Assembly: GCF_018256155.1 (NCBI RefSeq)
Contig: NZ_JAERLY010000001.1
Coordinates: 1 to 64,000 of the forward strand
Length of the DNA: 64,000 bases
Direction of reading: 5' to 3'
DNA from: Gluconobacter sp. Dm-62
Lineage (GTDB): Bacteria; Pseudomonadota; Alphaproteobacteria; Acetobacterales; Acetobacteraceae
The notes beneath the pieces are model-generated. The model searched no databases. It had not been told where the DNA came from and saw only the letters and a program-made list of their open reading frames with translations. This document shows positions 1 through 64,000 of this stretch, one piece after another; within the stretch, counting starts at the first letter, position 1, and every line of letters begins with the position of its first letter. The position numbers and the translations under genes are program-made.

Positions 1-218
1 GCCACCGCCGCGTCCCCGAACCCCGGCCCGACATAACCACCAAAGGCCGGATAATGCCCCGAGCCACCGCCCAGCACGACGGCAACCTTGCCACGACGGC
101 CCGGCGTGGCCCGAAGCACGCCGCCACGCACATGCCGCACGAGATCGGGATGAAGAAGGCTGAACCCCCGCAGGGCGGACGCCGCGAAAGTCGATGCGTC
201 ACCGCAGATCTTGGTCAT
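1..218 (-). CDS. Dihydroxyacetone kinase DhaK-domain protein, N-terminal part (probable erythrulose kinase)
   Basis: Partial gene running off the left edge; start ATG at 218-216. The 72 readable residues end with GGGSGHYPAFGGYVGPGFGD, the nucleotide/ketose-binding loop typical of the DhaK (Dak1) domain. These kinases phosphorylate dihydroxyacetone, and some relatives (LerK/DerK) phosphorylate L- or D-erythrulose. It is the last visible gene of the minus-strand operon containing a TIM-like isomerase, an RpiB-like isomerase and a sugar ABC transporter, 23 bp after the permease. That company makes an erythrulose kinase more likely than a glycerol-pathway dihydroxyacetone kinase. This is inference: the C-terminal domain that would contain the ATP site is outside the window. 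Confidence 0.85.
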   Translation of the reverse strand, partial: MTKICGDASTFAASALRGFSLLHPDLVRHVRGGVLRATPGRRGKVAVVLGGGSGHYPAFGGYVGPGFGDAAV

Positions 219-241
219 GGAACGTCTCCCTTTTTCAGATT

Positions 242-1264
242 TCAGACGGCATCACGGTTGAGGTAACGGCGGGCCAGCGCATCGAAGGAAATCGCCAGCA
301 CGACAATTCCTCCACTGACCACCGACTGCCAGTACGGCGAGATGCCAAACAGAACGATGATGTCTTCGATAATGCCGATGATAACGGCGCCCAGAACCGC
401 ACCAATCGGACTGCCAATGCCCCCCGTCGTCGCCACGCCACCAATAACGGCCGCGGCAATCGGCCCGAGCACCCAGGTGTCACCAATGGAAGGCTGGGCC
501 GTGCCCAGACGCGCCACCATCAGAATACCCGCCAGCGCCGAAAGGAACCCGGCCAGCGCAAACGCCCCCATCCGGATCGCATTCACCCGGATCCCCAGCA
601 TCCGCGCCGCATCAGGATTGCTGCCAATGGCATAAATGTAACGCCCGACCGGCGTGCGCAGCATGACGAACGCCACAATCGCCAGACAGACCAGCAGCAC
701 CACGAACGGCACTGGCACGCCCATAACGAGGCCACGGCCAAGGAACGTGATGTCCCGCGGCACACCCGTAATCGCGACACCCTTGGTCGCCACCAGATTG
801 GCGCCGCCATACACGCCCGCCATACCGATCGTCAGCACCAGCGAATGCAAACGAAGCTGCGTAATCAGCGCCCCGTTCAGCAACCCGCAACCCGCCCCCA
901 TCAACAGGCACAGCACCAGCGACAGCCAGGGATTCAGCCCGAGCTGCACCATCAGGATGCCGCCCACCACACCCGCAAGCCCGCCAATCGCGCCGACGGA
1001 CAGATCAAGCTCGCCCAGGATCATCAGAACGGACTGCCCGATCGTCACCAGCCCGATAAAGGCCAGCGCACGGGCAATAATCATCATGTTGAACGTCGTC
1101 AGGAAGTGCGGCGACAACGCACAGGACGCGCCGAAAATAATGACGAGCGCCGCAATCACGCCCCCCAGCGGATTTCCCGCCAGACGGGAGACAAGCGCCT
1201 TGAGCGGCGGCAGCTTCGGCGGCTGTTGCGAAGGGGCTGCCGGAACAGTGGTTTCAAGCGACAT
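242..1264 (-). CDS. Sugar ABC transporter permease (RbsC-like)
   Basis: About 340 residues, almost wholly hydrophobic, with the 8-10 membrane segments and length expected of the RbsC/BPD_transp_2 permease family. It forms the inner-membrane channel for the substrate delivered by the binding protein at 2785-3726 and powered by the ATPase at 1254-2759. I chose the ATG at 1264 (MSLETTVPAAP...), which overlaps the ATPase stop by 11 bp as expected for translational coupling; an upstream ATG at 1300 is in frame but would overlap further. The operon context (TIM-like, RpiB-like and DhaK-like genes) points to a C4 polyol or ketose such as erythritol, threitol or erythrulose. That substrate is inferred. 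Confidence 0.85.
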   Translation of the reverse strand: MSLETTVPAAPSQQPPKLPPLKALVSRLAGNPLGGVIAALVIIFGASCALSPHFLTTFNMMIIARALAFIGLVTIGQSVLMILGELDLSVGAIGGLAGVVGGILMVQLGLNPWLSLVLCLLMGAGCGLLNGALITQLRLHSLVLTIGMAGVYGGANLVATKGVAITGVPRDITFLGRGLVMGVPVPFVVLLVCLAIVAFVMLRTPVGRYIYAIGSNPDAARMLGIRVNAIRMGAFALAGFLSALAGILMVARLGTAQPSIGDTWVLGPIAAAVIGGVATTGGIGSPIGAVLGAVIIGIIEDIIVLFGISPYWQSVVSGGIVVLAISFDALARRYLNRDAV

Positions 1265-2759
1265 GACGGGTCTCCGGGGCGCCGATGATCGCGCCGACAA
1301 GTGTGTTGACGTCAGTAGTGGCCTGATCGAACGCCCCCGTGATCCGGCCAGAATACATGGTGATGATCCGCGAAGCGCAACGCTGGAGCTCGGTCATTTC
1401 GGACGAGACGAGAATGATCCCCACGCCCTCTTCCGCGAGCTGCTGCATGATGCGGTAGATCTGGAACTTCGTGCCGATATCGATGCCCTTGGTCGGCTCG
1501 TCGAAAATCAGCACACGAGGCCGCCGCGCCATCGCCCGGCCAATAATCGCCTTCTGCTGGTTCCCGCCCGACAGATGCGCGATCTTCTTGCCCGCCGAAG
1601 ACGTCCGCACATCGAACTGCCGGATCGTATCGGCCACGACCTCATTCTCACGCGCGGAGGAAATGATCCCCCCACGCTTCATGCGGTCCAGAACCGAAAG
1701 GCTGATATTCTCCCGCACACTCAGCAGCGGAAAAATCCCGTGATGCTTGCGCTCTTCGGACAGGTAAACCATCCCCAGAGCCACAGCCCGGTCGGTGCGG
1801 CCCTTCGGGATTTCCTCACCCTCAAGAAACGCATGCCCCCCCGTCGAGCGCAGATATCCAAAGATCGTCTGCATCAGCTCCGAGCGCCCGGCCCCCACAA
1901 GTCCCGCGAACCCGAGAATTTCCCCACGCCGCAGAACAAAGGACGCATCCGAGAACCCCGGCCCCGACATATCTTTAACGCTCAAGATAACGTCAGACTC
2001 AGACGCAACCACGCGCGGCTGGAACTTCTCCTCCAGCGAAACCGAACTGCCGGACATCAGCCGGATCAGATGCCCCTCCGTCATCTCCGCCATCGGATAG
2101 GTGCCCACGCTGCGACCATTGCGCAGCACCGTCACCGTATCTCCCAGCGCAAAAATCTCTTCCATCTTGTGCGACACGAACACGATCGCGCATCCCTCAT
2201 CGCGCAGCCGGAAAATGATGCGGAACAGATGCTCCGTCTCTTTGGCCGTCAGCGAAGACGTCGGCTCATCAAGGATCAGCACCTTGAATTCCTCACGACA
2301 CGCCGCCCGCGCAATCTGAAGGAGCTGCTGGTCCGGCACGCTGATCCGGTTCACAAGCTGCCCCGGCTTCGCATGAATGCCAAACCGCGCGATCAGCTCC
2401 GCGGCCGCCTTTTCCATCGCCCCGCGCGACACCGTCAGATGCCCGAACCCGGAACGGTTGAACGGCATGAACATGTTCTCGGCCACCGTCATCGGCCCGA
2501 ACAGATTCAGCTCCTGCGGCACATACGCAACCTTCTCGAACAGCGTCCGGTCATGCAGCGCATCCTGCCCTTCAATCAGGACAGTCCCCTCATCCGGCAC
2601 GACCAGCCCGGTCAGCGTCTTGATGAGCGTGGACTTGCCGGCGCCATTCTCCCCGGCGAGAATATGGATCTTCCCCGGCTCCAGCGTCAGATCAACATGA
2701 TCCAGCGCCACCACACCGGGATAGGTCTTGCGGATGCCTTCAATCTGAAGAACTGTCAT
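1254..2759 (-). CDS. Sugar ABC transporter ATPase, two ABC cassettes (RbsA-like)
   Basis: 501 residues, the normal length of the duplicated RbsA/MglA-type sugar ATPases. The N-terminal cassette has Walker A (GENGAGKST) near residue 40 and Walker B (VLILDEPTSS) near 165. The C-terminal cassette has a degenerate Walker A (GLVGAGRSE), a signature LSGGNQQK near 395 and Walker B (VLIFDEPTKG) near 420. A conserved first and weakened second P-loop is usual for the family. It couples ATP hydrolysis to uptake through the permease at 242-1264. It follows the binding-protein gene by 25 bp in the same operon. Confidence 0.92.
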   Translation of the reverse strand: MTVLQIEGIRKTYPGVVALDHVDLTLEPGKIHILAGENGAGKSTLIKTLTGLVVPDEGTVLIEGQDALHDRTLFEKVAYVPQELNLFGPMTVAENMFMPFNRSGFGHLTVSRGAMEKAAAELIARFGIHAKPGQLVNRISVPDQQLLQIARAACREEFKVLILDEPTSSLTAKETEHLFRIIFRLRDEGCAIVFVSHKMEEIFALGDTVTVLRNGRSVGTYPMAEMTEGHLIRLMSGSSVSLEEKFQPRVVASESDVILSVKDMSGPGFSDASFVLRRGEILGFAGLVGAGRSELMQTIFGYLRSTGGHAFLEGEEIPKGRTDRAVALGMVYLSEERKHHGIFPLLSVRENISLSVLDRMKRGGIISSARENEVVADTIRQFDVRTSSAGKKIAHLSGGNQQKAIIGRAMARRPRVLIFDEPTKGIDIGTKFQIYRIMQQLAEEGVGIILVSSEMTELQRCASRIITMYSGRITGAFDQATTDVNTLVGAIIGAPETRHVA

Positions 2760-2784
2760 GACCGTTACTCCCTCTCCTGCCGCG

Positions 2785-3726
2785 TCAGAGGCTCTTGGCC
2801 GTCAGAAGGTCAATTCCGGTATCGATATATTTGGGCGTCTTCTGCCCCATCGCCCGCTGCCAGGCCGACACGACCGCCCAGTATCCCTGCATTTCCGGCC
2901 GGCTCGACGCAGAGGACTCAGCAACGCCCTCCTTGATGAGCTGGATCATGTCATTGAGGTTATCGAGCCCCACTTCCTTCACCTTGCCCGTCTTGCCGCT
3001 CTCACGGATCGCCTGCCCCACGCCCACCGGCCCGGACGCATCACACTCAACCCACCCGACCAGATCCGGATGTGCCTGCATGATGGCGGACGCCTGCTTC
3101 TGCGCGGTCTCGATGCTGTCATTATCCACACCGGTCGCCACGACCTTCATGTCCGGATATTTCGCAAAGACCTTCTTCTCGCATTCGGCCCGCAGCGTAT
3201 GGTTCGGCGCCGTCGGCACCCCCATCATGATCGCCACTTCGCCCTTCCTGCCCACAAGGTTCGCCAGCCGCTCGGCCGCCATCGTCCCCTGCTCGCAGAA
3301 ATCCGCACCCACGGCCGTGATGTCCATGCCTTCAGGCGGCAGGGAATCAAACACCGTCATGGGGATCTTCTCGTCCACGGCTTCGTCCATGGTCGCGCGA
3401 TTGCCTTTCTCGTCCAGAAGATCGAGGATCAGCCCGTCAGGATGCGTCGCGATGGCGCGCTCGATAATGTCGTTCTGCGACGACACATCCGCCGTCTGCG
3501 GCGCACGGTATTCAATCTCAACCTTCCGCCCCGTCGTCTGCGTGATCATCGCCGCAGCCGCCTGCGCCCCGTTATTCGCCTTGTCGAACCACGGATGCAC
3601 CGTCTTGGGAATCAGCACGAACCGCAAAGGTGCGCCGGTATCCGCAGCCTGGGCCTGACCCGCTGCCAGCGGCGCCAGAAAGGGCGCAGCCGTCAGCATT
3701 GCGGCAAAAGCAAATGCCGTTTTCAT
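2785..3726 (-). CDS. Periplasmic sugar-binding protein of ABC transporter (RbsB/TorT-like fold)
   Basis: 313 residues beginning with a Sec signal peptide (MKTAFAFAAMLTAAPFLAPL, cleavage near AQA-AD). The mature part looks like a type I periplasmic binding protein (Peripla_BP_4): early I-P-K-T-V-H-P-W-F substrate region, DGLILDLLDEKGN, and a C-terminal VKEVGLDNL strand. It captures the substrate for the ATPase and permease just downstream. The family binds pentoses, hexoses and polyols; the neighbouring C4-type enzymes suggest a tetritol or tetrulose. The gene lies 54 bp after the RpiB-like gene in the same operon. Confidence 0.85.
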   Translation of the reverse strand: MKTAFAFAAMLTAAPFLAPLAAGQAQAADTGAPLRFVLIPKTVHPWFDKANNGAQAAAAMITQTTGRKVEIEYRAPQTADVSSQNDIIERAIATHPDGLILDLLDEKGNRATMDEAVDEKIPMTVFDSLPPEGMDITAVGADFCEQGTMAAERLANLVGRKGEVAIMMGVPTAPNHTLRAECEKKVFAKYPDMKVVATGVDNDSIETAQKQASAIMQAHPDLVGWVECDASGPVGVGQAIRESGKTGKVKEVGLDNLNDMIQLIKEGVAESSASSRPEMQGYWAVVSAWQRAMGQKTPKYIDTGIDLLTAKSL

Positions 3727-3780
3727 AAGTGTCTTCTTTCAAAGAACCAGCCGGATCAGCTCCGGACGGAAAGTTTTACT

Positions 3781-4263
3781 TCAGCAACTTGCGCCGACAG
3801 GACTCTGCTGGCGGTATTTCTTTCCCAGCGCATCAATGCCCGCGACATTCTTCGCCGACGCACTGCGCGGATCAAACGTGCAGGCCAGCCAGGCCTCCAC
3901 AATGGATTTCGCAACCTCCGGCCCAATGACCCGCGATCCCATCGTGATGATATGCGCATTATTCGACAGCGCCGCCCGCTCCGCGGAATACGTATCGTGG
4001 GTGAGCGCCGCCCGGATGCCGGGAATTTTATTGGCGGAAATGCACACGCCAATCCCCGTCCCACAGCACAGAATGCCCCGGTCGAACTCCCCATGCAGAA
4101 CCGCCAGCGCCACGCGCTCACTCAGTTCGGAATACAGCTCGCCCCGCTCGTGCTCGGGATGGGACATGTCAACGACGACATGCCGCCCCAGTGTCGAGAG
4201 ATGCTGAACCAGAAGCCGCGCCAGACCTTCCCCGGCACTGTCTCCACCAATCGCAATACGCAT
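3781..4263 (-). CDS. RpiB-family isomerase, probable D-erythrulose-4-phosphate isomerase (DerI/EryI-like)
   Basis: 160 residues, full length for RpiB/LacAB isomerases. The active-site segment [15 protein letters not shown] puts the catalytic Cys at about position 66, as in E. coli RpiB, followed by [16 protein letters not shown] and [14 protein letters not shown]. In classical metabolism RpiB converts ribose-5-P and ribulose-5-P. In erythritol/threitol pathways a paralogue (DerI, or Brucella EryI) converts D-erythrulose-4-P to D-erythrose-4-P. Pairing with a TIM-like gene immediately upstream and a DhaK-type kinase in the same operon strongly suggests the tetrulose role. It could still act as a ribose-5-P isomerase. 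Confidence 0.82.
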
Positions 4264-4344
4264 GACCGTTCTCCGTTTCCATAACGTTCAGTCAAACTGT
4301 TCCGACATCGGAACAGGCTACGTGACACCCTCTCCGGGTCGCCC

Positions 4345-5172
4345 TCAGGCCGCGGCCTTGCGGGACACCAGGCCACCCACGCTGTCCACCAGCTTCATGA
4401 AATCCGCAGGATCCCAGGCGGCCCGCCCGACAAACACACCATCCACATCCGGCAACGCGACGTAATCACGGATATTCGCCTGCGAAACACTGCCGCCATA
4501 AAGCAGCGGTATGCGCACACCACCCTCACCCGCCAGCTCCCGCACCACACCCCGCAGCCGGGTATGAATGCCGGAAACAAACCCCGCCTCGGCCGGACGC
4601 CCCGCCGATCCGATGGCCCAGACCGGCTCATACGCAATCAGCACCTGCCCCAGATCCTTCTGGGACACGCCATGCAGCGCAATTTTCACCTGCCGCGCCA
4701 GCGTCTCCTGCGAAACACCAAACTCGAATTCATCAGACGTATCCCCAATGCAGATCAGCGGACGCAGACCATGCCGCAGCGCCGCATGAACCTTCCTGTT
4801 CACCGTCCAGTCCGTCTCGCCAAAATACTGCCGGCGCTCCGAATGCCCGATCTCCACAATGGAGGCCCCACATTCCGCAATCATCGGTGCGGAAACCTCC
4901 CCGGTCCAGGCGCCGCTGTCCTCCCAGTGCATGTTCTGCGCACCCACCAGAAGCGCACCGTCCTCCAGCACCGAGCACACATCCCGCAGGGACGTGAACG
5001 GCGGAATCACAAACGACCGCACCCCCTCAGGCGGCTGAAAAGCCTCAAGCGCCCGCGCCGCAGCAATCGCCTCGGCCGGCCCCTTGTTCATCTTCCAGCT
5101 CGTCCCGATCCAGACGCTCTTCTGATCCACAACCGCCCTCCCGAAAGACTGCCCAACTGGCTGAATGCTCAT
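4345..5172 (-). CDS. Triose-phosphate isomerase-like protein, probable L-erythrulose-1-phosphate isomerase (LerI/EryH-like)
   Basis: About 275 residues from the ATG at 5172, which has a GGGAG Shine-Dalgarno seven bases upstream; an in-frame ATG at 5247 would give 25 extra residues without family support. TIM-barrel signatures are present: WKMNK with the catalytic Lys near 27, VEIGHSERR carrying the catalytic His, AYEPVWAIG carrying the catalytic Glu, and LLYGGSVS phosphate loop. The residue before WKMN is Ser where classical TIM has Asn, and an early insertion is present, as in TIM paralogues used for L-erythrulose-1-P. First gene of the operon; a perfect palindrome lies 34 bp before the start. 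Confidence 0.82.
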   Translation of the reverse strand: MSIQPVGQSFGRAVVDQKSVWIGTSWKMNKGPAEAIAAARALEAFQPPEGVRSFVIPPFTSLRDVCSVLEDGALLVGAQNMHWEDSGAWTGEVSAPMIAECGASIVEIGHSERRQYFGETDWTVNRKVHAALRHGLRPLICIGDTSDEFEFGVSQETLARQVKIALHGVSQKDLGQVLIAYEPVWAIGSAGRPAEAGFVSGIHTRLRGVVRELAGEGGVRIPLLYGGSVSQANIRDYVALPDVDGVFVGRAAWDPADFMKLVDSVGGLVSRKAAA

Positions 5173-5205
5173 GCCACTTCTCCCAACCCCTGACACCCGA
5201 ATCAC

Positions 5206-5217
5206 TTTAGCGCTAAA
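5206..5217. promoter_or_regulatory. Palindromic LacI-type operator candidate TTTAGCGCTAAA
   Basis: A perfect 12-bp palindrome with a central CG, the usual form of LacI/GalR-family operators, placed 34 bp before the TIM-like start codon in the gap between two operons. The AT-rich stretch just upstream (about 5219-5260, with AACAT-ATTTA-ATGTT) is suitable for a promoter. The LacI-family gene at about 12448-13515 is the obvious candidate regulator. Binding is inferred. Confidence 0.5.
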
Positions 5218-5291
5218 CCATAACATATTTAATGTTATTAAAGACAATAATAACGATATGAACCGAAGGTTCCAAACCCCTCACACAAACG

Positions 5292-6284
5292 TCACGCCGC
5301 CCGCTCCAACAGGACAGTTTCCGTCACCACACTGTCCACCTCCACCCCCCGCCCGGCGATCAGACCGCGCTTGCCCATTTTCTCGTGATAGAGATGGGTC
5401 GCTTCCATGGGCGACAGGGCGCCATCCGTGACGCTGCGCATGGCTTCAATCAGCAGGACAGGGTCATCCGCATCCACGATTTTGCGACCGAACAGGGCAG
5501 CGCGGGCGCCACAGCACTGGGCCTGATGGAGGAGTTCCAGACAGTCGCGGGTCGTGCCGCTCCCGCCCCCCATGATGCCGACGATTACCGACGGGTCGAA
5601 CTCGCAGAGCTCCGTCAGTGCTTCCGCGCCATTAAACGGAACCTTGAGGAAAACCGGCCGCTCTGCGCGTCTCAGTCCTGCCAGACAACGGACGATCATG
5701 TCGTTGAGGAAGAAGCCGTGATCCGCGCGGGAAATCCGTCCTTCATTAGGATTGAAAACTTCCAGAAAATACGAAAAACGCCGCTCTGCCGCTTCTTCGC
5801 GAAAGCGGGCGAATTCCTCAAGCGCGAAGCTGTCCTGTTCGGCATCCCCATTGAACGTCATGGAATACAGACCGAGGTTGGTCTGTGCTTTCCTCAGGGA
5901 GGCCGAACGGAAAGGAACAGATTTCTGCGTCTGGTAGCTGCCTCCGCGGCCCCGCCACAGATCGGTCGTGTCATTGGCGCGGATTGCTGACTGGATGCGT
6001 GTGCCGGCAAAGGCATCGTCCTCAATCAGAGTTTCCAGGATCGAAGCCGAAGTCAGCATAATGTCCACGATATCCTGATCGAGGATCGTTTTGATCACAT
6101 CCACATAGTCACGCCGGGTCCGAAAGCGGGATCGGCCCTCATGCAGCGGGGACGGATGACGATGCAGGCCTGTGGCGCTGATCCCGGCCGCCATGTCGGA
6201 ATCCTTGGCATCCGCAAGGATGAAATCGGTCCGGCTGTCCTGACCGGAGACCATGCGGGCAATCTTTTCTTCATAACGGTTCAT
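5292..6284 (-). CDS. Class I aldolase-like protein (LacD/DeoC-like), probable ketose-phosphate aldolase
   Basis: 330 residues. I do not recognise a named orthologue. The pattern suggests a class I (Schiff-base) aldolase TIM barrel: an early strand TDFILADAKDSDMA, a central FLKVPFNGAEAL with a Lys in the place of the Schiff-base strand, then VIVGIMGGGSGTTRDCLEL and a closing AALFGRKI strand resembling the phosphate-binding loops of LacD/FbaB/LsrF. It follows the FAD dehydrogenase gene by 3 bp, so it is co-transcribed with the polyol kinase and dehydrogenase. A reasonable reading is cleavage of the ketose phosphate made by those two enzymes into dihydroxyacetone phosphate and an aldehyde; an isomerase role is not excluded. 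Confidence 0.55.
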   Translation of the reverse strand: MNRYEEKIARMVSGQDSRTDFILADAKDSDMAAGISATGLHRHPSPLHEGRSRFRTRRDYVDVIKTILDQDIVDIMLTSASILETLIEDDAFAGTRIQSAIRANDTTDLWRGRGGSYQTQKSVPFRSASLRKAQTNLGLYSMTFNGDAEQDSFALEEFARFREEAAERRFSYFLEVFNPNEGRISRADHGFFLNDMIVRCLAGLRRAERPVFLKVPFNGAEALTELCEFDPSVIVGIMGGGSGTTRDCLELLHQAQCCGARAALFGRKIVDADDPVLLIEAMRSVTDGALSPMEATHLYHEKMGKRGLIAGRGVEVDSVVTETVLLERAA

Positions 6285-6287
6285 GGC

Positions 6288-7997
6288 TTATGCCCTCAGG
6301 GCTGTGTGTGAAAATGATGCGGCGGGCAGTTCACCCTTCAGCTGGTGACGCTCCTGCCCCTCCTTCCAGGTCAGCAGGCACTGCTCTTCCGTCTCCTGCG
6401 CACTCCAGCTGAGCGCTTCCCCGACAATGCTTCCGGCTTCGCGCACGACGTCCGGCGTCAGAAGGCCACTCAGGGCAATCGGTGTGCGGCGGAACAGAAC
6501 GTCCGACAGCGTCCGCACCAGCTCATCGGTGGCGATGAATGCCAGTTCGCGACGCGTGTAGGAGGGCAGGCTGCGCAGTGGCGCATCCGGCTCTTCCTGA
6601 CAGAAAACCGCAAATGCCCGTGCACGGGAGCCATAGCGTTCCAGCAGCAGAGCCGCACGGGTTCTTGGCAGACCATGCGTGACAAAAAACTCGTCCAGAT
6701 AGGCGGAATATCGTTCAGGCGCAGGATAATCGCGTCCGCCGCCGATAGGAAATTCCTTTGTGGACAGGTGCCTTTGCACATTCAGCATATCCAGCACCCT
6801 GTCTGCCGTTTCTTCAGCAAGGCCCCGGAACGTCGTCCATTTCCCACCGACCAGCGACAGGAGCGGTATGCCGTCCAGATCGTCTTCCTGGATGATATGA
6901 TCGCGACTGATGGCGCCCGGATCAGCCGCGTCGGTTGCAGGAAGGGGCCGCACGCCGCTGTAGCGGTAAATCACATCTTCCGTGCCGAACCGGAATCCCG
7001 GAAACAGGCCGCCGAGCATCCGCAGCATGTAATCCTGTTCTTCATCCGTGCAGACGGCACTGTCAGGATCTTCAATCCGCAGATCCGTCGAGCCCACGAG
7101 CACATGATTATAAAACGGGTAGGCCAGGCAGATGCGTCCATCCGGTGTTCCGAAATACATCATGCGGCCACGCAGTTCCCGCAAAAGCCCTTCATGGCGC
7201 AGTAGAAGATGGCTGCCCTTTGTCCCGCCGATATAGCGGGTCGGGCGGCCCAGAACGGTGTTGATCCGGTCGATCCATGCGCCCCCGGCGTTGACGACGA
7301 TCCGCGGGCGGACATGGCGCGTCTCGCCGCTTCGTTCATCCCGAAGGGCCAGAACGCCATCCTTAAAGGACAGCGGCACCGTATAGGTCGAGACTGCGCA
7401 ATCCGTCCCGACATCAAGCCCATCGCGCGCGCATTCATAACCGAGGCGCTCGGGCTGGGTGATGGCGGCATCGTAATACTGTGCCGTTGCCATCACATCC
7501 GCCGCCATATGCGGCCACTCCTCCCGTGTCCTGCGTTTCAGGAACAGGCTGTGACGGGGCATCACACGGGCACGCCGCCCGAGGAAATCGTATATCTGGA
7601 GACCGGCCTCCAGAACGAGTGCGCCCCGATCGGTCATTTTGCCACCCAGCCCCAGAAACTTCCGGAAAGAGGGTATAATTCCCCCGAACCAGGAGCGGAT
7701 CGGCAGGACGGTCGGAAGCGGCTTCACCACATGGGGCGCATTGCGCAGCAGCAGGTTCCGCTCCAGCGTGGACTGCGCCACAAGCCGGAATTCGCCGGTT
7801 TCAAGATATTTGATGCCACCATGGATCAGACGCGATGGTGCGGATGATGCGCCGGAGCAGAAGTCGTTTCGGTCCACCAGAAGAACGCGCAGGCCCTGCA
7901 GGGTCAGTTCCCGGAAGAGGCCTGCCCCGTTAATCCCGGCCCCGATGATTGCGACATCAAACGTGGCATTTTGCGGTATTGCATTAAGCCCCTTCAT
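6288..7997 (-). CDS. FAD-dependent polyol-phosphate dehydrogenase (GlpD/EryB family)
   Basis: 569 residues. The N-terminal FAD dinucleotide motif is DVAIIGAGINGAGLFREL, followed by the GlpD-type segments SSAPSRLIHGGIKYLE, GTKGSHLLL, LVGSTDL and LVGGKWTTFR. These enzymes oxidise a polyol phosphate at the membrane and pass electrons to quinone. EryB of erythritol pathways is in this family, and so is GlpD. It overlaps the preceding kinase gene by 4 bp, so the kinase product is almost certainly its substrate. Because the next gene is aldolase-like and not glpK/glpF, a tetritol or pentitol phosphate seems more likely than glycerol-3-phosphate. The C-terminal helical domain is somewhat longer than in E. 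coli GlpD (501 residues). Confidence 0.8.
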   Translation of the reverse strand: MKGLNAIPQNATFDVAIIGAGINGAGLFRELTLQGLRVLLVDRNDFCSGASSAPSRLIHGGIKYLETGEFRLVAQSTLERNLLLRNAPHVVKPLPTVLPIRSWFGGIIPSFRKFLGLGGKMTDRGALVLEAGLQIYDFLGRRARVMPRHSLFLKRRTREEWPHMAADVMATAQYYDAAITQPERLGYECARDGLDVGTDCAVSTYTVPLSFKDGVLALRDERSGETRHVRPRIVVNAGGAWIDRINTVLGRPTRYIGGTKGSHLLLRHEGLLRELRGRMMYFGTPDGRICLAYPFYNHVLVGSTDLRIEDPDSAVCTDEEQDYMLRMLGGLFPGFRFGTEDVIYRYSGVRPLPATDAADPGAISRDHIIQEDDLDGIPLLSLVGGKWTTFRGLAEETADRVLDMLNVQRHLSTKEFPIGGGRDYPAPERYSAYLDEFFVTHGLPRTRAALLLERYGSRARAFAVFCQEEPDAPLRSLPSYTRRELAFIATDELVRTLSDVLFRRTPIALSGLLTPDVVREAGSIVGEALSWSAQETEEQCLLTWKEGQERHQLKGELPAASFSHTALRA

Positions 7998-9598
7998 GGC
8001 CGGGCCTCCTGTGGCAGGAAACCGACTGCCGCATAATTCAGAACGGGGCCTGCCTCCACAGGGACAGGGGCTGTGACGGGTTCTGCCTGTACTGCGCCGC
8101 CATCATAAAGATCCGACCAGAAGGGGCGCATGGCCTGGGTCAGAGCAACATAGCGCCGGTAGATCCCTTCGTAGACATGCCGTCGCTCAGTCTGGGGCCG
8201 ATATGTCTGCATCGGGATGGTCTGGGCGGACACGGCTTCTTCCAGATCGGCATATCGACCGATGGCGACACTGGCGGTCAGGGCCGCACCAAGCGCGCCA
8301 GCTTCCCGGACTTCAGGGATCTCTACATCTGCACCCAGAATATCGGCAAACATCTGTGCAATCACCGGCTGTCCGCTGCCCCCGCCCGACACGCCAATCC
8401 TGCGGACTGGCCCTGTCTGACGCAGGGCATCGACATGTTCGCGATGATTGAAGATCGTGCCTTCCACCATCGCCTGAAACAGATCTGCCCGATCATGCCA
8501 GGACTGCACGCCGAACAGGGAAGCGCTGGCTGGCACTTCATAGGGCGAGCCGAACAGGAACGGATGATACAGCGGAACCTGATGACGTCCGCCCGGCTTT
8601 AAGAGGCGGCTTTCCATTTCCGCCGAAAGCTGCCGGGCCGCATCCTGTTCTTCAGGGCGCAGCAGCTTTGCCAGCCATTCGAGATTGCTGGACGATGCTG
8701 GGGAAATGGCCATGCAGTTCCAAAGACCGCGACGGTATCCGGCGCGACAGGCCCAGCCTTCCCCGACGACCGGCCGATCCCGGAACACCTCATTGATCGA
8801 AAATGTTCCGGCCGTAATGGAAAGATCATCGGCCTGGGTATATCCCATCCCGACTGCCGCAGCCGTGACGTCATGCAGCCCAACCGAAACAGGCGTTCCA
8901 GCTTTCAGGCCCGTCAGGGCAGCGGCCTCAGGCGTCAGGGCACCACCGCTTTCGCAGGACAGGCGCATTTCCGGCAATGCCTTGCGGATTTCCTGCAATC
9001 CCAGGATTTCCAACAGATCATCGCTGTAGTCCTGTGTCTGTAAATCCGTGAACGACGTGCTGGCTTCTGTCAGATCCGTGGCGATCTCACCCGTCAGACA
9101 GTATCGGATCCAGTCCTTCGCAAAAATAACGGAGCCGATTGCGGCATAACGATCCGGCTCATTATCCCGTATCCAGGCAAGGAGCGTATTGGCCGAATAG
9201 GTATAAGGACGCTGTCCTGCCACAGGCAGAACCAGATCGGACAGACCAGTGCGGTGCCACTGCTCATGTAGCGCCGTTGCGCGGCTGTCGAGGGACATAA
9301 TTCCCCGGCCCAGCGGCTTACTTGATCGGTCAAGTAGAAAAACGCCGTCCCCGTGTGCCGTCAGGCCAACTGCAGCGATGGCAGACCCATCAAGCCCGGC
9401 ATCTGCCAGCGCATCCTGCACGGAAGCGGTCACAGCCTCCCAAGCCTCGTACATATCTCGCTCAACATGGTGCGGGCGGTCCATATGCTGTGCCACCCGG
9501 CGACGTCCCGTTCCCATAATCGCGCCGGTTGGCGAGAACACGACAGCTTTTGTCGTCGTGGAACCGCTATCGATTCCAATGGTGAAATCCTGGCGCAT
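7994..9598 (-). CDS. FGGY-family polyol kinase (EryA-like)
   Basis: 534 residues with the two actin-fold domains of FGGY carbohydrate kinases: phosphate-1 loop IGIDSGSTTTKAVVF at the N terminus, AVGLTAHGDGVFLLD, GLHDVTAAAVGMGY near the domain boundary, and IGVSGGGSGQPVIAQMFADI (adenosine region) near 400. The signature ISPASSSNLEWL resembles erythritol kinase EryA-type proteins. It phosphorylates a sugar alcohol using ATP. First gene of a three-gene operon (kinase, FAD dehydrogenase, aldolase-like), with a 334-bp regulatory gap upstream. Erythritol, threitol, arabitol, xylitol and ribitol are all possible substrates; the sequence alone does not decide. Confidence 0.8.
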   Translation of the reverse strand: MRQDFTIGIDSGSTTTKAVVFSPTGAIMGTGRRRVAQHMDRPHHVERDMYEAWEAVTASVQDALADAGLDGSAIAAVGLTAHGDGVFLLDRSSKPLGRGIMSLDSRATALHEQWHRTGLSDLVLPVAGQRPYTYSANTLLAWIRDNEPDRYAAIGSVIFAKDWIRYCLTGEIATDLTEASTSFTDLQTQDYSDDLLEILGLQEIRKALPEMRLSCESGGALTPEAAALTGLKAGTPVSVGLHDVTAAAVGMGYTQADDLSITAGTFSINEVFRDRPVVGEGWACRAGYRRGLWNCMAISPASSSNLEWLAKLLRPEEQDAARQLSAEMESRLLKPGGRHQVPLYHPFLFGSPYEVPASASLFGVQSWHDRADLFQAMVEGTIFNHREHVDALRQTGPVRRIGVSGGGSGQPVIAQMFADILGADVEIPEVREAGALGAALTASVAIGRYADLEEAVSAQTIPMQTYRPQTERRHVYEGIYRRYVALTQAMRPFWSDLYDGGAVQAEPVTAPVPVEAGPVLNYAAVGFLPQEARP

Positions 9599-9932
9599 TG
9601 AACACCCTCCAGACAGCGTGACCGATTATCGAGCGATAGGAATGATGGGTACTCATAACATCATTCATGATATTTAAAACACATATACCTGTGACTTATC
9701 ACGAATAAATGTGACATATCATGTGATCGTCTCGAACGCTTATCTGCTGTCGAGAGGTGCTTGTGACGCTATTTTCTGATTTGATCGCGAGGATAGCTGA
9801 CATGGTGCGGCTGTATGCCCGGATGGATTACTGCACAAAGCCGCGGGAGAGGCGATATTTTCGCATCGTGATGTGTCCGCCCGGCGCTACCTGACACGAC
9901 CCGAGTTCAAACGCGACGCTGTCCCATACAAT
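9599..9932. promoter_or_regulatory. Regulatory gap upstream of the polyol kinase operon
   Basis: 334 bp without a convincing gene between the kinase start and the MFS stop. The part nearest the kinase (9640-9730) is AT-rich and should hold the promoter. It contains an interrupted palindrome TATCG-AG-CGATA at 9627-9638, ATCAT-TC-ATGAT at about 9660-9671 and two copies of TGTGAC(T/A)TATCA at 9690-9701 and 9710-9721, exactly 20 bp apart. The far part (9740-9932) shows nothing I can name. Confidence 0.5.
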
Positions 9933-11411
9933 TTACCGCTTGTGTGTTCCGAAGAAGTTTCCCTGGTGCAAGCGCGTCTCGATTTCTTCCAGCGTCGTCC
10001 CAGCAGTTTCCGGCACGAACGCCCAGACGAAAACAAATGCCAGAACATTGACCAGGCCAAACAGCCAGAAGGTTCCGGTCGATCCCAGCGCGTTGACCAA
10101 CGTGAGCGTGACCAGAGAAACAAGGGTATCGGAAAGCCAGACGGTGGCACTGGCCAGGCCCATTGCCTTGCTGCGTATTTCCAGTGGAAAGACTTCCGAA
10201 GCGATCAGCCAGACCGCCACTGAAAGCGAACCGAAATTAAAAAAGATATATCCAAGAAGAGCGGCGACCATAGCGGCCATGCGCATGCCCGCAATTGGCG
10301 CATTACTGAGAAAGATGCTGCCCAGAACGAACAATGACAATGCTGCAAAAGGCAGCATGACAAGCAACATCCTGCGGCGACCAACCCGATCGATCAGAGC
10401 GATCCCCATACCCGTTGTAATCGTCGAGGTGATCCCGACACCCACCGATGTCAGCAATGCGGCAGAATGACCGAGGCCTGTCTTCGCGAGAATAATGGGG
10501 GCGTAGTAAACAATCACATTTGGCCCGGAAAGCTGCGATAGGGCAGCAACCCCCAAAGCGGCAATGAGAGCTGGGCGCACCCATCTCTGCCGGAGTGCTT
10601 TCCACCCGCTTTCCTCAACCGTTTCGTCGTTTGTCGCCAGCAGATCGTTCAGTTCGCGATGAACGGGCTCATGATGCCCTCGCAGGCGATAAAGGATCGA
10701 GATTGCCCGCCTTTCCTGTTGATGATGGAGAAGCCAGCGCGGACTTTCCGGAAGGAAAAACATCCCGACTGCCAGGAGAACTGCCGGAATGACACCGAGC
10801 ATGAACATCATTCGCCAGCAGTCACGTGGCCCAGCCAGTTCGTATCCGACGAAAAAAGCCAGTAGCAACCCGAGGGAGAACACCATCTGAAACAGCGAAA
10901 CAAGGCCGCCCCGCCGCTCCGCCGGTGCCAGTTCCGCGACATAGACAGGTACAATTTGTGTCGTGGCCCCAATGGCACATCCAAGGAACAGCCGCGCAAC
11001 AATGAGCGTCCCCTGATTTGGCGCCAGACCGCAGCCTATTGAGCCCGCGATGAACACAAGCGCAGCGAATATGACTGCCGGCCGACGCCCATATCGATCG
11101 GAAACCGGCCCACTCAGCAGGGCTCCGGCCACGGCTCCTAGATTGAGCGCAGCTGCAATCCACTCCTGACCAGCCGTCGAGAGGGAAAAGCTCCGCGTTA
11201 CATAGATCAGTGCTGAAGCAATGATGCCCGTATCATATCCAAACAGAAGCCCGCCGATCGCAGCGACAGCGGCCGCCATCGCAACATATCGCTTTGCTTC
11301 CTTTCGACGATCTTCAAGATGAGAGAACTCCGGCAGCAGTTCCGACACGCGCGATTGCATATGCTCCCGACGTTGCGTGCGCTTCTGAGATCCATGGAGG
11401 GTAGCGGACAT
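9933..11411 (-). CDS. MFS sugar/polyol transporter (sugar porter family)
   Basis: 492 residues with 12 predicted membrane segments. Sugar-porter signatures are clear: GGLLFGYDTGIIASAL in TM1, D-RYGRRP in the TM2-3 loop, PESPRWLL after TM6, and PETAGTTLEEIE after TM12. It imports a sugar or polyol by proton symport. The start at 11411 is supported by AAGGAG seven bases upstream. It lies between the AroE-like gene (90 bp gap) and the polyol kinase operon, and is probably transcribed with the AroE-like gene. The substrate is probably the polyol used by the kinase; inferred. Confidence 0.88.
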   Translation of the reverse strand: MSATLHGSQKRTQRREHMQSRVSELLPEFSHLEDRRKEAKRYVAMAAAVAAIGGLLFGYDTGIIASALIYVTRSFSLSTAGQEWIAAALNLGAVAGALLSGPVSDRYGRRPAVIFAALVFIAGSIGCGLAPNQGTLIVARLFLGCAIGATTQIVPVYVAELAPAERRGGLVSLFQMVFSLGLLLAFFVGYELAGPRDCWRMMFMLGVIPAVLLAVGMFFLPESPRWLLHHQQERRAISILYRLRGHHEPVHRELNDLLATNDETVEESGWKALRQRWVRPALIAALGVAALSQLSGPNVIVYYAPIILAKTGLGHSAALLTSVGVGITSTITTGMGIALIDRVGRRRMLLVMLPFAALSLFVLGSIFLSNAPIAGMRMAAMVAALLGYIFFNFGSLSVAVWLIASEVFPLEIRSKAMGLASATVWLSDTLVSLVTLTLVNALGSTGTFWLFGLVNVLAFVFVWAFVPETAGTTLEEIETRLHQGNFFGTHKR

Positions 11412-11501
11412 GAGGCGTCTCCTTCTGGCCTGGCCCAGGCCCGGCAGACATTCCGTATCTGGTTCAGACCTGGGCAGTAGTGCCGTTTCCGGTGTGCTTG
11501 C

Positions 11502-12359
11502 TCAGTCGGTGACGCCGAAAATATCTTCCAGAGTCCGCTTCATGATGTCCGCAGAAAGTTTGCGTTCAAACCACAACTCCGCCCCTATGATGCCCTGATT
11601 TACCAGCATGCCGAGACCGTCGAGCGTTGTGCAGCCACGCGATTTGGCCTCCCTCAGAAGTCTGGTCATCGGGGGATTAGGAATGACGTCAGCGATGATC
11701 ATTTTTTCGGTCAGTGACTGAAGTGCGATGGGCGGGAGCGCCTCTTTTTCTCCAAATCCGATCGAAGTGGCATTGATGACAATGTCCACGCCCTCAGGCA
11801 CATGGAGGTCAGCCTCCCAGCCAACAGCTTCTGCCGCGCAGTCTGTATTCTTGCGGAGCAAATCCGCAATGGCCTCCGCCTTTTCCAGCTTCCGATTGGC
11901 GATCATTATGCTCTTTGCACCCGCAAGGCCCAGTTCCACGGCGATCGCACGCGCTGCCCCCCCGGCACCAAGCAGCAGAACCTTCTGGCCCGCAGGGTCC
12001 GTTGCTTGTTTGAGGGATGCAAGGAATCCCTTGCCATCCGTATTATCTCCAATGAGCCGGCCATCGCGGATACTGACGCAGTTCACCGCGCCTATAATCT
12101 TTGCAGATTGCGCGATCTCATTCAGATGCTCCATGACGGCCACCTTATGAGGCAACGAACAGTTGAAGCCGACCCACTCCATGGCCACAGCGCCTCTAAC
12201 GGCTTCTTTCAGATTATCGGCGCTGACATCGCAATTGATATAACGGGCATCAATGCCATCGTGGGCATAGGCAGCCTCCATCATGGCCACGGTTGGATTG
12301 TCGGCACATGGGCTGGAGAAAGAGCCCGTCAAAATGGCGCGGAAATTTCTGTTTGTCAT
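11502..12359 (-). CDS. Shikimate dehydrogenase-like oxidoreductase (AroE/YdiB family)
   Basis: 285 residues, the usual size of AroE. Conserved: catalytic Lys in NCSLPHKVAV (about 72), Asp in GDNTDGKG (about 108), the NADP-binding GAGGAARAI and ANRKLEKAEAI, and GLGMLVNQG near the end. The N-terminal serine pair that holds the shikimate carboxylate in AroE (usually S-x-S-x-S-P) appears here as GSFSSPCADN, so substrate binding may differ. It sits between a LacI regulator and a sugar transporter and not with aromatic amino acid genes. A catabolic role on quinate/shikimate-like or polyol-derived substrates is likelier than housekeeping aroE. A perfect palindrome lies 36 bp before the start. Confidence 0.72.
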   Translation of the reverse strand: MTNRNFRAILTGSFSSPCADNPTVAMMEAAYAHDGIDARYINCDVSADNLKEAVRGAVAMEWVGFNCSLPHKVAVMEHLNEIAQSAKIIGAVNCVSIRDGRLIGDNTDGKGFLASLKQATDPAGQKVLLLGAGGAARAIAVELGLAGAKSIMIANRKLEKAEAIADLLRKNTDCAAEAVGWEADLHVPEGVDIVINATSIGFGEKEALPPIALQSLTEKMIIADVIPNPPMTRLLREAKSRGCTTLDGLGMLVNQGIIGAELWFERKLSADIMKRTLEDIFGVTD

Positions 12360-12394
12360 GATATCGCTCCTGAAGGATTGTTAGCCCGGTTTTG

Positions 12395-12410
12395 TTGCAT
12401 AGCTATGCAA
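12395..12410. promoter_or_regulatory. Palindromic operator candidate TTGCATAGCTATGCAA
   Basis: A perfect 16-bp palindrome 36 bp before the AroE-like start codon, in the 88-bp gap after the LacI-family regulator stop. Size and placement fit a repressor operator; the adjacent LacI-type protein is the natural candidate. It is not identical to the palindrome at 5206-5217, so one regulator may not bind both. Confidence 0.5.
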
Positions 12411-12447
12411 AGCATCTCCATGACGAATGGTTGCCATCAATTCCGAC

Positions 12448-13515
12448 TTATCTGGAAACGGGAGCTTTTCGCATTGTGCTGCCGCGCACGAGAAGTTCTG
12501 CATCGATCATTCGTTTTTGCGAAATCGCGACGTCCGGAGATGAGAGAACTTCTGTCAGAATCTCAATCGCGACTTCAGCAAATGCTCCAAGATTTTGGCT
12601 GAACGTTGTGAGTTGGTAGGCCTGCCAGGCCCCTTGCGGAATATTATCATATCCAATCACCACCACATCTTCCGGACAGGACAGAATTCCGTGATCACGG
12701 AAGGCATCCAATGCGCCACATGCCATGAGATCATTGCTGCAGAAGAGGCCATCCGGTCGATGCCCCTGCCTGAGATACTCACGAACAGCGGTGAAGCCGC
12801 TTTCGTAAGTGTCATCGCCTTGCAGTTCAGTAACGCTTTTCCCGGTGCCATTATCGGTGGCAAGCGCTCCAAGAAAGCCCCGGCGGCGCTCTCGTGACGC
12901 CGCATTCCGGACCGGTCCCCCCAGCCAGACAGGACGCACGACACCACATTCCTGCATGATGCGAGCCGCCCGAAAGCCGGATGCGCTGTTATTCGACCGG
13001 ATCGTGGAAATACCTGGACCGACAATGCGGGAATTGAAACAGATTGCCGGGATATTGAGTTCGCTCAGGCAACGGGCTGCCTCAGGGGTGCCCACGGCCA
13101 GCGCAGTAATGATTGCATCCACGCGATAGCTGGCCAACTGATCCAAAGCAGCATCAAGGATCAAGGCATCATCGACGTGCACCAGCATAATCTGGAAACC
13201 GGCAGCACGCAGAGATACAGTGAGGCATTCAAGGGCGAAAGCATAAAACGGGTTCGACAGCCCACCAACGACCACGCCGATCATACCTGAACGGCCAGAC
13301 AGCATGATTGCCGGAATACGGTTAGGGCGATAGTTCAGCGCCGCGGCAGCCTCAAAAACCTTGGCACGCGTTACCGGGGAAATACTGGCATTCGAAGAAA
13401 AGGCACGGGATACGGCCGACTGTGAGACGCCCGCATGCCGCGCCACATCGATAGATGTGATAATTCGCCTGCTCATGATCAGCGGATCATAGTCCGTTGA
13501 TGACCGCCTTGCCAT
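12448..13515 (-). CDS. LacI-family transcriptional regulator
   Basis: 355 residues from 13515, or 342 from an in-frame ATG at 13476 (MSRRIITSIDVARHAGVS), which matches the usual family start better; neither has a strong Shine-Dalgarno. The N-terminal helix-turn-helix and hinge helix are clear (DVARHAGVSQSAVSRAFS, then YRPNRIPAIMLSGRSG), followed by a periplasmic-binding-protein-like effector domain (FCSNDLMACGALDAFRDHGI, VVIGYDNIPQG). It is expected to repress the sugar or polyol genes downstream and respond to their substrate or an intermediate. Gene order on the minus strand is regulator, AroE-like, MFS, kinase operon. Confidence 0.9.
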   Translation of the reverse strand: MARRSSTDYDPLIMSRRIITSIDVARHAGVSQSAVSRAFSSNASISPVTRAKVFEAAAALNYRPNRIPAIMLSGRSGMIGVVVGGLSNPFYAFALECLTVSLRAAGFQIMLVHVDDALILDAALDQLASYRVDAIITALAVGTPEAARCLSELNIPAICFNSRIVGPGISTIRSNNSASGFRAARIMQECGVVRPVWLGGPVRNAASRERRRGFLGALATDNGTGKSVTELQGDDTYESGFTAVREYLRQGHRPDGLFCSNDLMACGALDAFRDHGILSCPEDVVVIGYDNIPQGAWQAYQLTTFSQNLGAFAEVAIEILTEVLSSPDVAISQKRMIDAELLVRGSTMRKAPVSR

Positions 13516-13576
13516 GCCTGGGGCTCGGAAGTTTTCCTGAACTCAAAAACAGTGAACGCCGACTGACGTCACTTCA

Positions 13577-14779
13577 TTATGCCCATTGAGGAAAAGGGTC
13601 AGCGAGATGATCGTAATGCCATGGCATGAAAATATCAGTCTGTGTATCGGGGACAAGACAGCTGTCCAGCGCGATCCGGATTTCTGCTTCATCCATTCCC
13701 GCACCAATGAACACCAGTTCCTGCCGGCGGTCGCCATAGACGTCGTCCCAGTATCCGGCGAGCGTTGCCTTCCAGCTCTCATCGTCCGGCCAGTCTTGAT
13801 GGGGCACGCTCGCCCACCAGCGGCCCGCGGCCTGATGGCGCGCCAGTGCACCTGCGATGCTCAGGTCTCCAACCCAGTCCGGCCGGGTTGCAAGCCAGAA
13901 ATACCCTTTAACCCGTACAACCCCGTGCCATGACCGTTCAATAAAATCGGAAAAGGCCTGCGGATTGAAAGGCCGACGCGCACGGTAAACAAAGCTGGAA
14001 ATGCCGTATTCTTCCGTTTCAGGACGGTGTTCTGCATGCCCGTACAATTCCTTGAACCACAAGGGATGCTGGTGCGCACGCTCGAAATCAAAACGTCCTG
14101 TATTCAGAACCTGATCCAGGGGAACCGTGCTCTGGCTGGTCTCGATCAGTGCCGCATCAGCATTCAGCGAGCGGATGATAAGGCGCGCGGCTTCTGCCTG
14201 CTGAGGCGAGGCCGTATCTGTCTTGTTAAGGACGATGACATCCGCAAATTCGATCTGATCGACAAAAAGATCAACAAGCGCACGCTCATCGTCATCTCCC
14301 GCGACCTCGCCACGGTCGCGCAGAAAATCGGTTGAACCATAGTCTTTCAGCAGGTTCACGGCATCCACGACGGTCACCATTGTATCAAGCCGGGCCACAT
14401 CGCTCAGACTGCGCCCCTCCTCATCACGGAACTCGAAAGTGGCCGCGACAGGAAGAGGCTCGGCGATGCCCGTTGATTCAATCAGGAGATAATCAAAACG
14501 GTTTTCCTGAGCCAGACGGGTCACTTCTGTCAGCAGATCGTCCCTGAGTGTGCAGCAGATGCACCCGTTGGTCATTTCGACCAGCTTTTCGTCCGTTCGC
14601 GACAGGTCGCTGCCACCGTTGCGGATCAGTTCTGCGTCGATATTCACGTCACTCATGTCATTGACGATGACGGCGACTTTCAGACCGGCACGATTGTTCA
14701 GAACGTGATTGAGGAGCGTCGTCTTTCCAGCCCCCAGAAAGCCGGAAAGTACGGTAACGGGCAATCGGACATCCGGCAT
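13577..14779 (-). CDS. COG0523 (CobW/ZigA/YciC-like) GTPase, metallochaperone
   Basis: 400 residues. Walker [14 protein letters not shown] at 12-24, the metal-binding CxCC motif [13 protein letters not shown] at about 71-83, [11 protein letters not shown] switch region, guanine-specific NKTD near 180 and a C-terminal CobW_C domain with PFNPQAF and WLATRPD. Members of this family deliver zinc or cobalt to client metalloenzymes under starvation. The start at 14779 has AAGGAG eight bases upstream. A Zur-like palindrome (around 14825-14845) lies in the divergent promoter shared with a TonB receptor, supporting a zinc-limitation role over cobalamin synthesis. Confidence 0.88.
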
Positions 14780-15156
14780 GCAGGCAGCTCCTTGACGGAA
14801 GGAAAAGTTTCCAGCTCCTCATATATGTTATGTTATAACGTATCAACAGAAAGCTGCGCGTTTGTATTCCTGTCTGGTCGCGATCATGTCATCCGCCAGA
14901 TATGCGAAGAGAAATCACCCTCGCCTCAGCGGCAGTATGGCGGAGCGGAGACAACAGCTTCTGTCATGTCGGTTCCGAAAAGACGTCGCTTTCTCCAAAC
15001 GCGGTCCTCCCCTGTCATCCCGACATTCCCGCCTGTCAAGAAAGTGTGTCGTTCCGTCAAGACCACGTGTCGAAAGGTTTGGTAGAGAAAAATATAACAC
15101 ATTCGTATCGACATGAGGGGCGCCTCTGCCTGCTCTTACGAGGAGACGATCATATC
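14780..15156. promoter_or_regulatory. Divergent intergenic region, CobW-like / TonB receptor
   Basis: 377 bp. The left end carries the Zur-like palindrome. An open frame continues upstream of the TonB receptor start (to 14902) but it lacks a signal peptide or family similarity there, so I treat it as leader. A second AT-rich patch, AATATAACACATTCGTAT at about 15091-15108, sits 50 bp before the receptor start and could be its promoter or a weak second metal-regulator half site. I looked for a cobalamin riboswitch (the downstream ammonia-lyase needs adenosylcobalamin) and did not find its conserved boxes. Confidence 0.5.
14825..14845. promoter_or_regulatory. Zur-like operator in the divergent promoter
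   Basis: The sequence TATGTTATGTTATAACGTATC contains the perfect core GTTATAAC at 14832-14839 with near-symmetric flanks (ATGTTATAACGTAT). This resembles alphaproteobacterial Zur boxes, built around an ATGTTATA-type inverted repeat. It is 46 bp upstream of the CobW-like start and in the gap shared with the TonB receptor gene. The box assignment is by eye. Confidence 0.5.
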
Positions 15157-17559
15157 ATGCAGATCCGGTATCGCCCCCGTCTCGTCATTGCTGTTTCCAT
15201 TTTAAGCTTTGGCGCTCAGGCGGCAGCAATGCCGCGTCATCCCGTGAAACGGCCTGACAAATCGAAGCATGTCACAACGTCTCCTGCCAGACATGCGGTT
15301 GTCATCAAGTCTGCCAGTGAGGCCATCTCCGTGACAGGCGTCCATCGCTCGCATGGCGCACAGGAGGTCGTAAGCGCCAAGTCCATCCAGGAAGAAACGC
15401 CCGGCACCAGTGTTCTCAAGGTTCTTGGAAAACTGCCTGGCATCATGCTGCAATCGGCAGATTCTCAGGGCGTGGACATCTGGTCACAGATGTTTTTCAT
15501 GCATGGCTTCCTGCAGAACCAGATCGGCATGACCCTTGATGGCATTCCGCTTGGTGATCAGCAGTATCATTCATTCAACGGTCTGAATATCATCAACGCC
15601 ATTGCTTCCGAAAACATCGGACACATGGTGATCTCCCAGGGAGCTGGTGCGGAATCAATCGCCAGTACGTCCAACCTTGGTGGTTCCATCGAATATTTCT
15701 CCAGCGATCCGAAGCATAAGGCGGGCGGCCAGATTGCCCAGACCTTCGGGTCCAGCATGAACATGCACACCTTCATCCGTTTCGATACCGGAGACCTGAA
15801 CAAGACCGGCACCCGGATGTATGCGTCCTACATGCGCAATGATCTCGACAAATGGAAAGGTGGTGGCAACCAGTTCATGCAGCAGGTCAATGCCAAAATC
15901 GTACAGCCGGTTGGGCAGGACAGTCAGATTTCCGCCATTTTCGACTGGGGCGACCTTGATCAGTACCAGTACCAGGACCTGTCGTTCGACATGCTGAACA
16001 ACTATGGCTCCAGTCTGGACAATTTCATTGGCACACCCAATGCCTATGCGAAGGCCTACAAGCTGGCTCTGGCGGCCAACAACAAGCCGGGCGGCGCCCT
16101 TCCAGCCGGATACAGCAAGCTCTCCGATCCGTATGATGCCTCCTACTATGATGGCGGCACGGTCGAACGCGATTATCTGGGCGGTCTGAACATGGATTTT
16201 GCCCTAACCTCGCGTCTGCGCTGGAAATCCACGGTCTATGCTCAGGGGCAGTATGGACGCGGTACCTGGGCCAGTCCCTATCCGTGGTATTCAAATGGTC
16301 TGATGCCGAATGGTTCGCCACTCTTTGACCAGATTACCGTCGAACATGCCCAGCGTGGTGGCTTCACGTCCGCCCTGCATTACGAGATTGCCCATAACGA
16401 TCTGAGTGCCGGTGTCTGGTACGAACACTACCATGTGGCCGTCGGGCGTAACGCCTATGAAGAACCGGTCCTGGGAGAAGGCACGCCGATCAACTCGATG
16501 GGATCACTGCCTGACCCGACAGCCCGCCTCTGGGGCGACAGTTTCTCGTCCAACAGTTTCACGGCTTTTGTTCAGGACACTTATCATGTCCTGCCAAATG
16601 TAAACCTGCATTTCGGCTTCAAGTCCCTCTGGCAGTCCGTGACCGGCGATCAGACAGCCAATATTCCAGCCTATACTGGCACGGATGCCCTCGCCAGCGG
16701 CACTGTGACCACCGCCCGCGCTTTCCTGCCACATATCAGCGGGGACTGGCATTTTCTCAAAAACCACGAACTGTTCTTCGATGTCGCCGAGAATGTGAAG
16801 TCCTATCCAATTGCCGGCTACAAGGGCGGGGCCTCGCCGTTCGCAATGACCCAGAGCGCCTACGACCAGACCATGGGCGCCGGAAAAATGAAGCCCGAAA
16901 CCAACTGGAACTTCGCCGTCGGCTATCGTTACGTGGACCGTCTGCTGAATGCGAGCCTGTACGCTTACCACACCAACTTCCACAACCGCCTGCAGCAGAT
17001 CACCAGCGGCCCGATCACCAACCCATACTCCGCTGTCATGAACGTAGGCGGCGTTACGATGAATGGTGTGGACGCAGCCCTGGTCATTACTCCCATCAAG
17101 GGACTGTCACTGTCGAATTCCATCAGCTGGAATCATGCAACCTACGATCAGAATGTCACCAGCGGCGGCACGACATATGCCATTGCGGGGCAGCAGATCG
17201 TCAATTATCCGCGGTTCATGTACAAGGCGAGCCTGTCCTACGCCTGGCGTGATGTCAGCGCCCATATCGACACGATGTACATGGGGCAGCGCAACTATAC
17301 CTATACCGGCGACCTGAGCATCCCCTCCTACTGGCTGACCAGCGCAGGCGCGCAGTACCATCTGCGCAATCTGGGCCAGTACAACAGACACCTCAAGTCC
17401 TTTCAGGACCTCACATTCAGCTTCAATGTTTATAACCTGACGAATACGACCTATATTGCCACCGCCGGGGAGAACGGCAATTCCATGTCGGGGGATGACC
17501 AGTCCTTCCTGATCGGTGCACCGCGACAGTATTTCGGCTCCGTCGCCGTAACTTTCTGA
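15157..17559 (+). CDS. TonB-dependent outer-membrane receptor
   Basis: 800 residues from the ATG at 15157, chosen because it opens a signal peptide (MQIRYRPRLVIAVSILSFGA, then QAAA-MP) and has AGGAG eleven bases upstream. The plug domain follows (EAISVTGVHRS, VLGKLPGIML, QNQIGMTLDGIPLGDQQY, SQGAGAESIASTSNLGG), then a 22-strand-type barrel ending in the outer-membrane signature ...FGSVAVTF. It is closely similar to the receptor at 54853-57246 through plug and barrel. It precedes the phospholipase C gene by 38 bp, so it may import a product of phospholipid cleavage, or a metal given the Zur-like box; substrate unproven. Confidence 0.88.
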   Translation: MQIRYRPRLVIAVSILSFGAQAAAMPRHPVKRPDKSKHVTTSPARHAVVIKSASEAISVTGVHRSHGAQEVVSAKSIQEETPGTSVLKVLGKLPGIMLQSADSQGVDIWSQMFFMHGFLQNQIGMTLDGIPLGDQQYHSFNGLNIINAIASENIGHMVISQGAGAESIASTSNLGGSIEYFSSDPKHKAGGQIAQTFGSSMNMHTFIRFDTGDLNKTGTRMYASYMRNDLDKWKGGGNQFMQQVNAKIVQPVGQDSQISAIFDWGDLDQYQYQDLSFDMLNNYGSSLDNFIGTPNAYAKAYKLALAANNKPGGALPAGYSKLSDPYDASYYDGGTVERDYLGGLNMDFALTSRLRWKSTVYAQGQYGRGTWASPYPWYSNGLMPNGSPLFDQITVEHAQRGGFTSALHYEIAHNDLSAGVWYEHYHVAVGRNAYEEPVLGEGTPINSMGSLPDPTARLWGDSFSSNSFTAFVQDTYHVLPNVNLHFGFKSLWQSVTGDQTANIPAYTGTDALASGTVTTARAFLPHISGDWHFLKNHELFFDVAENVKSYPIAGYKGGASPFAMTQSAYDQTMGAGKMKPETNWNFAVGYRYVDRLLNASLYAYHTNFHNRLQQITSGPITNPYSAVMNVGGVTMNGVDAALVITPIKGLSLSNSISWNHATYDQNVTSGGTTYAIAGQQIVNYPRFMYKASLSYAWRDVSAHIDTMYMGQRNYTYTGDLSIPSYWLTSAGAQYHLRNLGQYNRHLKSFQDLTFSFNVYNLTNTTYIATAGENGNSMSGDDQSFLIGAPRQYFGSVAVTF

Positions 17560-17597
17560 GCATCGCCGGATCACAGGTACAGAACAGGGGAGCGTAC

Positions 17598-19682
17598 ATG
17601 CCAAAGATCAGCCCGGGCCGACGGTTTTTCCTGAAAGCCGGAGCTGCCGCGACCGGCATGGCGCTTCTGCCCGACAACATCCGCAAGGCTCTCGCCATCC
17701 CGGCCAACCGGACCACTGGCACGATCCGCGATGTCGAGCATGTTGTCCTGCTCATGCAGGAAAACCGCTCTTTCGATCATTACTTTGGCTGCCTCGGAGG
17801 CGTGCGGGGTTATGGTGACCCCCGTGCCCTCCGTTTGCCAGACGGGAACTCCGTCTTTTCCCAGCCGGATGAACAGGGCCACCAGGTCCTGCCTTTCCGG
17901 CTGAACACGGTTCATACATCCTCTGCCTGCCTCGCCAGTCTTGATCACAGCTGGAAAGGGTCACAGACCGTCTGGAACGAGTGGAATGTCTGGGTCCCCC
18001 ATAAAACCGTCATGACCATGGGGCACTTCACCCGCGAAGACATCCCCTATTATTATGCGCTCGCTGAAGCCTTCACCATCTGCGACGCCTATCACGCCTC
18101 CATTTTCGGGCCGACCAATCCAAACCGGCTGTATTTCTTCACAGGTACGAGCGGTCTGGCAGTCGGCAATACCGGCCAGCAGGTCACGGTCAATGTTGAT
18201 GATGGCAACCCTTCAGCCGACAGCACACACGACAATCCTGCCTTCAGACCCTTTGACTGGAAAACCTATCCCGAATGCCTGCAGGCTGCAGGCGTTTCAT
18301 GGCGGGTCTATCAGGAATACGACAACTTCACTGATAACCCTCTTCAGTCCTACGCGACTTTTCGGCAGGTCCCCGAGCAGAGCTGGCAGCACCAGCGTGC
18401 CCGCAGGATCGTCCCCGGGTCTAATGCCCATAACAGCGCGACCTCTGAAGGACGGTTTCTGGTCGAAGCCTTCGAGAAAGACGTCGCCTCGGGAAACCTG
18501 CCACAGGTCTCATGGATCGTCCCTTCGCAGGCCATGTCGGAACATCCTGACGCACCACCGGGCTACGGCGAGAGTCTGATTTCGCGCCTGATGGACGTGT
18601 TTGTCCGACACCCGGATGTGTGGGCAAAAACCGTCTTCATTCTGAATTATGATGAAAATGACGGCTTTTTCGACCACATGCCCGCGCCTGTCCCTCCCCT
18701 GACCCCCAATGACCCAACACAGGGTTATTGTTCTGTGTCTCTGGAAGGTGAAGCCCTTGGGAACGTTCCTGTCGGGCTGGGGCCGCGCGTCCCAGCCATT
18801 GTCATTTCCCCCTGGACGAAAGGCGGCTGGGTCAACTCCCAGCTTTTCGACCATACATCCGTATTGCGGTTCCTGGAGGCACGCTTTGGTGTCCCTGCCC
18901 CGAACATCACCCCATGGCGCAGAACTGTTTGTGGTGATCTGACAAGCGTTTTCGACTTTACCGCCAGTGACCCGGACTGGACCATTACCCTCCCAGATAC
19001 GGAGCATTATCTGGCTGAAACACGAGCCTCCTGCCGCCTGCCTCCACCGGTGATTCCACAACCCCAAGCCATGCCAAAGCAGGAGATCACCCAGCGCCCT
19101 GCCCGCCCACTCCCCTATGCCCTGAATGCGGATCTACTTCACGACGGTAACGGGCAGATTATCCTCCGTCTCGCCAATACCGGAGCGCAGGGTGCTGTCT
19201 TCCAGCTTCAGCAAACAGGCTTCCCCATGCGGCACTATACCCTCGCTGCGGGCCAGACCCATGAGATCCAAGTAGGGTTGCGGGACGGTCAGACGATGAA
19301 TCTTCATGGGCCGGACGGCTTCCATCGCATGTTTTCCGGCGCCCACATGCCGCAGGCCATGCTTGAGACAGATATCTCCCAGGGAGAGGTCACGCTGACG
19401 CTCGAAAATACGGCGTCCGGAACGCGACATTTTTCCATCATCTCATCCTACGCACCTCACGATATCCGGACGGTGTCCCTGCTGCCACGACAGAGCGCGC
19501 ATGTTCCCTGGAACATTGTTTCCAGCGACCATTGGTATGATCTCATCGTGACAGAAACACCGGCAGAACACGTCAGCGCATCCACGAAGACTACCCGTCA
19601 GAATACGCTCCGCTTTGCCGGGCATCTTCAGACCGGTCGGGCAAGCCGAACCGATCCTCTGATGGGCGGACACAGCGCATGA
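17598..19682 (+). CDS. Tat-exported phospholipase C (phosphocholine/phosphoethanolamine-specific family)
   Basis: 694 residues. A twin-arginine signal (GRRFFLKAG) is followed by the phosphoesterase catalytic start VEHVVLLMQENRSFDHYFG, with the catalytic-region Glu-Asn at about 55-56, and YDENDGFFDHMPAPVPP near 355. Two C-terminal beta-rich domains (about 500-690) match the DUF756-type repeats of bacterial PlcH/PlcN-like enzymes. It would hydrolyse phosphatidylcholine or phosphatidylethanolamine in the periplasm or outside the cell to diacylglycerol and the phosphorylated head group. The next gene, overlapping by 4 bp, encodes a head-group phosphatase, which supports this reading. Confidence 0.88.
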   Translation: MPKISPGRRFFLKAGAAATGMALLPDNIRKALAIPANRTTGTIRDVEHVVLLMQENRSFDHYFGCLGGVRGYGDPRALRLPDGNSVFSQPDEQGHQVLPFRLNTVHTSSACLASLDHSWKGSQTVWNEWNVWVPHKTVMTMGHFTREDIPYYYALAEAFTICDAYHASIFGPTNPNRLYFFTGTSGLAVGNTGQQVTVNVDDGNPSADSTHDNPAFRPFDWKTYPECLQAAGVSWRVYQEYDNFTDNPLQSYATFRQVPEQSWQHQRARRIVPGSNAHNSATSEGRFLVEAFEKDVASGNLPQVSWIVPSQAMSEHPDAPPGYGESLISRLMDVFVRHPDVWAKTVFILNYDENDGFFDHMPAPVPPLTPNDPTQGYCSVSLEGEALGNVPVGLGPRVPAIVISPWTKGGWVNSQLFDHTSVLRFLEARFGVPAPNITPWRRTVCGDLTSVFDFTASDPDWTITLPDTEHYLAETRASCRLPPPVIPQPQAMPKQEITQRPARPLPYALNADLLHDGNGQIILRLANTGAQGAVFQLQQTGFPMRHYTLAAGQTHEIQVGLRDGQTMNLHGPDGFHRMFSGAHMPQAMLETDISQGEVTLTLENTASGTRHFSIISSYAPHDIRTVSLLPRQSAHVPWNIVSSDHWYDLIVTETPAEHVSASTKTTRQNTLRFAGHLQTGRASRTDPLMGGHSA

Positions 19683-20926
19683 GTATGCCCAGTCGCAGAC
19701 ACTTTCTGGCTGGCACGGCAGCCCTCCTTGGAACCTGCACCGCGACCGGCGTTTCGCGCGCGGATGATACGGTTCTGTCTCCATTGAAATGGGCTCCCCG
19801 TAATCATCGCCTCCTGTCGGAACTGATCTCCGCTCAGCCAGTTCATGCGCGCCCCTATGCTGTTTTCGACTGGGACAACACGTGCATTTTCGGCGATTGT
19901 GAGGAAGCACTCCTGCAATACATGCTCGAAACTTTCAGTTTTGCGCTGCCACCAGACCAGTTTCATCGCGTGATCCTGCAAGATGTTCCAGAAGGCTCCC
20001 TTGGGCCGGATTTTCTTAATCTGGACGGTCAGGCAGTGCGCTTTGCACATCTCGCGGACGATATGACACGCGATTATGCTGAACTCTGGTCCCGATACGG
20101 AGGCTGGTCTGCAGAACGGCCTGATATTCCCGCCGCTACTCCGGCCCTGGCAGCACTGCGGACGCGGCTTTTGTTCAGCTATACCGCGATTGATGCTGTG
20201 GCTGGACCAAAAGTCGCACTGTACTGGATCATCCGTCTTCTGGGCGGTCTGACAGAGGCCGACATTGCCAGACTGGCGGGGCACGCAAACCGCTGGGCTC
20301 TTGGGCGCGATATCGGAGAGACTAGATATGTCACGCCATCAGAGCGTGCCGGAAAATCCGGTCTTCTTCGCCATACGGTCCGACATGGATTACGTCTGAC
20401 ACCGGAAATTGCAGACCTGCAGGCTGCGCTCCGTCATGCCGGAATTGATGTTTTTGTGTGTTCCGCCTCACTCGAAACAGTCGTGCGCGTTTTCGCCACT
20501 GACCCTGAATTCGGCTACGGCCTTCCCCCACAGAATATTTTTGGAATTCGCATGGATGCGTCCGCAGGAAAGCTCGGAACACATCCTGCACCAGACTGGC
20601 CGCTCACTTATGGTCCCGGAAAAGTTGAGACAATACGCCGCAGACTTGTTCGTGAAAGAGGACATGGCCCGCTGCTCGTCTGCGGAGACAGTGGCGGCGA
20701 CACCGCCATGCAGACTGCCTTTCCCGACACACGCCTCTCTCTGATCGTAAACCGGCTGTCTGTCGGCGAAGAAGGAAGGCTCAGCCAGCAGGCAGCAGAA
20801 GAGATAAGCACGATCTCGCCTCGCATGATCCTTCAGGGCCGGGACGAAAATACAGGCGAATGGCGACCTTCCGAGCAAACCATAGCCTTTGGCACCCGGA
20901 CGCCCAGGCTTCTGGCACACTCCTGA
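19679..20926 (+). CDS. Tat-exported HAD phosphatase, phosphorylcholine/phosphoethanolamine phosphatase (PchP-like)
   Basis: 415 residues with a Tat signal (PSRRHFLAGTAALLG) and the HAD motif I FDWDNTCIFGD at 63-73 (nucleophile Asp64, general acid Asp66), the DxDNT form typical of Pseudomonas PchP. Motif II-like VFVCSASLE near 262 and motif III/IV LLVCGDSGGDTAM near 340 complete the fold. PchP removes phosphate from phosphorylcholine and phosphorylethanolamine released by phospholipase C. ATGA overlap with the phospholipase gene means the two are translated together and both go to the periplasm. The downstream ethanolamine genes suggest phosphoethanolamine is the relevant substrate. Confidence 0.82.
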   Translation: MSMPSRRHFLAGTAALLGTCTATGVSRADDTVLSPLKWAPRNHRLLSELISAQPVHARPYAVFDWDNTCIFGDCEEALLQYMLETFSFALPPDQFHRVILQDVPEGSLGPDFLNLDGQAVRFAHLADDMTRDYAELWSRYGGWSAERPDIPAATPALAALRTRLLFSYTAIDAVAGPKVALYWIIRLLGGLTEADIARLAGHANRWALGRDIGETRYVTPSERAGKSGLLRHTVRHGLRLTPEIADLQAALRHAGIDVFVCSASLETVVRVFATDPEFGYGLPPQNIFGIRMDASAGKLGTHPAPDWPLTYGPGKVETIRRRLVRERGHGPLLVCGDSGGDTAMQTAFPDTRLSLIVNRLSVGEEGRLSQQAAEEISTISPRMILQGRDENTGEWRPSEQTIAFGTRTPRLLAHS

Positions 20927-20948
20927 AACGCATGCCTGCTTGACAAAA

Positions 20949-20964
20949 CTCGTTTCGGAACGAG
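20949..20964 (+). terminator. Hairpin after the phosphatase gene
   Basis: CTCGTT-TCGG-AACGAG, a 6-bp stem with a stable tetraloop 23 bp after the stop, followed by ATTTATA. The short stem and weak T tract make it at best a modest terminator separating the phospholipase operon from the AraC/ethanolamine genes. Confidence 0.45.
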
Positions 20965-21039
20965 ATTTATATCCAGCACGCATCAAATCGTGGCAACATG
21001 GAGTGACTGCGGGACGCCCTGTCCCGATTGTGAGGGGAG

Positions 21040-22119
21040 ATGACCCTGTTCTCTGCACGCTTTCCGATCAACGGCTATCTGCCTCCGCCTTCCCAGAATG
21101 GCGAACAGACCGGAAGCGTGCTGGCTGCGGCCCTGACGGGCGCGAGCTCTTTCATCCGTCAGCTGGGTTGCGATCCGGACATTATCGCCCGATCAGTCGG
21201 CCTGCAGGTTGCTGACGAACAGCCCCCCACATTGGCTTTGCGGCTTGAAGACTACTGCAACCTGTTTGAAGAGGTCGCCCGACAATCAGGCCGCTATGAC
21301 AGCGGGCTGATCTACGGCCAGCAGTTCCAGCCCGACCAGCTCGGGCTGATCGGTTACATTGCCCTTACCTCGGCCACACTGGAAGCCGCGCTCGTCAATC
21401 TGGTTGAACTATTTCCCTACCACCAGCGCGCCACCCAGACACGCCTTGTCCGGATGCCTGGCGGTTTTCGTATCGAATATCGCATTACCGATCCCCTCAT
21501 CTCTCACCGGGCGCAAGACGCAGAACTGACGATGGGCATGTTCTGCAATGTTTTTCGTCGTGCCCTCGGAAACAGCTGGCGCCCTGATGCCGTGTGGTTT
21601 GAGCATACCCGTCAGGCCAGCACGGCTGATTACGCAGCCGCATTCGATGCGCCCGTCTTTTTTCAGCGCGACACCACAGCACTGCTGTTTTCCGATGCCG
21701 GTCTCGATGTCCGCATGCCGGCAGCGAATACAGGGCTGCTCGCCGTATTGCGCGAGAGCCTGACACGCCTGGATCATTCCGCAAGCCTTGCTGCAGATCG
21801 CCGTGATGACCTTCTGCTGCAGGTCAGACGGGAAGTTCATGACATGTTGCCGCAGGGCATCGTGAAATTACCCGTTCTGGCAGAAAAGCTGGGCGTCCCC
21901 AGATGGACGCTTCAGCGCCGCCTGGACTCGGTAGGCGTGACTTATACTGAACTCGTGGATGAGACCCGTCGCAACATGGCGCAGTCCTATCTGCAACAGC
22001 GTGGCATGCCTATCGGCGAGATCGCTTATCTGCTCGGCTATTCCGAAGTCAGTGCTTTCAGCCGCGCCTTTCGCAAGTGGTATGGCGTCTCCCCGCAGGC
22101 ATTTCGCAAGGGGAAATGA
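21040..22119 (+). CDS. AraC-family regulator with arabinose-binding-type N domain (probable ethanolamine-operon regulator)
   Basis: 359 residues. The N-terminal 200 residues fit the Arabinose_bd (PF12625-type) sensor domain found in OruR/ArgR-like regulators. The C-terminal HTH pair is clear: LAEKLGVPRWTLQRRL and IGEIAYLLGYSEVSAFSRAFRKWYGVSPQAFRK. The start at 21040 has GAGGGGAG almost touching the ATG, so a slightly later start is possible. It directly precedes eutB in the same direction (106-bp gap) and probably activates the eut genes in response to ethanolamine, as AraC-type regulators do in pseudomonads. Ligand is inferred. Confidence 0.85.
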   Translation: MTLFSARFPINGYLPPPSQNGEQTGSVLAAALTGASSFIRQLGCDPDIIARSVGLQVADEQPPTLALRLEDYCNLFEEVARQSGRYDSGLIYGQQFQPDQLGLIGYIALTSATLEAALVNLVELFPYHQRATQTRLVRMPGGFRIEYRITDPLISHRAQDAELTMGMFCNVFRRALGNSWRPDAVWFEHTRQASTADYAAAFDAPVFFQRDTTALLFSDAGLDVRMPAANTGLLAVLRESLTRLDHSASLAADRRDDLLLQVRREVHDMLPQGIVKLPVLAEKLGVPRWTLQRRLDSVGVTYTELVDETRRNMAQSYLQQRGMPIGEIAYLLGYSEVSAFSRAFRKWYGVSPQAFRKGK

Positions 22120-22225
22120 TAGTGCAGGATGTCAATCAATTGTGTCTGCCAGACGGTTGAATTGCTTCCGTCCATGCTAGGGTCGCTTTCTAGGCAGATC
22201 TGGATTGTGGCAGGACAACAGCGTT

Positions 22226-23602
22226 TTGGTTCATCGCATTTCCCTTTCAGGCGAAACATTTGTCTTCCAGAACCTGAAGGATATCATGGCCTGTGCCTCT
22301 CCCCTGCGCTCGGGAGACGAACTGGCAGGCATAGCTGCAACGGATCCCGTCAGACGTGTTGCAGCCCGGGAGGTTCTTGCTGATCTTCCGCTCCGTCACT
22401 TTCTGGCGGAAACCCTCATTCCCTACGAAACTGACGAGGTCAGCCGCCTCATCATAGACAGCCATGATGCCACTGCCTTCGCGCCGGTTTCGCATATGAC
22501 CGTCGGTCAGTTCCGGGACTGGCTGCTGAGCTATGAGGCCGATGCCGAAAGCCTCGGGGCGCTTGCACCCGGCCTTACTCCGGAAATGGTCGCAGCCGTC
22601 AGCAAGCTGATGCGCAATCAGGACCTGATTTCGGTCGGCCGGAAAATGCGGGTCGTAACCGCATTCCGTAACACACAGGGCCTCCCCGGCCGTCTGGGAT
22701 CACGCCTCCAACCCAACCACCCGACAGATGACGCCGACGGCATCTCCGCAGCACTGCTCGACGGCCTGCTCCTTGGCGCCGGAGATGCGGTTCTGGGGAT
22801 CAATCCGGCCTCGGACCATATCGGTAAAGGAATGGATATTCTGTGGCGTTTCGACGATATCCGGCAACGCTATGACATGCCCGTGCAGAGCTGCCTGCTG
22901 ACGCATGTCACCAATACCATCAGCATGATCGAAAAAGGCGCACCGGTCGATCTGGTCTTCCAGTCTATCGCAGGTTCCGAGCAGGCCAACAGCGGCTTTG
23001 GAATTTCTCTGGCCACTCTGTCCGAAGCCTGGCTGGCGACCCGTGAGCTGAACCGTGGAACCGTTGGCACAAACGCCATGTATTTCGAGACTGGCCAGGG
23101 GGCTGCGCTGTCCTCCAATGCCCATCACGGTGTGGACCAGCAGACCATGGAAGTCCGGGCCTATGCCGTCGCCCGCGCCTATCCCCCGCTTCTGGTCAAT
23201 ACAGTCGTGGGTTTCATCGGTCCCGAATATCTCTATGACGGCAAGCAGATCATCCGTGCGGGGCTGGAAGATCATTTCTGCGGCAAGCTCATGGGACTGC
23301 CGATGGGGTGCGACGTCTGCTACACCAACCACGCCGAGGCCGATCAGGATGACATGGACAACCTGATGATGCTGCTCACGGCTGCCGGCGTAAATTTCCT
23401 GATTGCAGTGCCCGGCGGCGATGATGTCATGCTCAGCTATCAGAGCCTGTCCTATCATGACATCCTGACGCTGCGTTCGGTTTTCGATGTCCGTCCGGCC
23501 CCGGAATTCGAGTCCTGGCTCGAACGGATGTCCCTTGCAGACAGGGGACGTCTGCGTATGAACCAGCCTTACGCCCTCCCTGGGTTCAGGACGGGCCCAT
23601 GA
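22226..23602 (+). CDS. eutB: Ethanolamine ammonia-lyase large subunit
   Basis: 458 residues from a TTG start at 22226 (AGGAC ten bases upstream). This start aligns with the N terminus of E. coli EutB residue for residue: FVFQNLKDIMACASPLRSGD against YQFKDVKEVLAKANELRSGD. An upstream TTG at 22205 would add seven residues. EutB with EutC cleaves ethanolamine to acetaldehyde and ammonia using adenosylcobalamin. Family segments present include LNPNHPTDD-like QPNHPTDDADGI, HVTNTISMIEKGAPVDLVFQSIAGSEQAN (in part) and ETGQGAALS. There is no eutA reactivase or microcompartment gene nearby, as in other non-compartment Proteobacteria. Confidence 0.95.
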   Translation: MVHRISLSGETFVFQNLKDIMACASPLRSGDELAGIAATDPVRRVAAREVLADLPLRHFLAETLIPYETDEVSRLIIDSHDATAFAPVSHMTVGQFRDWLLSYEADAESLGALAPGLTPEMVAAVSKLMRNQDLISVGRKMRVVTAFRNTQGLPGRLGSRLQPNHPTDDADGISAALLDGLLLGAGDAVLGINPASDHIGKGMDILWRFDDIRQRYDMPVQSCLLTHVTNTISMIEKGAPVDLVFQSIAGSEQANSGFGISLATLSEAWLATRELNRGTVGTNAMYFETGQGAALSSNAHHGVDQQTMEVRAYAVARAYPPLLVNTVVGFIGPEYLYDGKQIIRAGLEDHFCGKLMGLPMGCDVCYTNHAEADQDDMDNLMMLLTAAGVNFLIAVPGGDDVMLSYQSLSYHDILTLRSVFDVRPAPEFESWLERMSLADRGRLRMNQPYALPGFRTGP

Positions 23603-24357
23603 CGTCTCCCGTTCAGGATCCTTGGGGCTCGCTTCGTCAGTACACGCGCGCCCGGATTGGCCTTCCAAGAACGGGCGACAGCATCGCGGGCTCCGAAGTC
23701 CGTGCCCTTCAGGCAGCACATGCCAGTGCCCGGCGCGCGGTCCACGCTTCGCTCGATCCGGCCAGGCTGAACCTTGAATGTCCCGCCATCGAGGTCCGAA
23801 GTCAGGCAACAGACCGCTCCGAGTTCGTACGCAGGCCTGATTTTGGGCGCAGGCTGGATACACCATCCATCACACGGCTGAAGCACGCGGCTCAGGACGG
23901 CCCCTGGGACCTTGCTCTTGTCGCAGCCGACGGTCTTTCAGCCTTTGCCGTGGAACGACAGGCCATCCCGCTTCAAAGTGCCATCCATACCGCACTTGAC
24001 CAGACCTGGCGCATGTCTCCGCTGATCATTGCCCATAATGCCCGCGTGGCTCTGGGAGACGAGATTGGCGAACTGCTCGGTGCGACATGCGTCGTCATGA
24101 TGATCGGAGAGCGGCCCGGTCTGAGTGTATCGGACAGTCTGAGCCTCTACATGACCTGGAATCCAAAAGTCGGCCGTCAGGACTCCGAGCGCAACTGCAT
24201 CTCCAACATCCATGCCCACGGCCTTTCCATCGGGGAAGCCTGCCACAAGCTCTGCTGGCTTCTGGACGCAGCCCGCCGACTGGGACGAACCGGCGTTTCT
24301 CTCAAGGATGAAAGTACGGACATGAAGATCCTGCCCCAGCAGAAGAGCATCCCATGA
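23599..24357 (+). CDS. eutC: Ethanolamine ammonia-lyase small subunit
   Basis: 252 residues, shorter at the N terminus than E. coli EutC (295), as is common outside the enterics. It has LVAADGLSAFAVERQA, TCVVMMIGERPGLSVSDSL and RNCISNIHAHGLSIGEACH, all typical EutC segments involved in the cobalamin-binding interface. ATGA overlap with eutB and with the permease gene after it shows a tight three-gene operon. Confidence 0.95.
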   Translation: MTSPVQDPWGSLRQYTRARIGLPRTGDSIAGSEVRALQAAHASARRAVHASLDPARLNLECPAIEVRSQATDRSEFVRRPDFGRRLDTPSITRLKHAAQDGPWDLALVAADGLSAFAVERQAIPLQSAIHTALDQTWRMSPLIIAHNARVALGDEIGELLGATCVVMMIGERPGLSVSDSLSLYMTWNPKVGRQDSERNCISNIHAHGLSIGEACHKLCWLLDAARRLGRTGVSLKDESTDMKILPQQKSIP

Positions 24358-25739
24358 CAGAACGCTCCAAACCGCAGCTTTCCCACAGCCTTGGCCCCGT
24401 GCAGCTCTGGGCGATTGCTGTAGGGCTCGTCATTTCCGGGGAATATTTCGGCTGGAGCTATGGTTGGGCCAGCGCTGGCACGCTGGGCTTTCTCATCGCA
24501 ACCATCTTTGTTGCCCTGATGTATCTGGCCCTGATCTTTTCCTACACTGAACTGACCACTGCCATGCCGAAGGCGGGGGGACCATTCGTCTATGTCAGTG
24601 CGGCGTTCGGGCGCAGAGCGGGCCTCATCGCGGGATATGCCTCAGCCGCCGAATTCATCTTCGCGCCCCCTGCCATCGCACTGGCCATCGGATCGTATCT
24701 GCATGTGCAATTCCCGGCCCTCCCCCCAAAAGCCGGTGCCGTCGTGGCATATCTGCTTTTCATGGGCGTCAATATCGCCGGGATACAGGTTGCAGCCAGC
24801 TTTGAACTGATCGTCACAATCGCCGCCATCGTGGAGCTTCTGGTCTTCATGGGTGTCGTCTGGCCCGGATTTTCCTGGCACCGTTTCGTGATGCATGGCT
24901 GGGGTGGGAGCGACCATCTTTCCTGGGCCGTTCCCGGAGGCATTGCAGCGTCCATTCCCTTCGCCATCTGGTTCTTTCTGGCTATCGAAGGGGTCGCCCT
25001 GACCGCCGAAGAGGCACGCTCCCCCAGACGTACCCTGCCCATCGCCTATACGGCCGCCATCCTCACCCTTGTCGGGCTCTCATTCGGCGTCATGATCCTC
25101 GCCGGTGGGGTTGGGGACTGGAGAGAACTTTCCAACCTGAACGATCCTCTGCCTCTGGCAATGAAAACCGTCGTCGGCCCCCATAGCCCCTATCTTCACA
25201 TGCTCGTCTGGCTCGGCCTGTTCGGTCTGGTGGCGTCACTGCATGCCATCATCATGGGGTGTGCGCGCCAGATTGCCGCACTTGCACAGGGCGGCGGACT
25301 GCCCCGCTGGATGGGGCTTGTCTCCCCACGCTTTCATACGCCCTATGCCGGGGTGCTGGTCTGCGGCACGATCGGCATCCTTGCCATTTTCAGCGATGAT
25401 ATCCTGTCTTTCGGTGGAGAAAGCCTGACGGCGTCCATCGTCACGATTTCTGTCTTTGGCGCTCTCACCATGTACATCATGACCATGGCGAGCCTTTTCA
25501 GACTTCGCAAAATCGCCCCCGATATGCCACGCTTCTGGCATGCGCCGGGATACCCGGTCGTTCCCGCTTACGCCCTCATGAGCGCAACACTCTGTCTTGG
25601 CGTCATCAGCTTCCAGAAACCCCTGCTTCTGGGATTTTACGTGGTCATCATCGCCCTGATGACAGGGGGAAGTTTCCTGTCTGACAATCGCACAAAGAGA
25701 TCGCAAAAAGACGTGCCAGTTTTCGATCCCAACACGTAA
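24354..25739 (+). CDS. Ethanolamine permease (APC superfamily)
   Basis: 461 residues with 12 membrane segments. Amino-acid/polyamine/organocation signatures: SGEYFGWSYGWASAGTLGFL in TM1, YTELTTAMPKAGGPFVYVSAAFG in part, and FFLAIEGVALTAEEARSPRRTLP, as in ethanolamine permeases (Eat/EutP-type, TIGR00908-like). It imports ethanolamine for EutBC. It overlaps eutC by 4 bp. The gene is followed by a long inverted-repeat terminator. Confidence 0.9.
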   Translation: MTERSKPQLSHSLGPVQLWAIAVGLVISGEYFGWSYGWASAGTLGFLIATIFVALMYLALIFSYTELTTAMPKAGGPFVYVSAAFGRRAGLIAGYASAAEFIFAPPAIALAIGSYLHVQFPALPPKAGAVVAYLLFMGVNIAGIQVAASFELIVTIAAIVELLVFMGVVWPGFSWHRFVMHGWGGSDHLSWAVPGGIAASIPFAIWFFLAIEGVALTAEEARSPRRTLPIAYTAAILTLVGLSFGVMILAGGVGDWRELSNLNDPLPLAMKTVVGPHSPYLHMLVWLGLFGLVASLHAIIMGCARQIAALAQGGGLPRWMGLVSPRFHTPYAGVLVCGTIGILAIFSDDILSFGGESLTASIVTISVFGALTMYIMTMASLFRLRKIAPDMPRFWHAPGYPVVPAYALMSATLCLGVISFQKPLLLGFYVVIIALMTGGSFLSDNRTKRSQKDVPVFDPNT

Positions 25740-25771
25740 CAGACGATCCCGGCACTTTCAGGGATGAATTT

Positions 25772-25817
25772 AAATATTCTGTTCAGACCTGAATACACTT
25801 GTCCGAACAGAATATTT
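25772..25817. terminator. Bidirectional terminator between convergent genes
   Basis: Perfect 13-bp inverted repeat AAATATTCTGTTC / GAACAGAATATTT with an inner 3-bp extension (GAC/GTC) and about 12-nt loop, then TTCTCTTTTTTTC on the plus strand and A-rich flank on the other side. It lies between the permease stop and the dioxygenase stop. Confidence 0.8.
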
Positions 25818-25827
25818 TCTCTTTTTT

Positions 25828-26739
25828 TCAGGATACGAGGCGTTCCTGACTGCGGCGACCATCGACTCCCACAGGGACGTCCCCCTTTACGGTACTGCGA
25901 CGCAGGAGACGTGGCTCGTCCCGGGCGTAATCGTTGACCGCACGATGCTGGGTTGCCTGGTTATCCCAGATCGCCACATCCCCCGGCTGCCAGGACCAGC
26001 GCACCGAGTTGTCGACTGACACGATATGCTCCTGGAACAGTTCCAGAATGCGCTGGCTATCGCGCGTCGTAATACCGACGAAGTTTTTCACGAAATGCCC
26101 CAGAAGCAGGGTGCGCTCTTTAGTGACCGGATGGATACGCACCACCGGGTGCTCTGTCTCGTAGCGGGTTCTGGTGAAGACACCTCTATATTCAAGAGCT
26201 TCCTTGGACACATCCACCCGATGACCGGCATAATCATAAACATTCGTATGAACGGCCCAGAGCGTATCAGCAAAAACCTTGAGTGGTTCCGGAAGACGTT
26301 CATAGGCAAGCGTCGTATTGGCCCAGACCGTATCACCGCCCACCGGTGGAATAATGACGCCACGAAGAACGGAAACCTTGGGATAATCCGGAACGAAGGT
26401 GACATCCGTATGCCAGCTGTCGGCCCGACTTCCCTTGGTGCTGTCGATGGACATGACCGCTGCCGTTCCGTCGGAGGCAGGAACAGTCGGATGGGGCACC
26501 AGCTCGCCAAACAGGGCCGCGAACCGCTCCTGCTCCGCATCCGTCAGTTGATTTTGCCCCCTGAAGAAAATGACCTTGTATTGGTGGAGCGCATTTTCGA
26601 TCTGCGAAAATGTTGCGCGGTCAAGATCCCCCGTAAGCCTGACACCGCTGATCTCTGCACCGAGCGCGCCTGCAACAGGACGGATCTGCAAGGTTGTGCT
26701 GTCAGGAAGACTGCTTGTTTTTGTGATGACTTCAGACAT
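25828..26739 (-). CDS. Fe(II)/2-oxoglutarate dioxygenase, alkyl-sulfatase AtsK / TauD family
   Basis: 303 residues. The iron facial triad is visible as His110 and Asp112 in DSWHTDVTF and the distal His near 265 in NQATQHRAVND, with the 2-oxoglutarate Arg about 15 residues later in RLLRRS. The ends (KVIFFRGQNQLTD, YETEHPVVRIHP, GDVPVGVDGR) are very close to AtsK of Pseudomonas putida, which oxidises alkyl sulfate esters, releasing sulfate and an aldehyde. TauD (taurine) is the alternative. It is the last gene of the minus-strand operon with the SsuBC-like transporter and lies beside five sulfatases, favouring sulfate esters. Confidence 0.85.
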   Translation of the reverse strand: MSEVITKTSSLPDSTTLQIRPVAGALGAEISGVRLTGDLDRATFSQIENALHQYKVIFFRGQNQLTDAEQERFAALFGELVPHPTVPASDGTAAVMSIDSTKGSRADSWHTDVTFVPDYPKVSVLRGVIIPPVGGDTVWANTTLAYERLPEPLKVFADTLWAVHTNVYDYAGHRVDVSKEALEYRGVFTRTRYETEHPVVRIHPVTKERTLLLGHFVKNFVGITTRDSQRILELFQEHIVSVDNSVRWSWQPGDVAIWDNQATQHRAVNDYARDEPRLLRRSTVKGDVPVGVDGRRSQERLVS

Positions 26740-26789
26740 TCTCGTTTTCCTTCAGTTCAAAGAAAAAAGCATCGGCCAGCGCAGGAAGC

Positions 26790-27638
26790 CTAAGGAGCCT
26801 TCCAGCGCAGAAGCCGCTTTTCGACAGAGACAAGGACAGAGTTGGTAAGACTGCCGATAACCGACAGCACGAGGATGGCCGCGTACATTCCGGGAATATC
26901 AAAATCGAGCTCGGAGGCGTTGATCAGATAGCCCAGCCCGGCACGCGAGCCGACCATTTCCGCGGCGACAAGCACCAGCAGCGCGGCAGCCGCTGCAAGT
27001 CGCACGCCGGTAAACACAGAGGGAATTGCACCCGGAAGAACGATTTTCCGGAAGAGGTCAAAGCGGTTGAGCCCCATGGAACGCCCCGCCTTGATCCAGA
27101 GCGGGTCCACACCACGCAAGCCGGTGATTGTTCCCAGAAGGATTGGCCAGACGGCAGCATAGAAGACCATGATGATCTTCGAGCTCTCCCCGATCCCCAG
27201 CAACAGCGTAAACACTGGCAACAGCGCCAGAGCGGACGTATTGCGGAACAGTTCCAGCACCGGATCAAATACCTGATGCAGGCGCGGTGAAACCCCCAGA
27301 AGCAGCCCGAGAGGGACGCCGACCACAATTGCCAGCGCAAGCCCCGGAATGGCCCGGAGAAGACTGGCCAAAACATGGACACCAAGCTGTCCAGACGCAA
27401 ACCCTGTCCAGACGGCCTGGAGAACTTTGGAGAGCGGCGGTAAAAAGAGCGGATCAACCAGCCCTGCCCGTGGCGCGATTTCCCACAGGGCTGCAAGCAG
27501 AACAAGAGCAATGCTCTTGCGAAAAGCGCTCACGCTCCATCTGGCGATATGGCGCAGCGAGAGCGTCACAGGCCGCGTTTCGACAGGTGGCGAAACCGCG
27601 AAATCCATGATGGCACCGGAGGTTTTCTGCAGCGCCAC
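26790..27638 (-). CDS. Sulfonate/sulfate-ester ABC transporter permease (SsuC/AtsB-like)
   Basis: 282 residues with about six membrane segments and the BPD_transp_1 EAA loop (EMVGSRAGLGYLI / GRSMGLNRFDLFRKIVLPGAIPS in part). This matches SsuC/TauC permeases of organosulfur transporters. A GTG at 27638 follows the ATPase stop by 2 bp; an ATG at 27608 is an alternative start. It works with the ATPase at 27641-28441 and the divergent binding protein at 28554. Confidence 0.87.
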   Translation of the reverse strand: MALQKTSGAIMDFAVSPPVETRPVTLSLRHIARWSVSAFRKSIALVLLAALWEIAPRAGLVDPLFLPPLSKVLQAVWTGFASGQLGVHVLASLLRAIPGLALAIVVGVPLGLLLGVSPRLHQVFDPVLELFRNTSALALLPVFTLLLGIGESSKIIMVFYAAVWPILLGTITGLRGVDPLWIKAGRSMGLNRFDLFRKIVLPGAIPSVFTGVRLAAAAALLVLVAAEMVGSRAGLGYLINASELDFDIPGMYAAILVLSVIGSLTNSVLVSVEKRLLRWKAP

Positions 27639-27640
27639 TG

Positions 27641-28441
27641 TCAGGCCCGACCCGCACCGTGGGAAAGCAGACTGCGGACATAGTGCCGCAGATGCCCGTA
27701 CTGCGGATGCGCCCGGACGTCATCGATGCTGGCGTCCGCGGGAAAGGGAAGAGTCACGACATCCACGATGCGTCCCGGCCCCGCCGCCATGACCACCACT
27801 TTCTGTCCGAGTGAGAGGGCTTCGTCGATATCGTGAGTGATGAAAATGATGGTTGCGGATGTCCGCTTCCACAGTCGCCGCAATTCCGTCTGAAGGGTTT
27901 CGCGGGTCTGTGCATCAAGCGCACCGAAGGGCTCGTCCATCAGAAGGACTTCAGGCTCCACTGACAGGCTGCGTGCGATTGCAACACGCTGGTTCATGCC
28001 GCCAGACAACTGGTGGGGATACCGGTCCGCCGCATGTTCCAGCCCCACAAGATCGAGAAAGTGCCGGGCACGTTTATGCCGCTCTCCCCGCGGTACACCC
28101 GCTGCGGCAAGTGCGAAGACAATGTTTTCCAGAGCGCTTTTCCACGGCAGGAGGGCATAATTCTGAAAAACGACACTTCGCTCAGGACCCGGCTTCGTAA
28201 CCGGTCGCCCATCCAGAAGAACACGTCCCGCCGTCGGATCCGTTAAACCGGCCGCCAGATCCAGAAGTGTGGATTTACCGCAGCCACTTGGCCCTACAAG
28301 GACGACGAACTCTCCCGCGGCGATATCAAATTCGATATCGCCCAGGATCGGCTCACCAGCCCGCGGGCTGGACACGAAGGCCTTGGAGAGATGATCGAAA
28401 CGAAGTTTCGGGGCTGATCCCGTTTCGTGGAGTTCTGGCAT
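27641..28441 (-). CDS. Sulfonate/sulfate-ester ABC transporter ATPase (SsuB/AtsC-like)
   Basis: 266 residues. Walker A GPSGCGKSTLLDL near 53, signature LSGGMNQRVAIARSL near 150, Walker B VLLMDEPFGALD near 170 and switch His in FITHDIDEA. This is the SsuB/TauB subgroup that powers uptake of sulfonates, taurine or sulfate esters. First gene of ATPase-permease-dioxygenase, divergent from its presumed binding protein. Confidence 0.9.
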   Translation of the reverse strand: MPELHETGSAPKLRFDHLSKAFVSSPRAGEPILGDIEFDIAAGEFVVLVGPSGCGKSTLLDLAAGLTDPTAGRVLLDGRPVTKPGPERSVVFQNYALLPWKSALENIVFALAAAGVPRGERHKRARHFLDLVGLEHAADRYPHQLSGGMNQRVAIARSLSVEPEVLLMDEPFGALDAQTRETLQTELRRLWKRTSATIIFITHDIDEALSLGQKVVVMAAGPGRIVDVVTLPFPADASIDDVRAHPQYGHLRHYVRSLLSHGAGRA

Positions 28442-28553
28442 GGAACAATACCACCGTTCGGATAGGTTATTTCTATTAACTTGCTACATTTATTAGTAGG
28501 ATAATATAAAAACATATCAGTCAAGTGATTCTGAAAAACAGGGACTCCGTGAA
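28442..28553. promoter_or_regulatory. Divergent promoter, SsuB-like operon / SsuA-like gene
   Basis: 112 AT-rich bases serve both directions. GGTTATTTCTATTAACTTGC (28465-28484) shares the core TTATTTnTATnA with the gaps upstream of the TonB receptor at 36016, the sulfotransferase gene at 38265 (reverse strand) and, less well, cysP. It may be a site for a sulfur-limitation LysR regulator (CysB/Cbl type). Confidence 0.4.
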
Positions 28554-29606
28554 GTGAATATGAATTTGCGTCCGTCACAGGGGGCCACACGGCGTTCCTT
28601 TCTGAAGAATACAGCCCTTTGCGCGGCAACCGCCTTCGCTGCCCGCCCCTTTGCCAAAGCGGCCGGGACGTTACCCGGAGAAACCCTGCGCTATCAGGGA
28701 TGGGCGGGTGTCGTGCTGTTTCCGGAACTTGCGGATGATCTCGGGCTTCTTGCCCCACTGAAGCTTCAGTGGGTGGGCAACACCACCAGTGGCCCACAGG
28801 ATCTTCAGGCAACGGTCACGAACAACACTGATTTCGCAGGGGCATTTAACGGTTCCATCATGAAAATGATTGGAGCGGGCGCTCCTGTCCGGGCGGTTCT
28901 CGCCTATGCGGGTTCGGATGCACGCAGTTGCATGGGCATTTTCGTGCGCGGATCATCCGTCATCAGAACCGCGCGGGACCTGATCGGGAAGGTCATTGGC
29001 GTTAACACTCTGCGTGCGCAGGGAGAATGTTTCGTCGATCAGTATCTGCGGCAGAACGGTCTGACGGATGACGAGATCAGACAGGTCGTCCTGGTTGGAA
29101 TTTCATCGGTTGTTGCCGAAACGGCTTTGCGGCATGGCACGCTTGATGCGGCGGTGCTGCCAACATTTTTCCGTGATGCTGCTCTGGCACATGGCGGATT
29201 GCGCGAACTGACGACGGATTATGAGTTTTATGGCGCAACGAATATGGACAGCGTCATTCTTCGCAACGACATGCTTCAGAATGCGCCCGATCTGGCACAG
29301 CATTTCGTCGCGGCCACAGCCCAGGCCATTGCGTGGGCCCAGAATACCCCGCAGGCGGACGTCATTGCCCGATATGTTTCCATCATCAGAAAACGAGGCC
29401 GTGATGAAGGTGTCTTTCCAGCCCGTCACTGGCGCTCGACAGCGGTTGTCACAAAGGGAGGTGTGATCCGGCCCAGAGATTATACCCAGTTCCAGCCCTG
29501 GTATGCCTGGCGCAGAGACGCGCATACAGCGTCCCTTGCGCCTGAAAGCATCTATACCAACCGCTTCAATCCTTTTGCGACCGAAGCGCCTCTTGAAAAA
29601 GGATAG
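28554..29606 (+). CDS. ABC transporter substrate-binding protein (SsuA/AtsR-like, Tat signal)
   Basis: 350 residues from a GTG at 28554 (GGGA nine bases upstream); an ATG at 28560 is also in frame. The N terminus has a twin-arginine signal (TRRSFLKNTALCAATAFA). The mature protein has the NMT1/SsuA-like fold with LRYQGWAGVVLFPELADDLG and VGISSVVAETALRHGTLDAAVLP. It should bind an organosulfur compound for the divergently encoded SsuBC-like transporter. The placement next to an AtsK-like gene resembles the atsRBC-atsK arrangement of Pseudomonas putida S-313. The ligand is not determinable here. Confidence 0.82.
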   Translation: MNMNLRPSQGATRRSFLKNTALCAATAFAARPFAKAAGTLPGETLRYQGWAGVVLFPELADDLGLLAPLKLQWVGNTTSGPQDLQATVTNNTDFAGAFNGSIMKMIGAGAPVRAVLAYAGSDARSCMGIFVRGSSVIRTARDLIGKVIGVNTLRAQGECFVDQYLRQNGLTDDEIRQVVLVGISSVVAETALRHGTLDAAVLPTFFRDAALAHGGLRELTTDYEFYGATNMDSVILRNDMLQNAPDLAQHFVAATAQAIAWAQNTPQADVIARYVSIIRKRGRDEGVFPARHWRSTAVVTKGGVIRPRDYTQFQPWYAWRRDAHTASLAPESIYTNRFNPFATEAPLEKG

Positions 29607-29628
29607 CGTGTTGCTCCCTGCTTCTACG

Positions 29629-29653
29629 CCCGACCGCTCAAAGAGCGATCGGG
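29629..29653. terminator. Hairpin between convergent genes
   Basis: CCCGACCGCTC-AAA-GAGCGATCGGG, an 11-bp stem with one mismatch, overlapping the end of the sulfatase reading frame and 23 bp after the SsuA-like stop. It lacks a T tract, so it may be a weak or bidirectional terminator. Confidence 0.5.
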
Positions 29654-31092
29654 TATTCGCGCGAAGGTTTGTGGGCCGCCGCCATTTGTGCCGAAAGTCT
29701 GCTGACGACGTCAGGGTATTTCGCCGCAACATCGCGTTTTTCGCCCGGATCTGCTGCCAGATCGTACAATTCCAGACGGGATGAGCCGACAGGGCGTACG
29801 ATTTTCCATTGCCCCTGACGTGCGGCCTGCCAGAAAGACGGTTCATAGGTTTCCCAGTAAAGCAGCCGCTCCGGCAGAGCATTGCTTCCCAGAAGAACGG
29901 GTGTCAGATCATGCCCATCCGTGTCTGGCGGACTGTCTTTACCTGCAAGCCCCGCAGCGGTCGGCAGAAAATCCGGATGATAAACGGGCGTCTCATCCTT
30001 CACTCCGGCCGCAATGTGACCGGGCCAGCGGGCAATGAGCGGAACACGGATGCCGCCTTCATAAAGCTCGCGTTTATACCCCCGCAAAGGTCCGTGGGAG
30101 TTGAAAAACGTCACGACCTCTGTCTGTTGCGAAGTCGGCTCGGATCGTGGGCCATGGTCGGACGAGAGAAACACGATCGTGTCCTCGTCCAGTCCAAGCT
30201 CTCCCAGGGTCCGCAGAATACTGCCAACTCCTGCATCCAGAAACTCGATCATCGCTGCGTAGGTTTTCTCTGATGCCCCCCACGTCTCTCCGGCATAGTC
30301 ACCTTCGGCCGGCGTGACGTACGGACTATGCGGCGCGTTGTAGGCCACCGTCAGGAAAAAGGGCTTCTGACGATGTCGCCTGATGAAGTCGCAGCTCTGG
30401 TCCGTCACGATATCCGTTTCGTAAACCGCGCGCCCTCCTCCGGCATTTCCCGGAACGTCCAGCAGAGTGGTGCCGTCATACCATTTCTCCGGAAAATACC
30501 CCTGGGTCTTTTCCGTCTGCGTCAGCCAGCCATGAAACTCGTCAAACCCGTGTCGGGTCGGGATCGCATCCGGATCATATCCATCCAGATGCCACTTCCC
30601 CACCAGACCCGTTTCATATCCCTGCCCCTTGAGTACCGATGCGACTGTCGGCTCCTGATCGGCCAGGTTAGCCCTTCGGATCTTTTCCTTACCCTTGAAG
30701 CCGACAACGCCACCGGCAAGCGCAAAATTGTCGCGGATGGAGGCATGGCCCATATGGCGCCCGGTCATGAGTGCACACCGGGACGGAGAGCAGATGGGTG
30801 CCCCCCCATAGGCCTGTGTGAACTGCATGCCCTGAGCCGCCATCCGGTCGATATTGGGCGTCCGGATTTTCGTCTGTCCGTAACAGCCCAGATCATACAC
30901 CCCCAGATCATCCGCGATAATGTAGATGATATTGGGCAAGCGGGGTGTTGCCTTGGAGGCAGCATACGCCATCTTCCCCGACATCCCCATAACTGCCGTG
31001 CCCGCCAGGAGCGCCCGGCGGCTGACACTGTTCTCACTGGAATTGACCTGATGGGACAAGATGCGTGTCCTCCTGGAGAAAACAGGCTTCAT
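29638..31092 (-). CDS. Sulfatase (type I, formylglycine-dependent), Tat-exported
   Basis: 484 residues. A Tat-type signal (SVSRRALLAGTAVMGMSG) is preceded by about 20 extra residues. The metal-binding start NIIYIIADDLG, the sulfatase signature ICSPSRCALMTGRHMGH with the formylglycine Cys at about 101, GLVGKWHLDGYD, and the C-terminal ELYDLAADPGEKRDVA are all present. It hydrolyses sulfate esters, with arylsulfatase or polysaccharide-type substrates possible. The ATG overlaps the stop of the preceding sulfatase by 4 bp, so the two are co-translated; together with the TonB receptor upstream they form an operon. Maturation requires the FGE at 43180. Confidence 0.9.
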   Translation of the reverse strand: MKPVFSRRTRILSHQVNSSENSVSRRALLAGTAVMGMSGKMAYAASKATPRLPNIIYIIADDLGVYDLGCYGQTKIRTPNIDRMAAQGMQFTQAYGGAPICSPSRCALMTGRHMGHASIRDNFALAGGVVGFKGKEKIRRANLADQEPTVASVLKGQGYETGLVGKWHLDGYDPDAIPTRHGFDEFHGWLTQTEKTQGYFPEKWYDGTTLLDVPGNAGGGRAVYETDIVTDQSCDFIRRHRQKPFFLTVAYNAPHSPYVTPAEGDYAGETWGASEKTYAAMIEFLDAGVGSILRTLGELGLDEDTIVFLSSDHGPRSEPTSQQTEVVTFFNSHGPLRGYKRELYEGGIRVPLIARWPGHIAAGVKDETPVYHPDFLPTAAGLAGKDSPPDTDGHDLTPVLLGSNALPERLLYWETYEPSFWQAARQGQWKIVRPVGSSRLELYDLAADPGEKRDVAAKYPDVVSRLSAQMAAAHKPSREYPIAL

Positions 31093-33437
31093 TGATTGGT
31101 CAATCCCGGCGTGGTGAGCGTGACCTTATCGATATGCCCCGTAAATGCTGCCGGAACGGTGTAGGCCGGACTAACGGCAGAGCCCAGATCCCGACCGATA
31201 TCGAGTGTCTCCTTCGATGACAGGGCGATATTGCTGAAATGCGCCTGCCCCGCCGGAGCCCCGTCAACTGAGAGGGTGACTGCTGCGGGCACAGGTTTTC
31301 CGCCTACCCAGCGACGGATCATCTCCGCTGCAGCATCTGTTTTGCCGGTTTTACGCTCCTGTTCGGGCGTAACCGTCACGACGATATGCCGTTGCCCGAC
31401 CGCCAGCGGCGCAGACGTCACGATCTGGCCTGTACGCACGCCATGTGCGTTCACTTCATAAACAAGGCGTCCGTTCGAGACGTAGAGCGCAACGCCGCCA
31501 TACCGTCCGCCCTCAGCGAAAATAACCCCCTGTGCGCCACCGGCCGGAATATTGATGTCCGCACTCAGCGTGTAAGGATCGTTCCCCAGATCAGGCGCAA
31601 ACCTCGTGCTGACGCGGTCCACACCGGAGCGATACGTAAAAACCGTCTGGCCGGTTGCCGTCCCCAGCGGATACGCATCTATTCCGGGCCGGATCGGATC
31701 TGCGTGATTGCGGATGGCTTCCTTCTGGAACAGAGCCTGAAGCTCTTTCAGTTTTTCAGGATATTTCGCAGCCAGATCATGCGCCTGACTGTAATCATCG
31801 CTCAGCCGGTAAAGCTCCCACGGATGCGTCCTGGGCTGCACGCCTCGGGCAAGATAGACCCGGTTGTCACCAACCTCCCAGGTCTCCTGCGCCAGTTGTC
31901 CGGCCCACCAGCCATCGGAATAGATCCCCAGATTTCCGCTCGTCGTGAAATACTGAACTCTGTGCCGGGAGGGCGCATCAGGATGATCGAACGTATAGAG
32001 CAGACTTCTGCCTTCGAGCGGGATCTGTTCAATCCCCGCCGTGCGCGATGGAGGGGTGATGCCAGCGGCTTCGTAAAGCGTTGGGGCGATATCGTTCAGA
32101 TGCCCGAACTGCCCTCTCAGACCATTGGCATCATGGATGCGTGCGGGCCATGAGATCACCAGCGGATCCGTTGTCCCTCCCAGATGGGCGGCGTCCTGTT
32201 TCGTGCCCTGAAAAGGAGAGGTCAGCGCCCAGGCCCAGGCGGCGGCGTAGTGATTGAAATAAAGCTCACTTCCCAGCGCACCGCTGTCAGCAAGACGTGT
32301 CCTGACGTCCGGTGTGCTGCCGTCAGGGTTCTTGACGTCTTTGCCCAGAAAGCCGCCTTCGGCACTCCCGCCATTATCCCCGAAGACTTCAAGAACGAGC
32401 GTATTGTCAGCAATACCCTCGTCCCGAAGTGTTGCCAGAAGCCGCCCGACTTCCTGATCCGTTTCTTCCGCAAAAGCCGCATACACCTCCGCCTGATGCG
32501 CAAGAAGCTTCTTTTCGTCAGGCGACAGGCTATCCCACGCAGGCAGTGTGGAAGGCCGTGGCGTCAGTTCCGCATTTGCGGGGATGACACCGAGCGCCTT
32601 CTGCCGATCAAAGCTCTGCTGTCGGATGACGTCCCAGCCCTGATCGAACTTTCCTTTGTATTTCGCAATCCATGCCTTTGGAACATGATGCGGCTCATGC
32701 GTGGCACCCGTCGCGTAATAGAGGAAGAATGGCTTGTCGTGGGCTACGGCATCATGCTGGTGCATCCAGCGGATTGCTTCGTTGGTGATGTCTGTCGTGA
32801 AATAATACCCCTGCTCCGGCGTGGACGATGGCTCTACAGGCGTCTGATCCCGGTAAAGGCGGGGGTAATACTGGTTATCCGCCGCGGCAAGGAAGCCGTA
32901 GAAATGCTCGAACCCCCACCGACCGGTCGGCCACAGGTCAAACGGGCCCGCGGCGCTGATCTGCCAGTAAGGTGTGTTGTGCCATTTCCCGAACGCGGCA
33001 GTATTATACCCGTGTTCCTTGAGAACTTCAGCAATCGGCGTCACGTTTGTTGGCAGAACGGTATTATATCCCGGATGCTTTGATGCAGCTTCCTCGATAT
33101 TGCCGAACCCGACCTGCCGGTCATTATATCCCGTGAGCAGCGACGCCCGGGACGGTGAGCACAGGGCATTCACATGGAAATTGTTATATCTGAGCCCGGT
33201 ACCCGCCAGACGCGTAAGATCCGGCGTTGAAATCGGGCCGCCAAAAACATTTGTCGCGCCAAATCCGACATCATCAATCAGGATCACCACGATATTGGGT
33301 GCATTTTTGGGCGCCTGCGGCAATTGCGGCCAGCCCTGCGTTCCCTCGGGCGGCTCCGCAGCCCGGACACTCTGCTGAGCGGCCCCGAACAGAAGCGTGC
33401 TGCCAAGAAGAAGGCCCAGATATGTGCGTATTTTCAT
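31089..33437 (-). CDS. Large arylsulfatase (formylglycine-dependent) with C-terminal beta-rich domain
   Basis: 782 residues from the ATG at 33437, which starts a signal peptide (MKIRTYLGLLLGSTLLFGAA); an in-frame ATG 120 bases upstream adds no recognisable sequence. Catalytic motif ALCSPSRASLLTG with Cys near 93; metal ligands in VVILIDDVGFG and FGDNGGSAEGG; AAFGKWHNTPYW. About 200 C-terminal residues (from about 590) form a beta-rich region not needed for the core fold. The length and composition match the large (about 780 residue) periplasmic arylsulfatases of Proteobacteria. It lies 60 bp after the TonB receptor gene, separated by a hairpin. Confidence 0.9.
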   Translation of the reverse strand: MKIRTYLGLLLGSTLLFGAAQQSVRAAEPPEGTQGWPQLPQAPKNAPNIVVILIDDVGFGATNVFGGPISTPDLTRLAGTGLRYNNFHVNALCSPSRASLLTGYNDRQVGFGNIEEAASKHPGYNTVLPTNVTPIAEVLKEHGYNTAAFGKWHNTPYWQISAAGPFDLWPTGRWGFEHFYGFLAAADNQYYPRLYRDQTPVEPSSTPEQGYYFTTDITNEAIRWMHQHDAVAHDKPFFLYYATGATHEPHHVPKAWIAKYKGKFDQGWDVIRQQSFDRQKALGVIPANAELTPRPSTLPAWDSLSPDEKKLLAHQAEVYAAFAEETDQEVGRLLATLRDEGIADNTLVLEVFGDNGGSAEGGFLGKDVKNPDGSTPDVRTRLADSGALGSELYFNHYAAAWAWALTSPFQGTKQDAAHLGGTTDPLVISWPARIHDANGLRGQFGHLNDIAPTLYEAAGITPPSRTAGIEQIPLEGRSLLYTFDHPDAPSRHRVQYFTTSGNLGIYSDGWWAGQLAQETWEVGDNRVYLARGVQPRTHPWELYRLSDDYSQAHDLAAKYPEKLKELQALFQKEAIRNHADPIRPGIDAYPLGTATGQTVFTYRSGVDRVSTRFAPDLGNDPYTLSADINIPAGGAQGVIFAEGGRYGGVALYVSNGRLVYEVNAHGVRTGQIVTSAPLAVGQRHIVVTVTPEQERKTGKTDAAAEMIRRWVGGKPVPAAVTLSVDGAPAGQAHFSNIALSSKETLDIGRDLGSAVSPAYTVPAAFTGHIDKVTLTTPGLTNQ

Positions 33438-33452
33438 GACATGTTTCCCATG

Positions 33453-33478
33453 GCCGTTCCCTGGGTTATGGGAACGGC
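33453..33478 (-). terminator. Hairpin between TonB receptor and large sulfatase
   Basis: GCCGTTCCC-tgggttat-GGGAACGGC, a perfect 9-bp stem in the 60-bp gap. Without a T run it may attenuate transcription or protect the upstream messenger end, letting the receptor be made in excess over the sulfatases. Confidence 0.5.
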
Positions 33479-33496
33479 AGCAGTCGTCCTGCGGGT

Positions 33497-36016
33497 TCAG
33501 TAATTGACGCGCGCAATAAAGCCGAAATTGCGGGGCTGCGTGACATAGGCATACCAACTGCCATTGCCGGAAGCCGCACTTCCCTGCGAGATCTGCGTCA
33601 CACGTCGCTCGTCCGTCGCATTATTGATAAATCCGGAAAGCTCCCAGCGGCCCTGATGGTCACGCAGCCCGAAGTTCAGGTTCAGCGTTCCGTAAGCCGG
33701 CACCCAGCCATAAGCGGAGTTGTTGCTGGAGGTGTTCATGCGCGTATTGTAATTATAGCTCCCGCCAGCATAGGCATCGAGGCGACGGGAAAAGACTTTT
33801 CCGATCCCGTGCGAATACTGCACCGCAGCGGATAGGGCCCATCTCGGAACAAACGGGATCTGGGTGTGCGCCAGACTATAAGCGCCCGTCCATGCCACTT
33901 CCGGCGGGGCGCTTGTGGAATATTGCAGGAACTGTGCATCGTTATAAGACGCTGAAAGAGACGTCACGAGATTGACGATTGGGCTGTAATGGATATCCAT
34001 TTCCGCACCACGGACGCGGACTTTTGGCGCACTGCTCAGATAGGACACCAGCGCGCCCTGATATTCGCGGACGGCCGTTACCTGATAATTGTGATCGTTG
34101 GTCTGATACAGCGCGCCACTGACCAGAAGACGATTTTGCAGGAACTGCGCTTTCGCCCCGACCTCGAACGCATCGTCCGTCTCTTTCCCGACATTCGGAG
34201 ATACCGCTCCCTGAGAGAGCTGGTTTGCCGAAAATGATACCAGGTTAAGACCACCGGATTTTCCGCCGCGCCCATAACGGCCATAGATCATGGCGTTATC
34301 CGTCAGATGGTATTTCGCAACAAACTGTCCGGTTACGAAACCATTATCGAGATGCGCGCCATATCCCGTATTGGTCCCGTACAGGGCCCAGATTTTCTGC
34401 GCCGTCGCCAGAGAAGTTACGGCGGAATTATAACTCCCCGGTGTTACCTGCCACTGGGAGTAACTTCCCGTTTTTGTATCGTAATTATATCTGACCCCTG
34501 TCACGAAATCGAGTTTCCGGGTGACGTGCCAGGTCCCGTCCGCATACAGGCCATAATAATTGGTCGTCGGCTGTCCATAGCTGCGGACGTCATAATCGTT
34601 CAGGACATTGGATGCCTGTGCTGTGGAAACACCGGCGACAGGCGAACTTCCCGTTCCGTAGCCGTACCAGGCTCCGGCATCCGGCCCATAGCGGGTATCA
34701 CCGTAAACGCGGTTTTCCTGCCACATGTAGAAGGCGCCCACACGGTAATCGAGCAAATGTCCCCAGTTACTGGAAAAACGGAGCTCCTGTGTGAACTGGT
34801 TCTGGTCGACCTTCGCGTTGGAGTTCACGATGGCATTGGCCGGGCCCAGGTCTCCATCATTATGGGGCGCCCAGTCCCACCACCGGAAAGCCGTGATGGA
34901 GGACAGCGTGAAATTGGAATGATGCCAGTCTACATGGCCCGAAAGTCCCATGTCTTCCTGTTCAGCATCGGAAAGGGAGCTTCGATTGATGGTATAGGGC
35001 GCATTGGATGGTGAGGTTGGAGCATAGCCGGCCCATCCCAGACGCTGTGCAAGCGTTCCCGCGACAGCGCTGCCATCCGTCTTGGTTGCGACGACCTTGT
35101 AAAGGCCGCCCGAGCAGCAGTTTTCACGCAGATGGGCGTAATCCCCCGTCAGCCGAATGCTCAGTTCGTCCGTGGGATGATACAGGACCTGAGCCCGGAA
35201 AGAGCGGCTTGTCTGCCCGTTAACATCCCCTCCACCCGCAAGGTTCTTGACCCAGCCGCTATTCCCATAACCCAGCGCACTCAGGCGAATGGCAAGCTTG
35301 TCTTTGATAAGCGGCGTCGTAACGCCAAGGCTCCAGCGGTTGTAATCATAATTGCCGACCCCCGCTTCCCCATAGACATGACGTGTATGCAGATCCGGTG
35401 CTGCTGTCGTGAGCTGAATGGCGCCGGCCGTAGACGTCATGCCCCCTTCCGTCCCGGCAGGCCCACGCAGAACGGTAATGCCGTTCAGGTCGACCAGATC
35501 ACTGAGCGCGGTAGCCGGGCGTGACCGGTACACGCCATCAACATACACGGACACACCGCCCTCGATCCCATCGGTCGGGGCTGTCCCGGCGGCACCGAGG
35601 CCACGGATATTGATGGTTGTATTGCGTGGATTGGAAATGTTGAGCTGAACCGTAGGGAGCAGACGCGCGGCCTGAGGCAGAGCCGTAATATGCTCAGCTT
35701 TCAGTTCCTGGGCGCTGATCCGCGTCGCCGCCTGCGGGACATTCTGAAGATCGCGTGTTTCCCTGTCGATCGTCTGGGCCGCACGCTGTGCCTGCGACGC
35801 GACCACATGGATTTCCTCGGAATGTGAAGCCGGCGCCTTTCCGGATTTCACGGCCGGATGAGCGGCCAGAACTGATTTGACCGGACGATGTCTGCGCGCA
35901 GCATGCGTGGCAGTACTGCTGTCATTGGGATGAGGCGCCTGTGCCTGTGCACTTTCCCATCCTGTTACATCAACCACGGCCGCGATGGCGGTGAGCAGGA
36001 CATATTTTTTCTTCAT
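33497..36016 (-). CDS. TonB-dependent receptor, sulfatase-linked
   Basis: 839 residues with signal peptide (MKKKYVLLTAIAAV..., cleavage near AQAQA) and a long low-complexity His/Lys/Pro-rich linker before the plug. The plug starts at EEIHVVASQAQ and includes TTINIRGLGAAGTAPTDGIE, GGVSVYVDGVYRSRP and VLRGPAGTEGG; the barrel ends with a C-terminal aromatic-type strand (NFGFIARVNY). First gene of an operon with two sulfatases, so it probably imports sulfate esters or a sulfated ligand across the outer membrane. GGAG lies eleven bases before the start. Confidence 0.88.
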   Translation of the reverse strand: MKKKYVLLTAIAAVVDVTGWESAQAQAPHPNDSSTATHAARRHRPVKSVLAAHPAVKSGKAPASHSEEIHVVASQAQRAAQTIDRETRDLQNVPQAATRISAQELKAEHITALPQAARLLPTVQLNISNPRNTTINIRGLGAAGTAPTDGIEGGVSVYVDGVYRSRPATALSDLVDLNGITVLRGPAGTEGGMTSTAGAIQLTTAAPDLHTRHVYGEAGVGNYDYNRWSLGVTTPLIKDKLAIRLSALGYGNSGWVKNLAGGGDVNGQTSRSFRAQVLYHPTDELSIRLTGDYAHLRENCCSGGLYKVVATKTDGSAVAGTLAQRLGWAGYAPTSPSNAPYTINRSSLSDAEQEDMGLSGHVDWHHSNFTLSSITAFRWWDWAPHNDGDLGPANAIVNSNAKVDQNQFTQELRFSSNWGHLLDYRVGAFYMWQENRVYGDTRYGPDAGAWYGYGTGSSPVAGVSTAQASNVLNDYDVRSYGQPTTNYYGLYADGTWHVTRKLDFVTGVRYNYDTKTGSYSQWQVTPGSYNSAVTSLATAQKIWALYGTNTGYGAHLDNGFVTGQFVAKYHLTDNAMIYGRYGRGGKSGGLNLVSFSANQLSQGAVSPNVGKETDDAFEVGAKAQFLQNRLLVSGALYQTNDHNYQVTAVREYQGALVSYLSSAPKVRVRGAEMDIHYSPIVNLVTSLSASYNDAQFLQYSTSAPPEVAWTGAYSLAHTQIPFVPRWALSAAVQYSHGIGKVFSRRLDAYAGGSYNYNTRMNTSSNNSAYGWVPAYGTLNLNFGLRDHQGRWELSGFINNATDERRVTQISQGSAASGNGSWYAYVTQPRNFGFIARVNY

Positions 36017-36241
36017 AGCCAGAACGCTCCCGGAGCCGCTTTAACACTTATTTTTATAGTTGTTATATCCAAAAACGATATATACTCGTTATAACTTAGT
36101 CCATACACCCGCTTGCGATTCGGTGAACATTTATAGTTACTATTTTAGGTAGTTTTATAGGCATCTTGGCGGCTTCGATCACAGCGATGAACGCAGAACA
36201 GAATCTCAACCTTACTCACCCGCTGTCAGGAAAGTTTGGCA
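36017..36241. promoter_or_regulatory. Divergent AT-rich promoter region, TonB receptor / broken sulfatase
   Basis: 225 bp, very AT-rich. CTTATTTTTATAGTTGTTAT (36047-36066) carries the TTATTTnTATnA core seen in other promoters of the sulfur cluster. GTTATAAC occurs at 36088-36095. Further AT-rich repeats of TATAGTT and TAGTTTTATAG lie at about 36130-36160, on the side of the broken sulfatase. Confidence 0.4.
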
Positions 36242-36598
36242 ATGCAGCGACGTGATCTTCTGCTTGCTCTTGGAGGGGTGTCTGCCATGCCTCTTTCTTC
36301 AGGCCGTTCACTGGCAGAGCCCTTCTTCAGGAAGACGCCCCGACCCAATATTCTGGTCTTTTTCTCGGACGACCACGCACGCTGGCTTCAGCAGGCTTAT
36401 GGCAATTCCGAAGTCAGGACGCCCAACATGCAACGCCTTGCACAGCGGGGCGTGCGCATGACCAATGCTTTCACGACCAGTCCGGTTTGCTCCCCGGCCC
36501 GAAGCAGGCTGAACCTGGAATCCCAGCCCCTTGCAACCACCGAAAGTCCCTGGCTGCTGGCTCTGAAAAAACCGTCCCCAGCACAGCCTCCCCCTTAA
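36242..36598 (+). pseudogene. Truncated sulfatase (N-terminal remnant)
   Basis: 118 residues from the ATG at 36242 (CAGGAAAG upstream). It has an intact Tat signal (MQRRDLLLALGGVSAMPLSS), the metal-binding NILVFFSDDHARW and the sulfatase signature up to PVCSPARS (Cys at about 83). Immediately after that the sequence stops resembling a sulfatase (where the family has an L-x-TG type continuation) and ends about 30 residues later. More than three quarters of the enzyme, including other metal ligands, is missing, so it cannot be active. The abrupt change suggests an internal deletion. A hairpin follows at 36587-36613. Confidence 0.8.
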
Positions 36599-36613
36599 GT
36601 TGCCAGGGGGAGG
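36587..36613. terminator. Hairpin at the convergent end of the broken sulfatase
   Basis: CCTCCCCCT-taagttgcc-AGGGGGAGG, a perfect 9-bp stem spanning the stop codon of the remnant, 37 bp from the stop of the facing sulfatase gene. Probably the terminator of the original gene. Confidence 0.6.
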
Positions 36614-36649
36614 CGTGTTTGCAGCCCGGGTTACCAGACCTGCTGGCCG

Positions 36650-38089
36650 TCAGTCGTCCGATTTCGGGACACCGTAATGATCCGCGAAATGCGGACCGTC
36701 CGCTCCCCAGCTATAGCTTCCCTTGGGGAAGGGCAGCATGGTTGCATTCCACGCGGCCCATTCTTTCTTCAGTCTCGCAAACAGTTCCGGCTTGCGGTCT
36801 TTCAGATTGGCCCTCTCACGCGGATCACTGACGACATCAAAGAGAAATTCATTGTCTCCGATTTTCAGATATTTGTAGTCGCCATCCAGATGCGCATGCT
36901 GGTCGTGAATTTTATAACGCCAGAACAGCGATCGGGACTGACGCTTTGATGGATCAAGCACGAAAGGCAAAAGACTTGTCCCATCGGATGGGAATGTGGC
37001 GTCCGGCGTCGCTCCCGCAGCGGCCAGAAAACTCGGCAGCCAGTCCATTGTGATAAGGGTCTGATCGCTTTCGGACCCAGCCGTCACCCGTGCCGGCCAT
37101 CTCAGAACCGCCGGCACCCTCAGGCCACCTTCGAGAAGTTCTCCTTTCATACCCGTAAAAGGCCAGATGTCGGAAAAGCGTTCACCCCCATTATCGCTGG
37201 TAAACACGACGATCGTATTTTCCGTCAGATGATGGCTGTCGAGCGCCGCAAGTACACGCCCGATCTGGTCATCCATAGCCCTGACCATGCGACCATAGGT
37301 TTTCTGCGTTCCGCCATCATAATCAAAGATCTTGCCCTTCAGGCGCTTTGACTCGGCTTCATCCTCCGGCCCTTCCCAGGGCCAGTGCGGTGCATTGAAA
37401 TGCAGACTGAGGAAGAACGGTGCTGCCCGCCCGGCAAAACTGTCGACCAGACGGACAGCCTCGTCCCCCAGAAGCCGCGTGAGATAACCATGATCGTGGA
37501 TCAGATGATCATCCCGATAGAACTGATCCTCGCCGGGCTTGCCCTGATGGGTGAAATAATCGGCGGCTCCACCCGAAATCCCGTAGAAATGGTCATATCC
37601 ACTTTTCAGCGGCCCGAATTCCGGTGGATTTCCAAGATGCCACTTCCCGACCAGAGCCGTTTCGTACCCTGCCCTGTGAAGCTGTTCAGGCAGGGTCGGC
37701 AGACCCGGCGGGAGGCCGACTTTGCCGCTGGAAGACGCAATCGGTTCTTCAAGACCACAGGCAATCCGGTCCTGATAACGCCCGGTAATCAGTGCCGTGC
37801 GGGTCGCGGAGCAAACCGCAGAATTCGCGTAAGCCCGTGTCAGCTTGATGCCTTCATGAGCGATGCGATCAATGGACGGAGTGGTAAAACCCGGTGTCCC
37901 GAAGCAGCTCACATCTGCATATCCGAGATCATCTGCCAGAATAAAAATGATGTTTGGTGCCTTGCCACTCTCAGCAGGCCGGCTCGTGGAGCGGGCCATT
38001 GCCCGCGATCCCAGCCCTGTTATTCCTCCAAGACCAATCCCTGCGACGGTGGAAAGGAAGGCGCGACGCCTCTGGACAAATCGGGTCAT
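36650..38089 (-). CDS. Sulfatase (type I), Tat-exported, CSATR signature
   Basis: 479 residues with a Tat-like leader (QRRRAFLSTVAGIGLGG). NIIFILADDLGYADVSCFG provides the metal ligands. The signature is AVCSATRTALITGRYQ with the formylglycine Cys at about 93, having Ala-Thr instead of the common Pro-Ser after C-S; the C-x-x-x-R spacing is kept. ALVGKWHLGNPPEFGPLKSG and FTSDNGGERFS are also present. Family resemblance is to arylsulfatase A-type enzymes. It is transcribed alone, facing the broken sulfatase and divergent from the sulfotransferase-family gene. Confidence 0.88.
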   Translation of the reverse strand: MTRFVQRRRAFLSTVAGIGLGGITGLGSRAMARSTSRPAESGKAPNIIFILADDLGYADVSCFGTPGFTTPSIDRIAHEGIKLTRAYANSAVCSATRTALITGRYQDRIACGLEEPIASSSGKVGLPPGLPTLPEQLHRAGYETALVGKWHLGNPPEFGPLKSGYDHFYGISGGAADYFTHQGKPGEDQFYRDDHLIHDHGYLTRLLGDEAVRLVDSFAGRAAPFFLSLHFNAPHWPWEGPEDEAESKRLKGKIFDYDGGTQKTYGRMVRAMDDQIGRVLAALDSHHLTENTIVVFTSDNGGERFSDIWPFTGMKGELLEGGLRVPAVLRWPARVTAGSESDQTLITMDWLPSFLAAAGATPDATFPSDGTSLLPFVLDPSKRQSRSLFWRYKIHDQHAHLDGDYKYLKIGDNEFLFDVVSDPRERANLKDRKPELFARLKKEWAAWNATMLPFPKGSYSWGADGPHFADHYGVPKSDD

Positions 38090-38264
38090 CTGCGAGCTTT
38101 CGATTTATATAAATAACAATTATTTTGTGTGGTATATATTATCAACCATGAAATAGGATGTAAATTCGTAAATCCCATTATTGATGGTTGAAAATCTACC
38201 CAAAAGAGGTTTCAGTTCGAAACCCCGGACGGGGCTTCCAAACGCAGAATGCAAGGTAAGTGAT
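38090..38264. promoter_or_regulatory. Divergent promoter, sulfatase / sulfotransferase-family gene
   Basis: 175 bp, strongly AT-rich near 38100-38170. ATTTATATAAATAAC (38103-38117), read on the other strand, is GTTATTTATATAAAT and matches the TTATTTnTATnA core of nearby sulfur-gene promoters. AAATAA-CAA-TTATTT is a small inverted repeat at about 38111-38125. Confidence 0.4.
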
Positions 38265-39629
38265 ATGGCTTCGTTCCGATTCAGGCTTTCCACCTTCACT
38301 GCGGGAACAATGGCTTTATGCGCCGGTATCGCGCTCCACCCGGATCCGGCGAAAGCAGTCCCAAGCGTGGTCCCGACCGGTGTAACCCGCTACGATCCCG
38401 CAAAGGCCTACAACAGCTTTCTTCTGTTTTCCGGCAGCGATAATCACACGTATCTCATTGACATGAACGGCCACGAAGTCCGGCAATGGGCTCAGTCCGG
38501 CTTCCCTGCCAAATACATCGATCCTGCGTTGGTACAGGGCCAGAAAGGCGTGATCGGCCTTCAGCTTTCGGAAATCCGCGGAGACGGAACCCACAAGATC
38601 CCCGGAGCCACGGCCGGCTTCCGCAACAGGACTTTCGGCTATGTGGACTGGTCAGACAGAACACTCTGGGAATGGGGGCTTCAGTCACCCGAAGGCAATG
38701 CCCGTCAGCACCATGACTGGGCTCGCCTGCCCGATGGCGGTACGCTCCTGCTGGCGAACCAGAACCGCTCTATCCCCGGCGGGGCAAAGCCGGTTCTTGA
38801 CGACGTAATTTACGATATCGCGCCGGATGGCAACATCCGCTGGACCTGGAAAGCGGGCGACCACCTTCAGGAATTCGGATTTACCGGCAGCCAGCTTCAA
38901 CTGGTGCTTCATGCCGAAAATCCCGATTACCTGCATATCAACAACATGCAGCTTGTGGGTGACAATCACTGGTACCGCGCGGGCGACAGGCGCTTTGCGC
39001 CCGACAACATCATGATTGACTCACGGGAGGCGAACTTCATCGCAATTCTGGACCGCCATACCGGCAAGGTTGTCTGGCGTCTGGGACCCAACCTTCCCCA
39101 GCGTCGCCGGAGCGAACCCGCCGTTCCTTTCCCGGTAGACCAGTTCGTCGGCCAGCACGACGCCCATCTGATCCCGGAAGGGCTGCCCGGCGCAGGGAAC
39201 CTGATCGTCTTCGACAATCAGGGCGAAGCAGGCTATCCGGCACGGCCGCTTCAGGTCGCCAACGGTTCCAGAATTCTGGAAATCAATCCCGTAACGGCGC
39301 AGGTCGTCTGGCAGTACACGGGCGAGAATTCGGGCGGGCCGCCTTGGTCCTTCTACAGCAGCTTCATCAGCTCCGTAGACCGACTGCCCAATGGCAACAC
39401 CCTGATCGACGAAGGCATGAACGGCCGCTTTTTTCAGGTCACCCCCACGGGCGAAATCGTTTGGGAATATGTCTCACCCTATACCGGCGAAACGCCCGGC
39501 ACATCCCCAGACAGGCCGACCCGTTCCAACTGGGTTTATCGTATTCAGCCGGTTCCGTATGACTGGACTCCCTCAGGCGTGACTCATACCGAAACAGCCG
39601 TTGTTCCGGCTTTTGCCAAAGAGAAATAG
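38265..39629 (+). CDS. Arylsulfotransferase (ASST)-family protein
   Basis: 454 residues from the ATG at 38265, which has AAGGT eight bases upstream and starts a signal peptide (MASFRFRLSTFTAGTMALCA). The body is a beta-propeller with repeats such as GNIRWTWKAGD, GKVVWRLGP, QVVWQYTGE and GEIVWEYVS, and the HHDWARLPDGGTLLL / GQHDAHLIPEG motifs seen in the ASST (PF05935/PF14269) families. True ASSTs transfer sulfuryl groups between phenols through a histidine intermediate, without PAPS. Surrounded by sulfatases, it may transfer or release sulfate from aryl esters. Enzymatic activity is not certain from sequence. Confidence 0.75.
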   Translation: MASFRFRLSTFTAGTMALCAGIALHPDPAKAVPSVVPTGVTRYDPAKAYNSFLLFSGSDNHTYLIDMNGHEVRQWAQSGFPAKYIDPALVQGQKGVIGLQLSEIRGDGTHKIPGATAGFRNRTFGYVDWSDRTLWEWGLQSPEGNARQHHDWARLPDGGTLLLANQNRSIPGGAKPVLDDVIYDIAPDGNIRWTWKAGDHLQEFGFTGSQLQLVLHAENPDYLHINNMQLVGDNHWYRAGDRRFAPDNIMIDSREANFIAILDRHTGKVVWRLGPNLPQRRRSEPAVPFPVDQFVGQHDAHLIPEGLPGAGNLIVFDNQGEAGYPARPLQVANGSRILEINPVTAQVVWQYTGENSGGPPWSFYSSFISSVDRLPNGNTLIDEGMNGRFFQVTPTGEIVWEYVSPYTGETPGTSPDRPTRSNWVYRIQPVPYDWTPSGVTHTETAVVPAFAKEK

Positions 39630-39639
39630 CACGCACAAC

Positions 39640-39678
39640 GCTCCGGCCTTTCAGGTCATGAGAGGCCGGAGCTTCTTT
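39640..39678. terminator. Strong terminator after the sulfotransferase-family gene
   Basis: GCTCCGGCCT ... AGGCCGGAGC (10-bp perfect stem, 13-nt loop, 39640-39672) followed by TTCTTTCT. It lies between two convergent stops and may serve both. Confidence 0.8.
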
Positions 39679-39679
39679 C

Positions 39680-41077
39680 TCAAGCCGGTACGGTCGGCTC
39701 CTTTGGAGACTGACCATCAACCGGATTTACGACCGCCCCTGCCGGAACCGCCACAGGCCCGTTGAGAAGCGGGTCCTGCGTTTCCTGCATCCAGCGCCTC
39801 AAGCGCTTTCGCATGTCTCCCAGCACCTCATGATACCGGGGATCGGCCCGCAGATTACAGTGCTCCGTAGGATCGAACGTCAGATCATACAGCGCTTCCT
39901 CAGGCAAAATCTGATCCCGCCACCCGGCGCTGACCCAGACGGATTTACTTGGACTGTCATCACAGTTCGGCAGGACAGGCAGCCGACGGTCTCCAAACCT
40001 GCGGATATATTTCCAACGACGGGTCCGCACCGCACGCATCGGCTCATACGCCGCGTGATACGTCATCTCGGCAAAAACGGCATCCCGGACCTCGTCTTGC
40101 CCGCCCCGCAAGACAGGCAGGAATGACCGCCCCGTCAGCCAGGACGGATGGGGGATGCCCAGATAATCATAGACCGTCGGAAAGACATCAATCTGGGAAA
40201 CCATTACGTCCGACTGATGCCCCGCAGCCAGACCGGGCCCACGCATGATAAGCGCCGTTCCGATCCCGTCATCCGTCAGATTGCATTTCATGCGCGGGAA
40301 CGCGACACCGTGATCCGTTACGAAAATGACCAGCGTGTTCTGGTCATAACCATTTCGGGACAGTGCCCGCAGAACATGCCCCACGCCCGCATCCAGTTGT
40401 CGTGCGCTGGCTCCGAAAGCCGCAAAATCGTGCCGGATCTCCGGTGTATCAGGAAGAGGCCGGGGAATATCGCGGACACGATCCAGATCTGCCTGCGTTG
40501 GATCAGGGTATTCACGGTGTGTCTCGAAAAATCCGACGTCCAGAAAGAACGGCTGCTTTGGTCGGCTGTCCAGAAAGCGCTCGGCAATAGGCGCGACAAT
40601 TGCCGCTTCGGCACGCCATTTCCCGTTTTCGTCGCGGTAGCCGAGATTTCTATCATATCCCAGCGTATCCGGGTCAGCGGCGACATGCTGCATCCCTGTC
40701 AGCACGGCCTGATATCCGAATTTCTGCAGATCCCGGAAAAGGAGCTGTCGCGGATCGTTCAGGCTGAAACCACGATGTGCCAGCCCGATCATCCCTGAGC
40801 GATGTGGGGACTGTCCGGTCAGAAGAGCCGCACGGCTGGGTGAACAGACCGGCGCCGCACTGAAAGCCTGCCGGAACAGCACGCCACTTCGGGCCAGAGC
40901 CGCTATTTCCGGTGTGGAGACAGCGCTGTCATAAGGCTCAAGGGACCGCCCACTGTCATGGGAGTGAATATAGAGAATATTCGTCCACCGGCGCGCGGCA
41001 AAAGCTTGCCCATACCCCGTCGCCGCGAAGGCTCCTCCGCCCGCAGCAAGGAAGCTGCGACGTTTGACCTGTACCAT
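39680..41077 (-). CDS. Sulfatase (N-sulfoglucosamine sulfohydrolase-like), Tat-exported
   Basis: 465 residues with Tat leader (VKRRSFLAAGGGAFAATG). The N-terminal metal site is NILYIHSHDSGR, with HDSG in place of the DD of arylsulfatases, as in heparan N-sulfatase-like members. Signature VCSPSRAALLTGQSP (Cys near 78) and VIFVTDHGVAFPRMKC later are clear. The GKWH motif is replaced by TGMQH, again usual for the sulfamidase-like subgroup. It probably acts on a sulfated sugar or similar ester. It follows the 673-residue sulfatase gene by 84 bp on the minus strand. Confidence 0.88.
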   Translation of the reverse strand: MVQVKRRSFLAAGGGAFAATGYGQAFAARRWTNILYIHSHDSGRSLEPYDSAVSTPEIAALARSGVLFRQAFSAAPVCSPSRAALLTGQSPHRSGMIGLAHRGFSLNDPRQLLFRDLQKFGYQAVLTGMQHVAADPDTLGYDRNLGYRDENGKWRAEAAIVAPIAERFLDSRPKQPFFLDVGFFETHREYPDPTQADLDRVRDIPRPLPDTPEIRHDFAAFGASARQLDAGVGHVLRALSRNGYDQNTLVIFVTDHGVAFPRMKCNLTDDGIGTALIMRGPGLAAGHQSDVMVSQIDVFPTVYDYLGIPHPSWLTGRSFLPVLRGGQDEVRDAVFAEMTYHAAYEPMRAVRTRRWKYIRRFGDRRLPVLPNCDDSPSKSVWVSAGWRDQILPEEALYDLTFDPTEHCNLRADPRYHEVLGDMRKRLRRWMQETQDPLLNGPVAVPAGAVVNPVDGQSPKEPTVPA

Positions 41078-41161
41078 TCTGGTCCTCCGGATCTCCCGGC
41101 CCGGAGCGGGGCCGCACGCCCTTCAGGCGCAAAGAAAGTTGAAATACTGTGCCCCAGATGC

Positions 41162-43183
41162 CTAGATCTGCGGATCGCCGATCTTGCCGCCCATGGCAGC
41201 CACCAGCATCTTTCCCGCCGGACTCTGCATGGCGCTGGCGTCAAAATCCGATGGCTGTTTCAGGCGCGGCGTATAGGTTCCATCCAGTTTTTCGCTGAGA
41301 TAACGCGCAGCCGCACGCACCGCGAAGAGACCCAGAACGCCCTGCACATCGGGCGGCGCAACACGAGCCGTCAGAGCAGTCTGAATCGCCGTTTTCATAT
41401 CCGGCGAGCGTGCATTTTTTCCATAGGTCGCAGCCAGGACAGCGGCCAGAGACGCATCCGGGTTGGCCTTCTGCGCAATCGTGTCTGCCACCCATCCAAG
41501 CGCCTGTGCTGCATGACTGCCATTCAACAGGATTTCGCCCTGCACCGCCCTGATAACAGCCGAATTCTCTTTCCCGAAGGCCACCGCCACGTCATGGATC
41601 GTCCGGGCATCCAGCGGGGTCTGGACTGCCAGAATCCCCGTAGCGGCCCAGTAACGCAGGACCTCGTTTTTATCCTGAAGAGACGCTCTGAACGCTGGAA
41701 GATTGGCTGCCTGACGCTGGATCACCTTCGCGCCCAGCGCCAGAAGCGCGGGCAACGGATACACACCGGGCTGTCGGCTTTCCTGATACCCGGACTGTGG
41801 CAGCCCTTCGGCAATGAACGCATTGTCGTGGATCGCAATCATCTGCGCATCAAGAGTGCCGCGCAGTTGCTGTAATGCACTCTGATGCGCGGGATCGTTC
41901 ACGAGGTTGCTGATCTGGTGTGGATCAGCCTCGATGTCGTAAAGCTCCTCACCCGGCTTGTCCTGCCAGAACGCGGCCTGAGTGGAATTCAGCCGCCCCG
42001 CCAGCCACTCCTCTTCCCAGGACTGGTAGCCACGCCCTTTCCACTCATACGCATTATGCTGCCCGTAGATACGGTGCGGCATGTAATTGCGGATATAGCG
42101 ATAGCGATCGTTGCGCACCGTCCGCATCAGGTCCAGCCGTTCGTCCATCCGGTTGCGTCCGCTGAAGACATGATCGCGCGGCGGCGCTATTTGTTGCCCC
42201 AGAAACGGCTGCCCCTGCATATGCGGCGGAATGGGCGCTCCTGCCAGCGCCAGTGTCGTCGGCGCCATGTCGATCAGACTGACCAGATCCGGACTGGGCC
42301 GTCCGGCGTCCCGATGGGCAAGATACTGGAACTCTTCTGGAAAACGCACGATCAGGGGAACATGCAGGCCGCCTTCATAGCAGTACCGCTTGGTTCTGGG
42401 CTGCACACCACCATGGTCGGCAAAGAACATGACGATCGTGTCCTGCGCCAGATTGTCCTGATGCAGTTCGTCCAGAATATGGGCAACAGCCTTGTCCTGC
42501 CGGTTCACCATGTCGATATTGCGCGCAATCGAATCCCTGATGTCAGGCGTATCCGGCAGGTAAGGCGGAATACTGACCCGCGCAGGATCGGTCGCGGTTG
42601 CCCCCGTCTCGAACAGATGGGATTCATGCGTGATCAGATAGTTATAAACCGCGAAAAAGGGTTTCCCCTGCGGCCGGTTGCGCCAGTGCGCCGTCACTGA
42701 ACACTCATCCCAGATGACTTTGGGATCAAGATCGCAGTTGTAGTCGGTAAAGACGTTGTTGGTGCAGTAATACCCTGCATCACGCATCTGCTCGGGCAGA
42801 CTCTGGAACGTGCCCGCAACGCGCGCCACGGCCCGCATATTCTCCGCAGGGCCGCAGCTCTGCGGGTACAGACCCGTCACCAGCGAAAAACGTGATGGGG
42901 AGCAGACCGGTGCGGTGGCGTAAGCGTTCTCGAAACGGATCCCCTCCCGCGCCAGGGCATCAATCGTCGGCGTGACCGCCAGAGAATTTCCGTAACATCC
43001 CAGAAGTGACGCATGAATATCGTGGCATACGATCCAGATGATATTCGGCTTTCGAACCGATTGGGCGGCGGCCGCTGAGGGAAGTGCCTTTGCCGCCCCT
43101 GCCGAAAACGCCGCACTGGCCCCTGCTGTCGCGGCGAGAACACGACGACGACTGACTGTCCTCAACGGGCGGTCCATCCTCAT
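41162..43183 (-). CDS. Sulfatase with C-terminal helical-repeat extension, Tat-exported
   Basis: 673 residues from the ATG at 43183, which overlaps the FGE stop by 4 bp (an in-frame ATG at 43210 would overlap further). Tat leader VSRRRVLAATAG. Metal site IIWIVCHDIHASLLGCYG; signature VCSPSRFSLVTGLYP with Cys near 94; second metal site VMFFADHGGVQPRTKR. After the sulfatase fold ends (around 500), about 170 helical residues follow with a HEAT-like pattern (LQDKNEVLRYWAATGIL, AAQALGWVADTIA), an extension seen in some environmental sulfatases. Translational coupling to its own activating enzyme is notable. Confidence 0.88.
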   Translation of the reverse strand: MRMDRPLRTVSRRRVLAATAGASAAFSAGAAKALPSAAAAQSVRKPNIIWIVCHDIHASLLGCYGNSLAVTPTIDALAREGIRFENAYATAPVCSPSRFSLVTGLYPQSCGPAENMRAVARVAGTFQSLPEQMRDAGYYCTNNVFTDYNCDLDPKVIWDECSVTAHWRNRPQGKPFFAVYNYLITHESHLFETGATATDPARVSIPPYLPDTPDIRDSIARNIDMVNRQDKAVAHILDELHQDNLAQDTIVMFFADHGGVQPRTKRYCYEGGLHVPLIVRFPEEFQYLAHRDAGRPSPDLVSLIDMAPTTLALAGAPIPPHMQGQPFLGQQIAPPRDHVFSGRNRMDERLDLMRTVRNDRYRYIRNYMPHRIYGQHNAYEWKGRGYQSWEEEWLAGRLNSTQAAFWQDKPGEELYDIEADPHQISNLVNDPAHQSALQQLRGTLDAQMIAIHDNAFIAEGLPQSGYQESRQPGVYPLPALLALGAKVIQRQAANLPAFRASLQDKNEVLRYWAATGILAVQTPLDARTIHDVAVAFGKENSAVIRAVQGEILLNGSHAAQALGWVADTIAQKANPDASLAAVLAATYGKNARSPDMKTAIQTALTARVAPPDVQGVLGLFAVRAAARYLSEKLDGTYTPRLKQPSDFDASAMQSPAGKMLVAAMGGKIGDPQI

Positions 43184-44184
43184 GCTTCCGTCACGGCCGC
43201 AGAGACACATCTGAAACCGATATGGCCAAGAGAACTGTCAGGTGTCGTATGGGTCCGGGCAGAGTTACGATACCGGTTGCAATAAGAGTGATGGCACATA
43301 TGTGAGCCGCCCCGGATCACCCGGTCGGTTCCTTCTGGCGGCCCGGCGGGATTATGGCGCGTCAGAGCGTTCTCGGCCTGATGCCAGACGGGGCTCCAGA
43401 AATCGGAGCACCATTCCCACGTATTCCCCACCATGTTGTAAAGGCCGTACCCGTTGGGCGGAAATGCCGTGACGGGCGCTGTCGTCACATAGCCGTCTTC
43501 CTTGGTATTTTCTTCAGGGAAACGGCCCTGCCAGATGTTGCACTGATGCTCGCCATCAGGAAGAAGCTCGTTCCCCCAGGGATACCGGAAATTCTCCATC
43601 CGTCCGCGTGCCGCAATTTCCCATTCCGCTTCCGTCGGAAGGCGCTTGCCCACCCATGCTGCATAGGCCGCAGCATCATGCCACGACACATGCACGACGG
43701 GATGATCCTGCCGGGACGAGATGTGAGAGCCCGGTCCCTCCGGATGCCGCCATTGCGCGCCCCGGACAGGCAGCCACCAAGGCGTCTGCGGGACCGATCC
43801 GCGAAGACGGCGTTTTTTGCCCGTCGCCGTGGCCACGCCTTCAAAAACGAACGACCAGCCTTCGGTTTCAGCCTCCGTGACATAGCCCGTAGCCGCGACA
43901 AAGGCTGCGAACTTCTGGTTCGTCACGGCATATTTGTCGATCCAGAAGGCATCCACCTCAACAGACCTGACCGGCCCTTCTCCATCCGAAATGTGAATTT
44001 CGGAATCGTCCGCCCCAACCCGGTAAGCTCCGGCTCCGATCAGCGCCATGTCCTCGTAACCGGGAGCACGCACGGCAAGATTATCCTGAAGAACAGGAGC
44101 ACAGGCCACACGCGGATTCGATCGTACGGCCTGAGGAACGCAGCACGCTTTTTTCCTGTGGTCGGGAGCGGAACCAAGAGCCAT
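43180..44184 (-). CDS. Formylglycine-generating enzyme (sulfatase-modifying factor)
   Basis: 334 residues from the ATG at 44184; an in-frame ATG at 44310 gives an N terminus without family similarity. The C-terminal active site RGGSHMCHHSYCNRYRNSAR holds the two redox/copper cysteines (about 297 and 302) in the same spacing as human SUMF1 and actinobacterial FGE, followed by TPDSSLGHIGFRC. Other hallmarks: YAVTNQKFAAFV, HPVVHVSWHDAAAYAAW, RLPTEAEWEIAARG, YNMVGNTWEWCSDFW. It oxidises the signature cysteine of sulfatases to formylglycine using O2, in the cytoplasm before export. It heads the minus-strand operon with two sulfatases and could serve all five. Confidence 0.93.
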   Translation of the reverse strand: MALGSAPDHRKKACCVPQAVRSNPRVACAPVLQDNLAVRAPGYEDMALIGAGAYRVGADDSEIHISDGEGPVRSVEVDAFWIDKYAVTNQKFAAFVAATGYVTEAETEGWSFVFEGVATATGKKRRLRGSVPQTPWWLPVRGAQWRHPEGPGSHISSRQDHPVVHVSWHDAAAYAAWVGKRLPTEAEWEIAARGRMENFRYPWGNELLPDGEHQCNIWQGRFPEENTKEDGYVTTAPVTAFPPNGYGLYNMVGNTWEWCSDFWSPVWHQAENALTRHNPAGPPEGTDRVIRGGSHMCHHSYCNRYRNSARTHTTPDSSLGHIGFRCVSAAVTEA

Positions 44185-44453
44185 TGAACTGTTCCTGATA
44201 GTTTTATGATTTAAAAACCCTATACCATCGTTATTATAATCACAAATCCTGGCTCGACCACAATTTCCAACGCAGAAAAGAATGAGTTTTTTACCAGAAA
44301 ACCGGGACATCCTGACCCAGGATCAAGAATCCTGCGCAGGTCTGCTTGACGAAAAAAACCGAATCTATAATCAGTTTTGATAGTTGTTTTTATTAACAAC
44401 TAATATTTTTAGTTATATTGAACCATTCTTCATACTCCCAAAGGCTCGTGGTC
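44185..44453. promoter_or_regulatory. Divergent promoter, FGE operon / cysPTWA
   Basis: 269 bp. TAGTTGTT-tttatt-AACAACTA at 44381-44402 is a perfect 8-bp inverted repeat with a 6-nt centre, 52 bp before cysP; its middle (TTTTTATTAAC) resembles the site upstream of the SsuB-like operon. A second AT-rich stretch (about 44205-44240, GTTATTATAAT) is placed to be the FGE promoter. A CysB-type sulfur regulator is the natural candidate. Confidence 0.45.
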
Positions 44454-45482
44454 ATGAAAAACGTGTCGTCCCGCCGTTACGTCCTCAAAGGCACACTGGT
44501 TTTGGGAGCAGCCCTCATCGCAGGATCGGGCCTCTCTTCCGCGCGTGCAGCAGATTACAGGCTGCTGAACGTGTCCTACGATCCAACCCGCGAACTCTAT
44601 GGCGACATCAATCGTGCCTTCCCGGCTTTCTGGTCGAAAACCCACGCCGGAGACAGCATCGTCGTCACCTCGTCTCATGGTGGCTCCGGCGCGCAGGCAC
44701 GCTCGGTTCTCGAAGGCGCACCGGCCGACATCGTCACACTGGGCCTCGCATACGATATCGATATTCTTGCCCAGAACGGCCTTCTGGCCGCGAACTGGCA
44801 GACACGTCTGCCCCACAATTCGACGCCCTATACCAGCACGATCGTGTTTCTGGTGCGGAAGGGCAATCCGAAGAGCATTCACGACTGGCCGGATCTCATC
44901 CGCGATGGTGTCCAGGTCGTCACACCCAATCCCAAAACATCCGGCGGGGCACGCTGGAATTATCTGGCGGCCTGGGGCTGGGCACTTCGTCAGCCAGGGG
45001 GTAGCGAGCAAAGCGCAACAGCCTATCTCAAGGCCCTGTTTGCCCATGTTCCCGTCCTCGATACCGGCGCGCGCGGCGCCACCAACAGCTTCGTCCAGCG
45101 CGGTCTGGGCGATGTGCTGATCGCATGGGAAGATGAAGCCCTTCTGGCATCGCGCGATCTGGGACCGGACAAATTCGACATCGTCGTCCCGCCCCTCACC
45201 ATTCTCGCCGAACCTCCCGTCGCAACCGTGGACCGCAATATCCAGGAACACGGAACGGAAGCCATCTCCCGCGCCTATCTGGAATTCCTGTTCTCCCCTG
45301 AAGGACAGCGGATCGGCGCCAAACATTATTTCCGCCCCGTGGACCCGACCATCCAGGCGGAAACTGCCTCGGTCTTTCCGAAAACCACCACATTCGACGT
45401 CGCCAGTCTTGGCGGCTGGACACGTCTTCAGAAGGCGCATTTCTCGGATGGCGGCATTTTCGATCAGATCTACAGCCACTGA
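44454..45482 (+). CDS. cysP: Sulfate/thiosulfate-binding periplasmic protein
   Basis: 342 residues from the ATG at 44454; the in-frame ATG at 44418 adds 12 residues before the signal. Leader SSRRYVLKGTLVLGAALIAG resembles a Tat/Sec signal. The mature domain shows YDPTRELYGDINRAF, SHGGSGAQARSVLEG, VFLVRKGNPKSIHDWPDL and NPKTSGGARWNYLAAWGWA, the sulfate-contacting segments of Sbp/CysP. Sbp and CysP cannot be told apart with certainty; the symbol is by operon position. It leads a complete cysPTWA operon. Confidence 0.9.
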   Translation: MKNVSSRRYVLKGTLVLGAALIAGSGLSSARAADYRLLNVSYDPTRELYGDINRAFPAFWSKTHAGDSIVVTSSHGGSGAQARSVLEGAPADIVTLGLAYDIDILAQNGLLAANWQTRLPHNSTPYTSTIVFLVRKGNPKSIHDWPDLIRDGVQVVTPNPKTSGGARWNYLAAWGWALRQPGGSEQSATAYLKALFAHVPVLDTGARGATNSFVQRGLGDVLIAWEDEALLASRDLGPDKFDIVVPPLTILAEPPVATVDRNIQEHGTEAISRAYLEFLFSPEGQRIGAKHYFRPVDPTIQAETASVFPKTTTFDVASLGGWTRLQKAHFSDGGIFDQIYSH

Positions 45483-45484
45483 CT

Positions 45485-46348
45485 GTGAAACCGCTGACCG
45501 TGACAGTCCTGCGGCCCACCCGGCGCCATACCCTGCCGGGATTTTCCCTGTCGCTGGGGCTGACACTGCTCTGGACCGGACTGATTGTCGTTCTTCCACT
45601 CACGGCGCTGCTTTTCCGGCCATGGCATAACGGCGCGGGCACGATGATCCATGCGCTGTACGACGCCCGCATGCACGCCGCTCTCCGGGTCAGCTTCACA
45701 TGCGCCCTGCTGGCCGTTCTCATCGATCTGCCCATCGGGCTACTGCTGGCCTGGACCCTCGTCCGCTACCGTCCGCCCGGCCATCGCGTGGTGGACGCGA
45801 TGATCGATCTTCCGTTCGCCATTCCCACGGCTGTTACAGGTATCGCTCTGGCGACCCTTTACGGGCCCAACGGCTGGATCGGCTCCATTTCAAGCCAGTG
45901 GGGCCTGAAGCTTGCTTTCAGTCCCGCCGGGATTGTCATTGCGCTGACCTTCATCGGGCTGCCCTTCATCGTACGCTCCATCGAGCCCGTCCTGCGTAGC
46001 TTTCCCAAAGACGTCGAAGAAGCTGCCTTCCTGCTGGGCGCCTCAGGATGGCAGCGCTTCCGCCTCATCCTGCTCCCCACACTTGCGCCCGCCTTGCTGA
46101 GTGGCGTAGGCCTCGCCTTTGCGCGCGGCGTCGGAGAATACGGCTCCGTGATCTTCATTGCCGGCAACCAGCCCTTCCATAGCGAGGTCGCTCCCTTGCT
46201 GATCGTCATGCGGCTTCAGGAATTCAACTATGACGGCGCAACCTCGATCGCCCTGATCCTGCTCGTCATCGCCCTGCTCTGCCTTGTCGCAGTCAGCCGT
46301 CTTCGGCGCTCCGTATCCTCGGGACTGGTCCGTGAGGACGGCGCATGA
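45485..46348 (+). CDS. cysT: Sulfate/thiosulfate ABC transporter permease CysT
   Basis: 287 residues from a GTG at 45485, 2 bp after cysP. Six membrane segments with the permease loop EEAAFLLGASGWQRFRLILLP, and FARGVGEYGSVIFIAGN, typical of CysT/CysU. It pairs with CysW and CysA, overlapping cysW by 4 bp. Confidence 0.93.
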   Translation: MKPLTVTVLRPTRRHTLPGFSLSLGLTLLWTGLIVVLPLTALLFRPWHNGAGTMIHALYDARMHAALRVSFTCALLAVLIDLPIGLLLAWTLVRYRPPGHRVVDAMIDLPFAIPTAVTGIALATLYGPNGWIGSISSQWGLKLAFSPAGIVIALTFIGLPFIVRSIEPVLRSFPKDVEEAAFLLGASGWQRFRLILLPTLAPALLSGVGLAFARGVGEYGSVIFIAGNQPFHSEVAPLLIVMRLQEFNYDGATSIALILLVIALLCLVAVSRLRRSVSSGLVREDGA

Positions 46349-47163
46349 ACGACCAGCCTTCGAAGACGATCTCCATTCTCCTGACCCTTCTCAGCTACGG
46401 TGCGGTCGTCCTCCTGATCGTCCTGCCCGTTGTCCTGATCCTTCACGAAGCCCTGCGTCAGGGCGTTCATGCAGCTCTTGAAACGCTGAAAGACCCGGAA
46501 GCCCGTTCCGCCATCCGGCTGACGGTCTATGTCACGGCACTGGTGACCGTCATCAACACGGCGGGCGGGATCGCCGCGGCCTGGACACTGACGAAATACG
46601 ATTTCCGCGGGTCCCGCTTTCTGGTCAGCCTGATCGAACTTCCCATCAGCGTTTCCCCCGTCATCGCAGGCCTCATCTGGCTTCTGCTTTTCGGCCGACA
46701 GGGGTGGTGGGGCACCTGGCTGGCTCATCACGGCGTCCATATCGCCTTCGCCGTTCCCGGTATTGTTCTCGCAACGCTCTTCGTGACCTTCCCCTACGTG
46801 ACCCGCACTCTCATGCCCTATATGGAACAGCAGGGCCGGGCCACCGAGGAGGCTGCCTTCCTGCTTGGCGCAGGCTTCTGGAGAACCCTGATCCGCGTCA
46901 CACTACCAGACGCAGGCTGGGCCCTTCTTTCAGGAATTCTTCTCACAACCGCCCGCGCCATGGGCGAATTCGGAGCAGTCGCCGTTATTTCCGGACATAT
47001 CCCGGGCGTCACCGAGACAATGCCGCTCCATATTGAGACCCTTTATAACGGTTATCAGTCCGTAGCAGCCTTCGCGATGGCAGCCCTTCTTGTTCTTTTC
47101 GCTATGACAACGGTCCTGATCCGTATGTTTCTCGAGCGTTCTTTCAGAAAACAGCACCTATGA
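46345..47163 (+). CDS. cysW: Sulfate/thiosulfate ABC transporter permease CysW
   Basis: 272 residues with six membrane segments, the EAA loop EEAAFLLGAGFWRTLIRVTLP and TTARAMGEFGAVAVISGHI, typical CysW. It overlaps both neighbours by 4 bp (ATGA). It forms the second half of the sulfate channel. Confidence 0.93.
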   Translation: MNDQPSKTISILLTLLSYGAVVLLIVLPVVLILHEALRQGVHAALETLKDPEARSAIRLTVYVTALVTVINTAGGIAAAWTLTKYDFRGSRFLVSLIELPISVSPVIAGLIWLLLFGRQGWWGTWLAHHGVHIAFAVPGIVLATLFVTFPYVTRTLMPYMEQQGRATEEAAFLLGAGFWRTLIRVTLPDAGWALLSGILLTTARAMGEFGAVAVISGHIPGVTETMPLHIETLYNGYQSVAAFAMAALLVLFAMTTVLIRMFLERSFRKQHL

Positions 47164-48194
47164 GCATTACCCTTAAAGACTTCACGCAATACGCGCCCCG
47201 GTCCTCGCGCAAGCTGCTCGATGATATTGCCCTGACCGTCGAAGACCGTTCGTTCGTTGCCCTGGTCGGACCATCCGGAGCCGGGAAAACCACCCTGCTC
47301 AGAGCCATTGCAGGCCTTTCCTCCCATTCAGAAGGTACGCTTCTGATCGACGGCATCCCCATCCACGATCGCCCCGTACAGGACCGGGGCATCGGGTTTG
47401 TCTTTCAGAACTATGCCCTGTTCCGGCACATGACCGTGGCCCGTAATATTGCGTTCGGCCTTGATGTCCTGCCACGCTCGCGGCGACCCGATCCTGCGTC
47501 CATCCAGCACCGCGTTACCGAACTTCTGGATCTCATCCAGCTTCCCCATCTTGCAAAAGCCTATCCGGACCAGCTTTCCGGCGGCCAGAGACAGCGCGTG
47601 GCCCTCGCCCGTGCACTGGCAACCGGCCCCAGACTTCTCCTGCTGGATGAACCTTTCGGTGCCCTGGACCCTCTGGTCCGCCGTGATATCCGCCGCTGGC
47701 TCCGCGACCTGCACGAGCGGATGAATCTGACAACCATTCTGGTTACCCATGACCATGAAGAAGCCATGGATGTCGCAGACACTCTGGTTGTGATGCAGGA
47801 AGGCCGCATCGTTCAAGCTGCCGACAGCGCGACCCTGAACGCGACACCCGCAACGCCCTTCGTCATGGAGTTCCTTGGCGAAACACTCAAATTCCCGGGG
47901 ATCCTCAAAGCAGGCCGGTTCATCCCGGACAATCAGGACGTTGCTCCGTTTCCTTTTGAGGGCATTGACGGTCGCGCCACCGTGCTTATTCGTCCCCATA
48001 AGGTTGCTCTTGTCGCTTTGACTGGAAACGCATCAGTGGAAAGACGCCCTGACTCTCCTAACGGTCTTTTCCGTTATCGCGTCCTCACAAATTCCGGGGA
48101 TTTCGAAGTAACCAGCCCAACACAGCTCTCTTCAGAAGAACTTCAGAATGTGCATATCCAAATAAGTCGTGGAAAAGTCTTTTATGAGCCCTGA
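47160..48194 (+). CDS. cysA: Sulfate/thiosulfate ABC transporter ATPase CysA
   Basis: 344 residues. Walker [18 protein letters not shown] near 39, signature LSGGQRQRVALARAL near 138, Walker B LLLLDEPFGALD near 158, and a C-terminal TOBE-like region (about 260-344: ATVLIRPHKVALV). This is the expected CysA architecture. Last gene of the cys operon. Confidence 0.94.
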   Translation: MSITLKDFTQYAPRSSRKLLDDIALTVEDRSFVALVGPSGAGKTTLLRAIAGLSSHSEGTLLIDGIPIHDRPVQDRGIGFVFQNYALFRHMTVARNIAFGLDVLPRSRRPDPASIQHRVTELLDLIQLPHLAKAYPDQLSGGQRQRVALARALATGPRLLLLDEPFGALDPLVRRDIRRWLRDLHERMNLTTILVTHDHEEAMDVADTLVVMQEGRIVQAADSATLNATPATPFVMEFLGETLKFPGILKAGRFIPDNQDVAPFPFEGIDGRATVLIRPHKVALVALTGNASVERRPDSPNGLFRYRVLTNSGDFEVTSPTQLSSEELQNVHIQISRGKVFYEP

Positions 48195-48394
48195 GGCACA
48201 TAAACAGGTACAGCGATTAAATTAAGATGGAAGGCAGCCCACGAGAACAAGGGCCTGAGCTGCTCTCGTGCCGACGCTGCGTAAATCCTGCCCCGGCACA
48301 TGGCGCTTTTGTTTTATTAAAGTCGTCCAAGGCGGGAATTGTATGTAAGAGACGCGGCCCTATGCAGTTGCATGGGGCCGCGGCAGCAAGCTTA
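48195..48394. terminator. Convergent gap with strong hairpins, cysA / TonB receptor
   Basis: 200 bp without a gene. CACGAGA ... TCTCGTG forms a 7-bp stem at about 48240-48272. CGCGGCCC-tATGCA-gt-TGCATg-GGGCCGCG (48353-48382) is an exceptionally stable GC stem extended by a second stem, 12 bp from the TonB receptor stop. Either could end transcription from both sides. Confidence 0.6.
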
Positions 48395-51300
48395 TCAGAA
48401 ATGAACGCCAGCCTGTAACTGGAACGCACGGCCAAGGATCACATCATAGTACCGGGCCAACCCAACCGTTCCGACATCTTTGGGCAGGGCATTAAACACG
48501 TTGTTCATCATGAAGTTAACATTGAAGTTCTTCGTGATTTTATAGCCGATCGTCGTATTGAAGTAGAAAAAGTCCTGCCTGCTGTTATCTGTTTCTGCGT
48601 ATTCACCTGCAGTCACGTTAAATTTGGACGGACCGTAGTAAATTGTCTGCCACTGGACGAACAGCGGACCACGGATATAATTAAGGTTAGCCGTAAAAGA
48701 ATCTTTCGGGGAGCTGGTGCTTCCCACTTCAGGATAAGTCGTCCCCAGGAAAGTCTGAGTATTCTTGACGTAATGGTTGTAATTTACGCCGAGGTCGAGG
48801 GCACCCCAATTCTCAAACCGCTTTCCAAAGCGCCGAAGAGGAAGATAATACTTCAACGATCCTTCAAGCGCCTGCATGTGCTGGTTCGCGATGTTCACGA
48901 ACCCTTCCTCATACCCTGTGACCTGATGCGTGCTTGGATCGCGAGTGAACATTTCGCAATACGCATTGGGGAATGATTTGGAATCGTAACAGGCGCTCAT
49001 GATGTCGCTGATCCCCAGATCCATGATCTCGTTGCTGATTTTGACGTCAACAAACGATGCATCGAGCTGAAGCCCCGGCACAAAATGCGGCACAAAATGG
49101 AACGATCCCGTATAGCTGTGAGAAACCTCGTTCTTCAGGCGGGAGTTTCCACCGTCCGATCCATAAATACCGTAATTGACGATATCTGAAACGAAGCCGG
49201 ACGGAATGCCCTGTTTTGCACAGTTTGCCGCACGAATGGCCGGGTTTGGACCCGATGCAATGTCTTCTGCCGCGCAGGGATCGCTGGCCATGTTGTTCAC
49301 GCGGCTCTTGGGAGAGAACAGCTCGGTGACTGAAGGGTTTCGGACTGACTGAGCGTAATTTCCGCTAAATCCAAAGTCTCTCGTAGGCCACCAGCTACCA
49401 CCAAACATGTACGTCCAGTAGCTGCCTGTCATGCTGTTATAGATATATCGCCCATTCGCCGTTGCCGAAATGTTGTATGCTCCCGGAACATGCATCGCGG
49501 GAGAGACAATGGGAACATCCAGTTCTCCAAAGGCTTCATGCGTTCCATAAGCGCCATAGGTATTCGGAACGGGGATCTCATCGCCATACTGGCGAACGCT
49601 ACCGTCAGCCAGGTTTTCACCATTCAGGATGGAGCCTGCATTGAAGTCATAGGACTCCCGACGGTGCTCATAGCCCAGATCCCAGCGAATATCACCGGCA
49701 GGCAGTCTGGCGATCGTGCTGTGCATTTCTGCCTGAATGTCGAACTGGGTGTTCTTGTTCTTGGGATTGACCACGGATGTAATGTAATTGAGTGCCGCAG
49801 GGGTTTCCTGGCCACGCCCAAACACGTTCAGTGGTGCACAGGTTTCACTACGGGTCTTGGCCGTCGAGTTGGTATAGCCGGGCGCGCAGCCAATCGTTCC
49901 ATCAGGCAATGTCACAGCGTCCAGAGCGTTGATAAGGTTGTTCGTATCAACCATCAGGGTCTGGGTATCGCTCAGATATGCGCTGTATTCACCCTTCACA
50001 CTCCAGTCAAAGTGTCGGCCCACAGCGTTAAAATCACCATTAAGTCCGCCCTGGAAACGATACATCTGGTTGGTGGTTGTAAATGCACCTTCGCCAAAAT
50101 CCTGATTGGCACGCGTCAGATAGAACGTATCTGTTGGCTGTCCGGAGGCTTTCAGCGCATTCACGATCGTTGAACGCTCTGACGACGTCAGGAACGGATT
50201 TGACGTGCTTAGAACCAGATTTCCGTTAACGTAACTTTCCGGACTTGCATCGAAGTTGGCCCTTGTTAGCGGAGAACCTTCAAAGGTCGCAGAATAATAG
50301 AGCCCCTGATTAACAGAGCTTTTGGCTTGCCCCCTCTGATACCACCCCTGCCACGTAGCATGTAAATGATCGGTAAAATCATAATGCCCCAAAGTCGTCA
50401 GGTTCAGGGATTGCTGCGGTGTATATAGCTGGTCGTAATCTTCGAAAGACAGACCATTACCGCCGGCAGTATAGTAATTGCTGCGCGTAACCGTGCCGGT
50501 TAGAGGTACGAGAGATTTTCCGTCCTGGCTGAACTGCAACACACCTCCGCCTGCTGCTGCGATACCACCGGATGCGACACCGAAGGTAGAGGGATTGAGG
50601 TTTCCGTTGACCAGCGGAATACCCGTTGCGCTAAGCTGACTGAAACGCTCATTCCGGGTCAGAACATAGTAGTATGGAGAGTCGCTTGTCTTTGCCGGCC
50701 AGAGATATGTCTCTGCACCACTTCCGATAGTATTCCGGCGATCATTGTAAACAAGGCCGTCAGCATTTCGATATTCGACATCGAATACGATTCCACCCTT
50801 GTCGTGATCAAAGCTGGTTCCGTATTTCAGGTAGATTTTTTCTTTTCCACCATCCAGATGCTGCGTCCAGTCACCCTGGGCATTGAAGTCCACGCCCTTG
50901 AAATGATCATCAAGCTGGTAGTTAACGACGCCCGCCACAGCATCGGCACCATATGCTGCACCGGCACCACCGTATCGCGTATCAACTTTCTTCACGAGGG
51001 ATGTAGGAATGGTGCCGACATCGACCTGCGAACCACTCCCCGCACCATAGAGCGATGCCGTAGCACCGCCGACCATGCGCATCCCGTCGACGAGCGTCAA
51101 AGTCCGCTGGTCTCCCAGGGCAAGCAACCCGCTGAATGTCTGTCCTGCACCCCATGATCCCTGACCACCAATCGGGCTGTTGGATGGTACCGAAAATGCC
51201 GGATTTTCGCGCAGCAGAGCCAGTCCAAGGTTGGAATAGCCACGAGCCCGCAACTGGGTTGCGTCCAGCGTTGTCCCTGCGGTTACATCGCTGAGGCGGG

Positions 51301-51628
51301 TCTGCGAAAGCCGGGTGCCCGTAACAGTAATTTCTTCGCTATGCAGAGCGGAAGCAGAAGACGATGCCTGAGAGAGTGTGGCGGATTTCTGAACTGCGAC
51401 CTGCGGCTGCGTAGCCGGCGATGATGCCGTTGCAGCCGTTACCGTATGAGAATCGGTAACTTTTCGTACTGTTTTCTTCTTATGCTTTGAAGATTTCACC
51501 GTTCCATGACGCGGGGAGTCAGAACTCGCGGCGGATGCACCATCAATGTTCCAGCCAGAGACCGTCATTGCAGCCCCAATCAACAGCACCGCTCTTAATC
51601 TCGGCTTGGATGGAAGGCCCGTACACAT
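48395..51628 (-). CDS. Large TonB-dependent receptor
   Basis: About 1077 residues from the ATG at 51628, which has AGGGAG nine bases upstream; an ATG two codons earlier (51634) is only 3 bases from it. A signal peptide (PSKPRLRAVLLIGAAMTVSG) is followed by a Lys/Thr/Ala-rich linker and the plug: EEITVTGTRLSQ, LALLRENPAFSVPSN, RTLTLVDGMRMVGG and YGADAVAGVVNYQLD. The barrel is long and ends in GRAFQLQAGVHF. It resembles the large (TIGR01782-like) proteobacterial receptors. Neighbouring cysPTWA and the LysR gene give no clear substrate; a sulfated or organosulfur ligand is possible. Confidence 0.87.
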   Translation of the reverse strand: MCTGLPSKPRLRAVLLIGAAMTVSGWNIDGASAASSDSPRHGTVKSSKHKKKTVRKVTDSHTVTAATASSPATQPQVAVQKSATLSQASSSASALHSEEITVTGTRLSQTRLSDVTAGTTLDATQLRARGYSNLGLALLRENPAFSVPSNSPIGGQGSWGAGQTFSGLLALGDQRTLTLVDGMRMVGGATASLYGAGSGSQVDVGTIPTSLVKKVDTRYGGAGAAYGADAVAGVVNYQLDDHFKGVDFNAQGDWTQHLDGGKEKIYLKYGTSFDHDKGGIVFDVEYRNADGLVYNDRRNTIGSGAETYLWPAKTSDSPYYYVLTRNERFSQLSATGIPLVNGNLNPSTFGVASGGIAAAGGGVLQFSQDGKSLVPLTGTVTRSNYYTAGGNGLSFEDYDQLYTPQQSLNLTTLGHYDFTDHLHATWQGWYQRGQAKSSVNQGLYYSATFEGSPLTRANFDASPESYVNGNLVLSTSNPFLTSSERSTIVNALKASGQPTDTFYLTRANQDFGEGAFTTTNQMYRFQGGLNGDFNAVGRHFDWSVKGEYSAYLSDTQTLMVDTNNLINALDAVTLPDGTIGCAPGYTNSTAKTRSETCAPLNVFGRGQETPAALNYITSVVNPKNKNTQFDIQAEMHSTIARLPAGDIRWDLGYEHRRESYDFNAGSILNGENLADGSVRQYGDEIPVPNTYGAYGTHEAFGELDVPIVSPAMHVPGAYNISATANGRYIYNSMTGSYWTYMFGGSWWPTRDFGFSGNYAQSVRNPSVTELFSPKSRVNNMASDPCAAEDIASGPNPAIRAANCAKQGIPSGFVSDIVNYGIYGSDGGNSRLKNEVSHSYTGSFHFVPHFVPGLQLDASFVDVKISNEIMDLGISDIMSACYDSKSFPNAYCEMFTRDPSTHQVTGYEEGFVNIANQHMQALEGSLKYYLPLRRFGKRFENWGALDLGVNYNHYVKNTQTFLGTTYPEVGSTSSPKDSFTANLNYIRGPLFVQWQTIYYGPSKFNVTAGEYAETDNSRQDFFYFNTTIGYKITKNFNVNFMMNNVFNALPKDVGTVGLARYYDVILGRAFQLQAGVHF

Positions 51629-51634
51629 GTCCAT

Positions 51635-52313
51635 AAACTCCCTAGTGCGCCACGGTGGCCGCAGGCAATGTTTTTGCCGCAGGAACGATTCCACCCCGCT
51701 TTATTACGATCTCATTTCGAGTTTCCTTTTGTCTATTTCCAAAACGTTCAGACAAATTAACCTACGGTATGTATCCATTGAAACGCACTTCAGAAGCGCT
51801 GCTCTTCAAAATCGAAAACTCGGTGAAACCGGGTTGGATAGATGAAGCGATCATTCGGTTTTCGTATCGGCTGCCGTCGATACAAGGCAGCTATGGAAGC
51901 CGGACTGATTGTCGAGAAACCAAGCATTTGAGTGTTACAGCACCAGTGCGCAGCTCTGACTTTCAACAGGCACAAAATCTGTTTCAGACTGCGCAGCAAC
52001 GGAATTGAGATCCTCCTCCGGCAGGAGGGTCCTGCATTCGCAGGGTCTCTCAAAGCTCCTCAGACAAGAGACAAAAAATACGAACGGGCTGAAGATACCG
52101 TTTGATGTCTTCGATCCAGCCTCCGTGGCGTTACGTCCACTTGGTTTCCCATAGGCATGAGGGGTAATGCTTTGTTCTGCACAAGATATGCATGAACGCA
52201 TTTTTTTATTGCAGGCCCGTGATGACAGTGTTCTCATACAATCTGGTTAGTTAATTTATATATTAAACTATTATATGTGGTTTAATATTGGTGTTTTGTG
52301 AGGCCCGTTAGCA
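51635..52313. other. 679-bp intergenic region, no convincing gene
   Basis: Separates the TonB receptor and the LysR gene, transcribed away from each other. Short open frames occur on both strands but none has a signal, family motif or good ribosome site. It contains CCTCCT-ccggc-AGGAGG (52012-52028), a small hairpin. The AT-rich stretch 52240-52295 (with ATTTATATATTAAACTATTATATG) must hold the LysR promoter. The middle may be decayed sequence. Confidence 0.5.
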
Positions 52314-53561
52314 ATGGAACTTCCTGCGCTCACATACTTTGTGGCTCTGATCGATGCCGGCTCTCCGGCAAAGGCCGCTGAGGCATTGGGCGTCAGTTCC
52401 TCAACCATCAACCACGCGGTCCAGAGCCTCGAACAGTCGATGGAATTTCCCCTTCTCCTGCGCACCCCCAAACGCCGGCACCCTGAGGCCATCCCAACTG
52501 CATGCGGACAAAGCCTGTATCGGTCAGCCGTATCACTTCTGCGTTGGGGCGCAGAGATCGTCTCTTTCCCACAAGACGCACCAGTGAGGTCGCAAAGCCT
52601 GTTACCGCTCTCTGACCTCCAGTTGCTTCTGCAAAGCGGGCTGACCCTTCGCATGATCGGGTATTTTCTGACGGTCTGCGAGGTTGGGAGCGTCGCAAAA
52701 GCAGCCCGCAGGCTCTCCCTGTCACAGCCTACCCTGTCACGCCAGATTCAGAAGCTGGAGAAGATCCTGAACCGTGAACTGTTGATACGCTCCCCTTTTG
52801 GGGTACGGCTCACACCCGGAGCCGAAGCGCTGATGGAAGGATGTCAACGCGCGGATCAGACCTATCGCAGCATCATGCGGGATGAAAATTTCAGCTATTT
52901 CCGCCAGTTCCGAACGTTGCGCCTTGCGTCCATGATGCCTTCAAGCAGCGATAGTTCCCTTACGCTGACACTGGCGAGGCTCGTGCGCCTGTGGCGTGAA
53001 CGCCGCTATCAGCCCACCCTGACCGTTTCCACACTCGCAGCACCCACGATGGTTGAAGGCCTTCTGGGGGACACCTACGACGTTGGTCTCACCGATCTTC
53101 TGGATATCCCTCCCAACCTTGATCACATGGATCTGGAGACATCCGATCTGCATCTGGTTTTCAGCCGTGAACATGTCCCCTCAGGGGCAACGCTGGCCAC
53201 ACTGATCGAGGGAAACACACTGGCCATCCCGGCGTTTGGCACCGGGCTGCGACGGCTGACAGACCAGTTCCTTGAACATACAGGAGTAGCGCCCCAGTCC
53301 CTGTTCGAAACCCAGTCGATTTCCCTCATGCTGCGGCTGGTCATTGACGGAACATGCTGCGCCATCATGCCTGCCGGATCCTTCCGGCAGCAAGATGTGG
53401 ACTCCCTGCCCCTTCCCCCGCGCTATCGCATGACCACCCGCCTGATCTGGAAAAAAGCGCACTCCAATCCAGCCAGCATTGAACGCCTTAAAGCATGCCT
53501 GCTGGAAAACAGGCGTCGCATGGGACCGGAAGCCGGCCGGTTCCGGAAATCCGCAGCATGA
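52314..53561 (+). CDS. LysR-type regulator with two tandem HTH domains
   Basis: 415 residues against the usual 290-320. Residues 3-62 form a LysR winged-helix (LTYFVALIDAGSPAKAAEAL, VSSSTINHAVQSLEQSME). A second, more canonical one occupies about 112-175 (LRMIGYFLTVCEVGSVAKAA, LSQPTLSRQIQKLEKILNRE), followed by a normal effector-binding domain from about 195. The start has GTGAGG ten bases upstream. It directly precedes and overlaps the MFS gene by 4 bp (ATGA), so it is in the same transcript as the putative ergothioneine operon and likely controls it. Two DNA-binding modules in one LysR chain are unusual. Confidence 0.88.
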   Translation: MELPALTYFVALIDAGSPAKAAEALGVSSSTINHAVQSLEQSMEFPLLLRTPKRRHPEAIPTACGQSLYRSAVSLLRWGAEIVSFPQDAPVRSQSLLPLSDLQLLLQSGLTLRMIGYFLTVCEVGSVAKAARRLSLSQPTLSRQIQKLEKILNRELLIRSPFGVRLTPGAEALMEGCQRADQTYRSIMRDENFSYFRQFRTLRLASMMPSSSDSSLTLTLARLVRLWRERRYQPTLTVSTLAAPTMVEGLLGDTYDVGLTDLLDIPPNLDHMDLETSDLHLVFSREHVPSGATLATLIEGNTLAIPAFGTGLRRLTDQFLEHTGVAPQSLFETQSISLMLRLVIDGTCCAIMPAGSFRQQDVDSLPLPPRYRMTTRLIWKKAHSNPASIERLKACLLENRRRMGPEAGRFRKSAA

Positions 53562-54856
53562 CCCTGATCGCTGCGGCTCCCGGCTGGCGACGGCGGCTGA
53601 CTGTCTCCCTGCTCGTGATGGCAGGCTGCATCAGCTATATCGACCGCGCAGCACTCTCCATTGGCAACACCGCCATCATGTCCAGCATGCACATGTCCTA
53701 TACTGGCATGGGGTGGCTGCTGTCCGTTTTCGCCTGGGCCTATCTTGTCAGCCAGATCCCCGCCGGGCTCCTGGCGGATCGTCTGGGTGGACGGATGCTG
53801 CTCGGGGCCGGTCTGTGCCTGTGGTCCTGCGCCCAGATCGGCTTCGGCCTCATGCAGGGCGTGGCAGGACTGTTCGTGTGCCGGATTCTGCTCGGGATGG
53901 GTGAATCTCCTCTTTTCCTGGCGGGAACACGCGTGCTCGTACGCTGGTTTCCACCGGCTGAGCGAGGGACAGTCATCGGGCTTTTCAATGGCTCGGCAGC
54001 CCTCGGACCGGCTCTGGCGCCACCGCTGCTTCTGGCGATCATGGCATTTCAGGGATGGCGCGGCATGTCCGTCAGCATCGGCATGCTCAGCCTGCTGATC
54101 GGGCTGGTCTGGGTGCTCTATTACCGCGACCCCACAGGGCCTGAATCCACTCCGTCCCAGCCGCCGTCCGTTCTGCGCGATGATCTGGGATATCTTCTGC
54201 GCCAACGCTCCAGCTGGGTCGTGACCGCCGGTTTTGCCGGCATTATCTACCTGACCTGGCTGTATGCGACCTGGCTGCCGGCATGGCTCCAGTCCGCCTA
54301 TCATCTTACCGCCACGCAGGCTGGCCTGCTCTCGGCGCTTCCTCAGATCTGCGGCTTTGCCGGCAACCTTACGGGCGGACTGCTTTCCGACCGGCTGATG
54401 TCACGGGGAATGGGAAGACTGGAAGCCTGCCGTCGTCCCGTCGTTCTCTCAATGATCGTGGCGGCGGTCATGACCGGGCTGACTGCACTCAATACCGGTC
54501 TGACCATCTCGATGTTCTTCATGGCAACCGCCCTGTTTGCGGGAGGGGTGGCCATGAGCGCGGGCTGGACGCTTGGGACCGTCATCGCCGCAGAGCATCG
54601 CATTGCGACGCTTGAGGCGATCCAGAATACCGGCGGCTCGCTTGGCGGCGCGCTGGCCCCTGTCATTACCGGCATCATGGTGGATCACTTCGGATCCTTT
54701 GCCCCTTCGATGCTTGTTGCCTGCGGTGTCGGGCTCACCTGCGCTGCCATCTACCAGTTCGGACTTCGTGAAACGGATGCATCGGACAGCCGCGCTCCGC
54801 TTCCAGAGTCCCCTTTCTCCCTGCCGGATCCGGCAAACCGAGGAACGATCAAATGA
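53558..54856 (+). CDS. MFS transporter (ACS/phthalate-permease-like)
   Basis: 432 residues from the ATG at 53558, overlapping the LysR stop; an earlier in-frame ATG at 53495 lies inside the LysR gene. Twelve membrane segments, TM1 ISYIDRAALSIGN, loop LADRLGGRMLLG after TM2, and TM4 RILLGMGESPLFLAGTR, fit the anion:cation symporter family, which takes up organic anions and zwitterions. It is followed by a TonB receptor with ATGA overlap, so it probably moves the operon's substrate across the inner membrane. A second, unrelated MFS gene is in the same operon. Confidence 0.85.
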   Translation: MTLIAAAPGWRRRLTVSLLVMAGCISYIDRAALSIGNTAIMSSMHMSYTGMGWLLSVFAWAYLVSQIPAGLLADRLGGRMLLGAGLCLWSCAQIGFGLMQGVAGLFVCRILLGMGESPLFLAGTRVLVRWFPPAERGTVIGLFNGSAALGPALAPPLLLAIMAFQGWRGMSVSIGMLSLLIGLVWVLYYRDPTGPESTPSQPPSVLRDDLGYLLRQRSSWVVTAGFAGIIYLTWLYATWLPAWLQSAYHLTATQAGLLSALPQICGFAGNLTGGLLSDRLMSRGMGRLEACRRPVVLSMIVAAVMTGLTALNTGLTISMFFMATALFAGGVAMSAGWTLGTVIAAEHRIATLEAIQNTGGSLGGALAPVITGIMVDHFGSFAPSMLVACGVGLTCAAIYQFGLRETDASDSRAPLPESPFSLPDPANRGTIK

Positions 54857-57246
54857 TCACGCGACAGGCTCTCACGCTTTCGACCGTCCTGAGTGGCGTG
54901 GCAATGGTCCCCGCACTTTTTCTGGGACTGCTTTCCAACCCGGCCCGGGCAGCCGACACACTGGACAAAGCGACAAACGCACCACCCCGGGCGCTACATA
55001 CCGCCCCTGCTCCGAAACCTGCGCGGAAGGCACCGGCGAAAACGGAACCCCGCATTCTCGGACACGACGAGGCGATTACCGTCTTCGGCCATGGCTCTAC
55101 CCGCCAGATGACCAGCATTACGCGCACCATGATGCAGCAGAGTGCACCGGGAACGTCCCCGCTCAAAGTCCTGAGCCAGTTGCCCGGCGTCGTCTATCAG
55201 TCCTCCGATCCGTTCGGAGCGTATGAGTATTCCAGCCAGATTTTCATGCGCGGCTTCAGCCAGTCCCAGCTTGGCTTTACGCTTGATGACATTCCGCTGG
55301 GCGACCAGCAGTTCAACAACTACAACGGCCTGAGCGTCACGCGCTCAATCATCTCCGATGACGTCGGCGGTGTGGACGTCTCGCAGGGTGCTGGCGCGAT
55401 TGATGTCGCCTCCACCAGCAATCTGGGCGGCGCGATCCAGATCCATTCCATCGATCCCGATCACAAGCGCGGCGGCACGGTCAGCCAGACCTTTGGCAGC
55501 AATTCAACGATGCGCACCTATGTGCGGCTGGACAGCGGGGACCTCAACAAGTCCGGAACGCGCTTTTATGTGGCCTATGCCCGCACGAACATGAACCTGT
55601 GGAAGGGCGGCGGCTATGATCATTCCGATCAGGTAAATGCCAAAATCGTCCAGCCGCTGGCACGGGGATCATCCATCAAGGCCTTCTTCGACTGGAGCTC
55701 GACGCAGCAGTTCGACTACCAGGACATGACCATGAATTACCTGCATACGGTCGGTCCGAACCTTGCGAACTACTATCCGGATTATACGGCGGCTTATCAG
55801 GCAGCGCAGGGGATCTATCGCCCGGCGCTTCAGAAAACGAATGATCCCTATGACGCAGCCTATTATGCCGGCACGGCCAACCGCGTCGATTATCTGGGCG
55901 GCCTGACGCTGGACGAGAACTTTACAGACCGGCTGAACTGGAAAACCACGCTCTATGGTCATGCCGATACCGGCTACAGCACCTGGACCACGCCTTACAT
56001 GCCGTCTCCGAACGGCGCACCACTCTCACAGCGTATCCAGACGCCGGAGATCGCGCGTGGCGGGTTCCAGACTGCGCTGAGCTACAAGATCGCGCGCCAT
56101 ACGATCAACGCCGGTGTCTGGTACGAATACGGGAACTTCAATGAAAGCCGCTATTTCACCGAGGCCCCGGTTCTGGGACAGGGCACGCTGGGCAATCCCA
56201 CGACGGGCTTCCCGACCAGCAAGGTCTTCGCGCAGCCCTGGCAGGAGGCCTTCTCGACCAACACGTTCGTGTTCCATCTTCAGGACACCTACCGGATCAC
56301 GAAAAACCTGACGGTCAATGCGGGCTTCAAGTCCATGATCGTCAATGCCGGAAACAGCGTCCCAACACAGAGCCTCGCCATCAACGGCACGCAGATCGCA
56401 CAGGGACGGCTTGAAGTCTCCAATGCGTTCCTGCCGCAGGTTTCAGCCAACTGGCGCTTCCTGCCGCATCATGAACTGTTCTTCGACGTCTCGCACAACA
56501 TGCGCTCCTTTCCGGAAGACGGATACGGCACCAATGTCTCCGCAACGCCCTGGACGTCGTCGCAGAGCGCTTTCCAGAGCACGAAGAACACGCTGCGGCC
56601 CGAGACCGACTGGGTCTATGAAGGCGGCTACCGTTACACGACGCCGTTCCTGAGTGCTCTGGCCTCACTGTACCGGATCAACTTCTCCAACCGTCTTCAG
56701 TTGATCAACAGCCAGTCGGGGATCAATCCCGTCACGGCAGTCGAGAACGTGGGCGGGGTGACGACAAATGGTGCGGAAGCCAGCGTCACAATCCGGCCGC
56801 TCGACGGGCTGTCGATCTACAATTCGTTCTCCTATGCCCATTCCACCTACGATCAGGATGTCACGACCGCATCCGGCGTACAGGCGACGCGCGGCAAGCT
56901 CGTGCCGAATTATCCGCAGTTCATGTACAAGGGAAACATCACCTACCGCATCGGCGGCTTCGAGGTGCATGTCGATGGCTCTTACCTGTCCAGCCGACAG
57001 CTGACCTATACGAACGACCTGCACGTCCCGGGCTATTTTCTCGCGAACTTCGGGGCGCGCTACAATTTCGGCAATATCAGCGTTCTCAAAGGGCTGACGG
57101 CAAGCCTGAACATCTACAACCTTGCCAACAAGACCTATGTTTCAACGACCAACGAGCTTGGCAACAATTTCGTCAATACCGGCTACAACTACTTCCTGAT
57201 GGGCGCGCCGCGTCAGTTCTTCGGAACCGTCAGTGCCCATTTCTGA
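54853..57246 (+). CDS. TonB-dependent receptor of the catabolic operon
   Basis: 797 residues with a signal peptide (MITRQALTLSTVLSGVAMVP..., cleavage near ARA-AD) and an Ala/Pro/Lys-rich linker. Plug: EAITVFGHGSTRQ, LSQLPGVVYQSSDPFG, QSQLGFTLDDIPLGDQQF and SQGAGAIDVASTSNLGGA. It is a clear paralogue of the receptor at 15157-17559; the barrel segments KSGTRFYVAYAR and RFLPHHELFFDVSHNMRS match it too. The stop overlaps the next gene by 14 bp. Within this operon it is expected to import the substrate whose catabolic enzymes follow. Confidence 0.88.
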   Translation: MITRQALTLSTVLSGVAMVPALFLGLLSNPARAADTLDKATNAPPRALHTAPAPKPARKAPAKTEPRILGHDEAITVFGHGSTRQMTSITRTMMQQSAPGTSPLKVLSQLPGVVYQSSDPFGAYEYSSQIFMRGFSQSQLGFTLDDIPLGDQQFNNYNGLSVTRSIISDDVGGVDVSQGAGAIDVASTSNLGGAIQIHSIDPDHKRGGTVSQTFGSNSTMRTYVRLDSGDLNKSGTRFYVAYARTNMNLWKGGGYDHSDQVNAKIVQPLARGSSIKAFFDWSSTQQFDYQDMTMNYLHTVGPNLANYYPDYTAAYQAAQGIYRPALQKTNDPYDAAYYAGTANRVDYLGGLTLDENFTDRLNWKTTLYGHADTGYSTWTTPYMPSPNGAPLSQRIQTPEIARGGFQTALSYKIARHTINAGVWYEYGNFNESRYFTEAPVLGQGTLGNPTTGFPTSKVFAQPWQEAFSTNTFVFHLQDTYRITKNLTVNAGFKSMIVNAGNSVPTQSLAINGTQIAQGRLEVSNAFLPQVSANWRFLPHHELFFDVSHNMRSFPEDGYGTNVSATPWTSSQSAFQSTKNTLRPETDWVYEGGYRYTTPFLSALASLYRINFSNRLQLINSQSGINPVTAVENVGGVTTNGAEASVTIRPLDGLSIYNSFSYAHSTYDQDVTTASGVQATRGKLVPNYPQFMYKGNITYRIGGFEVHVDGSYLSSRQLTYTNDLHVPGYFLANFGARYNFGNISVLKGLTASLNIYNLANKTYVSTTNELGNNFVNTGYNYFLMGAPRQFFGTVSAHF

Positions 57247-58603
57247 GAGTAGGACTGCGTCCTCGCGCAGGCGGCTGATTGCAGCGGCCTGCGTGGGCAA
57301 TCTTCTGGAATGGTATGATTTCGCGGTTTATGCGCTGTTTGCGCGCTACATCGCCGCTTCCATCTTCCACAGTGCCGACAGTTTTTCCCAGTTGGCGCAG
57401 AGTTTGCTGGTCTTCGGGCTCGGCGCCGTCGTGCGCCCGCTCGGCGCCATTCTGATCGGACGTTTCGCAGACCGGAACGGACGCGGAGCCGCACTGACGG
57501 TCACCTGCCTTCTGATGGGGATCGGGACGCTCATGATCGTCTGCGATCCGCCTTATGAAACAGGGGGACGGCTATCCATCGTTATCATCTGCGTAGCGCG
57601 CGTGCTTCAGGGATTGTCAGCAGGAGGCGAGATTGGCGGTGCCGCAGCCTTCCTGACGGAGCAGGCGTCAGCAGGCAGCCGAAGTGTAACGGCCTCGTTC
57701 CTTCAGGCCACCATGGGACTGTCCAACATGCTGGGCGCCACCGTAGCGACCCTCGCGACACTCTGCCTTGACCAGGCACAGATGATCTCCTGGGGATGGC
57801 GCCTGCCGTTTGTTGTTGGACTGCTGATCGTTCCAATGGGATTGATCCTGCGGCGCGCACCTGCTTTCGCCGGAACTGGCATTGCTCCGCACCAGTCGGA
57901 AATGCCGGTGCTGAAAACCCTGCTGAAACAGTATCGCCCGTCTCTGGGCGTAGCGTTCGGGGTCTCTGTCCTGTGGACCGCGGCCCCCTATGCGCTGGTA
58001 ATTTACCTGCCGCTCTACATGCAAACAGCGTTCGGGGTTTCTTCCCATACCAGTTTTGCAGCCTATCTGGCTGCGAATGTCGTGCTGGTACTCACGTCGC
58101 TTCTTTCAGGCAGACTGGCCGACCGATATGGGGCACGGAATGTCATGCTGGTCGGGATGCTGCTGGTGGTCCTCGCGCCGGCACCACTTCTTCTGCTGGC
58201 AGGGGCGTTCAGCAATCCGTCAGTCATTACCCTGGTGATGATGGGGCTGTTCGGCACGGTCGGGCTTTTTGCCGGTGCCGCTCCAGAGAGTCTGGCGGCC
58301 CTGTTCCCTCCCGAGATACGCGCCACCGGTATTGCAGCCCCCTACAATGTAGCGGCGGCCTTATTCGGAGGCTTTGCTCCCATGTTCCTGACGTTTCTGG
58401 GGCCGCACTGGCATGGAATACCATCCCCTGCACTCTACATTCTGTTGGCGGCCGTTCCAGCTGCACTGGCGCTTTTGTGGCCACGGAGCCAGGGCCAGCT
58501 CAGGCCTGACACCGCTATAGGACGTGCAACAGAAAGCATACCCTCTCACGACCCGGATGATGGGACAGTCCGTACAGGATCACGGAAGGGAGAGCAGTTG
58601 TGA
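57233..58603 (+). CDS. MFS transporter (metabolite:H+ symporter family)
   Basis: 456 residues. The family start is clear: ACVGNLLEWYDFAVYALFA (TM1), IGRFADRNGRGAALT (loop 2-3), RVLQGLSAGGEIGGAAAF (TM4). This is the MHS group that includes proline/betaine, alpha-ketoglutarate and citrate porters. Betaine-type substrates fit ergothioneine, a trimethylammonium betaine. The ATG lies inside the receptor gene, 14 bp before its stop, and the end overlaps the lyase gene by 4 bp. Confidence 0.88.
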   Translation: MPISESRTASSRRRLIAAACVGNLLEWYDFAVYALFARYIAASIFHSADSFSQLAQSLLVFGLGAVVRPLGAILIGRFADRNGRGAALTVTCLLMGIGTLMIVCDPPYETGGRLSIVIICVARVLQGLSAGGEIGGAAAFLTEQASAGSRSVTASFLQATMGLSNMLGATVATLATLCLDQAQMISWGWRLPFVVGLLIVPMGLILRRAPAFAGTGIAPHQSEMPVLKTLLKQYRPSLGVAFGVSVLWTAAPYALVIYLPLYMQTAFGVSSHTSFAAYLAANVVLVLTSLLSGRLADRYGARNVMLVGMLLVVLAPAPLLLLAGAFSNPSVITLVMMGLFGTVGLFAGAAPESLAALFPPEIRATGIAAPYNVAAALFGGFAPMFLTFLGPHWHGIPSPALYILLAAVPAALALLWPRSQGQLRPDTAIGRATESIPSHDPDDGTVRTGSRKGEQL

Positions 58604-60120
58604 ACGACGTCACACTGACGGGCAGAACCCTGCCGCTCGCCGATCTGGTCAGCATTGCAGATGGCAGACGGATCAGGCTTGCAGAGGCAGGCTTAAGTCA
58701 GGTCCGGGCAGGCCAGAACGCACTCGCCGAGGCACTGGCACGTGGCGATGGTGTTTATGGCACGACAAGCATGGTCGGGGCCTTCAAGGACGCCGTGGTG
58801 ACACCGGAAGACCGTCCACACCACACGCTGCGCCTCATGCGCTCGCATCAGCTTGGCATGGGCGCGCCACTGCCCGTTCGCACTGTCCGGGCCGCCATGG
58901 CCATCCGGCTGAATGGTATCCTGAGTGGCCAGACGGGAGCCGGACCAGATCTCGCGCATGCACTGGCGGCTCTGCTCAATGCCGGCATTACGCCGGTTGT
59001 TCCGGAATATGGATCCATTGGCTGCGCGGATGTGGGACTGATGGGGCATGTCGGGGCGGTCCTGATGGGCGAAGGCGAGGCTTTCGCGCCGGATGGGACG
59101 CGGATGCAGGCTGCTGGTCTGTTGGACCGCTGCAGTCTCAAGCCATTCGTTCCCGGCCCCAAGGACATGATGACCGTGCTGTCCAGCAACGCCCTTGCCG
59201 TAGCGGGCGTTGCACTGATCGTGGCGGAGGTCCGCGCGCGGCTGCCGCTCTGGCTCGGGGTCTATACCGTATCCTGCGCCGGGTTCGGAGCGTTCCGGAT
59301 CCCCTGGGAAGCCGCCAGGCGCACAGGAATGCTGACGGAACAGCGGGTCGCCCGTTTTCTCGAACGCGTCAGCGGGGACGGTGGCTGGACCCCGCGCCGC
59401 AATCTTCAGGACCCGCTGAGTTTCCGTTGCATGCCGCAGATCGGCGGCGCGTTTCTGACGGCTCTGGAACGGGTGGAGGCCTCCCTCGCCTATAGTTTCA
59501 GCCATTGCGACGACAATCCGATCCTGCTGGACGGACGGGCCCTGACATCGGGAGCCTCGCTTCCGCTTTCTCTGGCGCTGGACGCGCAGGCCTTCGTGCT
59601 GGCCCTGTGCCATTACGTCCGGGGTGTTCTGGGGCGCATTCTGGCGCTGTGCCGCAATGACCTGTCCGGTCTTTCACGCAACCTGACTTTCGAACCGGGG
59701 CGACAGGTCGCATTCGGCGCGGCCACCAAGCTTGCGGCCGATCTGGCGACATCCATCCTGCGGGAGTCCACACCGGCCTCGCTTTATCAGGTTCCCGTCG
59801 CCAACGGCTTTGAGGACGAAGCCAGCTACCTGCCGTCCATCGCCCGCGCACTCAGGCTGCAATGCACGCTTCTTGAACCCCTTGTGGCGCTGGAAGCCAT
59901 GGCGGGACGGCAGGCTGTCCGGCTTTCAGGCGCCCTGCCCGAAGGCCTGCCCGGCGCGATCATCGCGGCTCTGTCGCAGGACGTTCCCTGGCTCGACGAC
60001 AGCCACGCGGTGGGAGACGTCGTACAGGCAACCGCGGCTGTCCTTGCAGAGTTCCCGATCCCCTCTGCCCCTGAATTCGCTTCTTCCCAGTCTGACCCGA
60101 TGGAGTGCCTCTATGCATGA
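58600..60120 (+). CDS. Aromatic amino acid lyase-fold protein without MIO triad, probable ergothionase
   Basis: 506 residues from a GTG overlapping the previous stop. It aligns along the whole HAL/PAL fold: GVYGTTSMVG (like YGVNTGFG), LRLMRSHQLGMG, TPVVPEYGSIG, KDMMTVLSSNALA, QDPLSFRCMPQIGGAFLTAL and CDDNPIL. Where HAL has GSVG-ASG-DLAPL, forming the MIO cofactor, this protein has GSIG (138-141) then CADVGLMGH: no Ala-Ser-Gly and one residue fewer, so MIO cannot form in the normal way. Ergothionase (ergothioneine trimethylamine-lyase) is an HAL-fold enzyme that works by acid/base catalysis. The hydantoinase, carbamoylase, DUF917 and urocanase-like genes downstream support that assignment. Confidence 0.78.
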   Translation: MNDVTLTGRTLPLADLVSIADGRRIRLAEAGLSQVRAGQNALAEALARGDGVYGTTSMVGAFKDAVVTPEDRPHHTLRLMRSHQLGMGAPLPVRTVRAAMAIRLNGILSGQTGAGPDLAHALAALLNAGITPVVPEYGSIGCADVGLMGHVGAVLMGEGEAFAPDGTRMQAAGLLDRCSLKPFVPGPKDMMTVLSSNALAVAGVALIVAEVRARLPLWLGVYTVSCAGFGAFRIPWEAARRTGMLTEQRVARFLERVSGDGGWTPRRNLQDPLSFRCMPQIGGAFLTALERVEASLAYSFSHCDDNPILLDGRALTSGASLPLSLALDAQAFVLALCHYVRGVLGRILALCRNDLSGLSRNLTFEPGRQVAFGAATKLAADLATSILRESTPASLYQVPVANGFEDEASYLPSIARALRLQCTLLEPLVALEAMAGRQAVRLSGALPEGLPGAIIAALSQDVPWLDDSHAVGDVVQATAAVLAEFPIPSAPEFASSQSDPMECLYA

Positions 60121-61465
60121 CGTATTGCTGAAAGGAACGGTCGTGACCCCTGCGGCTGTTCTGGAAAATGGCTGGGTTGCCATTGATGGCGCCACGATCA
60201 GCCGCCTGGGTCAGGGAACACCACCTGCAGCGCGCGAGGTGCATGACCATGGCACGAACCTCATCCTGCCAGGCGGAATTGATGCACAGGTGCATTCGCG
60301 CTCCCAGAAGGGACAGGAAGACTTCATCTGGACCACCCGCGCCGCCGCCGCAGGGGGCATCACGACAATCGCCGACATGCCCTATGACGAGGGCTTTCTT
60401 GTCTGCACCGCAGACCGGCTGAAGCAGAAAACCGCGGAAGCGGAGGAACAGGCCCGTGTGGACTTCGCCCTGTGGGGGACGATCGCACCGGGCGACAGCC
60501 TGCACCATATTGGCGAGATGGCCGAAGCCGGAGCCTGCGGCTTCAAGTTTTCGACATTTGGAACCGATCCCAAGCGCTTTCCGCGAATACCGGCCGATCT
60601 TCTGGCGCGCTGTTTTGAAGCCGTGCGCGAGACCGGGCTGATTGCGGGCGTCCATAACGAGGACGATGAAATGGTCCGGGCGCGGCTGGCACAGGTGACG
60701 GAGGCAGGCATTACGGACTGGCGGGCGCACGGGCTGTCCCGTCCTCCACTGACCGAAACGCTCGCAATGGCGCAGATCTATGAAACGGCGGCAGGCACCG
60801 GATGCGCGGCGCATGTGGTGCACTGCTCCGTCGCGCGGGGCTATGCCCTATGCGCGTCTTACCGCCAGCAGGGGTTCGAGACGACCGCCGAGGCCTGCAT
60901 TCATTATCTGGTTCTGGATGAAGAGCATGACGTGGCCCGGTTGGGCGGCCGCGCCAAGATCAACCCGCCCGTCCGTCCAAGGGTGGAAGTGGAAGGCCTG
61001 TGGCACCATCTGGCCGCCGGGAACGTGACAGTCGTCTCCACGGACCATGTCTCATGGAGTCTGGCCCGGAAATCCGATCCGGACATGCTTAAAAATGCAT
61101 CGGGCGGCCCCTCGCTTGAAGTGGTCTACCCCCTGTTCCTGACGGAGCTGGGGCGGCGCAACCTGCCCTGGACACATGCCGCACGTCTGCTGGCGGAAAA
61201 TCCGGCCCGGCTGTTCCGCCTGACCTCACGAAAAGGGGGGCTTGCCGCGGGACGTGACGCAGACATCACGATCGCCCGTCACGAGGAATGGGTTTATGAC
61301 CCGAAAGCCAGCGGCCACGCGTTCGAAAACTGGAGCCCTTATGAAGGGCGCACGCTGGACTGGCGCATTTCCGAAACCTGGCTTCGCGGAGAGCGCATTT
61401 TCGCGGACGGCACCGTTCTGGCCAGGCCGGGGCATGGGCGCTTCGTGAAGCCGGAACAGCCATGA
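60113..61465 (+). CDS. Hydantoinase/allantoinase-family amidohydrolase, probable hydantoin-propionate hydrolase
   Basis: 450 residues from the ATG at 60113 (GGAG seven bases upstream), overlapping the lyase stop. Cyclic amidohydrolase fold: PGGIDAQVHSRSQKGQ, GACGFKFSTFG with the carboxylated-Lys position (about 145), metal-ligand His near 181 (AGVHNED) and 237 (HVVHCS), and Asp near 311 (VVSTDHVSWS). The first metal motif is Q-V-H (59-61) where the family normally has H-x-H. It most resembles allantoinase (ACIHYLVLDEE, KINPPVR). In this operon it would open a 5-substituted hydantoin ring to an N-carbamoyl amino acid, which the next enzyme hydrolyses. Confidence 0.82.
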   Translation: MHDVLLKGTVVTPAAVLENGWVAIDGATISRLGQGTPPAAREVHDHGTNLILPGGIDAQVHSRSQKGQEDFIWTTRAAAAGGITTIADMPYDEGFLVCTADRLKQKTAEAEEQARVDFALWGTIAPGDSLHHIGEMAEAGACGFKFSTFGTDPKRFPRIPADLLARCFEAVRETGLIAGVHNEDDEMVRARLAQVTEAGITDWRAHGLSRPPLTETLAMAQIYETAAGTGCAAHVVHCSVARGYALCASYRQQGFETTAEACIHYLVLDEEHDVARLGGRAKINPPVRPRVEVEGLWHHLAAGNVTVVSTDHVSWSLARKSDPDMLKNASGGPSLEVVYPLFLTELGRRNLPWTHAARLLAENPARLFRLTSRKGGLAAGRDADITIARHEEWVYDPKASGHAFENWSPYEGRTLDWRISETWLRGERIFADGTVLARPGHGRFVKPEQP

Positions 61466-62715
61466 ACGCCGCAGAATTCGTCCAGCCGGATCGCCTATGG
61501 GCCGATCTCATGGCGCTTGCGGAGATCACTGACCCGGAGCGTCCGCATACCCGCCGCTCCTTTTCCGAACGCTTCCTCGATGGACGCCGCTGGCTGGAAC
61601 AGCGCTTCACCGAGGCCGGTCTCACCTGCCATCTGGACGACGCTGGCAACCTGATCGGACGCCGCGCCGGTGCCGTTGACGGAGCCGGAACACTCATGAG
61701 CGGGTCACATTCGGACACGGTCCCGGACGGGGGGCGTTTCGATGGCATTCTGGGCGTGCTCTGCGCACTTGAAGCCGCCCGCGCCTTCCGGGATGCAGGT
61801 CTGGTCCTGCAGCACGATTTCGAAATCGTCGATTTCCTTGCCGAAGAGCCCAGTGATTTCGGGCTATCTTGTATTGGCAGCCGAGGCATGGCGGGCGCGT
61901 TGACAACAGAACAGCGCGCTCTTGTCGCCCCGTGGGGAGAGACGCTGGCGCAGGCCATGACGCGGATGGGAGGACGGCCCGAGCATCTGGACACGCCGCG
62001 CCGGACCGACCTGCGGGCCTTTCTTGAGGTTCATATCGAACAAGGCATTGTTCTGGAACAGGACGGCCTGCCGATCGGAGCCGTCACGGCCATCGCCGGC
62101 GTCACGCGTATCGAAATTCTTTTTGGCGGCCGCGCGGACCATGCGGGCACGACACCGATGGACCGCCGGCAGGATGCCGCCGTGGCAGCAGCGTCTGTCA
62201 TCACATTCGTCAGCCGGCGGGCGGGTGAACTGGCGCAGTCCGGTCAGGGACATGTGACAGCCACGTGCGGGATCGTCGAGATCTCGCCCAATGCTTCCAA
62301 TGTTGTGCCGCGTTCGGCGCGGATCGTGGTCGATATCCGGGTTTCGGAACGTGCCGTGGTCGAGGGCTTTGCGGAAGAACTGGAAGCCGCCTGTCGCTCG
62401 GCCGCCTCAGAGGCTCATGTGCGGCTGGAGCGTTTCATGCGCCTGTCGGACACAAAGCCGGTTGCCTGTGATGCAGGTCTGGTCCGGAGGATCGGGCAGG
62501 CCGCCGGGCAGCTTGGACTGAAATACCGTCTGATGGTGTCCGGAGCAGGCCATGACGCTGCTTTCGTGGCCCGGCTGTGTCCATCAGCGATGCTCTTCGT
62601 GCCGTGCCGGGACGGGCGCAGTCATGACCCGGAGGAATGGTGCACGCCGCAGGATGCCGCGAATGGCGCGCGCGTCCTGACGCAGGCGCTTCAGGATATC
62701 GATCGCGATTTTTGA
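61462..62715 (+). CDS. N-carbamoyl-amino-acid hydrolase (M20-type amidase)
   Basis: 417 residues, overlapping the previous gene by 4 bp. Metal-site segments: GSHSDTVPDGGRFDGILG, DFLAEEPSDFGLSCIGSRGM and HIEQGIVLEQDGLPIGAVTAIAG in part, then RADHAGTTPMDRRQDA in the dimerisation domain. This is the L-carbamoylase/allantoate amidohydrolase family (TIGR01879 type). It cleaves the carbamoyl group to NH3 + CO2 and a free amino acid. With the hydantoinase and urocanase-like genes, N-carbamoyl-L-glutamate is the likely substrate; a ureido acid from allantoin is the alternative, but no other purine gene is present. Confidence 0.88.
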   Translation: MNAAEFVQPDRLWADLMALAEITDPERPHTRRSFSERFLDGRRWLEQRFTEAGLTCHLDDAGNLIGRRAGAVDGAGTLMSGSHSDTVPDGGRFDGILGVLCALEAARAFRDAGLVLQHDFEIVDFLAEEPSDFGLSCIGSRGMAGALTTEQRALVAPWGETLAQAMTRMGGRPEHLDTPRRTDLRAFLEVHIEQGIVLEQDGLPIGAVTAIAGVTRIEILFGGRADHAGTTPMDRRQDAAVAAASVITFVSRRAGELAQSGQGHVTATCGIVEISPNASNVVPRSARIVVDIRVSERAVVEGFAEELEAACRSAASEAHVRLERFMRLSDTKPVACDAGLVRRIGQAAGQLGLKYRLMVSGAGHDAAFVARLCPSAMLFVPCRDGRSHDPEEWCTPQDAANGARVLTQALQDIDRDF

Positions 62716-62771
62716 ATGACGCGCTCTCCCGGGAATGCCGGTGAGACGCAGGACGACAAGGATGACGCAGG

Positions 62772-63884
62772 ATGGGTAGAATTCTGGTTGCAAAAGACGT
62801 GGAGGCCGCAATCCTTGGCGGATCGGTCTTCGCCTGTGGTGGTGGTGGCTGGGTCGAGCACGGCCGGATGTTGGGCACGGCAGCGGTCAATACCGGACAG
62901 CCGGAACTTGTCTGTGCGGAAGAGATTGAAGACGATGCCATTATTGCCACGGCAGCGGCGATCGGTGCGCCTGCAAGTACAACGGAATGGCAGATGCTGG
63001 GTGTCGACTACGTCAACGCCGTAAAGCTCGTCCAGAAAGAACTGGGACAACCGATTTATGGTCTTATGATCGGGCAGAACGGCAAGTCCAGCACGCTCAA
63101 CGCCTGGCTGCCCGGCGCGATTCTGGGCACGAAAGTCGTCGATGCGGTCGGAGATATGCGGGCCCATCCTACCGGTGACATGGGCTCCATCGGCATGGCC
63201 AACTCCCCCGAGACGATGATTCAGGCGGTCGTTGGCGGCAACCGCTCCCGCAATGCCTATATCGAGATGGTCGCAAAAGGGGCGACCGCGCGGATTTCGC
63301 CCATCCTGCGGACCGCGTCCGATATGTCAGGCGGCTTTATCGCATCCTGCCGCAACCCGCTTCCCGCATCTTACGTCAAGCGCCATGCCGCGTGGGGGGG
63401 CATCTCCCGCGCGCTCGCACTGGGAGAAGCCATTCTCGAAGCATCCGGCAAAAGCGGAAGTGCCGTGATCGATGCCATTGTAAAAACGCTCGACGGAACC
63501 ATTCTCGCGCAGGGCAAGGTCAGTCGCAAATCGGTCACATACACGTCCGAAGCGTTCGATGTCGGGACCATCACGGTCGGACAGGGCGCATCTGCCGTCA
63601 CGCTGCATGTCATGAACGAATACATGGCCGTTGATGATGCGCACGGTCAGCGTCTGGCGTCCTTCCCCGACATCATCACGACACTCACGCCGGACGGTTA
63701 CCCCCTGAGCGTCGGGGAGATCGAGGACGGCATGGAAATCCTTGTCCTGCACGTGGAAAAATCAAAGTTCCCCCTCTCGTCGAGTGTCGTGGATCCCAGC
63801 GTTTACCCGCCCGTCGAACGCGCTCTGGGCATCGATCTTGCAAGCTATGCGCTCGCTCCCTCCCCCACTGGCAAGGACTCCTGA
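62772..63884 (+). CDS. DUF917 / S-methyl-thiohydantoin-desulfurase family protein
   Basis: 370 residues. Family features: N-terminal DVEAAILGGSVFACGGGGWVEHG, TAAAIGAPAS, MIGQNGKSSTLNAWLPG, VVDAVGDMRAHPTGDMGSIG and a C-terminal beta domain beginning near 250. This DUF917 family is linked to hydantoin catabolism and has been renamed for S-methyl thiohydantoin desulfurase activity (from memory of the Pfam entry). In a thiohydantoin pathway it would remove sulfur to give hydantoin-5-propionate, the substrate for the hydantoinase. It follows the carbamoylase by 56 bp with a weak ribosome site. Confidence 0.8.
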   Translation: MGRILVAKDVEAAILGGSVFACGGGGWVEHGRMLGTAAVNTGQPELVCAEEIEDDAIIATAAAIGAPASTTEWQMLGVDYVNAVKLVQKELGQPIYGLMIGQNGKSSTLNAWLPGAILGTKVVDAVGDMRAHPTGDMGSIGMANSPETMIQAVVGGNRSRNAYIEMVAKGATARISPILRTASDMSGGFIASCRNPLPASYVKRHAAWGGISRALALGEAILEASGKSGSAVIDAIVKTLDGTILAQGKVSRKSVTYTSEAFDVGTITVGQGASAVTLHVMNEYMAVDDAHGQRLASFPDIITTLTPDGYPLSVGEIEDGMEILVLHVEKSKFPLSSSVVDPSVYPPVERALGIDLASYALAPSPTGKDS

Positions 63885-63887
63885 GAC

Positions 63888-64000
63888 ATGACCAACCGAA
63901 CTTTCGACGTCACGTCCGGCAACACGCTGCGCTGTCGGGGATGGCGACAGGAAGGGCTGCTCCGGCTTCTGGAAAACGTGCTGTCCGTCGGGGAAGATCC
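63888..64000 (+). CDS. Urocanate-hydratase-family protein, N-terminal part (probable thiourocanate hydratase)
   Basis: Partial gene cut by the window end, ATG a few bases after the DUF917 stop. The 37 readable residues include GNTLRCRGWRQEGLLRLLEN and SVGEDP, which match the start of urocanases (G-T-x-L-x-C-K-G-W-x-Q-E-A-A-L-R-M-L-x-N-N-L-D-P). Urocanase hydrates urocanate to imidazolone propionate with NAD+ as catalytic electrophile; a paralogue hydrates thiourocanate in ergothioneine catabolism. Only the N terminus can be read, so paralogue identity is inferred from the operon. Confidence 0.72.
   Translation, partial: MTNRTFDVTSGNTLRCRGWRQEGLLRLLENVLSVGED

Follow-up and report, generated by a model that had tools for sequence, protein, structure and literature searches.

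Our analyses indicate that the Gluconobacter-type acetic acid bacterium examined here very probably carries a nine-gene operon for ergothioneine utilization (ert operon), with ergothioneine as the candidate substrate. The operon is complete and conserved. Its enzymes are known, and the degradation pathway itself is already known and curated; what is new is the arrangement of transporters and regulator around them. Ergothioneine, a mushroom antioxidant made by fungi and actinobacteria, is valued as an antioxidant nutrient, and to our knowledge both the organisms that destroy it and its passage across the outer membrane are poorly known. Beliaeva, Leisinger and Seebeck reportedly described a five-step bacterial ergothioneine catabolism. 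The operon resembles that route in having the four later enzymes, each above its model cut-off, and a lyase without the MIO group for the first step. It differs in occurring in acetic acid bacteria and in uniting the enzymes in one operon with a TonB receptor, two MFS carriers and a LysR regulator with tandem helix-turn-helix (HTH) domains.

The window, that is, the whole stretch of 64,000 nucleotides that was analysed, corresponds to bases 1 to 64000 of contig C11 in a 3.46-Mb genome that is 99.99% complete. All nine genes lie on the plus strand, from 52314 to base 65531 of the contig, and the gaps between neighbours in operon order are -4, -4, -14, -4, -8, -4, +56 and +3 bases, most of them overlaps. 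The first gene encodes the LysR-type regulator (52314 to 53561; Pfam HTH_1 in two stretches and LysR_substrate). It is followed by MFS1 (53558 to 54856; Pfam MFS_1), which is 2A0114-like with this best NCBIfam match below cut-off and whose start was placed from relatives, as in loci L070 to L072, and by the TonB-dependent outer-membrane receptor (54853 to 57246; Pfam Plug and TonB_dep_Rec). MFS2 (57233 to 58603) is of the metabolite:H+ symporter type (2A0106, TcuC/ProP/ShiA-like), with all NCBIfam matches below cut-off. The remaining genes encode the candidate ergothionase, a 506-residue protein of the HAL fold (58600 to 60120; PF00221); the hydantoin-5-propionate amidohydrolase ErtD (60113 to 61465; NF058538); the N-carbamyl-L-glutamate amidohydrolase ErtE (61462 to 62715; NF058540); a thiohydantoin desulfurase of the S-Me-THD/DUF917 family (62772 to 63884; NF058529); and thiourocanate hydratase (NF058530), of which the window holds the first 113 bases (63888 to 64000).

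The original prediction had listed this gene content (lyase, hydantoinase, carbamoylase, DUF917 protein, urocanase, two MFS genes, TonB receptor and LysR gene), and all of it is present. Its start at 53558 holds for MFS1 but not for the operon, which begins with the LysR gene at 52314; only the final bases of that gene had been taken in, and it runs in the same direction as the others rather than divergently. The prediction had further proposed that a full urocanase be sought past position 64000, and the gene is indeed complete on the contig, encoding 547 residues and ending at base 65531. No sigma-70-like site was found upstream of the LysR gene, nor was a terminator-like site found directly after the hydratase gene.

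The later steps were assigned using NCBIfam equivalog models. The hydratase scored 994.4 bits against NF058530 (cut-off 930), the desulfurase 605.1 bits against NF058529 (cut-off 440), ErtD 743.5 bits against NF058538 (cut-off 600) and ErtE 563.8 bits against NF058540 (cut-off 520). The solved sequence nearest to the hydratase is 7ned, at 811 bits. A second urocanase, encoded on contig C50 of the same genome, provided an internal control for the discrimination between hydratase and HutU by NCBIfam: it scored 967 bits as HutU (cut-off 375) and failed as thiourocanate hydratase with 696 bits (cut-off 930). Since this separate HutU is present, the copy on C11 is not the sole urocanase of the genome. 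The expectation that every step would have a candidate was borne out, with four of the five enzymes above equivalog cut-offs and the lyase assigned by motif, tree and fold. As judged from these sequence matches, the reading of the enzymes as a route from ergothioneine to glutamate is well supported, because four cut-offs are exceeded and the lyase lacks MIO and is placed accordingly by tree and fold.

The lyase is not named by any NCBIfam model; it matches models for histidase and other MIO enzymes, each time with a score below cut-off. Its top match among PDB sequences is the Treponema denticola ergothionase 6s7j (170 bits), followed by 7tqr, a probable histidase (138 bits), and the Pseudomonas putida HAL (about 95 bits). 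As had been predicted, this HAL-fold protein is devoid of MIO: the Ala-Ser-Gly (ASG) triad is absent and GSIG-C-AD stands in its place. For comparison, 101 candidate ORFs were collected, 13 from repeat loci and one more were left out, and the resulting 88 sequences, including 6s7j, were reduced to 62 alignment rows by dropping near-copies above 95%. All 44 ert and ergothionase rows have a one-residue-shorter [C/E]-[A/G]D at the MIO position. ASG is found in 12 of the 62 rows, comprising 11 histidase-like proteins of the family and L111, an ASG-type histidase on an ert contig; these rows were chosen for having ASG, so its retention in them is not a result. Outside the ert group, five family lyases have the same gap and no ASG, with the motifs GSIG-[A/G]-GD (L010, L012 and L014) and GSVG-E-AD (L013 and L017), and the lyase encoded on C50 has a three-residue gap at this position.

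A further position was compared in 14 rows. The Tyr of QDPYSLR, found in all three ASG rows, is replaced by Leu (DPL) in the window lyase, in the T. denticola enzyme and in six other ert rows. When the motif is taken as QD(P/Q)Y, Leu occupies the position in the other 11 of the 14 rows. These include the C50 lyase, L010 and L013, so Leu tracks the loss of ASG and not ergothioneine alone. Neither the short loop nor the Leu is diagnostic for ergothionase.

The window lyase shares with 6s7j the HAL fold, the missing MIO triad, the one-residue-shorter loop and QDPLSFR, whereas the two proteins are only about 26% identical and differ at the MIO position (GSIG-C-AD in the window, SSIG-E-GD in 6s7j). 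In the phylogenetic tree, the window lyase, 6s7j and the ert-linked lyases form one clade with support of 93/91, on a branch that is not starred, in a midpoint-rooted tree with long branches. The lyases of acetic acid bacteria form one group with support of 100/100 (the root of the tree being arbitrary). Placement among MIO-less enzymes of another function, which the original prediction had named as grounds for abandoning the assignment, was not observed; the lyase groups with 6s7j. The structure predicted for the lyase has a pLDDT of 87, and a fold search with this model returned the 6s7j chains at ranks 1 to 3 (TM 0.89 to 0.90, rmsd 2.2, 26% identity in the structural alignment), ahead of the HALs, with the P. 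putida enzyme at TM 0.85 to 0.87. By motif, tree and modelled fold, the protein is a predicted ergothionase.

Two other readings of the enzymes were weighed against ergothioneine degradation. A parallel pathway with its own NCBIfam models acts on S-methyl-ergothioneine, and the operon might in principle serve that compound instead. Both discriminating models fall below cut-off (the hydratase scores 743 bits against NF058531, with a cut-off of 880, and the desulfurase 282.1 bits against NF058532, with a cut-off of 450), while the ergothioneine models score above theirs, which makes this reading very improbable. The lyase and the urocanase homologue could also be taken as a duplicate of ordinary histidine degradation, being homologous to HutH and HutU. 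With no MIO triad, with a desulfurase, a hydantoinase and a carbamoylase adjoining, and with HutI, HutF, HutG and HutU encoded separately on C50, we consider such a duplicate scarcely credible. Enzyme family membership and the absence of MIO are computational observations, as are the order of the genes and the conservation of the operon described below.

The hut locus on C50 contains HutI, HutF, HutG and HutU and, by eye, HutD- and HutC-like genes. A second HAL-fold lyase without MIO is encoded in this locus (C50:105226-106716; L004:7226-8716), with GSVG, the three-residue gap, LTHM and QDALSLR. No further PF00221 protein besides this one and the operon lyase was found in the genome of the window, which therefore apparently lacks an MIO histidase. 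At E 1e-90, lyases of this type were found in three of the 200 family genomes, namely G000, G123 (81%) and G179 (48%); in G123 it is the sole HAL-fold match, while G179 has four. As a guess, the C50 lyase may use a substrate whose leaving group is better, for example converting hercynine to urocanate and trimethylamine.

The distribution of the operon was examined in genome samples and among named genomes. The hydratase exceeded its cut-off in three of the 200 family genomes (G000, G060 and G174), and a close lyase was found in the same three (100, 56 and 67%), the next being at 33% or below. None of the three other genomes of the same genus in the family sample had the operon hydratase. Across the phylum, six of 398 genomes, the window's own included, had a desulfurase above cut-off. 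The scan of named genomes used the thiohydantoin desulfurase as query, and the best 80 of its 431 relatives were used, 12 from acetic acid bacteria (three Gluconobacter, three Acetobacter, five Gluconacetobacter and one Komagataeibacter) and 68 from others. The order MFS1, receptor, MFS2, lyase, ErtD, ErtE, desulfurase and hydratase is the same in all 12 acetic acid bacterial loci among these 80; their flanks cover only the C-terminal part of LysR, with the fragment in L081 below the coverage limit. The full nine-gene order including LysR was also found in G060 and G174. The latter is very probably the same as L077 (Gluconacetobacter asukensis), the receptors being identical, so the conserved loci are not 14 independent cases. 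The gene order is not due to chance and is conserved across four genera.

Among named relatives, the nearest to the operon proteins belong to Gluconobacter (91 to 94% for the lyase, 96 to 97% for the receptor). The pathway had been expected to be new in an acetic acid bacterium. With at least 12 public acetic acid bacterial genomes carrying the operon, it is not new as sequence; the expectation stands insofar as no report of ergothioneine breakdown in these bacteria was found in the searched literature, which lay mostly outside subscription journals. The bacteria listed with ergothionase in a passage of one paper (PMC13405746) include no acetic acid bacterium.

The 68 loci outside the acetic acid bacteria (L082 to L149, from Rhizobiales, Burkholderiales, Pseudomonas and others, again among the best 80 of 431) encode related ert enzymes in a gene order that differs from that of the window operon. 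One of them, L087, is recorded as Bacillus subtilis strain SK6B4; it matches the Pseudochrobactrum loci L084 and L091 in layout and lyase length, which probably reflects mislabelling or contamination of the record. The ert genes of L143 (Rhizobium tropici) are set in a housekeeping-like stretch where, by eye, no transporter ORF adjoins them, unlike the acetic acid bacterial operon.

Relatives of MFS2 with 41 to 46% identity are present in 17 of these 68 loci (best 80 of 431) and adjoin the lyase gene in L106, L109 and L127; their position varies, and most of the 68 have none. Because relatives of MFS2 are also found alongside ert genes in other classes, we propose it, on this comparison of sequences, as the best candidate for the inner-membrane ergothioneine permease. 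The LysR regulator has two N-terminal winged HTH domains, at about residues 1 to 60 and 112 to 170, whose HTH stretches are 37% identical over 52 residues. Full-length relatives occur in L039 and L040, and the ert loci of Rhizobiales and other groups contain relatives whose alignment starts at residue 1 (L067, L068, L095, L096, L116, L144, L148 and L149). Some of the LysR proteins in loci outside the acetic acid bacteria (best 80 of 431) align over both HTH stretches and, in contrast to the window gene, lie on the opposite strand where they are found upstream. If the two domains hold in those relatives, the tandem-HTH LysR would be an old companion of the pathway and no accident of one genome.

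The receptor has a PF07715 plug and a PF00593 barrel, both above cut-off, and by eye a signal-peptide-like start and a likely TonB box, EAITV. No solved relative was found by sequence at E 0.001, and the structure model, made from a 7-row alignment, has a pLDDT of 26 and is unusable. At E 1e-3, none of the 68 other ert loci (best 80 of 431) has a receptor relative; 13 of them are shorter than 20 kb, so absence there is weak. Ergothioneine uptake through a TonB-dependent receptor was not reported in the searched literature, mostly outside subscription journals. An outer-membrane receptor in the operon is new for the ert pathway, and ergothioneine is its candidate cargo. Elsewhere in the window, a second receptor (14902 to 17559, plus strand) is about 42% identical to the ert receptor, and a 1099-residue ORF (48395 to 51694, minus strand), divergent from the operon, is TonB-receptor-like by eye.

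A receptor of at least 68% identity was found in seven of the 200 family genomes, three with ert genes and four without a hydratase above cut-off, so the receptor does not occur only with ert genes. The close relatives without ert genes (68 to 85% identity) are accompanied by MFS1 relatives. In G042, G025 and G022, the neighbourhood of the receptor includes an MFS1 relative (44 to 59%) together with genes for an XRE-type regulator and for proteins of the desaturase and PhnD families; G048 has the receptor and an MFS1 relative (67%) without the XRE, desaturase-family and PhnD-family genes. The original idea of a dedicated receptor holds to the extent that the gene is part of the operon in all 12 acetic acid bacterial loci (best 80 of 431), and is weakened by the occurrence of receptor and MFS1 relative without ert genes.

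The second gene set of acetic acid bacteria, made up of the XRE-type regulator, the desaturase-family membrane protein, the PhnD-family protein, an ert-type TonB receptor and an MFS1 relative, was located at L154:3980-10447, L156:8947-15567 and L157:4449-10893. By eye, its PhnD-family protein apparently has no signal peptide, and the protein gave just weak binding-protein matches in NCBIfam and the PDB. The XRE, desaturase-family and PhnD-family genes were not matched anywhere among the 80 named ert loci (best 80 of 431), nor in L039 to L040, L064 to L069, L003, L004 and the window, and the desaturase-family protein has no match in the window's own genome. No solved relative of this protein was found by sequence at E 0.001. 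The nearest relatives of the G042 protein in the family sample are those of G025 (57%) and G022 (52%). The surroundings of desaturase-family genes were examined in three plasmid records out of 81 with a match: on two Rhizobium plasmids the neighbours include ABC genes of the PhnD type and of the peptide or amino-acid type, and on a Phaeobacter plasmid the gene lies near one for a carnitine 3-dehydrogenase.

Since the receptor and MFS1 are found with both ert and non-ert sets, the pair either moves between two gene sets or is common to them. Either the compounds on which both sets act are related, or the pair lacks specificity for ergothioneine; the receptor may carry a wider range of cargo than ergothioneine, or a different one. 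We regard it as a serious possibility, if somewhat short of an even chance, that the pair imports a wider class (several betaines or heterocyclic acids) or some other compound and came to be associated with the ert genes, on one or more occasions, within the acetic acid bacteria, leaving ergothioneine to MFS2 and porins. The division of the seven genomes between ert genes (three), the desaturase-PhnD set (three) and an MFS1 relative alone (one) agrees with this, as does the receptor tree, where the ert-linked rows are not one clade but are split by G042 and G048 and starred branches force three changes. It is also in line with MFS2 being the operon carrier that has relatives at ert loci outside the acetic acid bacteria (17 of 68; best 80 of 431). 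Against it, the receptor is present in 12 of 12 acetic acid bacterial loci (best 80 of 431) and overlaps both MFS genes in the window, and a common substrate class would itself be compatible with ergothioneine. It is rather unlikely that the pair works as an import cassette which takes up ergothioneine or a closely related betaine and can be coupled interchangeably to the ert enzymes or to the desaturase-PhnD set. If it did, that set would be a new route for the same compound or a relative of it, and the receptor would be without precedent as an outer-membrane receptor for a betaine of this kind.

For the ert operon as a pathway for ergothioneine, we infer the substrate, what all three transporters carry and in which direction, and the ligand of the regulator. 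The TonB receptor and the inner-membrane carriers, most likely MFS2 and possibly MFS1, would import ergothioneine, and the MIO-less lyase would split it into thiourocanate and trimethylamine. The hydratase would then convert thiourocanate to thiohydantoin propionate, the desulfurase would exchange sulfur for oxygen to give hydantoin-5-propionate, ErtD would open the ring to N-carbamyl-glutamate and ErtE would release glutamate, ammonia and CO2. Ergothioneine or one of the intermediates is probably the signal to which the tandem-HTH LysR responds. Dumitrescu et al. 2022 are said to have described ABC importers of the EgtU/EgtV type for ergothioneine uptake in bacteria; the window operon, by contrast, has no ABC transporter gene, and the proposed route is by receptor and MFS.

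Ergothioneine is a betaine of 229 Da, and compounds of such size usually pass the outer membrane through porins. The receptor is a candidate, open to experiment, for taking up such a betaine actively across the outer membrane, and the conserved carrier MFS2 and the tandem-HTH LysR are candidates for its permease and sensor. From the operon one would predict that ergothioneine is consumed, with release of trimethylamine, by the acetic acid bacteria of fruit, flowers and insects.
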